51,670 bases of DNA from Pyrenophora tritici-repentis (taxonomy: Eukaryota > Ascomycota > Dothideomycetes > Pleosporales > Pleosporaceae), in assembly GCF_003171515.1 (NCBI RefSeq), contig NW_027093985.1, forward strand, positions 1-51,670, given 5' to 3'. Position numbers and translations under genes: made by a program. This document shows positions 1-51,670 of this stretch, piece by piece. Within the stretch, counting starts at the first letter, position 1; every line of letters begins with the position of its first letter. The notes under the pieces were generated by a model that was not told where the DNA came from, did no database searches, and worked only from the letters and a program-made list of their open reading frames with translations.

Positions 1-164
1 TTATACCGTTGACACCGAGTGGTTCGAATTACAAAGGATCCCGAACCTGACGAGCACAGCAATGCCTTTTACTCCCTTAGCACAGGCCGAATCCGCACTG
101 ATGGCAACATCACCACAACATCAACGACTTCACTGTCACTAACTCTAGTAACCTCCAGAAGAAC

Positions 165-2046
165 GTGAAGGATCGTCCCGACTTCTGGTGGCGATTTATT
201 GTCTCTACGCTAGTCTCCCTACGCAACTGCACTGACGCCATCAATAGGCATCTGCAGACTGTGGACCGCAATGAAGGAGAGACTCAAGCTCTACGAGACC
301 GACTAGCGAATGTTGAAGCAGCCCTTGATGAAACTTCGAACAGTAAACAACTACAAGTTGGCATGGTTAGCAGCAACCTGTACAAGGAGAAGCTGACAGA
401 GATCCGACGCCTCACCTCGGACATCGGAAAGCTCAAAGCTGCGTCAGAACAACTCCCCAACGTTCGCGATGACCCCGCCTTCAAAGCCCTCGCCGCTGAG
501 CGCGACCTTGCCGCCACCGAACGCATGAACTCAAGCAGAAGGTTGAGGACCTATCCCGCCGAGCCGATGAACCGGAGAGCGGTCCTAACTACGCAGAGTT
601 GGCACAGAAGCTCAAGGAGGAGTCTGACAGCGCCGACTGTGGGCAGACCAAGCTAAGGCCAACGCTGAGCTCTGCGACAAGTTCAAAGGACAAGCTGATC
701 GCTATTCTATCGAGCTTAACCAGTATGATGTCAAGTACTCTAACATGGAGGCGAACAAGAACGAAGCTCTCGCCCTTAAGGATAAGGCTTACGATGAGCT
801 CAACCTCCAGCTCACCGAGGCTAGACGTGAGACAAAAACGGTCACCGACCGACTGCTGCAACATGAACCCAACTATCAGCCGTACACCCTCTGGCGCGCG
901 AGCGATCTTACGACCCAGTACGGCCTGTACAATCAAGCGTTTTGCTACAGCGACCTGTAGATGGTACCGCTGACCAACTCTCACAAGATCCTCGCCGAGC
1001 TGGGTACACCCCATGGATAACCGTACTCCCGTGCGCGACGCCTCGCTACCTCCTCCATCATCGAACCCATACGCCCCCGCTCCTACAGTACCGCGACCGC
1101 CGCCCGTCGCGCCCTCTACCGCCGGTGAGGATTCTCTTACAAACTCCCAGAACTTGAGACGTTCAAGGGCAAGGTCGACGACGACTACGAGCGGTGGCGC
1201 GAGATGGCAGTGGCCAAGTGTCGCACATACCCAGAGGACTGGCAAGCGGTTGACTACCTCAAGTTCCGCATTCAAGGCGAAGCTTACGAGCACATCCGAG
1301 ATGTCAAAGCTCGCCATTTCCTAGATTTCCTAGAGACTCTCGACAGCCAGTATCTCACCTATGATCGGGAAGCTGACGCCGAAACCCTCATCGCCGACGG
1401 CTCGCTCCACTACAAGTCTGGACAGAAGTTCATGGAGTGGAAGTCTAAGTTCACCTCTTGCATGCGAATCCTCAAACACAAGAACGCGACCCAGATCCGA
1501 TACGCTCGCGAGTTCATGCGACCCGGGTTAGCTATCGCGACCACTGCCGGATCTCACAAGGATGAGACCATCCAGTCCTTCTTGCTGCGAGCGCAACACA
1601 TCGACCAGGGACATCAACAGATTGACGCTGGCCGAAAATTAACTCCCGTTACGAAGACCGCTGGTGCTAGCCGTACCCAAAAGTTGGTCACCTTTCGGAC
1701 ACCCGACACTCCAGGTCACAACAACGCCGCCAGCACGCATACGTACAAGAAGATGGCCTTCGAGCGGTCAGAGAAAGACAAGAAGCGTCTAGCTGACTTG
1801 AAGCTCTGCTTCAAATGTGGCAAGGATGACCATCAGATGAGGCACGAGACTGCCCCCTGCCGCGGCAAGCCCTTCACTCCTTCTCACCAAATCCCCGCAC
1901 TGGCTTCTTTGTACATCAATGCTCTCGACGCTTCCAACGAAGAGGAGCGAGACGAGGATACTGAGGAGCCGCTGGACGACAACGACTTAGTGGATGACGA
2001 TGGCTTCTACGTCAACGACGAGGAACTACTTGAGCATTTAAATTAG
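165..2046 (+). pseudogene. gag of the Ty3/gypsy element, frameshifted
   Basis: Gag forms the particle and binds element RNA. The reading passes through frame 3 (165 to about 530; helical, charged, coiled-coil-like), frame 2 (to about 636), frame 1 (to a stop at 958-960), then after a disturbed Pro-rich stretch frame 1 again from about 1132 to 2046. The 1204-2046 part holds the capsid-like region and, near 1807-1860, a zinc-knuckle-like CFKC..H..C motif with wider spacing than the usual CX2CX4HX4C. An acidic tail follows. Several independent indels are needed to explain the frames, so it is a pseudogene. The assignment rests on position upstream of the protease and on the knuckle. Confidence 0.75.
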
Positions 2047-2065
2047 GGCTCCCGCGCAGAGCCGC

Positions 2066-3187
2066 GTGCGGGAGCTCAATTGGCGTAACGCAAAAAGACA
2101 CCAGCGCCGTGTTCGAAACCAGCATCGCCGTTTCGAGATCGCTGCAGCCTTGCTGCTCGCCCCTGACGAAACGCCAACTATGACGGAGGTCCACTTCGTG
2201 TCCTCCGCCTCCATCGGAGGCAAGCCTTCTAAAGACTTCAGCCGACAACTCGAGTTTCCCGGCTCCGCTCTCACGCGACCTGATTGTTGGCAACCGATTT
2301 CTACCCTTATCGACACGGGAGCCAGCGCATGCTTCGTCAATCAGTCATGGGTTAACCAACACCGCCTAGATACTATGCCTGTGGCCAAACCCATTCGATT
2401 GTCACTAGCCAACGGCGGAGAAGTGGACAAGCTTACCCAGGCCGTTGATCTGCCCGTCCGACACGGAAGCCATACGCACAACGTCCTATGCTACGTCACC
2501 AATATCGGCAAGTACGACGTTATCCTAGGCATGAATTGGATGGACTATCACCAGCCTGCCCTCCACTTTGGCGACCAGCGATCACTCACCTTCGCTAAGG
2601 CAGGGTGCAAACTTAACTGCCTCCACGAAGGACTCCCAGAGACGGTTTACGAAAACGGAGTTTGTCACAGTCACGTACAACTAGTCAAGGGAGACTACCA
2701 GACAGGCGACACCACTACTAAGACGAACAAGGATGGTAAGGTGACGACTGAGGAGACTATGGCTGATATCTACCTCATCTCCGCTGCCGCTGCAACCGCA
2801 CTCGCAGCCAAACATCCTGACCAGGTCATATGGTTGGAACCCCGCCATTGGGCCAAGCTTGCGAAGCCCCCCGATGAAGACCGAGAAGGCATCGGCGTAG
2901 CCGCAGTCTCGCAAACTGACTTTGAGAAGTACATGCACAAGATGGAGCAACCTTACATGACTAGAGACCAGATTGGCCAGCTGGTACCTGAGTGGGTGTT
3001 GGACGAACTACCTGATCTGTTCAACCCTCATCTGGCTCATCAACTCCCCGAACGAAGACCAGGAGTCGACCACCCCATCGACCTGCTTCCTGACACTACG
3101 CCCCTAAGCCCCATGTCTACGGACTCACTCGTACCGAGACTGAGGCTGTTAAGAAGTATATCGATGACATGCTGCAAAAGGGCTTAA
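2066..3187 (+). pseudogene. Retrotransposon aspartic protease region of pol
   Basis: The frame contains the retropepsin active-site motif LIDTGASACFV (about nt 2308-2340) and, about 70 residues later, the hydrophobic VILGMNW flap-side motif (about 2520-2537) typical of gypsy proteases. The part after 2700 is the linker toward reverse transcriptase. The true pol frame changes to frame 1 between about 3100 and 3169, just before the RT start, so protease and RT are no longer joined. The frame also starts in a different phase from gag. In some elements gag-pol frameshifting is programmed, but the other shifts in this copy make decay the simpler reading. Confidence 0.8.
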
Positions 3188-5451
3188 TCAAGGCCAGTAA
3201 CTCCCCGTTTGCGTCACCTGTCTTGATCGTCAAGAAACCTGGAGGAGGTCTCCGCATATGTGTCGACTACCGAGCACTCAACAACGTCACTAAGAAGAAT
3301 CGAAATGCGCCACCAGCCATCAAAGAAACTCTAGCGCGCATGGCCAAAGTTCAGATTATGTCTCTCGTCGATGTTGTAGCCGCTTTCAACACCGTTCGGA
3401 TTAAAGAAGGTGACGAAGAGAAAACCGCCTTCCTCACCCGGTACGGACTCTATGAGTATATGGTCATGCCCTTTGGACTGTGCAATGCACCAGGGACGTT
3501 CCAAAACTTCATCAACGAAACGCTGCGCGAATACTTGGACGTTATATGTACCGCCTACCTAGACGACATACTTATATATAGCGACAACGAGAAAGACCAC
3601 CGTTCGCATGTCCTAAAGGTTCTCCGCAAGATTCAAGGCGCAGGACTATCGTTGGATCCCACGAAGTGCAAGTTCGAAACCAAGCGAGTCAAGTACTTAG
3701 GCTTGATCCTCACCACCGACGGCATCGAAATGGATCCGGAGAAGGTCTCCACTGTCCTCGATTGGCAACTGCCGAGATCAGTGAAGGACATGCAGTCTTT
3801 CCTCGGCTTCTGCAACTTCTATCGCCGGTTTATTAAAGGGTTCTCATATATCGCTAAGCCACTCACGGAACTCACCAAGGAGGGTAGTCAACGACATTTC
3901 CCTCTCCAAGCTAATGGACAAGCTGCGAAAGCCTTTGAACAGCTAAAGCTTGCGTTTAAAACAGCGGGCGTACTGTCCCACTTTGACCCAGATTTGGAAA
4001 CGTGGCTCGAGACTGACGCGTCGGACTTCGTTACCGCAGCTATCCTCTCGCAGATGCACAAAGGTGTTCTACGACCTGTAGCGTTCTTATCACATAAGAT
4101 GACACCTGCCGAGTGCAACTACGAGATCTATGACAAGGAGCTCCTCGCGATTGTTCGAGCATTCGAGGAGTGGAGGTTTGAACTGTCAGGTACTGATGAT
4201 CCCATCTTGGTATTGTCAGACCACCAGGCCCTCCAGACGTTCATGACAACCAAACGCCTCAACCGACGGCAAGCTCGATGGGCTGAGTTCCTAGCTGAGT
4301 TCAATTTTAGAGTCAAATACCGTCCTGGTAAACAAGGAACTAAGCCCGACGCACTCACTCGCCGACCGGGCGATCTTCCAGCTAACGCCGAGGATGAGCG
4401 ACGTCAACACCAGGTACAAGTGATCCTCAAGCCTGACCAGGTGGATCCTGAGTGTCGAGTTGCCACCTTTAGCTTCCACTTCGACGGTGGCTCCCGACAC
4501 GCTGTATATCTGGCCAACGCCCTCGGTGACGAGCTCCGGACGTCCCCAGTCTCCTTGGCCATGATGATGTACCAAGACAGTGAAACGGACGACTTTAGCG
4601 ACGAATACCTCTTCGCTCTCGGAGACACAGCGGAGGTCGATGACACGTCCGCTGCACCGCTTACGGAGCCGGACACGTCGCTGGACGAAGCCAATATCCT
4701 CCAGACCGTTCGACAAGCTTACCCGGATGACGACATCGTTCAAGTTATCCTCAAAGCCAAAGCTGATGGCCAGCGCCGCATCCCGTACCACCTAATTCAC
4801 GGTCCAAACAGGATACGCTTAGAGCTTGGTGATTGCTCAATACACGACGGAGTCTTCTATGTCAAGAAGAAGGTCTACATCCCCGAATCAGGCACCCTGC
4901 GCACCCGGATCATCGAACGCGTACACCGATCCTATTGCGGTGGCCATAGCGGCAAACACGGTAGCTACGACATGTTAAACCGCTGGTACTACTGGCCGAA
5001 GATGATAAATGATGTAGCACAGTACGTCAAGAACTGTTTGGCCTGTCGGAGATCGAAATCTTACCGCGATGGGAAACACGGGCTCCTACATCCACTCCCG
5101 ATACCTGAGCGATATTGGAGTAGCATCAGCATGGACTATATCACGCACCTGCCTCCTTGCACCGATAACGGCCGCACATATACCAACGTCTTAGTGATTG
5201 TTGATCGGCTTAGCAAGAAGAAGAAGTTTATACCTGTGGTGGACCTAAAGGTTGATACCCTTGTGAAAGCCTTCGTCGAGTACGTGTGGCGTGAGGAGGG
5301 ATATCCCGACAGCATCGTCAGCGACCGTGGAGCCCAGTTCCTCTCCCATTTCTGGACACGTCTTTGTCAACGACTGGGTACCAAGCCAAAGTTGTCAACG
5401 GGCTATCACCAGAAACCGATGGGCAGACGGAGAACGCCAACGCTTGGCTAA
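3169..5451 (+). pseudogene. RT-RNase H-integrase (N-terminal part) of pol
   Basis: This open stretch of 760 codons holds reverse transcriptase with LRICVDYRALN, the MPFGLCNAPGTFQ segment and the catalytic YLDD box (about nt 3556-3567). RNase H follows, with LETDASD and the YDKELLAIV helix. The integrase HHCC zinc-binding motif (HRSYCGGHSG...CLACRRS, about 4924-5055) and the first part of the DDE core, including IVSDRGAQF (about 5314-5340), come last. Shortly after the second catalytic Asp, near 5410, a one-base deletion moves the frame, so the third catalytic Glu is encoded in the next frame. It would copy element RNA and integrate cDNA if intact. It starts inside the protease frame. Confidence 0.93.
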
Positions 5452-6425
5452 AACAATACCTCCGGTCATATATTAACTACGAGCAAGACAACTGGGCTCT
5501 CTTTCTTCCTATGGCAGAGTTCGAAGCTAACAACGCCATCAACGCTAGTACTGGGACTACCGCTTTCCGCCTCACTAAGGGCTATGACCCGAAGTCTGGT
5601 CTTGAACCACCTAAGGTGAACACTGGTCTCACTGCCCCAGCTCGCAGAGATCAAGACAACGCCAACAAGTTTGCAGAAAAGCTAGACGCGCTACGCAAAG
5701 CCCTTCGGCTCGAACTACAATGGTCACAAGCTAAACAGGCGGAATACGCAAACGACGCCCGGCTCCCAGCGCCTGAGTTTAAGGTCGGCGATCAAGTTAT
5801 GTTGGACGCCCGTAACTTCCGTACTACACGTCCTAGTCTATCACTTGACTTCAAGAACCGCGGTCCCTTCACTGTCACACGCGTCATTGACAATATGGCT
5901 TACGAACTACTCCTGCCTCCAGAGATGGGCAAGCTCCACAACGTCTTCCACCCGTGGTTACTACACTTACACGAGGAGGCTCCGCTGCCTGGTCAACTGC
6001 GCGATTCCGCACCAGCTGAGTTCGCCGATCCCGACGAGGAAGATGGTACAAGCTATGAAGTGGAAGCCGTCCTAGACTCCCGCGTCAACAAGAGACTTAA
6101 AGACCCCTACTCTCGCAGCGGTCTTCTCCAATACTTAGTGCGATGGACCAACTACCCCGCCGGCACCGACAACCCATCTTGGGAACCATACATGAACCTG
6201 GTGGACTCCGCAGACATTGTCCAACAGTACCATGAGTCCCGCCCTAAAGCTCCAGGACCACATCGAAAGTTTGCGACGCTCGCAGGCAAACAGGATTTAC
6301 TTATGATTACAGTGATCGCATCCTCTAACAATCCTAAGCCTCCACCAGGAGCCCCGACGATACAGCAGACGGAGGAGACTATTGGCCCGCGTAGCTTTCG
6401 CAATACCGGCAACATTGCTGTTTAG
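5364..6425 (+). pseudogene. Integrase C-terminal part with chromodomain
   Basis: The frame carries the integrase segment DGQTENANAW with the third catalytic Glu, then the GPY/F-like region, and at about nt 6050-6240 a chromodomain (YEVEAVLDSR ... YLVRWTNYP ... SWEPYMNL). Chromodomains mark the chromovirus clade, where they steer integration to modified histones. It belongs to the same protein as the preceding pol frame but is separated from it by a one-base frameshift near 5410. The nominal start in this frame is therefore not a biological start. A short unique tail runs to the stop at 6423-6425. Confidence 0.9.
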
Positions 6426-6500
6426 GCTTACAGAAGCTTTTGCAAAGCAAGCTAGACAACTCTTTTTAATTACTTTAAGCGACGGAACCTGCTTTTTTTT

Positions 6501-6512
6501 GAAGGGGGGTAG
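6501..6512 (+). promoter_or_regulatory. Polypurine tract (plus-strand primer)
   Basis: A purine run with six consecutive G residues sits directly against the first base of the 3' LTR (6513). This is the expected position of the plus-strand primer of an LTR retrotransposon. A T-run lies immediately upstream, also typical. Confidence 0.75.
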
Positions 6513-6691
6513 TGTGATGGATCAAACCTACGATCCCTCACGCGATCACGTGCCATACAATCACGTGCCACGCTGGCAGTTGGCCCGTGCGAGGAATAAT
6601 AAAGTTCCCCTCGTACTTGTATATAGATCTGTACACACAATCTCACTTATTAGAGGCATCCTAACTATTGCAGTGTACTAGTGCCTTTACA
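6513..6691 (+). repeat. 3' LTR of the Ty3/gypsy element (179 bp)
   Basis: Starts TGTGATGG and ends TTTACA, giving the TG...CA termini. It contains a TATATAG sequence near 6619. The ends are defined by exact match to the inverted copy at 7168-7346, also 179 bp. Confidence 0.92.
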
Positions 6692-7167
6692 GGTATAGGG
6701 GTCGGTATATCGGGCTGGTTTAGGGCGTTCGGGTATAGATAGCAACTAGATATATAGATCTATTACTTTGCAAGTAATAGATCTATATACCTAAGAAAGA
6801 GCCGTTGCTCTGTCGGTTTCGTAGAGGGTGCCTTCAATCGAACATCTAAAATCAGTTGGCGCACAGACCACTTGCAGAGATTTCTCTCAACTGAGACCAG
6901 ATCACAACTCTGTCAAAGTTGCAGTAGCCAGCGCGCCCGCCACAACGCCTGCAGGTAGAAACAGGCGTTGGAAACTGATTTTAGGAAGGCATTTCAATAG
7001 ATTTGAGATGAAAAAAGGATGATATATATACTATTTACTATGGAAGCAAAAATGGCACCTAGGGCAACCACCAGAAATACAGACAGTCACTGTATAACAC
7101 TATCTTAGAGAGAGCTACTCTATAAAACTAATAAAACTGTATTTCTTACTATAAGAGCCCGCTGCTA
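6692..7167. other. Spacer between inverted LTRs, with a perfect hairpin
   Basis: No gene is seen. At 6751-6768 and 6772-6789 lie two 18-bp arms that are exact reverse complements around a 3-nt loop. A looser inverted pair (AAATCAGTTGG near 6850 and CTGATTTTA near 6975) lies further on. These may be remains of a small foldback element. Confidence 0.6.
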
Positions 7168-7346
7168 TGTAAAGGCACTAGTACACTGCAATAGTTAGGA
7201 TGCCTCTAATAAGTGAGATTGTGTGTACAGATCTATATACAAGTACGAGGGGAACTTTATTATTCCTCGCACGGGCCAACTGCCAGCGTGGCACGTGATT
7301 GTATGGCACGTGATCGCGTGAGGGATCGTAGGTTTGATCCATCACA
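7168..7346 (-). repeat. Solo LTR, inverted relative to the 3' LTR
   Basis: Reverse complement of 6513-6691 over all 179 bases, with no difference I could find by eye. It is flanked by GCTA at 7164-7167 and GCTA at 7347-7350, a 4-bp target-site duplication, so it is an independent insertion later reduced to one LTR. Confidence 0.92.
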
Positions 7347-7785
7347 GCTACATCTCTTTCTATCTACCACACTGCTCTTTAGCACTAGCGCCTACTCCAG
7401 ATCTACTCTAGAATAGGAGCACGCAAAACATCCTCCAAACTGTTGTCAGATATTCACTCTCATCTGGAATACTGATGAAATAGGTAATAATGGTGATGAT
7501 ATTGATTATTGATTGTGTCTTTGTTCTGTCTACGGTTGTGGCACACCTAGGGGGTGCCAAGCCTTCCTGTGATCCGATTGGCTCTCACAGATGCCGGGTC
7601 ACGCTAGTCTAACCCAGCGTCTGTACGCTCTCATCTTCAACAGTGCTATTATCTGACAACTGTACTACCCCAAAGAAACTACTCATAGAAACACCTATAT
7701 AGAACGGCCTAGGCCAAAGTCTTGCATAGTCTCTGACTGAAAAGGACTCTAAATGGAATAATAATAATAATAATAATAATAATAC
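7347..7785. other. Non-coding stretch with an (AAT)9 microsatellite
   Basis: No convincing gene. A perfect AAT microsatellite of nine units lies at 7757-7783, against the 3' end of the Tc1-like transposase remnant. The left terminal repeat of that element could not be found here. Confidence 0.5.
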
Positions 7786-8760
7786 TATGGAAGCAAGATA
7801 TTCTGGTGTAATAGAGTCCCAGGCTTCTTTTACTATAAGGCGAAGCTGGGATAAGTCCTCTCACGCCCATGCTCCAGGTCTGGGTAGTGTATCTCAATGT
7901 AGTCCTTCATCTTGTTCCACACTCCCTCAATAGGGTTGAGATCTGGAGAGAAAGGTGGCCAAGATAGCGTCCTCACCTCTCTTAATAGAAGCTCACAGGC
8001 AGTCTCTTTTGAGGCATGAGATGAGGCGTTATCCTGCATGAATACTAGCCCTGGGTACGTCCTTATCCACCCATGGACCAGAGCAACAATCCTTTCACAA
8101 TATCTTTCTGTGTTGATTGACCCCCATTCCTTCTCCCAAAAGAGACAAGGCCCCTTTCTACTCCCATTAAAGCAGCCCCAGAACATCCAACCTCTCTTTC
8201 TAGGCAGCCTCTCTACTATACAGGTCTCATCCAGACTCTCACTAGCTAGCCGAGTAACACGTCTCTTCCTGTGCCGCCCTCCACACACCCAGCTTTCATC
8301 GCTCCAGAGTATTGTATTCCATTGCTCGACTGTCCAGTAGATATGGGCCTCTGCAAAAGCCACTCTCTTGGCCCGGTTTGCTAGTGAAAGTGGTGGTTTC
8401 TGGAGAGCAACTCTCCTCCTGTACCCAGCTGAGCGTAGGGCATGGCGAATAACGTACTCTCCAACATGCCACTGCTCAAAATAGCGGGCAAGCTCAAAGA
8501 ATGTCATTTGTCTTGTTTTTTTGGACGTCCTTATAAAGCTAATAAGCTCCTGTACTTGCTCTGGGGAGAGTACTGGGGTCTACCTGACCTCTTTTTTGGG
8601 TAAGAGGGACAGTGAGAACGTAGCCCACCTGCCTCCGGGTAAAGCCCAGGTGCTCAGCGATCCATGTCTGTGTATGGCCGGCCTGGTGGAGTGTGTGTAC
8701 CATGAGCCTCTGGTCTCTGGTCAGGTGCTTTCTGTGCTTTGGGTACTTGGCTCATCCATA
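7786..8760 (-). pseudogene. Tc1/mariner-like transposase (D34E), frameshifted
   Basis: Cut-and-paste DDE transposase. The N-terminal helix-turn-helix (about 8740-8600) is in a different frame from the catalytic part (7833-8507), and the last helix (about 7860-7790) is in a third frame, so at least two frameshifts are present. The catalytic part has WSDESWV (first Asp), FMQDNASSH (second Asp) and SPDLNPIEGVWN (Glu). There are 34 residues between the second Asp and the Glu, the Tc1 spacing. A likely right terminal repeat ends at about 8885 (reverse strand reads TACAGTGGAGCACTAG); I found no matching left end, so the element may be truncated. Confidence 0.88.
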
Positions 8761-8915
8761 TTGCCTGTGAGTAGAGAGAAAAGCCCCCCAAAACAGAGCG
8801 GTGAGGCAAAAAGTGGCTTGCAGATCACTAAGAAAGAAGAGGTTTGGTGTCATCCGAACTGGCGCCGAACTAGTGCTCCACTGTACAAAACTTATGCCTG
8901 ATACCACAGTAGGTA

Positions 8916-8994
8916 AGCTAGCTGACCGGGATGTTGATCACCCGGGGATGTTGATCACTCACAAATCCCAGCACTCCCACACAAAACACGTGTT
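8916..8994. repeat. Left TIR of pogo element (79 bp)
   Basis: Exact reverse complement of 10621-10699. Identity stops at the ACACGTGTT motif, after which the two sides differ. Confidence 0.95.
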
Positions 8995-9010
8995 TATTCT
9001 CTCAACGTAG

Positions 9011-10597
9011 TTACAATTGCCACTCTGTACACATAGACTGAAGCGTTTGAGCTGCTGTTTCAGCTGCTGTTCTTTCTGCAGCCTTTTCCTCAGCATTAAC
9101 ATCGCGCTGTGCCTGAAGAAGCTGTGAGGCCTGTACGGCAACCATGATTGTATCTACATCTGCAAAGCGTTGATTTGGGTCAACACGAACCTTCTTTCGT
9201 GGCTGTTGAGGCTTAAGAGCCTCAAGTTGACTATAGAGTCTTCTGTTCTCTGTTTCTAACTGTGCTGCGCGTATATTTGCTGTAGCAAGTGCCTTGCCAA
9301 CTTTCTCGATAAATTAATAAGTCTTTCGCCCAAGACTTTCGTCCTTGTGAAGCTGCCGCTGCGCTACAAAAACCTCACGAGGTCCGTGAGGGGTAGAGAG
9401 ATAACTCTGAGTAGATTGAGGTTGATCCTGACGCGGTAGAGTAATAGGCTGTTAAGTTACTTGAGATGAATTGACTACCCGGTCAATATTGAATGGGCAG
9501 ATACCTGCAGTAGCCCATCCTTCCCGGATAACTCTCTTAGTAATTGCGCGCTCTCTTGCGTGATAATAAGCTGTAATAAAGCGCTCTTTCTTCACTGGTG
9601 CGGCGTCGTCAAGGTACGAGAGAGCCTGAATTTGCTGGCGGTAAAATCTCTTTACAACCGAGAAAACCGAGAGATCCAGAGGCTGTAAGATATGAGAAGC
9701 GTGCGCAGGTAGAAACAGAAGATAGACTTTATTCTTTTTACAAGTCCATAGAAAATCCAGACTTATATGGCTACCGTGGCCATCGAGAATTAGCATCCTC
9801 CAACGATCTTCTAGTAGAGCTGTCTCGGGTAGAAACACCCGCTCCAACCACTCAACTCCTATCGCATTCGATGTCCAGCCATTCTCCGACGCTGTGTAAA
9901 GCCACTCAGGAATTATTGCTGGAAACCAAGTGCTTTGTAGGCTCTTCCCTTTGAAAATGACCGAACAGCGAAGTTTCTTGCCCGTAGCCGACACGCACTC
10001 GATTACCGACGCCCACTCGCGGTTCTCTGGAGACTGATGGTAAGCCTTCTTCTTCTGACTAGATGCGAGTACTCTAGTGTTGGCACATACACCTAAGGCC
10101 TTCCCAGTCTCATCCATATTCCATATATCCTCAGCTCTTATACCCAGCCTCGTACGAGTCCTCTCAAAGAGCTCAAGGAACGCGCTTATCTGTACTGGTG
10201 TCGCTCCCTCAGCTCGAGCAGCTTCAATCTTTCGGCCTACAACAGATGCGACGCGTGGGTTGCGCTTGAGGAAGGCAGCCATCCAATGCTTGCCTACGGG
10301 TCTGTGGTCCCCATTCATCCGGAGGATTCGGTTCGCCATTTCTCGTGCGCGTGCGTGGGAGGGAGGAAAAGCTCGTGCATCTTCTTCGAGTATCCATTGT
10401 ACGAGGAAGTCCTCCTGCTCTGGAGTCAATCGCTGCTGGTATACGTGGCTGGCTTGGTTGCTTTGTCTGCCGCGTATGCGCGTTGAGATTGTGGATTGCG
10501 GGATGTTGTACGCCTTTGCAGCCGCCCTCTGACTTAGGAAAACACCAGCATCGATATCGCTGATAGCTGCTTGTATAGCTGCTTCACGGTCGCCCAT
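9011..10597 (-). pseudogene. Fot1/pogo transposase with two in-frame TAA stops
   Basis: From the ATG at 10597 the frame runs 528 codons to a stop at 9011-9013, close to the usual Fot1 length. It is interrupted by TAA at 9452-9454 and again near 9315, leaving 381 residues upstream. Domains in order: psq-type helix-turn-helix (residues about 1-50), CENP-B-like second HTH (about 60-125), and the DDE_1 catalytic core with NMDETG, LILDGHGSH and LQPLDLSVF supplying three acidic residues. The tail beyond the stops stays in the same frame, is Gln/Ala/Glu-rich and probably coiled coil. The first stop reads ACT TAA CAG, as a C-to-T change of CAA would give. The catalytic core is complete, so the short form might retain partial function; this is untested. 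Confidence 0.9.
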
Positions 10598-10620
10598 TTT
10601 GATTGAGTATGTAGAGAGAC

Positions 10621-10699
10621 AACACGTGTTTTGTGTGGGAGTGCTGGGATTTGTGAGTGATCAACATCCCCGGGTGATCAACATCCCGGTCAGCTAGCT
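10621..10699. repeat. Right TIR of pogo element (79 bp)
   Basis: Exact reverse complement of 8916-8994; TA duplication follows at 10700-10701. Confidence 0.95.
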
Positions 10700-10951
10700 T
10701 ATGCAAAACCCCTGTATGTCTATCAACGAGCCTCTCAGACCCACAGCCTCGGACAATCGGCGTTTCTAGTCGCTGCGGGGCATTGGATGGACATGTCAGC
10801 TACAGGTTCCCGTATGTATATCGTTGAGGTTCCGCCTTTCTCCACGTCTGCATATCCAAAAGTGCTCTTGTCGACCAAATGAGTGGTTTTCGTCCTAAGT
10901 TGACTCGACGGAGAGGCGCATGTAAAGAGTGCCGTCAAAAGAAGGTTCGAT

Positions 10952-10996
10952 GTAAGTTTGTTCACTATTGACCCAGGTATGCGCTAAGGGACACAG
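10952..10996 (+). other. Intron 1 of the Zn2Cys6 gene (45 bp)
   Basis: Begins GTAAGT and ends ACACAG. Its removal joins T|GC to make the third cysteine of the zinc cluster. The nearer CAG at 10975-10977 would lead to an immediate stop. Confidence 0.75.
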
Positions 10997-11028
10997 GCGA
11001 TGGAGCGAATCCGTGTAACCACTGCCAA

Positions 11029-11080
11029 GTACACAATAACCTTTGTTCTATTCCGAGACTCGCCACTAACACCATAGCAG
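11029..11080 (+). other. Intron 2 of the Zn2Cys6 gene (52 bp)
   Basis: Begins GTACAC, has CACTAAC 14-20 bases before the end, and ends AGCAG. Its removal creates the CX6C spacing of the last two zinc ligands. Confidence 0.85.
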
Positions 11081-11402
11081 CGGAGCGAATCTTTATGTGA
11101 ATACAATCTGCATCGCTCAGGACGTCGTCTACAAGAGGAGAACATACGGGGCCCTGGCAAGCACGTCTCTACAACGACACAGCCGTATGCGACAAGTGGC
11201 AACACGATGCCTGATTCGTCAAACCCAGATCATTCTTCTGAGGTTGTTGTTGGTCAGGACACTCAGAGCTCAGCAAATCCTTTAAACACGCCATTTAGCG
11301 AGGTGTATTTCTCGCAGCTGGTGTCCGACAGCGCGCACTCGTATCTGGATTTGGATTTCCCAGATGAAATGACGCCAGGTACCAACCAAGTCCGAATCAT
11401 AG

Positions 11403-11467
11403 GTACATATCAAGGCCCCTTCTTTCCACTTTTCATTTCTGTGGAGGCGTATCTATAACTCTTTTAG
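11403..11467 (+). other. Intron 3 of the Zn2Cys6 gene (65 bp)
   Basis: Begins GTACAT and ends CTTTTAG. It links frame 2 to frame 1 without a stop and continues into the long exon 4. Confidence 0.7.
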
Positions 11468-11975
11468 TTGAGGTAGTTGTTCTTACTCCAACAGAACGAA
11501 TAGTTGACCAGAGAATAGAGCCATGTCAGCAAATAACTAGTTCCCAGAACGAGATACCGCACTATGTCTCTAGAAACGACACACTCATGCTAGACTGGCT
11601 CAAATTAGGCTGCGACCAAATCCCACATCAGCATAGCACTGCTCAGCTCTGTGACTTGCCAGGAACTGAAGCAGACAGTGGCGGCGCTGGGTGTACTCTT
11701 ACATTCTTCTCGGAACGAATAGTAGCCGATAAAGCAGAGGTAAACGATCTGTTCCTCTTCCTTGACCGTTCAGCTCTAATCTTTAACGCTACAAAGGCAA
11801 AGCCGTTCTCAACCCAAAAAACGTACAGAATTACTGCTCTTTTCCAAAATGCAGATAGAGGGAGCCGTAGACAGCAGGCAGTGTTGGACAAAGTCAAGGT
11901 GCTGCTTTCTTCAGAACACCAGACTTGTCTCTCTAGTCTCTTACGCAAGATTAACCCTTGCGGGGAGAATCCGGG

Positions 11976-14706
11976 CAGTGATCGGAATGGTCTGGTCTGG
12001 TCTGGTCTGAGGGTACAGACCAGACCAGACCAGGTGCTTACATAAGGACCGGTCCGACCAGACCGGTCCGACCAACAAGACCGCCAAGAATGAGGCTGAA
12101 GCAAAGAAGGAAGCCGAGGAAATGTGTTTTACTACTGACTGTCAATCTAGTCGTCTTCGTTCTCACTATCCTCGATATCGCTGTTCCCCTCAGCTTGGGG
12201 CTTTCCATACCAGGCCCGGAGACACTCGCACGCTTCTATAATATCTGCCTTCAGCCTACCACGGCGATCGACGATAGTAAGCTTCGCGCTACTAAAAAGA
12301 CGTTCGCATTCATCCGACATAGGCGAGATCGCAAACATGTCTAGAGCGAAGCGAGCGAGATCTCGTTGGGAGTCGTAGCGAGATAGCCAGTACGCAATAG
12401 CCTCATTGCAACCTGCCTCTTCGTTATGAAGCCGGTCAGTAGAGATGTATTGTTCATACAAATCAGTTGTAGAAACTGGAGCGTCTATTCGAATGCGCTT
12501 ATGTTCCCGCTGGCGATCAAATGCTGGGTCAGGATCTCTCTCCTTCCTGGCTGGTGGTGGCAGCATCTCGACAGGGTACCTTCCCTTATACTCTGTCTCC
12601 CAGAGATGCTTCACCGCTAATTGTGCGTTTTCAAACCACCTCTTCTTCTCTTCGTCGCCATGAAGAACCCACTCTTGCCTGAACCATCCCCACTTGCGAT
12701 ATGGATCAAGGATTTGAGCCGCATAATATGCCGGTGGAAGGTCAGTATCTTCAGGGAATCGATTTTGCCAATTCAGCTGCTGATTGTTATAGTACTCAAC
12801 GCACTTTAACCAAGCAGCATCAGCGCAGCCTTGAAGGTACTTCCATGTAAAGTTGTTATCGTCCTCAGTGTGGATGTCGTGGTAGTGATCCTTCGTCTCG
12901 CTTATCTCCCGGAGAAGGCAGTCCAAAGTTGAAAACCAGTCCGCAAGTGACGTCTTCTTACCTTCAGAAAGCAAAGTTGCAGCATAGAAGTCTTTGAGAG
13001 CGAGTTCAATCTTTTCAAGCTCAAACCAGTGCTGTCCATCAAGCTTAAAGTTCGCGATCCCTACGGAGCCCTTTCCAGGTACATGACGAGCCGAGAAGAG
13101 CTCTAAACGTTCTCGAACATTTAATGCACGTGTAATCGAATAAAACCATGAGTTCCAGCGGGTCGAGTTGTTCTGGATAAGCTCAAGCCCGTCGAATTGC
13201 GAAAGATCTCCGCCGATAATAATTGTAGCAAACTCCTCACGCCGTTGTGGAGTAAGCCTGATGTATCGCACCAGGTTGTGAAGACGACCCAAACATCCGA
13301 ACTTCTTCCAGAGCTCTTCCACCTTCGTATAGTCGCCACGTTGATGATGCTTCTCCAGCTTCGCAAGATACTTCTCACAGTTTCGCCCCATAAGGAACGC
13401 CTGGCAACAGAGGTTGATGACATGGCCCAAGCAACGCAGCCGGCGATGACGACGTTGTTTTGACTTCATCCATGGGCAGAGATCCTTGAGTATAAACTCA
13501 ACAGCGGTATCATTTGCCGAGGCATTATCCAGCATAAAGTATCCAATCTGATCTCCGCTAATGTCGTATTCTTCCAGCAATTCAAGGACCACCGATCCAA
13601 GATTCTCTCCAGTATGTTCGCCGTATATACGTCGCATACCTAAAGCGGTAACACGTCGCATGCCGGTAGTATCAATCCACATAGCGACGACGCCTAGGAT
13701 AGCGTAAGGGTTTGGTGAAGTCCAGAGATCAAAGGAGATAGAGATCCTACTCCGTGAATGGTGTAGGTCCTCCCTAAGCTGTTGCTTCTTCGATATGAAT
13801 GCATTCATTACCCAGCTTCGGATAGTCTTCGCAGCCTTCGGGAGGTGGTTGAGTAGTGCCGGATTTAAAAAGAGGAGTAGTTCACGAAAGTACTGGTTCT
13901 CTAATTGAAAGAAGGCGATATGGCAGTACACAATCCAACGAATTAGAAGCTCTTTAAACTTCTCTACTGACTCCTTCTAGAAAAAGGTGCTGGAAGCAGC
14001 CCCATCCTTTTGCTGGTCGATTATAGACTTCCGTACAGAACCCTTTCGCTTGATGCCACTCTGGGGATCAATCTGGTGCTTCTGTTCCAGGTGATTCCGG
14101 ATCCTAGAAGTGCCATTGATGACAAACAACTCTTGCTTGCTCTTCCCAACCCTGCACTCATGGCAGTAATACACCTCTTTCTTATCGCTATCTCGAATGT
14201 ATTGGAGTCCGTACTTCCAGATGTGTGATGTACCTTGACGGAAATCCTTCCTTGCAATTATTGCACGTTTCACGTACGTGATACCGCCCTGCACGAACTC
14301 ATCTGGAGATTCGTGATATTGAATAGGAGTGGGTGATAGTATAGGGGTGGGTGATGACGTGGGGATAGGAGATGGAGTAAGAGACGTTAAATCTAGTCTT
14401 ATAATATTCGATGGGGACGGTGAGGTTGGTGTTGAAGGCTCCATAACAATAGTATATAAGTAGGTTGTTAAGGACTTGATTGTTCTATGTAAGTAGAAGA
14501 CTTACCTTGATCTTAATGACTCATATTGTGCTAAATTTTCTGGCTAGATTAGTCTAAGATCTAGTCACGTGGACCTATTTATAGCCGGACCGGTCCGATC
14601 ATCTAGACCGGTCCGACCACGGTCTCAAAAAATCGCCAGACCAGACCAAGTCTTGGCGGTCTAGACCAGACCAAGACCAAGTCAGACCAGACCATTCCGA
14701 TCACTG
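11976..14706 (-). mobile_element. hAT DNA transposon, 2731 bp, inserted in the Zn2Cys6 gene
   Basis: Termini begin CAGTGATCGGAATGG and match as 24-bp inverted repeats. Both sides have the 8-bp duplication AATCCGGG (11968-11975 and 14707-14714), the hAT hallmark. Subterminal regions are rich in GGTCTGGTCT and ACCGGTCCGA motifs, likely transposase-binding sites. It carries one transposase gene on the minus strand with a single in-frame stop. Excision of the element with one duplication restores the host gene frame. Confidence 0.96.
12147..14444 (-). pseudogene. hAT transposase, full length but for one TAG stop
   Basis: A single frame of 766 codons from ATG at 14444 to the stop at 12147, broken only by TAG at 13977-13979 (context TTC TAG AAG). 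N-terminal region: Pro/Ser-rich leader, then a BED-type zinc finger (residues about 70-140: HIWKYG, CHEC, and HLEQKH ligands). Core: FDLWTSPNPYAI, the MLDNASAND acidic motif and NSTRWNSWF. C-terminus: the hAT dimerisation region FAISPMSDECERLFSSAKL, then an acidic tail. It cuts and pastes hAT ends and makes 8-bp duplications. The TAG would arise from CAG by one C-to-T change, so this copy may have been functional recently. Without readthrough only the BED-finger peptide or a downstream restart could be made. Confidence 0.93.
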
Positions 14707-14714
14707 AATCCGGG

Positions 14715-14824
14715 TCTGGACCTAAACGATCTTCCTGTGAAGAAGCTCCTTCAGAGTATGTCTAGGATGCCGCCAACTAGAAATCTGCTAATGCTTTACC
14801 AGAAGCATTTAAAGACCCAGGAGG
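14715..14824 (+). other. Distal half of Zn2Cys6 exon 4, resuming after the hAT
   Basis: After the right 8-bp duplication the host frame continues as GLDLNDLPVKKLLQSM, in phase with the part ending at 11975. A GTAAGT donor at 14825 closes the exon. Confidence 0.8.
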
Positions 14825-15793
14825 GTAAGTCAACCAAGCAACGGGTGCACTGTGTGAGCTGATGTGTGAGAAAGGCTGAGTCTGTTCATTAAAGAGCAAG
14901 ATGTCATGCGTATACAAGAGTGTTGTTTCGATCTAAAAGATCGGCCTATAGATGTTAGTGATATGTCATTGCTAATTGTATCACTGGCTTGGGGAGCCTT
15001 GTTAGATCCGGAAGTAAGCTCGGTTTCCAGAGTAGCGCTACTGGATGCTGTGCTTGAAACTTCATCGTTGCTACTTCGCCAGGAAAGTAGTGTCCGTCAG
15101 TTCTTGGTATGTTCTTCCGCTCGATGACAACGAAGGTTTTGCTAATTTAAGCCAGGCGCTTGTTGCTGTAGTTCGTAAAAGTCTGATCATCTACAACGAA
15201 GCAGTCGGCTAACCTCTCCAGCTCTGTCTTACCGAAAAAACGGGGTCAGACAACCTACCTGCACTCATACTTGGCAGTATTTCGACTGCGGCCTCCTTGA
15301 GTCTCCATTTAGAATCCGTCCTACACAAGTTCTGTGTTAGCGACGAACAAGCCGTTCAGACCAAACGAGCTATCTGGCTACTCTACTGTATTGATAAGTC
15401 TTATGCATTGAGGTGGCAAACCTTCTCTGTAAGCTCTCACTCTACCTGGTTATCTTAGGCCTATCGGATTAAGGCTAATACAAGGTAAACAGCTGGTTGG
15501 TGACGGTTCTCTTCCGACTACGAACCCACCCGACAACGTGCTTCAAAGTGATTTTGCAACTACAACCTCAGAATGGTTGCGGATTCGGTGTCAGTACTCC
15601 CAAATTTGTTCGAAAATTCTGCAGCTCCGAGTAGGCGTAGAGAAAGAGCCATCTGAAGATCGTCCTAACAAGGCTGTGGCGTTGTCAATGGCGCTGGAAG
15701 AATGGTATAGAGCAACTGGGATTAATCAAATGACGCACTCACTGGACCACAGTGATATCATACGCACCAAGCTCCAGATATCTTACTATTACT

Positions 15794-15955
15794 CACAGTC
15801 CGCAACAATCAATTAAGTGGGTCCTAGAAGGTTCAGATTGGATTGATTGATTACCGCTTTAAGCCTAGTAGTTACCTATAGGAGTTTAAGCCCTACCTAG
15901 ATAGGTAAGTGGGTCTAGGAGAGTGACCGGATTGAATTGATTGTTGCGGAGTCTA
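15794..15955 (-). mobile_element. 162-bp MITE copy 1 (hAT-like) in Zn2Cys6 exon 7
   Basis: Non-autonomous element with inner inverted repeats TCCGCAACAATCAATT and outer ends CACAG / TAGAC. It is flanked by CTATTACT at 15786-15793 and 15956-15963. The 162 bases look identical to the copies at 38135-38296 and 39496-39657, which are in the opposite orientation. The 8-bp duplication and CACAG end point to mobilisation by a hAT transposase in trans. Confidence 0.95.
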
Positions 15956-16383
15956 CTATTACTACGAGGCTCGGTTTCAGTTACTAAGTATAAGCCTGCT
16001 ATATCCACAACCCTCTTCTCCAGTAGGGGCTCAGGAGTGTAGAGAACTACTCAAGCGATCAATACGGGAAACACTCACATTTTCTAATACCATACCTTCG
16101 GACTACCTACTTCAAGACTGGTATGTGTTGCACGAAACAGCATCTTTCCCAATCCGCTTATACTAAGTACTTATACAATAGCAACCATCTATTTATTAAC
16201 ACACTTGCTTTGTGTTTGCTTGCGCTGGACATTCTCCAGGAGTCGGGTCAGAACTGCGGGAAGGAAAACCGAGCGTTACTTAGCATTGTTGGTGGTTTCT
16301 TTGCTAGGGTAGATATCATGTTGCCGCAAAGTTCTATCTTCGAGGAGGTGTCTAACTTGATGGAGATCCTTTTATATTATTAA

Positions 16384-16766
16384 ATCTAAGGTAGTGCAAG
16401 AGAATACAATGTTCGCTTACTTTGGTTATCTTTACTTCATAGTATCGTCCACACATTGTTCTGGTCATACCTCACTTGCATCTCAACTAACTTTTCGTAT
16501 TCTTCACGTGACGCCGTTTTGCATACGAAGGGATAACGCATGGACATCAGGCCTCAATGATTATGGATTTTCAATATACCTAATCAAAATGTCAGATAGC
16601 AGGCGATCCAACAGACAGTTGAGTGTCGGTGCCAGCCGACCCGCCTCGATCCTACTGAGGCCTCACTTGCACGAGGCCTTATAGATCTTAAGAGTAGATT
16701 GATCGAGGGAAGAATAGAACACAATACAATCAATCATGAACAACCATCGAATCGATTTCATACAAT
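16384..16766. other. Downstream flank of the Zn2Cys6 gene, no gene seen
   Basis: Contains small open frames without recognisable domains or convincing splice structure. It may hold the former 3' UTR of the broken regulator gene. Confidence 0.4.
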
Positions 16767-16774
16767 ATCTCATC

Positions 16775-17826
16775 CATACTTGTCAACGAGCGAGCCGGCT
16801 CGCTCAGCTCGCTCGGCTTGGACGTTTTGACCAAGCCGAATGAGCTGAGCGCGCAATGCGCGCTTGCAAGCCGAGCGAGCTTAGGGATAGGCGCTCGCTC
16901 AGTCAGCTTGCTTAGCTTGGTTAGATGGGGCGGTTGGAAACTTGGGGCTGAAGGACTTGGTGGAGGGGCAATCTCACGATGATTTTTAGGTGTAGTGCGT
17001 AAGTTCGAAACCTAGTTATAACCTAAAATACACTCTTTTTTGCTATATTTCTAGCAAATAAGCTACTAAATTTCCGGCTAACCGCCTGGCAACAATATTC
17101 TCCTTTTGCGACACTTCACTTACTACTTATCACCCACCACACTCATCTAAACTCCATCAACGCGTCTCTATTTGCAGCTACTATCTACCTCGCCGTTGCT
17201 ATAATGCCAGCAAAAAGAACACGCGTTAATGCTCCAGAAATCGCGGCAACTTTATCAACAACTTTATTGAGCCTGCAGGGCTTACGGAGAACGAGGAAGA
17301 TGAATATGAGGCTTGGAAACGCAGCGAACCGATCGCTGGCGAGGGCGTCGACCCTATAAAATACTGGGTAGAACTCCGCGATCGCCACCCTAGCCTTAGC
17401 AAATTTGCTATCGACATGCTATCAATCCCAGGCTCAAGCTGTGAGTGTGAGCGCTTATTCAGCGAGCTGGGTGACCTCCTCGAGCCCCGTCGGCGCAGCA
17501 TTTCTCCGCAACTTCTAGCAGCAATACAGTGCGATCGACGATGGATAAGAGCTGGATTTGGCAGTGGTGAGGTGCCTGTAAAGGAGGCTATCAGCGATGA
17601 GGAGATGGACGCGAAATACGGTGTACATAAGTGGGATATTAGCTGAGAAACTCAACACCAAGGTTTCTATATAACTTTCCTAATCGGGACTGAGCCCATC
17701 AAGCCGAGCGAGCTGACAGCCCTGTTTCAGCCAATCCGAGCGAGCCGAGCGAGCTGCTGGCCTCCGCTCAATTGGCTGAGCAAGCCAATTGGCTGAGCTC
17801 GCTCAGCTTGCTCATTGACATCTGTG
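16775..17826 (+). mobile_element. Internally deleted hAT element, 1052 bp, copy 1
   Basis: Ends read CATACTTGTCAACGAGC and, reverse-complemented, CACAGATGTCAATGAGC. An exact 8-bp duplication ATCTCATC flanks it (16767-16774 and 17827-17834). Long subterminal regions are built of repeated GCGAGC/GCTCGCT motifs. Only the C-terminal part of the transposase remains, so this is a deletion derivative dependent on a transposase elsewhere. A same-length inverted copy lies at 29567-30618. Confidence 0.95.
17230..17646 (+). pseudogene. hAT transposase C-terminal fragment
   Basis: The open frame ends with the hAT dimerisation signature MLSIPGSSCECERLFSEL, preceded by an EPAGLTENEEDEYEAWKR linker. A start codon with a short basic leader (ATG at 17204) sits in a different frame just upstream and may be the fused remnant of the original N-terminus. 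No catalytic residues remain. Confidence 0.88.
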
Positions 17827-17946
17827 ATCTCATCTAATCTGACAATTAATAGTCTCACTGCCTCTATAACGAGAGACAAACTACCAATATGGCAGCAAAT
17901 CAGGGCTAGAGGGATGCGACAGTCATCCTTACTGACTCAAGCAGTT

Positions 17947-18169
17947 TGTAACGGGCTGAGCCCTAGATCACATGACTAGGCTGCTAGCCTAGTCGCTTCC
18001 TTCCCTTCTGTCCCTTCTGTCCCTTACCTTGCCTCAGCAGCACGTGGACCGTGCGCGAACACAAACAACATGGGGTGGTAGCCCACCTCTCTCACTTTCT
18101 CCTTACCTTGACTGTAAATAGCATCTGGACTAGAGAGCTAGAATACAGTTCCTACAGACCGTTCACACA
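17947..18169 (+). repeat. LTR-like repeat, copy 1 (about 223 bp)
   Basis: Begins TGTAACGGGCTGAGCCC and shares its full length with the copy at 18894-19107, ending GTTCACACAA. It is followed by CTGGATCTCCTGGTATCGC, which resembles a primer-binding region after a 5' LTR. No internal coding region follows. Confidence 0.6.
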
Positions 18170-18893
18170 ACTGGATCTCCTGGTATCGCAAACTCAAGAT
18201 GAGAAACACTATAGACCTAAGCCTCAAGAGCACAGTTCGGCGCTAAGCGGCGCCGACCGTACCGGCATGTTAGTTCCATGCAAAATGAAGGCCATAGGAT
18301 ACTCACTGTGTGGACAAAGCAGGATGTAGATGCGGAGTTAAGCGCGGAACCACCGGAAATGCGGAACCGGACGCGGAACCGGACGCGGAACCGGACGCGG
18401 AACCGACGAATTACATTTACAGGTACTCCCGCACCACTAATAACTGTCGCATATGTTGACCCTCAAAGTTTTGGGGACTAAAGTAGCCCTTTCAAGACGA
18501 TTCGCCGCAGCAGCAACAGAAAGGACGTTGCTGTAGTTGCATGAAGAATCGATAGATATCGTCCTTTTGGTGACCTGGAAAAGTTGATGTTCGGTGCGCC
18601 TCTGCTAACGTAGGTGACCAGTAGATGAGCCAGCCTAGCCGATGAGCCACCCGAACATCAAAACAAGATAATCGTCCCATCTTGGCTCTACAGCTTCGTT
18701 TTTCCTAAAGTTCTAGTGTTTATGGTGGGTCATTACGCGACTTGGGTCATTGCGCGCACAGACACGGTATCTGAAGAACAAGAGCGCATACGCTGCAAGT
18801 CCATAAGCGGACGCAGTGAGGATTAGTTTGGATTGAAGTTGCATTCGTCTCGCTGAGGGGCATTTCTCGCTTACGGGCGATGCACGTTATATT
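18170..18893. other. Non-coding stretch between LTR-like copies, with a short tandem repeat
   Basis: No gene recognised. A 12-bp unit GCGGAACCGGAC is repeated about 3.5 times at 18361-18404. At its right end (18848-18890) lies a 43-bp motif that recurs at 26759-26801. Confidence 0.5.
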
Positions 18894-19107
18894 TGTAACG
18901 GGCTGAGCCCTGGATCACATGACTAGGCTGCTAGCCTAGTCGCTTCCTTCCCTTCTGTCCCTCACCTTGCCTCAGCAGCACGTGGACCGTGCGCGAACAC
19001 AAACAACATGGGGTGGTAGCCTGCCTCTCTCACCTTCTCCTTATCTTGACTGTAAATAGCATCTGGACTAGATAGCTGGAATACAGTTCCTACAGATCGT
19101 TCACACA
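18894..19107 (+). repeat. LTR-like repeat, copy 2 (about 214 bp)
   Basis: Same sequence as 17947-18169 apart from a short deletion in a CCCTTCTGT tandem and scattered substitutions. No clear target duplication is visible on the flanks. Confidence 0.6.
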
Positions 19108-19479
19108 AGGTACTCTGGACTTACACACCTCCCTCAGGTTCGAGCGTGTGTAGAAGCTGACATGATCGGAGACCATCCTCTGCCTTGTGTGGGCAGAACT
19201 GCATGAATTGTGGGCTTGTCCTGCTGAAACGCGGTGTTGGTGGACTTCGCTCTATAGGCGTCCCTAATAGTCAGACCTCTCCTAGAGCTAGTATTGTAAC
19301 CACGTGGATGAAGTCACATGATATTCTATTGTAGCAGGCACTACCCGGTAGGCAAGTGCACTTACCTCTGAGCTGAGAGCTCCTGTACACGAACATCACA
19401 ACACGATAACAGATAGCAATACAAGCGTTAATCCGGAGCCTCCAATCCGACACTGCACACGCAGTTACAGATAGGAACG

Positions 19480-19724
19480 TGTCACGGTAGTCGGCAGGCG
19501 GGGAGGATAGGTGCACGTGATCGGTATAATTATTATAGTCTACTAGCAGAATAGAAGCAGGATCAAAGACAGGACGTAGCTCAAGGAGCTACGATCGAGA
19601 TCTTCGGACGAACAGATTTTATCATACGCGAGGCCCGTGCCTCGCGTAGCTAATCAGTAGCTATTAGCTATCGCTCAGCTCACCTACGGCTCCTGATTGG
19701 CCCGTTCAGGCCAGCGCCGTGACA
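19480..19724 (-). repeat. Candidate solo LTR or MITE with TGTCACGG/CCGTGACA ends
   Basis: A 245-bp segment bounded by exact 8-bp inverted termini, with an internal palindrome ACGCGAGGC / GCCTCGCGT at about 19629-19650. Only one copy is present and no target duplication was found, so the class stays open. Confidence 0.35.
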
Positions 19725-19752
19725 GGGGTTGTTTGAACTGCAGGGAGAGACT

Positions 19753-20688
19753 TTACCCTTTGCTTATCAGCTTTTCACAATAGTTAACTCGATAGGGTTT
19801 TCGGGGTGATCTTCTAGGTAGCACGGGAGCCCTTGGCAATCTCTCGAATCCACTTGGTTGTTTTACACTTTTCTTGCTTCGCTGATAATAAGCATCTAAG
19901 ATCTGGCCGTCAGAAATGCTACTGCTTTGGTTGGTGTGCTTCGCCGAGATCTGCACATGCCCACTAGGTTTAGGGGTAAAGCCTAAGTTCTCTAGCATCC
20001 CCTTAGCACTATCCATACTGGATTGGATTTGCAATGTTTCCATGGCTATGTCCTCAAAGGTGCCTTGTTCGAGTGTGCCTTTTGAGCATGGCTGTGCAGT
20101 AGCAACATAGGTGTTCGTGAAATTTGTAGCAGGCCAGTCATCCTTTACATTGAGAGGGACCATAGTCCTGCAAAATGCCCCTTGATTTCTGGCGCCATTT
20201 TCGATTGATTTGAATTCTGTACATCGCGAAAAAGAATGGTGCAACAACAGGGTACTGTCATCGACTGTTGAGTCGTCGCCACCCTCAGTAGGAATTGCAA
20301 TTAGGACAATCATTCTGTCTCTACTAGAAGATGGTTAGATAGACTTAGGGTCACTCACCTATCAGGCTACTTACAAATTGTCTAATTCCCTAATGCATTT
20401 TGCAGGCTCGGGAGCTGTTTCTCCAAGTAACAGAATCGTGTTTCCAGAATAGACTGACTTGTAAGCCTTATGTACCTTGCGAATCGTTGCTTTTGATTTT
20501 GCCCTGATCCAGAGAAAGTTTATCTTTGTAGAGTCGTTATCAGTCTGTGGTTTGTGGCACTGAATTGCGATCCAGAACTGCTTCTTCGCTAAGGATATGC
20601 TTGGTCTTAGTTTTTCTGCTAGGCTGCGTAGCTGAAGGTAGTCGGGAGGAGAAGATCCCATCGTGCTGTTAACGAAAACTGAAGACAT
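19753..20688 (-). CDS. Hypothetical protein, two exons, 294 aa
   Basis: Not recognised. Exon 1 is 20688-20375 and exon 2 is 20323-19753. The 51-bp intron has a GTAAGT donor, a CTATCTAACC branch region and a TTCTAG acceptor. Splicing joins TT|T (Phe) and gives one open frame of 294 residues, whereas each exon alone would look like a separate small ORF. The N-terminal half (about 1-110) is mixed helical and basic with a short hydrophobic run (NTILLLGE). The C-terminal half is Ser/Thr-rich and ends in a basic Pro-Arg segment. No signal peptide or membrane helix is evident. A TATAAAAG box lies on this strand at 20708-20701, closer to the ATG than usual. It lies between an LTR-like relic and a LINE. 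It may be a host gene or part of an unrecognised element. Confidence 0.55.
20324..20374 (-). other. Intron of the 294-aa hypothetical gene (51 bp)
   Basis: GTAAGT...CTATCTAACC...TTCTAG on the minus strand, a canonical filamentous-fungal intron. Its removal keeps the frame open across both exons. Confidence 0.75.
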
Positions 20689-20948
20689 AATGTTAGTAGA
20701 CTTTTATACGATTATGCGGAGTGATAGTAATAATGAGATTTTCCTTGTGTTTTAGTATTGGTATGATTTCTCTGTAAACGTAAGCTCAGTGCGAGTCGGA
20801 CCGAAGTAGGATCGAGTCAGTTCTTGGGCATCGTTGGACAGCCGATGTACCTATCACTACCGAAAACACGACAACAGCGAGAATTTCACTTTTTGGAATT
20901 AACGTAGTACAACGCGCGCAAAACGTCCGCTAGAGACGGCTATCGACT

Positions 20949-20986
20949 AGCCGGCACTCAGAAGTAGAGCCGGCACTCAGAAGTAG
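20949..20986 (+). repeat. Two tandem 19-bp units upstream of LINE ORF1
   Basis: AGCCGGCACTCAGAAGTAG is repeated exactly twice, ending 22 bp before the ORF1 ATG at 21009. Tandem 5' UTR units often carry promoter activity in LINEs; that role is inferred here. Confidence 0.6.
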
Positions 20987-21008
20987 CGCCCACTGCTGCT
21001 GAGGCGTC

Positions 21009-22690
21009 ATGGCGACACCGTGGCCCCGACGGTCGACCTGGCCGATCCCAATAGACGAGCATGCTACCAACCTCAGCGCTTTCCTTCGCGAGGTGCTATC
21101 CTTAATCGAGCGCAACCGAGGCCAGCAGCCTCTGCCGGCAGACATCGTTGGCGACATCATTCGCGGCGCATTGACGTTCGTACTGAAGACGCAGCACTCC
21201 CCTGACCTCGGTGGTCTCAGCGACGCGCTCAACGTCGCGCGGACCGAGGCAAGAGCGACAGCAGAAAGCACGGCGCGAACCCTCGACCAAATCAAACAAG
21301 AGCTCAAGTCCACCGTAGGACTCGTACAACAGTCCGCAACAAAGATACAACAAAATGGCAACATGGCAGAAGAGGCGAGGGCGGCAGCCAAGGACGCCAC
21401 AGAGGTGGGTAAAGCGACGCTGGAGATCGCGCGAGAGATCAGGAACAAGAGACCACAAGAGCAGGCGAACGGACCAATGAGCTACGCCGCGGCGGCAGCC
21501 AGGGGAGTCCCGCTAGCAGGTACATACAATGCACAAAGTGTCAAACAGCCATCTGCGCAGACGCAGCGTGAGGTCATTATGAATATTAGAGACCCCCTCA
21601 CCGTACAGAGCCTGAGGGCTATGAATCCTAGCAACCTCAAAATGCATGTCCAGCGTGCCATCGAGCAAAGTGGCAACGAAAACATAGTCAACGTGAAGAT
21701 CGTCTCATCTAACCAGCTGAAGAGCGGAGACCTGAGCATCAAGACAGCAAGCAGCAGGGAAGTCGAGGCGCTACAACAGTTCGCGGACGACTGGGCCCAC
21801 CGCATAGGCAGTGGGACTACAGTGCAGATCCCGACGTTCGGCGTCCTCGCACACGGCATACGCACGAGCACGATGGACATGAGCAAGCTTGACGAGATCA
21901 GAGCGCAGATACTGCAGGACAACCGACCGTTCATACCCCGGGCCGAGATAAGACACATAGGCTGGCTTACTAGAGATGCTACCACCAAGACGGCAACAAC
22001 TATCACCATCGAGTTCACCAAACCAGAGGACGCCGACAAGATCATCGACGAGGGTCTGATCTGGCAAGGTGAGGTTTTCCAGTGCGAACGATACGAGCGA
22101 CAGTGCCGAGTGAAGCAGTGCTTCAAGTGCCAAGATACGGCCACATAGGAACCCAGTGCAAGGCAGCAACAGCATGTGGCCACTGTGCGCAGGAGCACGA
22201 CACCCGGGACTGCCCATCGAGGGCCGGACAAGCCGTGACTAGAAAATGTGCCGCCTGCCGCGGCGAGCACGAAGCGTGGAGCCGCCAGTGCCCGACCAGG
22301 AAGGACGAGATAGCCAAGGCAAGGACCGCGTACGAAATGCGGCCGCGCTACCACCACGTTTCGCAAACAGCCGGACAAAACGTGCAGATTGATATCCCGA
22401 CGTCTACGATTCAAAGGAGAAGGACTAGTCAGCCAGTGGCAGCTACGCAGCCGATGCAGCCTACCAGCAACCGATCGCAAACCGGACGAGGACAGAAGAG
22501 AACTAACGCTGGAACCACTATCGACCCGTTGGATCAGGAAAATCCATCAACGCAAGCAAACGCGAGCCAAAGGCCGCATCGACAGATCATACCTAGCAGG
22601 AGAGCTCTAGAATCGACTGGACTCAACACCCGGGCGATACAGAACAACAGCAGTCACCACATGGAGATCGACTCCGACGATGATGCATGA
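21009..22690 (+). pseudogene. LINE ORF1 (Gag-like, CCHC knuckles), one frameshift
   Basis: RNA-binding ORF1 protein. Starts MATPWPRR at 21009. The first 379 codons have a long Ala/Glu/Lys-rich helical region (probable coiled coil, about residues 75-150), an RRM-like central part, and the first half of a zinc knuckle (CFKC). Near 22130 a one-base loss shifts the frame. The rest (YGHIGTQC, CGHCAQEHDTRDC, CAACRGEHEAWSRQC) gives three CCHC knuckles, then a basic, Gln-rich tail and an acidic end. The shift falls inside the first knuckle and separates the coiled coil from all nucleic-acid-binding fingers. Confidence 0.88.
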
Positions 22691-25600
22691 ATAAGCACAA
22701 CACACTAAGCATACTACAGTACAACGTGCACAAATCAAGAAACATGGTGATGGCGAGCATGCTGCGGGACCCCAGGATCCATGAGTACGACATTCTGGCC
22801 ATCCAGGAGCCATGGAGAAACCCCTTCGCGGCGACGACACACCATCCAGCGAAACGCATCTTCCACCTCTGCTGCCCAGCAGGAAACGAGGCAGGACCCG
22901 CCCGGGTATGCTTTTTCATCAACAAGAGATTAGACCACAAGAAGTGGCAGTTCAAGGAGCACAGCAGAGACATCTGCTCGCTTACAGTAGAGTTTGGCGA
23001 CGATCAACAGGAGGAGCAAAACGTGATCATACACAACATCTGTAACCCAGCGAGGCGCAGCGAGAGTGACAGTACCGTACTGGTGGACGTCCGCACAATA
23101 CTGCACGACAACCAATCCAGCGAGCAGATCCTGCTCGGTGACTTTAACCTGCACCACCCCATGTGGGGAGGCACAGACGTGAGGCACATCGACCCTGAGT
23201 CTGCAGACCTACTGGCGATCATGGAGGACTTCAACCTGGGTAGCACACTACCACCTGGAACCATCACGTACGAAGAAAGAGCCTCACGCACAACCATTGA
23301 TCTTTGTCTGGTGACCGTGGGGCTGGTCGATCGGGTGGTTCGAAGCCAAGTCGACCGGGACCTCGATCACGACTCCGATCACCTGCCTATCAGCACTGTG
23401 ATGGATATGAGGATACAGCAACTCGATGCAACACCAAAGCGAGACTGGAAACGATTAGATGAGGCCGTCTATAACAAAGCGCTAAAACAAGCCCTGCCGA
23501 CACTTCGCAGACCCGCAAATAAGACAGCGCTTGACACGTATGTCCAAGAGATCGTTGGGGCAATTCAAGGGGCCATTGACAAAGCAATACAATACTCACG
23601 GCCGTCAGACCGCATCAGGGAAGGTTGGTCGGAAGAGTGCAGGGCAGTGCTCGCAGAAGCAAAGAGACTCAAGAGAGTACACAGCCAGCGTCACACAGGC
23701 GAGTCGTGGGAGGCCTATCGTGCGGCAAGAAACCACAAAGCAAGAACGATCAAGAAAGCACTAAGAAACGCTCACAGAAAACAGGTAGAGCAGGCCGCGA
23801 AGTCGCCAGAAGCACTGTGGAGACTCGTCAAATGGGCGAAGACGAGAGAGAACCCGGCCCCGGTGGTCACACCTGCCATCCAACACCCAGAGACGCAGCA
23901 GGAGGTAACAGATCCGGCGAAGAAAGCAGACATCTTCCGAGACACCTTCTTCCCAGTACCACCGGAGGCAGATCTGGAGGACATAAGAAACGCACACTAC
24001 GACAATCAAGTGGACATGCCGCCAGTGACAGAGAAAGAGGTCGGAGATGCCATACGGGCAGCGTCACCACTCAAAGCACCAGGTCCAGATGGCATCATTA
24101 ACAAAGCCCTGCAGGCGGGATCAGCCCAGCTTGCATCTCACCTGACGAGGATCTTCAACCAGAGCCTACACCTAGGATACTGCCCGGCCCACTTTCGCGA
24201 GTCGACTACGGTCGTCTTACGCAAGCCGGGCAAAGACGACTACACGGCACCGAAGTCGTACAGGCCCATCGCATTGATGAACACCACAGGCAAAATCATG
24301 GACGCAGTCATAGCACGGCGACTCAGCTACCTAGCCGAGACCCATCACGTCCTGCCGCCGACACACATGGGCGGCAGGAAGATGCGCTCGACTGAGCACG
24401 CTCTTCATGCCGTGACCCATAAGATATACGAAGCATGGAGCCACAACACTGGACGGGTGGCGAGTCTCTTGCTGCTCGATGTCTCCGGAGCCTTCGATAA
24501 CGTCTCACACACACGCCTGCTTCACGATCTGCGGAAGAGACGAGTAGACGAGAAAACAGTAAAGTGGATCGCAAGCTTCCTCAGCAACAGACACACAAGC
24601 ATCGCAATCGACGGCTTCCAGTCGACAGCATACCAGATCAACACGGGTATACCCCAGGGCTCGCCGCTGTCGCCTATCCTCTACCTCTTTTACAACGCCG
24701 ATCTGATAGATGAATGTAACCAAGCGCCTGACGCCATGTCCACAGGCTACATTGACGACGTCGGCATCCTTGCGTGGGGCCAGGCGACAGAGCAGACATG
24801 TGAGACACTGGGCAAGACCCTTGAGAAAGCACAACGATGGGCCAGCACACACGCATCGGTCTTCGCCCCAAACAAGTTCCAGCTCACCCACTTTACAAGG
24901 TCACGCAAGCGCATTAACACGGAAGCCTCAATTCATACTGAGTGGGGCGAGATACGGCCTGAAGCAACATGCAAATACCTTGGCTTGACGATGGACGCGA
25001 AACTGCACTGGAAGCAACACACCGAGGAGATCAGGCGGAAAGCGACGAAGACAGTGAATGCGCTCAGCTGTCTGGGAGGATCCAACTGGGGCGCTAGCCT
25101 CCACGACCTGCGGCGAATATACGAAGGCACAGTGCTCCCGCAGATGATGTATGCATGCTCAGTGTGGTCAAACGCTAGCATGAAAGGAAACTCTACACTA
25201 AGAGGACGCTCAACACACTGCAGAGCATACAAGCAAGAGCAGCCAGGGTCATCAGCGGGGCATACAAAGCTACATCAAGAGCAGCACTAGACGTAGAGAC
25301 ATTTCTCCTTCCCATCCAGCAGCAAATATGGAAACACAAAGCAAACACTGTCGTCCGCCTACTCTCGAGCAAGAACATTGCAGCCACCTCAGGATTTCAG
25401 ACAAACACAGCACAGCCGACAGTCGCAGACAAGACTCGCAGACACACCAGCTCCTGGCGGAAAGTTTACAACGACATAACGAACATGCGAACCCAAGACT
25501 TCCACAGGCAAGAGCAGATTCCGTGCTTCCTTACGCCGCCCTGGAGACAGGGCCCAACCACTTACATTGATGCGACCGCTCAGGAAGCGCGGGCGCGACA

Positions 25601-26620
25601 CGACAAAGAATACGTAAAGGAAGACAGCCTTAGCATCTACACAGATGGCAGCGGCATCGAAGGCGAGATAGGCTCTGCGGCGCTGTGTCCGCTCACACAA
25701 CAGGCGCGATCCGTACACATGGGTTCAGACACAGAGTCGACGGTATATGCAGCAGAACTACAAGGCATCAGCTTAGCACTGCAGATCGCTCAAGAGTATG
25801 CGAGCCGAAACGGTGCGCGACGAGACGTCGCCATATACACAGACAACCAGGCCGCCGTCTGGTCCATCGCTAAGGCGGAGGGACGATCAGGCGCCTACAT
25901 CCTCGCGGACATCGCGCGACAGGTCCGGGAGCTCCAGGACAACGGACGGACAGTGACCGTCTGATGGATACCGGCCCACGTCGGCATACCCGGGAACGAG
26001 GCCGTCGACAAAGCGGCCAAGGAAGCCACCGGATGGAGAGAAGACGGCCGCAGAAGCTTGCCGGCAGACGCGCCCCCCAGCTGTTCACTATAAGGTCGAC
26101 TGTGAAAAGATGGTGCAGCATACAAGCCGAACGGGCATGGATAGCAAAGTGGTGCAAGGACACCAAGGGCCGAGCAACCTACAGACACACTCCAACGCCC
26201 ACCAAGAAAGTACTCCGGCTCCACGAGGGGCTCACTAAGCGGGAGAGCGCGCTGCTGGCGCAGCTGCGGACAGAGAAGATCGGACTCAACGACTTTCTCT
26301 TCGCCCGAAGAGTGCCAGACGTCACTAGCCCGCGCTGCGACTGCGGAGCGAGACGACAGACCGTCGCACATATCCTTCTCCACTGCAGCAAGCGCAGGCA
26401 TCTCCGGGACCGTATCTTCGCCAACCTGTCCGGACGAGACAATATCCGGACCATCCTAGGCACGCCACAGCTAGCCACCAAAGTCATCGGGTATGTAGAG
26501 CAGACGCAGATCCTTGGGCAAAATGGGGATCGTAGACGCGCAGACGACAGCCGAGCGCTGGGGGAGACTGAAGGTATTGCAGACGCAGAACACGAGGCAA
26601 CCGTGCCTCTACGAGCCTAG
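22687..26620 (+). pseudogene. LINE ORF2: endonuclease-RT-RNase H, three or more lesions
   Basis: Starts at the ATG overlapping the ORF1 stop. The APE-type endonuclease (about 22700-23400) has LQYNVHKS, AIQEPW, LLGDFNLHH and DHDSDHLPI. Reverse transcriptase (about 24190-24800) has SYRPIALMN, LLLLDVSGAFDNV, GIPQGSPLSPIL and the catalytic YIDD. A frameshift near 25185 moves frame 1 to frame 3. RNase H follows with SIYTDGSG, AELQGISLAL and IYTDNQAAVW, then an in-frame TGA at 25962-25964 just before [13 protein letters not shown] further shift near 26060 leads into frame 2 and the C-terminal CDC...H..HC zinc region (about 26335-26390). The enzyme would nick DNA and reverse-transcribe LINE RNA at the nick. 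The TGA is one C-to-T change from CGA. Confidence 0.92.
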
Positions 26621-26846
26621 AAGTACAGTGTTCAGTTAGTAGAGTCACTATCTAGATGAGGTGGCAGCCAAACGTAGGTAGTGATGAGAGGGAAACGGCA
26701 GGCCTCTGGGGACAGATGGTTCTTTGGAATGAAGTGAGATGCCTGTAGAGTTGGCTCATCTCGCTGAGGGGTGTTTCTCGCTTACGGGCGATGCACGTTA
26801 TGAGAGTACGCTCTAACTTACCGCAACACGTTTGATCGATGAAAAG
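26621..26846. other. LINE 3' flank with a 43-bp repeated motif
   Basis: No gene. Positions 26759-26801 (TCTCGCTGAGGGG...GCACGTTAT) match 18848-18890 with only a few differences. Confidence 0.5.
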
Positions 26847-27004
26847 CAGAGATGTCAACAAGCAAGTCAAGCTGGCTTGATTCTTATCGATTGCAGATCA
26901 CAGACAATATAGAGGCTCGTGCACAGTGGCACGTCCCAGAGAATGGTCTGTGATCTGCAATCGATAAGAATCAAGCCAGCTTGACTTGCTTGTTGACATC
27001 TCTG
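26847..27004. mobile_element. Foldback element with 59-bp perfect arms
   Basis: Arms 26847-26905 and 26946-27004 are exact reverse complements separated by 40 bp. The ends read CAGAGATGTCAACAAGC, close to the CACAGATGTCAATGAGC end of the deleted hAT family in this window, so it may be a foldback MITE of that group. No 8-bp duplication was found. Confidence 0.75.
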
Positions 27005-27788
27005 GCTGCAGCAGGCCCACCACCATCTCAATCACGACACGGCTGAGCTATCAAGCTCCCAGCAATATATAGATAGCTATATATATTGATCAAGGCCTAT
27101 AGAACTTTACTCTAAAGCATATCGCGATTATAGCTATCGCGCGAGGCTCAATAGCTTCATGTTGTGCTGTCGATTTTGGGGTTCCGAGCGGGCGTTACGC
27201 CGTCACGCACGGTAAGGTAAAGGCGGCGGACCTTGCGCTTCCAGTATGGGCGAAAGCTGCAAAGGTTAAACCCGGGCTCATGACCTGATGGAAAGTACGG
27301 TAAAGAAGTCCATGTAGTGTGAGGTACTTGTCGAATTGTGTGTGCTACGGTACGGAAAGAGCATATAGAGATGGAAACCGGCTAAGCCCAAACAGGCTAG
27401 ATAGCCAAGTACACGCTCCAAGGAGCAGGGACGTCGGGGCTATCGAACACTATGTATTAATCACACGCGTTCGGAAGACTACAATCGCTTGATCTCAAAG
27501 TACTTGCCGTCCGTCTCGCGACGGGGTGCGTCTCGTGACTTAGGGATGGACGTTAAACTTCAACCGATCTTCCACCGGTCCGAAGGACCAACCGAAGTCG
27601 TTCTGCAAATTCCCTCGGTTGGAGCAACATCCGGCGCAACCCCACAAACGTGTCTATGCTTACTTGATAGTGTCTTTGAATGGCTTACGTGGCTGGCTAC
27701 TAACTATGCAATTAGTTATATTCTTTGGCTACCTAGCTAGGGCCCGTTAACGAACCAACAGTCTGCCGTTCATTTTCAACATTTTCAC
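27005..27788. other. No gene recognised
   Basis: Mixed-composition sequence with a short AT palindrome (near 27064-27088). The open frames here are short, begin at non-ATG codons and show no domain. Confidence 0.45.
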
Positions 27789-28528
27789 ATGTCTCCTCAA
27801 AGCATGAGTAACAACGCCTTGATGCGCTGGGCACAGTCTGTATCTCTTGCTACTGCTACTCTTGTCCAATCACTGGAGCCTAACGATGTACAACTTGGGA
27901 CACCGATTGCCTCTGAGAAAGTCCAAGAGCATAGTCGCGATAGCAGCATTGAACAACGTTTTAATCTCGAGCGTACACGGTATTTGTTCCTATGAGGATA
28001 CATTGGTATTGGCTTCTCATAGGTCATTACAGATCCGATCTTGAAGAGATGCGAGACAAACACGATTATCTTGATACGCCACTACAAGACAACGACAGAC
28101 ACTCGAATACCTCAGAGTCGCAACCTAGCCCATCGAATGATCACGCCAGGGCAAGGGACTTTGTGGGAAAACGACTTCCTTGGAAGATTCAAGATTTACG
28201 TGAATGTCGACAGAATTACCATGCAGAGCACAAGGGCGGTGGCTCGGACCGCATCTGGAAGAGCTACCGGGGCGACTACCGGGGCGGCTACCGGGGCGGC
28301 TACCGGGGCGGCTACCGGGGCGGCTACCGGGGCGGCTACTGGAGCGGCTACCGGGGCGGCTACTGGGGTGGCTACCAAAAAACTTACGGCGGAAGCTCTC
28401 GCCACAGCTTCCTAGACGCTGACTCGGGTGATCCTGAAAAACGGAATCAAGTTACGGATCAAATTCCTCACCAAGGTGCGCCTCGAAACGAGAACAACTA
28501 TGGATCAGATTGGGAACCCTCTTCTTAA
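27789..28528 (+). CDS. Possible two-exon gene with GGYR repeats, 228 aa
   Basis: Not recognised. The first frame (27789-27979, MSPQSMSNNALM...) can be joined to the second (28033-28528) by a 53-bp intron starting GTATTT and ending TTACAG, without a stop; the branch site is weak. The second half has a charged region, then about nine GGYR/GGYW units encoded by a 12-bp tandem repeat (about 28263-28376), then a polar Asn/Asp-rich tail. Arg-Gly-Tyr repeats occur in RNA-binding and phase-separating proteins, but a repeat this simple could also be a chance open minisatellite. The neighbours are repeats, and no domain supports a function. Confidence 0.4.
28263..28376 (+). repeat. 12-bp tandem repeat (GGCTACCGGGGC)n
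   Basis: About nine units with a few substitutions. It reads GGYR in the forward frame and Ala/Pro/Val-rich in reverse. Confidence 0.85.
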
Positions 28529-29257
28529 GAATGATAATATCAGATTTCTACCTGCCTTCTGATCAACCAACCTTACCGGGTATCGCGCCAATCTGGTCGA
28601 TATTTTTAATTGGTGGAAAACGGGGGTTACATATCTTCAGGCAGCAAGAAATAGATCACAGCATGCATATGTAACATGCTTTCCTAATTATGTGGCGGAA
28701 AACCCGGTGAGCTGGAATCAGCCAATCAAACACAGCAAAGAGCCGGAATATCTGCTAACCCTGCGCTTTCATTGGCTCATTCCGGCCCGCCAGGATTTTC
28801 GCTACAAGTGAGGTACGCTATCCTCACAAGTAGTTCAATTTTTGTAAACCCAGGGTACCTTGTATGGCCACGTGGATTATCTACCGGCCAATCAGCCTAC
28901 TACTCTAACTTATGTATATAAGCCTTCAGACCTCTCAGTCATCAGAACACAGATCATAACACTTCACAGTACACATCATATCCTATGACGGTTATGAGGA
29001 GAAGCAGATCGCGTGTTGGTGGTCTGGTGCTGCTTCCTCGCTTTATTGAGCACCTCTTACCTCAGATGCATCACGGATACGTCATGTTAACAGACCCTGC
29101 TGTTGCTTCTTAAAGGAGCACAGCACGAACAACAGAACAACAGAACGTAGTTAACAAGCGAGCGGGCCATAACTTAACGTGGTGATCGGCGTGGCGCTCG
29201 GCAAAACACCAGAACACCAAAGCGACGCCAACTTCAACACGCGACAACTCAACCAAT
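28529..29257. other. Non-coding stretch with promoter-like elements
   Basis: No gene. GGCCAATCAGC (near 28886) lies about 20 bp before TATATAAG (28915-28922), a convincing CCAAT/TATA pair. The next open frame, a truncated pogo transposase, starts 335 bp downstream. The promoter could belong to that element or to an LTR-like relic. Confidence 0.5.
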
Positions 29258-29557
29258 ATGAACCCAATAGAGCTTGCAGTTAAAGCGATAGAAGGGCAGG
29301 GTGAAGGAGAACAACTTTCATATACGAAGGTTGCTGAACAGTACAACGTGCGCAGACACATACTGGCTAGAAGATGCAAAGGCACCCAAGCCCCCATGCA
29401 AGCCAAAGCAATCAACCAGCGCAAACTCAACCCACAACAAGAGGAGCTCATCAAGCACGTGGACAAACTCAGAGTAAGAGGCCTTTCACCTACAAGAGAG
29501 AATCTGAGAAAATTTGCTTCAGGGATAGCTCAAGAGGAGGTGGAAAAGCAGTGGGTT
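29258..29557 (+). pseudogene. Fot1/pogo transposase, N-terminal stub
   Basis: About 100 codons: the psq-type HTH (YTKVAEQYNVRRHILARR) and the start of the CENP-B-like HTH (RKLNPQQEELIKHVDKL, LSPTRENLRKFAS). The frame is cut at KQWV by a 9-bp LTR-type end (29558-29566) followed at once by the deleted hAT copy. The catalytic domain is absent from the window. It belongs to a different family from both other pogo transposases here. Confidence 0.8.
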
Positions 29558-29566
29558 TGTAACGGG

Positions 29567-30618
29567 CACAGATGTCAATGAGCAAGCTGAGCGAGCTCAG
29601 CCAATTGGCTTGCTCAGCCAATTGAGCGGAGGCCAGCAGCTCGCTCGGCTCGCTCGGATTGGCTGAAACAGGGCTGTCAGCTCGCTCGGCTTGATGGGCT
29701 CAGTCCCGATTAGGAAAGTTATATAGAAACCTTGGTGTTGAGTTTCTCAGCTAATATCCCACTTATGTACACCGTATTTCGCGTCCATCTCCTCATCGCT
29801 GATAACCCCCTTTACAGGCACCTCACCACTGCCAAATCCAGCTCTTACCCATCGTCGATCGCACTGTATTGCTGCTAGAAGTTGCGGAGAAATGCTGCGC
29901 CGACGGGGCTCGAGGAGGTCACCCAGCTCGCTGAATAAGCGCTCACACTCACAGCTTGAGCCTGGGATTGATAGCATGTCGATAGCAAATTTGCTAAGGC
30001 TAGGGTGGCGATCGCGGAGTTCTACCCAGTATTTTATAGGGTCGACGCCCTCGCCAGCGATCGGTTCGCTGCGTTTCCAAGCCTCATATTCATCTTCCTC
30101 GTTCTCCGTAAGCCCTGCAGGCTCAATAAAGTTGTTGATAAAGTTGCCGCGATTTCTGGAGCATTAACGCGTGTTCTTTTTGCTGGCATTATAGCAACGG
30201 CGAGGTAGATAGTAGCTGCAAATAGAGACGCGTTGATGGAGTATAGATGAGTGTGGTGGGTGATAAGTAGTAAGTGAAGTGTCGCAAAAGGAGAATATTG
30301 TTGCCAGGCGGTTAGCCGGAAATTTAGTAGCTTATTTGCTAGAAATATAGCAAAAAAGAGTGTATTTTATGTTATAACTAGGTTTCGAACTTACGCACTA
30401 CACCTAAAAATCATCGTGAGATTGCCCCTCCACCAAGTCCTTCAGCCCCAAGTTTCCAACCGCCCCATCCAACCAAGCTAAGCAAGCTGACTGAGCGAGC
30501 GCCTATCCCTAAGCTCGCTCGGCTTGCAAGCGCGCATTGCGCGCTCAGCTCATTCGGCTTGGTCAAAACGTCCAAGCCGAGCGAGCTGAGCGAGCCGGCT
30601 CGCTCGTTGACAAGTATG
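29567..30618 (-). mobile_element. Internally deleted hAT element, 1052 bp, copy 2 (inverted)
   Basis: Reverse complement of 16775-17826, the same length and nearly identical. The left flank GTAACGGG and right flank GATAGCGG do not match, so the target duplication is missing, unlike copy 1. The right edge is the boundary with the subtelomeric block shared with 43161 onward. Confidence 0.95.
29747..30163 (-). pseudogene. hAT transposase C-terminal fragment, copy 2
   Basis: Same dimerisation-domain remnant as at 17230-17646, with substitutions such as Ile to Val and Glu-Ala to Gly-Val near the C-terminus. Confidence 0.85.
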
Positions 30619-33600
30619 GATAGCGGGATCAGCTGTGAGAGAAGCGAGGATAGCGAGAGTAGGAAAGCAGGAGCCGCAGGCGCGATAGAAGTAAGAGTAG
30701 CAAGAGCAGTAAGAGCAGGATGTGTAGCCGCGAGGATAGAGGCAATTAAGGTAATTAAGGTGATTGCGATGATTGCGAGGACAGTAAGAGCAACAAGGGC
30801 AGCGCAAGAAAGGCGCGAACGGCAAGGGAATTAACAATTAAGTTAATTGTAGCGATTGCAAGGACAGCGGGAACAGCGAGGATAGTAAGGGCAGTAAGGG
30901 TAGCAAGGACAGCGGAAGCAGCGAGGACAACGAGGACAGCGAGGATTGTAAGGACAGCGGAAGCAGCGAGGATAACGAGGACAGCGAGGATAGTAAGAAC
31001 AGCGAGGATAGTAAGGACAGTAAGAGTAGCGAGGATAGCGAAAGTAGGAGAGTAGCAGTAGCAATAGCAGTAGCCGGAGGTGTATATAAGCTGTAAGAGG
31101 TAAGAGGTAGAAGTAAGGATATTATAAGCAGCAAGGATAGCAGGGGCAGAAGCAGCAACAGGTGCAGGGGTAGTAGGAGTAGTAATAAGAATATTAAGAG
31201 CAGTGCAAGTTATAAGGACAGGGGACAAAGTAAGGACAGTAGAGATAGTAAGAGTATCAGAAGCAGCGAGAACAGAAGCCGTAGGATTGATAGCGAAGAT
31301 ATTAAGAGCAGCAAGGAAAGCGAAAGCAGCGAGGGTAGTAAGAGCAGCGACAAGAGGAGCGGTAGCGGCCGCCGAAACCGCATTTACCGCAGGTGGAGGA
31401 GGCGTAGGAGGTAAGGGGCAGAAGAGAGCAGTAGAGACAGCGGGAACAGCGGGGAAAGGGAGAGCAGCAAGAAGGACGGGGATAGTAGAGATAGAGGAAG
31501 TGGCGAGAGCAGAAGCAGTAATAGGGAGGATTGCGGAATGCGGAGGAGTAAGAGCGGTAGGAGTAAGAGTAGCAAGAGCAGGACGTAGAAGTAAGAGGGG
31601 TAGGAGCAGGAGCAGTAAGAATAGCAGGAGCAGTAAGAATAGCAGGAGCAGTAAGAATAGCAGGAGTAGTAAGAATAGTAGGCGTAGCAAGAGTAGGAGC
31701 CGCAGTGGCGATAGTGTAGAAGCGGCAGTAAACACAGGTGTAGTAGTAGCCGTAGGAATAATAACGAGCATGTTGAGAGCAGTAAGGACGGCAGGAACAG
31801 TGGGAGTTGTAATAGTAGAACCCGTAACTGTAATTAAATAGATCGTAAGAGTGATAGTCACGATAGAAGGAAAAGTTACAAGAATAGTAGCTGTAGCCGT
31901 GGTAGAAGCAAGAGTAATTATAATAGAGGCAAAGATAGTAACAGTAGTAAGAGTAATAAGCACAGTAAGGGTATAGTAAGAGCAAAAGTTTAAAGAAGAG
32001 TTATTTATGTTAAAAATAAGTATGCAGGTATAAAGCAAAGAAAAGAAAGATTCGAAAAGAGAAAGTATTAAGTCGGTGAGATTCATAATCGATAGATAAG
32101 GTAGGTAAAATAGGTATAGTTTGTAGTATAGATTAGATAGTGTTTGAGAAAGAAATCAAGCATAGAATCAAGTAGGATTCAAGGATTAGGATTGTAGTAG
32201 AAGACAGAGCAAGTTATTAGGAATACATTAATAAGAAGATAGAAGAAAAGATTAAGTTCATATAAAAGTAGAGTAATAAGAAGAAGATATCAATAAAAAA
32301 GATATAAGAGATTATGTTTCAATAATATTAAAAAGAGATGTTAGAAAAGAAAGAAGAATAAAAGAAACCCGATATAATTAAAGAGGAGTATAGTAGAGGG
32401 AATAGAAGATAAGTAGAAGAAGAAAGAGAGAGAAAGATAAGGAAGTTTATCGAGAAGGAGATAAGAAGCAGTCGATAAAGAGAAAGAAGGAGAAGTAAAG
32501 AAAATAGGAGGAGAAGTAAAGAAAATAGAAAGAGAAGTAAAGAAAAATATAGAGTAGGGTAAAGAGAGAGAGTAGCGAGAACAGCAGTAGTAATAAAGAT
32601 AAGGATAGAGTTAAGGTACAGTACAATAAGGCATAGTGGGTATTTAAGCAACAGTAGTAAGACGAAGCAGGCCGTGTTAGACGTGCATACAGTAGGTAGA
32701 GTTTAAGTTTACCGACGTAGAATAGTGATAGAGGTATATAGGGTAGTAGATAATGCGATGTGGTATATAGACGGCGGTAGGCGAAGGACAGAGCCGACAC
32801 AAGATACAACAGTATTAGAGAACTAAGAGGCAGTAGGCAAAGGAGATAGTTGAAGAAGTATTTAGGTTGTGTTTAGTATAGCGAGTGGTATAACGTGTGT
32901 ATACAAGCAATAAGAAGACAATAGATGCGGAGGAGATTAGACAGCAGATATAAAAGATTGTTAGTTTCGAGGGTATTTATAGCAAGGTTGTTAGGATTAG
33001 TATAGGGAGGCAAGAATAGAGTAGCATAGGGATAGATAGGAGGTTAGTAGAACAGAGGATTAAAGTAAATTTAATAGAGGGATTCGTAAGACAGTTTTAG
33101 AGCAAGTAGGGGTTAGGGTGCACAGAAACGAATAGGTTAATAAGAGAGTTGTATTAGAGTCAGCCGTTTATAATAGAGGAGAACAATGAACAATAGAGGT
33201 TATTGCAGAGAAGGGTATAGGCCGAGGTAAAGGGAAGAAGAGAGAAGATATAGTGGTAATAGGAAAAGTTTCCGAGTTAGGGTATTTAGTAGATGTTATA
33301 TAGATTAAGTGATAAAAGGGAGTAAATTAGATTAAAAATAAGGAGAGATAGAAATAGATGAAGAGGAAAGGAAAGAAGAGAGAGGAACAGAAGAGAGAGA
33401 GGGGAAGGATGGATGTGGTGGAGAGGAGAGATGAGGAGGGGCAGGGAGGGTTGGAGCAGCAGGAGCAGGAGCAGGAGCGACAAGGCGGGTGGCGGAGGTG
33501 AATACAGCAGCGGCAACAGGAGTTTAGGGAGGTAGAGTAGTGAGGTAGGGAATTAGGATGGTAGGGGAATGGATAGGGAATATGCAAAGGGGCGGATAAT

Positions 33601-34444
33601 GGGCGAAGCGAGGAAAATATAGGGAGATGTTGGTGAGGGGAGAGGGGAAGTGTAAAAGAAGCGATTACGATTGTTTTAGAGCCGATTCAGTTTGAGGGTT
33701 ATTAGGGGTGTTTTTGGTAGGAGGTAGGGTAGGAGAGGAATTATTAGGGACGGTATTAGAAGATAAGAGATGCAAATTAACAGTATAAAGGAGTATTCAC
33801 AGGGGGTTATAGGGGCAGCGTTTAGGTAGACGGAGGTAGGAAAGCGTTAGGGGGCGGGGTGAAAGGGGAGAAGAGAATTTATAGTAGATAAGAAAGGGTT
33901 AGGGTTATAGAATAAAGAGAGGGATAGGTAAGAAATGAATAGAAGAATAAAAATATTCATAAGAAGATAAAGGAGGATTAGATTGCAAGCAAAATAAGGT
34001 AGAAGAGCAATTCGTTAGGTCGTATGTAGAGGGGAAAGAGTGGGTAACAAGATATAGAAGGCGAGTATTAGAAAAGTATTTGGAGGGGCAAGGAGGCGAA
34101 GAGAGACATAAAGAAGAGGAGGAGAGATGTTTAGTGTGTAGACAAGCGGACAAGGAGATAGACAGCAGCAAAGAGCAGTAATAAAGAGGAGATATAGTAG
34201 AGAGGAGGGTAGAGCAGTAGGAGCAGGAGCGACAAGGCGGGTAGTAGAGTTTAATACGGCAATGATAACAGGAGTTTAGGCAGGTAGAGTAGTAAGACAG
34301 GCAATTAGGATAGTAGGGGAATAGATAGGGAATATGCGAAGGGCGGGTGATAAGCAAAGCGAGGACAAAATAGGGAGATGTTAGTGACGGGGAGGAGAAA
34401 TACAAAAGAAGCAGTTAAGATTGTGTTAGAGTAGATTTCGTATA
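30619..34444. repeat. Subtelomeric purine-rich block A
   Basis: Direct repeat of 43161-47337. The first part (about 30619-32000) is a degenerate AGCAGCGAGGA-type low-complexity array; the second is longer-period purine-rich DNA. It starts at the edge of a hAT element and is interrupted at 34445 by a pogo element. A tandem of AGTAAGAATAGCAGGAGC units lies at about 31612-31672. Long minus-strand frames (for example 30755-32086) are Leu/Ser/Thr/Ala-rich and are expected from pyrimidine-rich DNA, which contains few stop codons; I do not annotate them as genes. Confidence 0.93.
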
Positions 34445-36317
34445 ACGTACCTCACGGGCGAGTGGGCCACACGGGCGAGTGGGCCACTCCGCTAAGACCC
34501 CACCAAAACATACTGTTACCTACAGTACTTTCACAATGAGCCAACAACAAAACAATCTACCAGCTTTAAAAGAGGCTCGATTACAGCTTGCTCTCAAGGC
34601 TATCGAACGCGACGCGACGCTGTCGCAGAGACGCGCTGCAGCTATCTACAACGTATCTCGAGTAACTCTTGGGCGCCGACGCGCTGGAATACCTCTTCGG
34701 AGCGATTGTACGCCTAACTCAATGAACCTCCTTAAGACAGAGGAGGATGTAATTGTCCAGCATATCCTTGACCTCGACGCGCGAGGATTTCCGCCCCGAC
34801 TTGCTGCTGTGCAGGATATGGCTAATTCTTTGTTGGCTGAGCGCCACCGCGACCCTGTTGGTCAGAACTGGGCTGCAACCTTCGTCAAACGTCGCCCTGA
34901 GCTTAAGGTCAAATTCAATCGCAAGTATGACTACAAGCGAGCCCTCTGTGAGGATCCTGAGGTTATACAAGGCTGGTTCCGACTTGTGGAGAACACAAAG
35001 GCCAAGTACGGTATCCTTGATGAGGACACCCACAACTTTGACGAGTCTGGCTTCATGATGGGCATGATATCAACTGGAGCAGTAGTCACAGGCTCTGAGC
35101 GTCGAGGACGACCAAAGAGCGTTCAGCAGGGCAATCGCGAGTGGGCTACAGTGATCCAGGGTATCAACGCGACTGGGTGGGCAATCCCACCTTTTATCAT
35201 CTTCAAAGGCAAGAACCACCTCTCTGCCTGGTACAAGGAAGATAACCTACCTCGCGACTGGGTTATTGCAGTCTCTGAGAACGGCTGGACAACAAACAAG
35301 CTTGGTCTAGAGTGGTTAAAGCACTTTGACGCTCACACAAAGAAGAGGACTGTAGGAAACTATCGTCTGCTTATTATCGACGGCCACGAGAGCCACGACT
35401 CGCTCGATTTCCAGCAGTACTGCAAGGATCACAACATTATTACTCTCTGCATGCCTCCTCACTCGTCGCACCTACTACAGCCTCTTGATGTGGGGTGTTT
35501 CTCGCCTTTGAAGACAGCGTATGGCCGCCAAGCCGAGGATCTAATGCGCAACAAGATCACCCATATCACTAAACTAGAGTTCCTACCGTGCTTTAAAGGC
35601 GCTTTTGACGCTGCGATTACAAAGGCCAATATACAAGGAAGCTTTCGAGGCGCTGGCTTAGTCCCATTTAATCCAGAGGCTGTGATATCGACGCTTGACG
35701 TGCGGCTGCGCACTCCACTGCTACCTACCGTCGAGGACGGTCCCTGGCAGTCGCAAACTCCAAGCAATACCCTAGAACTTGGGTCGCAATCAAAGCTGAT
35801 TCAAGAGAGGATTCGAAGACATGTAGATAGCTCACCTACGTATATGGTTGAGGCGATCAAAAGCCTGTCAAAAGGTGCAGAGATGATAGCGCATTCTCTG
35901 GTGTTAATGACCAAGCGCAACGCTGAGCTCCAAGCCGCCAACGAGGCCTCAAGTAAGCGTAGATCATATAAAAGGAAGCGCTTACAGCAGCAAGGGACCT
36001 TAACAATTGATGAGGGCGTGCGACTGACGACTCTTAAGGAGTTTGGGGCATGTAGTGATAGGAAGAAGGCGAAGAAGAGAGTGCGCGTTGAGGCAGGCGA
36101 GCCTAGCCAACGACGCTGTGGACGCTGCGGCGAGGCAGGACATAATATGCGCACATGTAGGCAAGAAGCAGCGATAGATTCTGAGTAGAATAGCCTATTA
36201 CGATTTCTATTTACTATCTTTGACGGTGCTATATAGTCGTGTACAGTCGTGGTTTTAATGGGGTCTTAGCGCAGGTGGCCCACTCGCCCGTGTGGCCCAC
36301 TCGCCCGTTAGGTACGT
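34445..36317 (+). mobile_element. Intact Fot1/pogo DNA transposon, 1873 bp
   Basis: TIRs 34445-34487 and 36275-36317 match over 43 bp with one difference. TA flanks both ends (34443-34444, 36318-36319). Each TIR contains a tandem CACGGGCGAGTGGGCCA motif. Block B has the empty site, reading straight from GTAGATTTGTATA into AGGGTTATTCG near 47325-47347. The transposase frame is open. Structure, empty site and intact gene together make it a candidate active element. Confidence 0.96.
34536..36188 (+). CDS. Fot1/pogo transposase, intact, 550 aa
   Basis: Cut-and-paste transposase acting on the TIRs around it. The first ATG, MSQQQNNLPALKE, lies 49 bp inside the left TIR; upstream codons in the frame are only readable from a GTG within the TIR. 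Domains: psq-type HTH (residues about 10-60), CENP-B-like HTH (about 65-130), DDE_1 core with HNFDESGFMMG (about 170), LLIIDGHESHDS (about 275) and SHLLQPLDVGCF (about 310) giving the three acidic residues. A basic C-terminal coiled-coil-like region follows, then a CGRCGEAGHNMRTC zinc knuckle near the end. Length is usual for Fot1/Pot-type enzymes. No internal stop or frameshift is seen, unlike every other transposase in the window. Confidence 0.95.
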   Translation: MSQQQNNLPALKEARLQLALKAIERDATLSQRRAAAIYNVSRVTLGRRRAGIPLRSDCTPNSMNLLKTEEDVIVQHILDLDARGFPPRLAAVQDMANSLLAERHRDPVGQNWAATFVKRRPELKVKFNRKYDYKRALCEDPEVIQGWFRLVENTKAKYGILDEDTHNFDESGFMMGMISTGAVVTGSERRGRPKSVQQGNREWATVIQGINATGWAIPPFIIFKGKNHLSAWYKEDNLPRDWVIAVSENGWTTNKLGLEWLKHFDAHTKKRTVGNYRLLIIDGHESHDSLDFQQYCKDHNIITLCMPPHSSHLLQPLDVGCFSPLKTAYGRQAEDLMRNKITHITKLEFLPCFKGAFDAAITKANIQGSFRGAGLVPFNPEAVISTLDVRLRTPLLPTVEDGPWQSQTPSNTLELGSQSKLIQERIRRHVDSSPTYMVEAIKSLSKGAEMIAHSLVLMTKRNAELQAANEASSKRRSYKRKRLQQQGTLTIDEGVRLTTLKEFGACSDRKKAKKRVRVEAGEPSQRRCGRCGEAGHNMRTCRQEAAIDSE

Positions 36318-36319
36318 TA

Positions 36320-36389
36320 AGGGTTATTCGTTATGTATTTAGTAGAGGGTTAGGCAGGAGAAATAGTAGGGGTAGGAGAGGAATGTTAC
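36320..36389. repeat. Block A remainder after the pogo insertion
   Basis: AGGGTTATTCGTTATG... to GAGGAATGTT matches 47338-47408. Homology to block B stops at about 36389, where unique sequence upstream of the helicase gene begins. Confidence 0.85.
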
Positions 36390-36981
36390 GGATCCATAGA
36401 CTCGCTCGGCCCATGGCCCCCATATCGATAAGATCCTTATCTTATCGGACTAGCGCCTTGGCGCCCACAGCATAAGTTCGGGCTCACAACGTAGATAGCT
36501 CGATAGCTTGTATCTTGTCAAATCCAATCTTTCTTGATCGATCCCTAACCCAGGGCGCCAAGTGCACCATTATAAGGGTGGAGTTTTTTGTTAGGGATGG
36601 AGACTACGCGTATAGCGGGTATATATCAGAACCAGGGGTATGGTGGAGTATTCTTCGTAAGTACGGTGGAGTTATATTCCCTAGGCCGATTTACACCAAA
36701 TTTGGACAGGTAACTCAGCGTACGTAGGCGCATAATCTGACAGATTTACAGCGCAGTAGACTATGTGGTTGAGGAGCTTAGGGTTTGGCGTTCTTGGTTA
36801 GGGTTACGCGTTTAGGGGGTCAGGAGGTCGCGAGGCTCGGCACCCCGCCGCGCGCGCGCCGCCGGAGTAAGCGCCGAGCGATCGACAGGGATCCGTGCTG
36901 AGAGCAGAGCGTCGGCATATAAGAAGCTAAGTAGAGTTGGTCAGCGTAGGTATTATCAAGTATTGTTACTTTTATTTCAAT
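36390..36981 (+). promoter_or_regulatory. Upstream region of the telomere-linked helicase gene
   Basis: Non-coding, less purine-biased than its surroundings. It includes a GC-rich CpG-dense segment (36838-36890), a TATAAG box at 36918-36923 about 60 bp before the ATG, and a short telomere-like GGTTAGGGTTA at about 36798-36808. Confidence 0.6.
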
Positions 36982-38134
36982 ATGTCCGAACCTAGTAAAG
37001 AGTGCCAGTATTTCGAGCATATACCTGAGTACTGCATAGCAGCATGCAGAGAGTGCAGATATGCAGTGTGGCCAGATCAGATCGAGGGCCATTTACAGAG
37101 GCAGCATAAGGTCAGTCATAAGGAGGCAGAGGCAGTTGGACAGCAGATTCGCAGCTGGGCTGGGCTAGTCCAGTATCCCAGCGAGCTTGAGGTGCCGAGT
37201 GGTGTTCCAAAGCCCGTACGGCAGCTACCAGTACACGTAGATGGGATGTTGTGCCAGCTAGGTTCAGGCCAGTGTCAGCGGGTATTCCGTACCAGCAAAA
37301 GCTTGAAAAAACATTGGCGTATAGATCACGGATGGTCAGCAAGCAGCAGGGGAGGACGGCCAAGTCAAACTAAGCAGAAGAGCGTGCAAGCGCAGATGGA
37401 GAAGGGGTACCGGCTAGTCCATTGCCAGCGATTATTCGGGAGCCGGCACGGATCGCAGTATTTCCAGGTGCAGCCGCCCGACGAGGATGGCCCCGACGTC
37501 GTGCCTGTAGACGGGGCAGCAGCATGGGCGCAAGTGGGCGAGCAGATGGCCAAGGCATGGCAGGATATCGAGAGGCGTGCGCAGACGACGATCCAAGAGG
37601 GCGAGCGCGACGAGGTGAACCCATGGCTGGAGCGGACGCAGTGGTTGCCGTACCTAGTGGGCATGGAGAGGCCGGATTTGTTAGCGTGCATCGAGGAGCC
37701 CGTGGCAGAGCCCGATGCCAGGCAGGAGCAGCAGGCCGAGCCGGTGGAAGCAGCGATTTGGGCAGCTATGGATGGATTGGCGCGGTTCAGCCAGGCATCG
37801 ATTATTGACCGGATTGGCGTGTTTATACGGTTGGAGGCAATTCGCACAGAGATGCACCAAACCCGGTTCCAGCCGTTGCAGCCGTATATGGACAAGGACG
37901 CCATTGTCAAGCACACACGACCATGGCAGCAGATGTTAATGTTTTTTGCACGCACACAGAAAGAGCACGCGTGGAAGAGCCCCAAGTATCGGTTCACGCG
38001 GCGGCAGCGAGAGGCATGGGAGGTGTTAATCGAACAGGCAAAGCGGAGCATAGAGGGAGACGAAGAAGATGAAGCCGAGGATATGGACGAGGAGAGAGAA
38101 GAGCTGGACGAGGAGATGATGGACGACATAGACG

Positions 38135-38296
38135 TAGACTCCGCAACAATCAATTCAATCCGGTCACTCTCCTAGACCCACTTACCTATCTAGGTAGGGC
38201 TTAAACTCCTATAGGTAACTACTAGGCTTAAAGCGGTAATCAATCAATCCAATCTGAACCTTCTAGGACCCACTTAATTGATTGTTGCGGACTGTG
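38135..38296 (+). mobile_element. 162-bp MITE copy 2, in the TLH gene
   Basis: Flanked by CATAGACG at 38127-38134 and 38297-38304. Sits in the acidic linker before the recombinase-like region. It adds 170 bp in all and introduces a stop 12 codons in. Confidence 0.96.
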
Positions 38297-39495
38297 CATA
38301 GACGAGTCGATAGAGGTAGCCGAGGAAGAGCCAGGTCAGGGAGAAGGCCCCGAGCCTAAGAAGTTGTCTAAGATACAGAAAGCGTGTTTGGAGTTTTGCA
38401 TTGCATTACTTAACCACCGCATCACCCGTAGAGAGTATGACAGCCCGCTGGTGTGCGCGTTGGCGGTGCTGGGCGTCAAGGAGGACGGGTGGAAGGGGCC
38501 GGAGCAGTACCCGCCGATATTGTCGGCGGTGATCAAGATCGCTCGGTTTATGGTCGTGCAGAAGGGACTAGAGATGTCCGGGCCCGACGAGGATAGCGGC
38601 GATGAGACGGACGACGACTTGGATGACAGCGCGTACGAGAGCGGGCCGAGCCAGCGACGGCGTCCCAAGGGGTGTTTGCAGTTAGTGCAGAGGATGATGG
38701 ACCGGTTTATGGTGCGCGGCAGCCATAGCCCCATGCAGTGGATGTTGGATTTGCGGACGTATGGATTAAAGATCCATTACAACACTACAACCCGCGGGCA
38801 TGTAGAGTGGACGAACGGCGACGAGCTGCTGTACAAAGAGCTGCATTTTAGCATGGCGCAGTTCCGCGGCATGGTACATGGGCTAGCTAGCGAGAGCCGG
38901 CGATTATTGACAGAGGAGTTGATGTTTGGCAGCAAGGCAGCGCCGGTGCCAGCAGTGCCATGGGAGAGCATACGTGACAACCCAACCGACGAGCGGCCAG
39001 GATGGAATTTTTTGAAGGATCATCGCACAAGCATGCCCGTCGACGGCGAGAGGTGGTTATTTGAGCGGGTAGGTAAGAGCGCCAGCATCCGGAGTCGGTT
39101 CATGAAGCCCGGGACGCAGTCAGGGGTAGACCGACAGGCAGTGGAGCGGTACATGGACCGGGTGGTAGAATTTCGCGAGAAGCTGGCGGTGTTGATGCAT
39201 ATGACGGGCGGGCAGCCAGCGCGAGGGCCGGAGCTACTGAGCGTACGGCATAGCAACACAGTGCAAGGGGGGCATCGCAATATATTCATCGAGGACGGCA
39301 TGGTAGTGTTTGTGACGCGGTACCACAAGGGATACAAAGTCAGCGGCGACGTCAAGATTATCCATCGATATTTGCCGCGCGAGGTGGGCGAGCTAGTAGT
39401 GTGGTACATGTGGCTGGTGTTGCCGTTCCAGCAGCGGCTCGAGGCGTTGGTGTGGGAGAAGGAGGCAGTTTCGTCGCATATGTGGCCAGCAGACC

Positions 39496-39657
39496 TAGAC
39501 TCCGCAACAATCAATTCAATCCGGTCACTCTCCTAGACCCACTTACCTATCTAGGTAGGGCTTAAACTCCTATAGGTAACTACTAGGCTTAAAGCGGTAA
39601 TCAATCAATCCAATCTGAACCTTCTAGGACCCACTTAATTGATTGTTGCGGACTGTG
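39496..39657 (+). mobile_element. 162-bp MITE copy 3, in the TLH gene
   Basis: Flanked by AGCAGACC at 39488-39495 and 39658-39665. Same orientation and apparently the same sequence as copy 2. It separates the first recombinase-like Arg motif from the later motifs and the helicase. Confidence 0.96.
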
Positions 39658-41306
39658 AGCAGACCCCAGCGGCCGCAAGTGGACGACCGATCGGCTGCGG
39701 GAGGCGTTGAAGCGCGAGAGCCGGATCGCGATGGGCCAGGAGTGGACGTTTGCCGGGTACCGGGAGATGGCGATTGGCATCAGCCGGCGGTTTTTGCGTG
39801 GATCGACAGCGTTCCAGGCAGATGAGGGCGAGGAGAACAAGGAGTGGGCTGAGGAGCAGGCAGGAGATTCGATTGCCGACGAGCAGGCGGGCCATACGTC
39901 GCACGTGGCGGGACTGGTATACGCGCGAGGGATCATGGAGCAGTCAGGGGCCGTGGCGGATAGGCGGCAGCAGTTCCGGGCATCGAGCACGGATTGGCAT
40001 AGATTTTTGGGCTTCCAGGCAGGCGTGGACGACCAGAGAAGAAGCAGCAAGCGGAAGAGAGCGCCGTTTGAGAGCGAGGCAGACGAGGCAAGGGTGGATC
40101 GGTGGCAGCGGCTAAGGAAGATGGACGCGAGGGCGCAGCTGAAGCGCATGATGGGCGAAAAGGCCGAGTTCCGGGGCGTTCAGGAGGCAGCGATCAAAGC
40201 CATCACAGCAGGCGAGAGTCCCGTAGTAGCGGTGATGCCGACGGGGGCAGGCAAGAGCTTGTTGTTCATGTTGCCGGCGTGGGCAGAGCAGGGCGGCACG
40301 ACGGTGGTGGTAGTGCCGTTGATCGCGTTGCGTGGCGACATGGCACAGCGGTGCAAGAAGCTAGGGATATCGTGCGTAGAGTGGCAGAGTCGGCGTCCGC
40401 CAGACGCAGCAGCGGTGGTGTTAGTGACGCCCGAGTCGGCAGTTGGAGAGGAATTTGCAACGTTTTTGAACCGGCTACGAGCGACGCGGCAGCTAGATCG
40501 GATTATTATCGACGAGTGCCATATTGTGTTAAACCGGCAGTACACGTTCCGCAAGCAGATGCAGCAGCTAGGCAAGCTGGTGGCTGTAGAGACGCAGATG
40601 GTCATGTTGACAGCAACGTTGCCACCCAGCGAGGAGGACGAGTTATTCCGGCGAATGCATTTTGAGCGTGGGCAGGTAAGAATGTTTAGGGCACCGACAG
40701 CACGGAGCAACATAGCGTACCGGGTGGTAAGGGTAGAGAAGGAGAGGAAGAGACAGGAGGTAGAGGCAACGGTGTTGGCGATGGTACAGCAGAAGGTCCG
40801 AAAGTATAAGAGCGGCAAGATTGTAGTGTACGGCAACTCAGTGCCAAAGGTCAAGGGGTTAGCCGAGAAGCTCAAGTGCCATGCGTATCATCACCACGCG
40901 GTTGGCAAGGCAAGCATGTTGGGGGAGTTCATGGGCGGCAAGCAGCGGGTGATTGTGGCAACCAGCGCGTTGGGCATGGGAGTGGACGTGCCCGATATCC
41001 GGTGCATTGTCCACATGGATTGGCCGTTTAGCGTGTTGGATTACGCGCAGGAGAGCGGGCGAGCCGGGCGAGACGGGGAGCGGAGCGAGGCGATCATGAT
41101 GGTGCAGGACGGCGAGCAGCGAGCGGCGGATGACAAGCAGGGGGAGGCGGAGCAGCGGTTGGTGCGAGCATACGTCGAAGGCATAGACGAGGCGGCGACA
41201 TGTAGACGGGTAGTGTTGGACGGGTATTTGGACAGGCGCGAGGCCGAGCGAGCTCGGTGCGAGGAGGGAGAGGAGAGGTGTGACGTATGCATGAGAGCCG
41301 ACGGGG

Positions 41307-41450
41307 AGGAGATGGAGGAGGAGGAGATGGAGGAGGAGGAGATGGAGGAGGAGATGGAGGAGGAGATGGAGGAGGAGATGGAAGAGATGGAGGAGGTGGA
41401 GGAGGTGGAGGAGGTGGAGGAGATGGAGGTGGTGGAGGTGGCCGAGGGCG
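41307..41450 (+). repeat. GAGGAGATG-type minisatellite inside the TLH gene
   Basis: Degenerate 9-15 bp units of GAG/ATG codons encode an acidic Glu-Met-Val run between the helicase domain and the C-terminal Cys-rich part. The frame stays open. Confidence 0.85.
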
Positions 41451-42076
41451 GCAGCAGCAACGAAGAAGAGGCGGAGACATTGGAGAGGGAGCAAGAAGAG
41501 GCGCGGCAGGCGTTTAATCAGCAGCAACGAGAGCAAGGCGGCCCGCGACAGAGATTGATACAGCAGCGGCAGCAGGAGTTCGCCGACGTCGAGTGGCTGC
41601 GTAGGCAGCTGGCGCAATGGATAAACCGGTGTGGGTTATGCGAGGCGGTAGGGCAAGGATCGAGCGCACACGACGTACGGCAATGTTGGCGACAGGAGAG
41701 CCAGCGGATCAAGGAGTCGATTAAGAGGATGGAAGAGACAATTAAGTTTGAGCGTTATTCGGGCTGTTTTTGGTGTGGAGTGCCGCAGGAGATATGCAAT
41801 CGGTGGGAAAGGAATAGTTTTGGGCGATATCAGAGAGTCCAAGACGGGGATTGCCAGTATAGAGGGGTATTAATAGGCGGGTTATTAAGTATAGCATTAG
41901 GGCGGAGCGAGGTAGGAAACCGATGGACGGCGCGGTTAGAGGAGTTCGGGGTTAGTAATTCAGGAGCAGGGCCGACGTTGTTTGAGTTTTTAGGAAAAAA
42001 GCGATTGTTAGAGACGGTTGAGAGCAATAACTTAGCAGGAGAGTTTTGTTGGATTACAAGATTAATAGGCGAGTAG

Positions 42077-43160
42077 AGGAAATATAGAGAGTTGTAACGT
42101 TGACGAGGGTAGCTCCAACAGCTCGAGTAGGTCGGATAGTGTAAGCAGCGATAAAGGCAAGAGCAGCAAGATCAGCGAGAGCGTAGGCAGGGTTAGCAGC
42201 AAGAGAGATAGCAGCAACAGTGACGATAGTAGCAGCAGTAAGAGTAGCGACGAAGGCGAGGGCAGCGAGAGCAGTGATCAAGGCGAGAGCAGCGAGAGTA
42301 GTGACGAAGGCGAGGGTAGTAAAGATATTAGAGGTAGCGAAAGCAGCGGCAACAGCGAGAGCAATGAGAGCAACGACAAAGACGAGGGCAGAGAAGGTAA
42401 CGAGAGCGGCGAGAGCAGTAAGAGCGCAGGCAGCGTTGGTAGCGAGAGCAATAGCTGCAACAGTGGCGATAGTGGCGATAGCGAGGGCAGCGACGACGGC
42501 GAGGATGGCGAGGATGGCGAGGATGGCGAGGACAGCGAGGGCAACTTGATGGCAGGTAGCGAAAGCAGTAATAGCAGCTTGAGCAGGGAGGAAAAGCGAG
42601 GGTCGTGACGACGGCGAGAGTAGCTCCGATAGCGAGAGCAGCAAGAGCGAGAGCAGCAAGAGCGGCAAGAGCAACGAGAGCGAGGCAGGCGAGGCAGGCG
42701 AGAGCAACGAGATGGCAAGTAGCGAGAGCGAGGCAGGCGAGGCAGGCGAGAGCAACGAGATGGCAAGTAGCGAGAGCGTAGGGAGCGAGAGAGGCGAGAG
42801 AAATAAGAGCAGCGACATGATAGGTACCGTTGGCAGCGAGAGCATCGAGAGCCGCGCATATAGCGAGAGTAACGAGAACAGAGCGAGTAGCGAGAGCAGC
42901 GACGACGGTAAGGACAGCGAGAGCAGGAGCCGCAGCGGCGAAAGGAGTTGTAGAAGCCGTAGCAGCGGTAGGAAGTGAGAAGCAGCGAGAGTAGCGCGAG
43001 CAGTGGGGGACAGCAGGGACAGCGAGAGCAGTAGGGAAAGTAAGAGCAGGGGCAGAAGTAGTTATAGCGGCCGCAGGCGTAGTAGGAGCGGTGGGGAGTG
43101 AGGAGCAGAAGCGAGGATATCGATAGCAGCGAGAGCAGCGAGGACGGCGGGGATAGTAGG
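42077..43160. repeat. Low-complexity AGCAGCGAG-type array after the TLH gene
   Basis: No gene. Degenerate purine-rich short-period repeat; two exact 48-bp units (GAGCGAGGCAGGCGAGG...) lie at 42678-42773. It continues into block B without a sharp change in style. Confidence 0.8.
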
Positions 43161-46100
43161 GATAGCGGGATCAGCTGTGAGAGAAGCGAGGATAGCGAGA
43201 GTAGGAAAGCAGGAGCCGCAGGCGCGATAGAAGTAAGAGTAGCAAGAGCAGTAAGAGCAGGATGTGTAGCCGCGAGGATAGAGGCAATTAAGGTAATTAA
43301 GGTGATTGCGATGATTGCGAGGACAGTAAGAGCAACAAGGGCAGCGCAAGAAAGGGGCGAACGGCAAGGGAATTAACTATTAAGTTAATTGTAGCGATTG
43401 CAAGGACAGCGGGAACAGCGAGGATAGTAAGGGCAGTAAGGGTAGAAAGGACAGCGGAAGCAGCGAGGACAACGAGGACAGCGAGGATTGTAAGGACAGC
43501 GGAAGCAGCGAGGACAACGAGGACAGCGAGAATTGTAAGGACAGCGGAAGCAGCGAGGATAATGAGGACAGCGAGGATAGTAAGAACAGCGAGGATAGTA
43601 AGGACAGTAAGAGTAGCGAGGATAGCGAAAGTAGGAGAGTAGCAGTAGCAATAGCAGTAGCCGGAGGTGTATATAAGCTGTAAGAGGTAAGAGGTAGAAG
43701 TAAGGATATTATAAGCAGCAAGGATAGCAGGGGCAGAAGCGGCAACAGGTGCAGGGTAGTAGGAGTAGTAATAAGAATATTAAGAGCAGTGCAAGTTACA
43801 AGGACAAGGGACAAAGTAAGGACAGTAGAGATAGTAAGAGTATCAGGAGCAGCGAGAACAGAAGCCGTAGGATTGATAGCGAAGATATTAAGAGCAGCAA
43901 GGAAAGCGAAAGTAGCGAGGGTAGTAAGAGCAGCGACAAGAGGAGCGGTAGCGGCCGCCGAAACCGCATTTACCGCAGGTGGAGGAGGCGTAGGAGGTAA
44001 GGGGCAGAAGAGAGCAGTAGAGACAGCGGGAACAGCGGGGAAAGCGAGAGCAGCAAGAAGGACGGGGATAGTAGAGATAGAGGAAGTGGCGAGAGCAGAA
44101 GCAGTAATAGGGAGGATTGCGGAATGCGGAGGAGTAAGAGCGGTAGGAGTAAGAGTAGCAAGAGCAGGACGTAGAAGTAAGAGCCGTAGGAGCAGGAGCA
44201 GTAAGAATAGCAGGAGTAGCAAGGGTAGGAGCTTTAAAGGCGGCAGCAACGAGGGTGTTACAAGCAGCGAAAATAATAGGAGCAGGGAGAGTGGTCGCAG
44301 TAAGGATAGCGATAGAAGCGAGGTTGGCGACAGCAGGGACAGTAGTAGTAGCAAGAATAGCGAGAGTAGCGAGAGCAATAGCAGTGAGAGCTAGAGCATT
44401 AAGAGTAGCAGCAATAAGAGCAGTAACCGTAGGAGTAGGCGCATTAAGAGTAAAAGCTGCAGGAGTAAGAGCAGTAAGGGCGGAAATAGTAGGAGCGTAA
44501 TTAGCGAGAGCAGGAGCAGCGAGGACAGCAGGAGCAGCTGGAATGGCGAGAGCAGCAAGGACGGAGTGGATAGCAAGAATAGGAAGCGTAGGGGCCGCAG
44601 TGGCGATATTTGTAGAAGCGGCAGTAAACACAGGTGTAGTAGTAGCCGTAGGAGTAATAACGAGCATGTTAAAAGCAGCAAGGACGGCAGGAACAGCGGG
44701 AGTTGCAATAGTAGAACCCGTAACCGTAATTGAATAGACAGTAAGAGTGATAGTCGCGATAGAAGGAAAAGTTACAAGAATAGCAGCCGTAGCCGTGGTA
44801 GAAGCAAGAGTAATTATAATAGAGGCAAAGATAGTAACAGTAGTAAGAGTAATAAGCACAGTAAGGGTATAGTAAGAGCAAAAGTTTAAAGAAGAGTTAT
44901 TTATGTTAAAAATAAGTATGCAGGTATAAAGCAAAGAAAAGAAAGATTCGAAAAGAGAGAGTATAAAGTTGGTGAGATTCATAATCGATAGATGAGGTAG
45001 GTAAAACAGGTATAGTTTGTAGTATATATTAGATAGTGTTTAAGAAAGAAATCAAGCATAGAATTAAGTAGGATTTAAGGATTAGGATTGTAGTAGAAGA
45101 CAGAGCAAGTTATTAGGAATACATTAATAAGAAGATAGAAGAAAAGATTAAGTTTATATAAAAGTAGAGTCATAAGAAGAAGATATAAATAAAAAAGATA
45201 TAAGAGATTATGTTTCAATAATATTAAAAAGAGATGTTAGAAAAGAAAGAAGAATAAAAGAAACCCGATATAATTTAAGAGGAGTATAGTAAAGGGAATA
45301 GAAGATAGGTAGAAGAAGAAAGAGAGAGAAAGATAAGGAAGTTTATAGAGAAGGACATAAGAAGCAAAAGATAAAGAGAAAGAAGGAGAAGTAAAGAAAA
45401 TAGAAAGAGAAGTAAAGAAAAATATAGAGCAAGTAAAGAGAGAGTAGCAAGAACAGCAGTAGTAATAAGGATAAGGATAGAGTTAAGGTACAGTACAATA
45501 ATGCATAGTGGGTATTTAAGCAACAGTAGTAAGACGAGGCAGGCCGTGTTGGACGTGCATACAGTAGGTAGAGTTTAAGTTTACCGACGCAGAATAGTGA
45601 TAGAGGTATATAGGGTAGTAGATAATGCGATGCGGTATATAGACGGCGGTAGGCGAAGGACAGAGCCGACACAATATACAACAGTATTAGAGAACTAAGA
45701 GGTAGTAGGCAAAGGAGATAGTTGAAGAAGTATTTAGGTTGTGTTTAGTATAGCGAATGGTATAACGTGTGTATACAAGCAATAAGAAGATAATAGATAC
45801 GGAGGAGATTAGACAGCAGATATAAAAGATTGTTAGTTTCGAGGGTATTTATAGCAAGGTTGTTAGGATTAGTATAGGGAAGCAAGAATAGAGTAGCATA
45901 GGGATAGATAGGAGGTTAGTAGAACAGAGAGTTAAAGTAAATTTAATAGAGGGATTCGTAAGACAGTTTTAGAGCAAGTAGGGGTTAGGGTGTACAGAAA
46001 CGAATAGGTTAATAAGAGAGTTTTATTAGAGTCAGCCGTTTATAATAGAGGAGAACAATAAACAACAGAGGTTATTGCAGAGAAGGGTATAGGCCGAGGT

Positions 46101-47408
46101 AAAGGGAAGAAGAGAGAAGATATAGTGGCAATAGGAAAAGTTTCCGAGTTAGGGTATTTAGTAGATGTTATATAGATTAAGTGATAAAAGGGAGTAAATT
46201 AGATTAAAAATAAGGAGAGATAGAAATAGATGAAGAGGAAAGGAAAGAAGAGAGAGGAACAGAAGAGAGAGAGGGGAAGGATGGATGTGGTGGAGAGGAG
46301 AGATGAGGAGGGGCAGGGAGGGTTGGAGCAGCAGGAGCAGGAGCAGGAGCGACAAGGCGGGTGGCGGAGGTGAATACAGCAGCGGCAACAGGAGTTTAGG
46401 GAGGTAGAGTAGTGAGGTAGGGAATTAGGATGGTAGGGAATGGATAGGGAATATGCAAAGGGGCGGATAATGGGCGAAGCGAGGAAAATATAGGGAGATG
46501 TTGGTGAGGGGAGGGGGAAGTGTAAAAGAAGCGATTACGATTGTTTTAGAGCCGATTCAGTTTAAGGGTTATTAGGGGCGTTTTTGGTGGGAGGTAGAGT
46601 AGGAAAGGAATTGTTAGGGGCGGTATTAGAAGGTAAGAGATGCAAATTAACAGTATAAAGGAGTATTCACGGGGGTTTATTAGGGCAGCGTTTAGGTAGA
46701 GGGAGGTAGGAAAGCGTTAGGGGCGGGGTTAAAGGGGAGAAGAGGATTTATAGTAGATAAGACAGGGTTAGGGGTATAGAAGGAAGAAAGGGTTAGGGTT
46801 ACAGAATAAAGAGAGGGATAGGTAAGAAATGAATAGAAGAATAAAAATATTCATAAGGAGATAAAGGAGGATTAGATTACAGGCAAAATAAGGTAGAAGA
46901 GCAATTCGTTAGGTAGTATGTAGAGGGGAAAGAGTGGTAATAAGATATAGAAGGCGAGTATTAGAAAAGTATTTGGAGGGGCAAGGAGGCGAAGAGAGAT
47001 ATAAAGAAGAGGAGGAGAGATTTTTAGTGTGTAGACAAGCGGACAAGGAGATAGACAGCAGCAAAGAGCAGTAATAAAGAGGAGATATAGTAGAGAGGAG
47101 GGTAGAGCAGTAGGAGCAGGAGCGACAAGGCGGGTAGTAGAGTTTAATACGGCAGTGATAACAGGAGTTTAGGCAGGTAGAGTAGTAAGACAGGCAATTA
47201 GGATAGTAGGGGAATAGATAGGGAATATGCGAAGGGCGGGTGATAAGCAAAGCGAGGACAAAATAGGGAGATGTTAGTGACGGGGAGGAGAAATACAAAA
47301 GAAGCAGTTAAGATTGTGTTAGAGTAGATTTGTATAAGGGTTATTCGTTATGTATTTAGTAGGGAGTTAGGCAGGAGAAATGTAAGGGGTAGGAGAGGAA
47401 TTGTTCGG
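43161..47408. repeat. Subtelomeric purine-rich block B
   Basis: Direct repeat of block A. Relative to A it contains about 330 extra bases near 44215-44560 and lacks the pogo element (empty site near 47330). Substitutions and small indels separate the copies, so the duplication is not brand new. Minus-strand Leu/Ser/Thr/Ala-rich frames recur here as in block A. Confidence 0.93.
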
Positions 47409-50400
47409 GGCAGTATTGGATAGTACGAGACGCAAATTGATAGTGTAACAGAGTATTAATAGGGGGGTTAATAGAGGAAGAGGTAGGGTAGAGGGAGGTA
47501 AGAGAGTAGTGGAGGGCGCGGTTAAAGGGGTTAGGGGTAGAGAGAGGAAGGGTCAGGAGAGGAAGGGTCAGGGAGGGTAGAGAGGATCAGGGAGGGTAGA
47601 GAGGTCAGGGAGGGTAGAGAGGATCAGGGAGGGTAGAGAGGATCAGGGAGGGTAAAGAGGGTTAGGTATTATAGTATAAGAAGATAACTAGAGAAAGTAA
47701 GTAAAAAGAGTTAAGAATAATAAAGTGGATAGTAAATAATATATAGGGGGTTTTAGAGAGGAGGAAATATAAGAGAGTTTACTAGAAAATAAGAAAGAGG
47801 GGTTTCAGAGTAGGCAGAAGCGTAAAGCAAGAGCATAGGGCAGAGGAAAAGAGGAAAAGAGGTAGAGTTTAAAGAAGGCCGCCGGTTGCGGTAAGGAAGA
47901 TGCAAAGGCGAGAGTAGTAGAAGAGAATATAAGAGAGGATTATATGTTAGGGGTAAATAGGTAAGAGGGGGCGGGGATTTAGGGGCGCAAAAGGAGGTAG
48001 AGAAAGAAAATACAAGAGAGGTAGAGGTAAAGGGTTAGAAAGAGAGTTAGAATAGAATTTTTATAAGATAAGGTAGGTTTAGAGGACGCAGAGTTGTAGA
48101 GCGAAGTAGAGGGTAGGGTGTAAGAGTAGAGAGTAAGGAGTTAAAAGAAGTTAGATAGGGCGTATAAGTAGTAACACCCCGTTTTTAGGGTTAAGAAGTA
48201 TTTAGGAGGAGAAAGGGAGAAGTAGGAAAAGAAGAGGGAGAGTAAGAGTAAGCCGTAAGGTGTCACAAAGAGGGTAGAGTAAGAGTAGAGGAGAGAGTAG
48301 AGGGGGTGGTGGGTGGACCCGTAAGGTGTTACAAAAAGGGTGGAGTAAGAGTAGTTATTGTAGGATTAATTAGGTTATAGGAACGCAGGCGGTGGAGTGA
48401 GTTCCGGGGGCGCAGTACAGCAAGTCAGACGGGGCAGATAGGACAGACAAGGAGGCGAAACAAGTAGTAAGGGGGAAGAGGAGGTTTCACAAGTAGGTAG
48501 GGCGAAGAGAGGGTTTCATAGGTAAGTAGGATATAAAGAGAAAGGGGAGTGTTAGGAAGAGATAAGTAAGGTATTATAAAGAAGAGGAGTATGTGTTATA
48601 AGGGTAGATAGTAGCGTGTAAAGAGTAGAGTAAAGAGTAGAGTAAAGAGTAGATAGTAGAGAGTGTAGGAAGTTAAGAAGGAGTAGAAGTGGTAAAGGAA
48701 GAGAGGGAGTAGGTAATAAAAACGGTAAGAGAGAGTAAAACGCAGAAGGAAAAGTAAAGAAAGTAGGTAAGTAAAGAGAAGTAGTAGGTAGTAGAAGAAG
48801 AGAAGTAGAGAAATAAAGAAAGGTTACAGGGTTAGGGAGAGTAAGAAGGGTAAGGGAGTAGGGATAATAGAAGAGGATAGAAGAGATAGTAAAAGAGAAA
48901 AAAGAGAAGAGATATAAGAAGAGAGAAAGAGTGAAGAAGAGAGAGATGATAGTTAATATAATATAGAAAAGTAAGAAAATAGATATAAGAGAATAGAATA
49001 GTAATAAAGAGTAAGAGTAAGAGCAGAAGTAAAGGAAAGGAAGAGAGAGAAAAAGGAAAATGAGAAGTAGAAGTGAAGAAGAAAGAGAGCAAGAAAGAGA
49101 GCAAGAGTAAAGAAAAGGGTAAGAGTAGAAGTAGAAGTAGTGAAAGCGGTAAGAGAGAGTAAAGTAGGTAGTAGTAGAAGAAAGAAGTATAGAAAGGAAG
49201 TAAAGAGGAGTAGTAGGTAGTAGAAAAAGAGAAGTAGAGTGAGTAAAGAAAGTCGGAGAAGAAAGAGAAAAAGGGTGAGAAGAGGTAATGAGTAAGGAGT
49301 AGGAAGAGAAAGGTTAGAGAGTAGAGTTAAAAGTAAAAATTCGAAAGGGTTAGTAGAAGGAGAGAAAAAGGAAGGAGTAGGGAGTGAGGTAAGTAGGAGA
49401 GAAAGAGGTAGAAAGAAGAGGAAATAGGGAAAGTAAAGTAGATCAAGAGAGAGGAAAGGGAAGTTAGAGGAGTAAAAGAAGTTGAGAGAGGAAAAGAGGG
49501 GAGGTGTAGTAGTAGAGGGAGAGGGTAAGGGAGAGATTGAGGGTAAGGAGAGATTGAGGGTAAGGGAGAGATTGAGGTAAGGAGAGAGTGAGGGTAAGGG
49601 ATTTTAGGGAGGAGGAAATACAAGAGAGTTTAATAGAAAGCAAGAAAGAGGGGATTGAGAGTAGGCGGAAGGGCGAAGGGAGAGGGTAGGGCAGAGGAAA
49701 AGAGGTTAAGTTTCAAGAAGCCGCCCGTTGCGGTAATAATAATACAAAAGCGAGAGTAGTAGAAAAGAATATAAGAGAATATTATATTTTAGAGGTAGAT
49801 AGATAAGAGAGGGCGCGAGTTGTAGACGCAAAATAATAGTAGAGAAAGAAAATACAAGAGAGATCGAGGTAAAGGCAAAGAAAGAGAGTAAGAAGAGGAG
49901 TTTTATCAAGGTAAGATAGATTAAGGGGGCGCAGAGGGTAAATTGTAAGAGTAGAGAGTAGAGAAAGAAGAGAGAGAGAGTAAGAGTAAGCTGTAAGGTA
50001 TCACAAAAAGGGTAGAGGAGGGGTAGAGTAGAGAGAAGAAGTTTAACAAGTATAAGATAAAAGAAAGAAGAAATATAAAAGTAGAGAGAAGTAAAGAAGA
50101 AGAAGAGAATCGAAGAAGTATAGGAGGATAGAAAGAAAAGAAGGAGGTAAACGAAAAGAGAAAATAAATAAGAAGAGTATAAAAGAAGATAGTTAGAAAT
50201 TAAGACGAAGTAGATAAGGAAAGAGGTATATTAGAAGAAGAAAGGATAAAGAGAAAAGAGAGGAAAGAAAAGTAGATTATTAAAAGAAAGAAGAAGGTAA
50301 GAGTAGAAGTAAGCGTAAAAGTAAGAGGAAAGAGAAAGAGAGTAAGAGTACGAGTAGGAGTAAAGGTAGTAATAATAGTATTAGTGAGTGTAAGAGTAAA

Positions 50401-51592
50401 GGGAATAATAAGAATAAGAGTAACGGTGATAAGGAGGGAGAAATAGAAGAGAAAATAAAAAAAGTATTATAAAGCGGTAAGAAAAGAAGAAGAAAATAAA
50501 GACAAAGGGAGAAATGTAAAAAGTAGAAAGAAGAGAAAAGAGAGTTAGAAAGTAGAAAGTAAGAATAGAAAAGTAGTGATTAGAGAGTAAGGAGAAGGAG
50601 TAGAAGTGCAGTATGTATAAAGAATAAATTAAGGAGAAGATAGTAGAGAAAAGATTAGAGGAAAGAAAGGTAAAAGTGAAAAAGGTAGAAAGAGGAAAGT
50701 AGAGTAAAGAAGATAAAGAAGAGTAAGAAAGGGACAGTAGAGAAAAGAATAGGAAGAGGTAATAGGTAGAAAGTAGAAAGAAGATAATAGTAGAAAAAAA
50801 AGAGAAATAGGTAGAAGAGTAGAGAGAAGAAGTTTAATAAGTAGAAGATAAAAGGGAGAAGAAATATAAGAGTAGGGGAGAGTAAAAAAGAACAGAGTTA
50901 AGGAAGAGGAAATAAGAAGAGTATAAAAAGAAGATGGTATGAAGTAGAGATAAAGTAGAGAAGAGGAGAAGAAAATTAGGAGAAGAAAAGATCGAGGGTA
51001 AGAGAGGGAGAAGAAGATAAGAAGAATAGAGAGAGAGATAAGATTGTAAGTAAGAAAAGAATAGAGGTAATAGTGAGAGTAGAGGTATTAAGAATAGTAT
51101 TAGTTAGTATAATAGAAAGGGTAATAGAGATGGAGAAATAGAAGTAGAAGAGAAGAAAGAAAAAAGGAAATTAGAGGAGAAAGAGGTAAAAAAAGGATAA
51201 GGAAAGAGAAAAAAAGGAGATGAGAGATAAGAGAAGTAGAGAGAGTAGAAGAAAAGAAAGAGAAAAAGAGGAAGTGAAGAGAGGAGGAGAGAAAGTGAAA
51301 GAGAAGAGGGGAGAAAGAGAAGAGAAGAAATAAAGAGAATAAAGGAAAGTAGAGAGTGAAAGGGTAGAAGAGTAGAAAAGAAGAGTTTATAGAGTAAAAG
51401 AGAAGAAGTAAAGAAAGTAAAGAGTGAAGGGATAGAAGAAGAAGAGTAGGGAATTAAAATGAAAAGGTAGGAGAGAAGAAGTAGAAAGTAAAGAAAATAA
51501 GAATAGGAGGTATAGAGAGTAGAATTGGAGAGTAGAAGAAAGAGGAAGTTAGAGGAGAGTTAGAAGTTAGGAGAGTTGAGGGGAGGGTGGGT
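47409..51592. repeat. Telomere-proximal polypurine region
   Basis: No gene. The top strand is almost all A and G: 51241-51300, for example, has three T, no C and 57 purines. Internal structure: a 19-bp GATCAGGGAGGGTAGAGAG tandem at about 47560-47660; a diverged direct repeat of roughly 380 bp (about 47755-48140 and 49605-49945, each containing GCCGCC.GTTGCGGTAA); a further repeat pair (about 50030-50400 and 50820-51120); and three copies of a GTAAGGTRTYACAAARAGGG motif near 48255, 48331 and 49993. Confidence 0.85.
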
Positions 51593-51670
51593 GGGTTAGG
51601 GTTAGGGTTAGGGTTAGGGTTAGGGTTAGGTTAGGGTTAGGGTTAGGGTTAGGTTAGGGTTAGGGTTAGG
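51593..51670 (+). repeat. Telomeric repeat array (TTAGGG)n
   Basis: About 13 TTAGGG units to the end of the window, including two TTAGG variants near 51625-51635 and 51650-51656. The G-rich strand runs 5'->3' outward, so this is a right chromosome end. The array is short, probably because the assembly stops inside the telomere. Confidence 0.98.

Follow-up and report, generated by a model that had tools for sequence, protein, structure and literature searches.

A predicted tyrosine-recombinase domain in a subtelomeric RecQ helicase of Pyrenophora tritici-repentis and the exact 5' end of the unit that carries it

Fungal telomere-linked helicases (TLHs), which have reportedly been described since 1998, are named for their helicase, and the TLH gene at the end of the contig analysed here raises the questions of what else its protein carries and how its unit came to stand at so many chromosome ends. 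The window, i.e. the whole stretch of DNA that was analysed, is contig C12 (51,670 bases) of the P. tritici-repentis genome, which comprises 40.9 Mb in 41 contigs. Among the named proteins listed as matches, the nearest came from P. tritici-repentis, with 100% identity over the regions searched. Feature coordinates are collected in Table 1.

Within a unit of roughly 15 kb, TLH is the sole gene that can be recognised, and its protein carries, in this order, an OrsD domain with C2H2 zinc fingers, a predicted recombinase domain and a RecQ helicase. The helicase was classed by its DEAD and Helicase_C domains, with RecQ_Zn_bind weakly matched (Pfam, E 0.016). The initial annotation had started the gene at 38305; this was corrected to the ATG at 36982, and the start region carries the OrsD domain. 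The window copy consists of three frames, cut by two near-identical 162-bp MITEs, and an uninterrupted natural copy of 1,611 aa was located on contig C7 (L024:1969-6804). Pfam returned no family for the 434-residue frame at 38232-39533, which bears the box I Arg and the Lys of the predicted recombinase domain. Downstream of the gene, none of the 15 tail frames of at least 150 aa had a Pfam match, and Rfam gave no match across 36000-51670.

Table 1. Features of the telomere-ending unit and its TLH gene in the window; residue numbers are those of TLH protein P0004
Feature	Position	Strand	Evidence or remark
Flank at the target, terminal part of a repeat with LTR-pair-like spacing that occurs elsewhere unit-free; junction CT 36545-36546	36400..36546	+	Repeat copies
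Complete TLH unit from its exact 5' end (AACCCAGGGCGCC...) to telomere, about 15.1 kb	36547..51670	+	5' end common to 31 other units
TLH gene, OrsD - predicted recombinase domain - RecQ helicase	36982..42076	+	Broken by two MITEs in window copy
OrsD / C2H2 zinc-finger domain	37009..37329	+	Pfam PF12013, E 1.4e-21
162-bp hAT-like MITE, insertion 1	38135..38296		8-bp target duplication catagacg
Predicted recombinase domain, piece 1, with box I Arg and beta-hairpin Lys	38988..39495	+	Residues 640-808
Box I Arg codon, R718 (PARGPEL)	39222..39224	+	120/121
Beta-hairpin Lys codon, K753 (RYHKGYK)	39327..39329	+	120/121
162-bp hAT-like MITE, insertion 2, within predicted recombinase domain	39496..39657		8-bp target duplication agcagacc
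Predicted recombinase domain, piece 2, with Tyr-Arg, His and Tyr	39658..40015	+	Residues 807-925
Box II Arg codon, R841 (FAGYRE replacing HxxR)	39761..39763	+	120/121
His codon, H885 (AGHTS)	39893..39895	+	119/121
Candidate nucleophile Tyr codon, Y894 (LVYARG)	39920..39922	+	120/121
RecQ helicase DEAD domain	40178..40639	+	Pfam PF00270, E 1.1e-21
Helicase C-terminal domain	40784..41077	+	Pfam PF00271, E 8.3e-15
Purine-rich tail of unit	42077..51592		No Pfam/Rfam match
Terminal telomere repeats (GGGTTA)n	51593..51670	+	Sequence

The proposal of the initial annotation that a recombinase fold is fused to the helicase was supported by structure prediction: a tyrosine-recombinase fold was predicted in two models, from two subfamilies, and the structural matches of the TLH domain were tyrosine recombinases. 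Foldseek by itself returned no match at E <= 0.001, and pLDDT was below 50 in both models just around the putative catalytic His and Tyr (residues 843-862 and 552-570, respectively). Sequence profiles gave no link of the TLH domain to known recombinases; Phage_integrase (PF00589) was absent from the families of P0004 at E <= 5 and had no match in the genome. Because no sequence profile reveals the kinship to known recombinases, it is recognised through fold and active-site residues alone. The fused domain with a tyrosine-recombinase fold is very likely real.

The four motifs named in the initial annotation were found at the same codons (the Arg of PARGPEL, the Arg of FAGYRE, the His of AGHTS and the Tyr of LVYARG), and a fifth active-site residue, the beta-hairpin Lys K753, was added to them, so that the R, K, R, H/W, Y set of tyrosine recombinases is present in order. 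The spacing from His to Tyr is 9, equal to that of H333 and Y342 in lambda Int. Residue counts (Table 1) were taken over P0004 and the 120 best of 445 homologues, 56-100% identical over the searched region; conservation across TLH homologues, by which the initial annotation had proposed that its reading be checked, proved near-invariant (119-120/121) and not variable, with gaps at the active-site positions in one of the 121 sequences. The region is the best-conserved part of TLH (mean 0.75; the preceding stretch scores 0.73, the helicase 0.71 and OrsD 0.57). In tyrosine recombinases His is usual at the first HxxR position and substitutions are known; among the 121 TLHs the seven commonest states there were A (75), Q (33), P (6), H (2), R (2), S (1) and a gap (1). 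Recombinase-domain dN/dS (NG86), which rests on few changes, was 0.14 for the window copy against the intact copy (residues 640-808; 10.5 silent and 5.5 replacing changes) and 0.087 for the C1 copy against the intact copy (16 silent, 5 replacing). The HxxR motif is degenerate as first described, in that its His is absent; the accompanying suggestion that catalysis may be lost is weakened by the retention of R, K, R, H and Y and by the low dN/dS.

The same middle domain occurs with OrsD and without helicase in P0125, the product of a single-copy, chromosome-interior gene that is about 24-32% identical to TLH. In this helicase-less family, counted over P0125 and the 120 best of 282 matches, many of them from Fusarium, the corresponding residues R737, K771, R862, H902 and Y911 are kept in 118-119 of 121 sequences, and the first HxxR position is R or Q in most members. 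Comparison of the profiles of the TLH and OrsD families gave E 2.4e-59 over 820 columns. An alignment of 56 sequences of both families, hand-picked for spread and leaving out P0131, P0227, P0239 and P0242 (a residue missing or changed) and P0243 (two missing), has 12 invariant columns, five of which are the active-site positions R, K, R, H and Y; the fuller residue counts are those of the two 121-sequence sets. If the bolder formulation given below is true, the large fungal OrsD family would consist of helicase-less recombinase relatives of TLH; the recombinase reading also predicts an activity for this family (OrsD, of which we take DUF3505 to be the older name), which Pfam named merely after the gene cluster of one member.

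When chromosome ends were compared, homology set in at a single base some 320 bp ahead of the open frame, and the DNA upstream of that base differed; the C7 and C9 units have their flank in common. A 35-base pattern of this 5' end matched 31 times in the genome, 30 times in subtelomeres or small contigs and once at a diverged interior relic (C10:2505212). The 32 junctions analysed are these matches minus the interior one, plus the variant units of the window and C1, which are about 74% identical to the other units in the 5' region and have the terminus CTAACCCAGGGCGC in common with all of them. All 32 units begin ...CT/AACCCAGGGCGC at one exact base (once with TT), at 24 unrelated sites; there are 25 flank strings, since C22 and C36 represent one site read one base shifted. 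The C36 unit has one C missing from its CCC.

A TLH fragment on the same strand lies within 14 kb after each of the 32 unit 5' ends, as judged from a fragment list made of mid-domain matches rather than of every short row, and the TLH ATG lies 393 or 435 bp from the unit 5' end. Conversely, seven TLH fragments had no 5' end upstream: three near contig starts (C29, C36 and C21) and four elsewhere (C10:46263, C8:19533, the diverged C1:9888144, and C3:51920, oriented away from the nearer end). Contigs C1-C10 have 20 ends, 18 of them with the unit, and TLH is thus subtelomeric, multicopy and in one orientation: all 20 units on C1-C10 and that of the window point toward the nearer end, a term that says little for the 11 units on contigs of 44 kb or less. 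Homology runs to the telomere in the six telomere-bearing ends that were fetched (C4, C7, C8, C9, C10 and C12); the C2 contig breaks off within the tail, and the C1 end was covered only in part. Every assembled far end of a unit is the telomere, so that neither a second junction nor a target duplication is visible. Units and TLH protein are tied by position and by the absence of another recognisable gene alone.

An exact, sequence-specific end is not expected from blind repair, and the 5' end of the unit is likely to be enzyme-made. The suggestion in the initial annotation of a self-spreading or telomere-rearranging protein gained support from the exact, sequence-specific unit 5' ends, the maker of which we infer. 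The TLH recombinase might alternatively be retired, its fold kept for DNA binding only, as in Ndc10, with a role in telomere upkeep, and the 5' ends an old accident or the work of another enzyme. We consider this unlikely: an exact unit end at 24 unrelated sites is not the product of an old accident, and the retention of the Tyr and both Arg in 120 of 121 TLHs and in 118-119 of 121 members of the second family is stricter than DNA binding seems to need.

Unit-free counterparts were searched for at the 24 sites, leaving out alignments that ended more than 12 nt before the junction, and were found for 20, of which 19 have CT and one TT at the junction; at the TT site the joined copy is also TT. 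The target of the window unit is the end of a repeat scored at 40 places, all 100% identical over 36400-36544 and often paired about 7 kb apart, as LTRs are; the sequence GATCGATCC/CTCACA, read in two empty copies, became GATCGATCC/CTAACCC. Elsewhere two empty copies had diverged from the flank (C3R 93%, C7L 87%), and a further copy of one flank (C4R_b in L028) departs 4 nt before the junction. Every junction comes from one genome. The target motif CY^CTNNC was derived from the 20 sites for which an empty copy was found, with C at -2 in 13 of 20 and C at +5 in 13 of 20. At the CT frequency of the flanks, the binomial probability of the CT count is about 1e-20, a figure that holds for a blind join; the CT count alone is no proof of enzyme action, because a join that needs 2-nt homology would yield CT too. 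In random CT sets, any one offset reached 13/20 in 1.7% and two offsets did so in 0.015%. The C at -2 and the C at +5 lie outside the shared 2 nt and are therefore unexplained by 2-nt homology.

This last point bears on break repair, by which broken or eroded ends would copy a neighbouring subtelomere through break-induced replication, using short homology at interstitial CTAACCC. The unit does begin with the telomere-like CTAACCC, and between ends the units mostly agree at 98-100% identity over long blocks, those of the window and C1 falling to 89-98% in parts; for Pyricularia telomeres, PMC8381367 proposes replication that is induced by telomere attrition and starts from interstitial telomeres. 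Yet the homology amounts to just 2 nt (CT, once TT), and within a 15-kb donor it is always these same two, and the priming strand of an eroded right-hand end would be TTAGGG, not CTAACCC. Together with the target C at -2 and +5, these points make break repair, in our judgement, quite improbable as the origin of the junctions. Action in trans, with a DUF3435 captain, a retrotransposon endonuclease or a transposase making the 5' end and the TLH unit as a passenger, can draw on 18 DUF3435 matches in the genome and on a LINE-like endonuclease/reverse transcriptase and DDE transposases within the window (Pfam), but is very unlikely given an end that is fixed at so short a distance upstream of the TLH gene (393 or 435 bp to the ATG) and common to both unit subfamilies, as if end and gene evolved together.

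The best explanation, which predicted fold and junctions make modestly probable, is that the TLH recombinase-helicase joins its own unit to new chromosomes and replaces their ends. In such a scheme the zinc fingers would guide the protein to the unit 5' end or to the telomere repeats, the Tyr would cut at AACCC and at the target CT, and strands would be exchanged between unit end and target with the helicase assisting. With the telomere as its far end, the unit would need only one crossover: recombination at any CY^CTNNC site would transfer the whole unit, including the telomere, and the old end would be discarded. In G2, an untouched donor could segregate with the altered recipient, and the copy number would rise. 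The helicase might unwind DNA at the crossover or, alternatively, power copying that starts at the joined end and proceeds to the telomere. If true, this would account for the presence of one module on 18 of 20 ends and for end replacement; recombinase and exact unit end turn the statement that subtelomeres recombine into a testable enzyme mechanism. A bolder formulation, offered tentatively, is that the chromosome end is itself a mobile element, with the recombinase site CY^CT/AACCC as one terminus, the telomere as the other, and one-ended transfer by one recombinase-RecQ protein. If true, it would be an additional architecture next to two-ended transposons and telomere-targeting retrotransposons.

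Several known systems resemble the TLH unit in part. In Starships a tyrosine recombinase, the DUF3435 captain, is encoded by the first gene at the 5' end, and there is a target motif; the TLH unit likewise has its predicted recombinase gene first at the 5' end and the motif CY^CTNNC. Unlike in Starships, the far end of the TLH unit is the telomere; the DUF3435 captain was not found in P0004, and the DUF3435 matches in the genome coincide with no TLH locus. The telomere resolvases TelA and ResT make hairpin ends, of which TLH units show no sign. AcademH is said to combine a transposase with a helicase; the Academ transposase is not a tyrosine recombinase. GCR1_C, the second Crypton domain, was absent from P0004, in which OrsD and helicase families only were found. 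Cryptons are, like the TLH unit as read here, eukaryotic DNA elements with a tyrosine recombinase (PMC3212892 and PMC7175516, in excerpt); a 4-bp repeat borders them at either end (PMC7175516, in excerpt), and the word "helicase" is absent from PMC3212892. The TLH unit has one exact end, with CT, and the telomere as its other end. KolobokH, found in fungi only, parallels the TLH fusion in combining a transposase with a RecQ helicase; its transposase is of the DDD/E type, unlike a tyrosine recombinase, and a telomere end is unmentioned in the available part of the source (PMC9587614). Helitrons offer an analogy of working, a DNA-cleaving domain and helicase activity in one transposase (PMC7175516, in excerpt). 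Their nuclease is of the HUH type, and Pfam placed no Rep family in P0004, so that TLH is not a member.

Among subtelomeric genes, Magnaporthe TLH, S. pombe tlh and Ustilago UTASa/UTASb are likewise multicopy and encode a RecQ-like helicase. Colletotrichum higginsianum has repeats with helicase and DUF3505, all oriented alike, at each of its 24 subtelomeres (PMC5576322, in part); like TLH, DHX_G198 and its derivatives are subtelomeric and combine the two domains. In the accessible text of that paper the code DHX denotes Helitrons, spread is discussed as homologous recombination, and a recombinase domain is unmentioned. Partial texts further report TLH regions at many ends in Fusarium oxysporum (PMC12857005), OrsD in Ustilago UTASb (PMC10532341) and break-driven subtelomere change in Pyricularia (PMC8381367, PMC7367193), and the portions available of all five papers do not name a recombinase domain. 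No report of a recombinase domain, of its combination with the helicase, or of units that end at one exact base in a target motif was found for fungal TLHs in the open-access literature.

The two MITEs that split the window copy of TLH carry 8-bp target duplications (Table 1), which we take to be a hAT-like signature. A third copy of the 162-bp MITE lies in the window at 15792-15956. The target of another unit sits inside a MITE.

A fragment of the purine-rich tail of an older unit is located upstream of the present TLH unit. A DDE_1 transposon separates this older tail from the end of the repeat to which the present unit became joined. Judged from the sequence, the older tail fragment ahead of the present unit is an instance of unit stacking. 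The tail of the present unit (window 42077-51592) has extreme strand asymmetry, with GC skew reaching 0.81. Further copies of the 162-bp MITE listed below sit inside TLH units at other chromosome ends.

Features of the window and of two interior loci (L021, L064) of the same genome (G000)
Feature	Position	Remarks
Older unit's purine-rich tail, fragment	window 30613-34445	94% identity to parts of 43155-47337
DDE_1 (pogo/Tc-like) transposon	window 34443-36319	45-bp terminal inverted repeats
MITE, 162-bp, three near-identical copies	window 15792-15956, 38135-38296, 39496-39657	hAT-like 8-bp duplications
OrsD + recombinase-domain gene without helicase	L021:2169-5411	single copy, chromosome interior
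Unit 5' end, diverged interior relic	G000:C10:2505212 (L064)	~2.5 Mb inside 4.3-Mb contig

Proteins that, like the product of the L021 gene, carry OrsD and the recombinase domain and lack the helicase form a large family, with many members from Fusarium; this gene and its family suggest that OrsD proteins are recombinases or recombinase relics. DUF3435, the Starship-captain family, gave 18 matches in the genome, all distinct from TLH, on contigs C2, C5, C6, C7 and C10. One TLH of the same type (P0050) was entered in the database under the plant Tanacetum cinerariifolium, a record that is probably contaminating fungal sequence.
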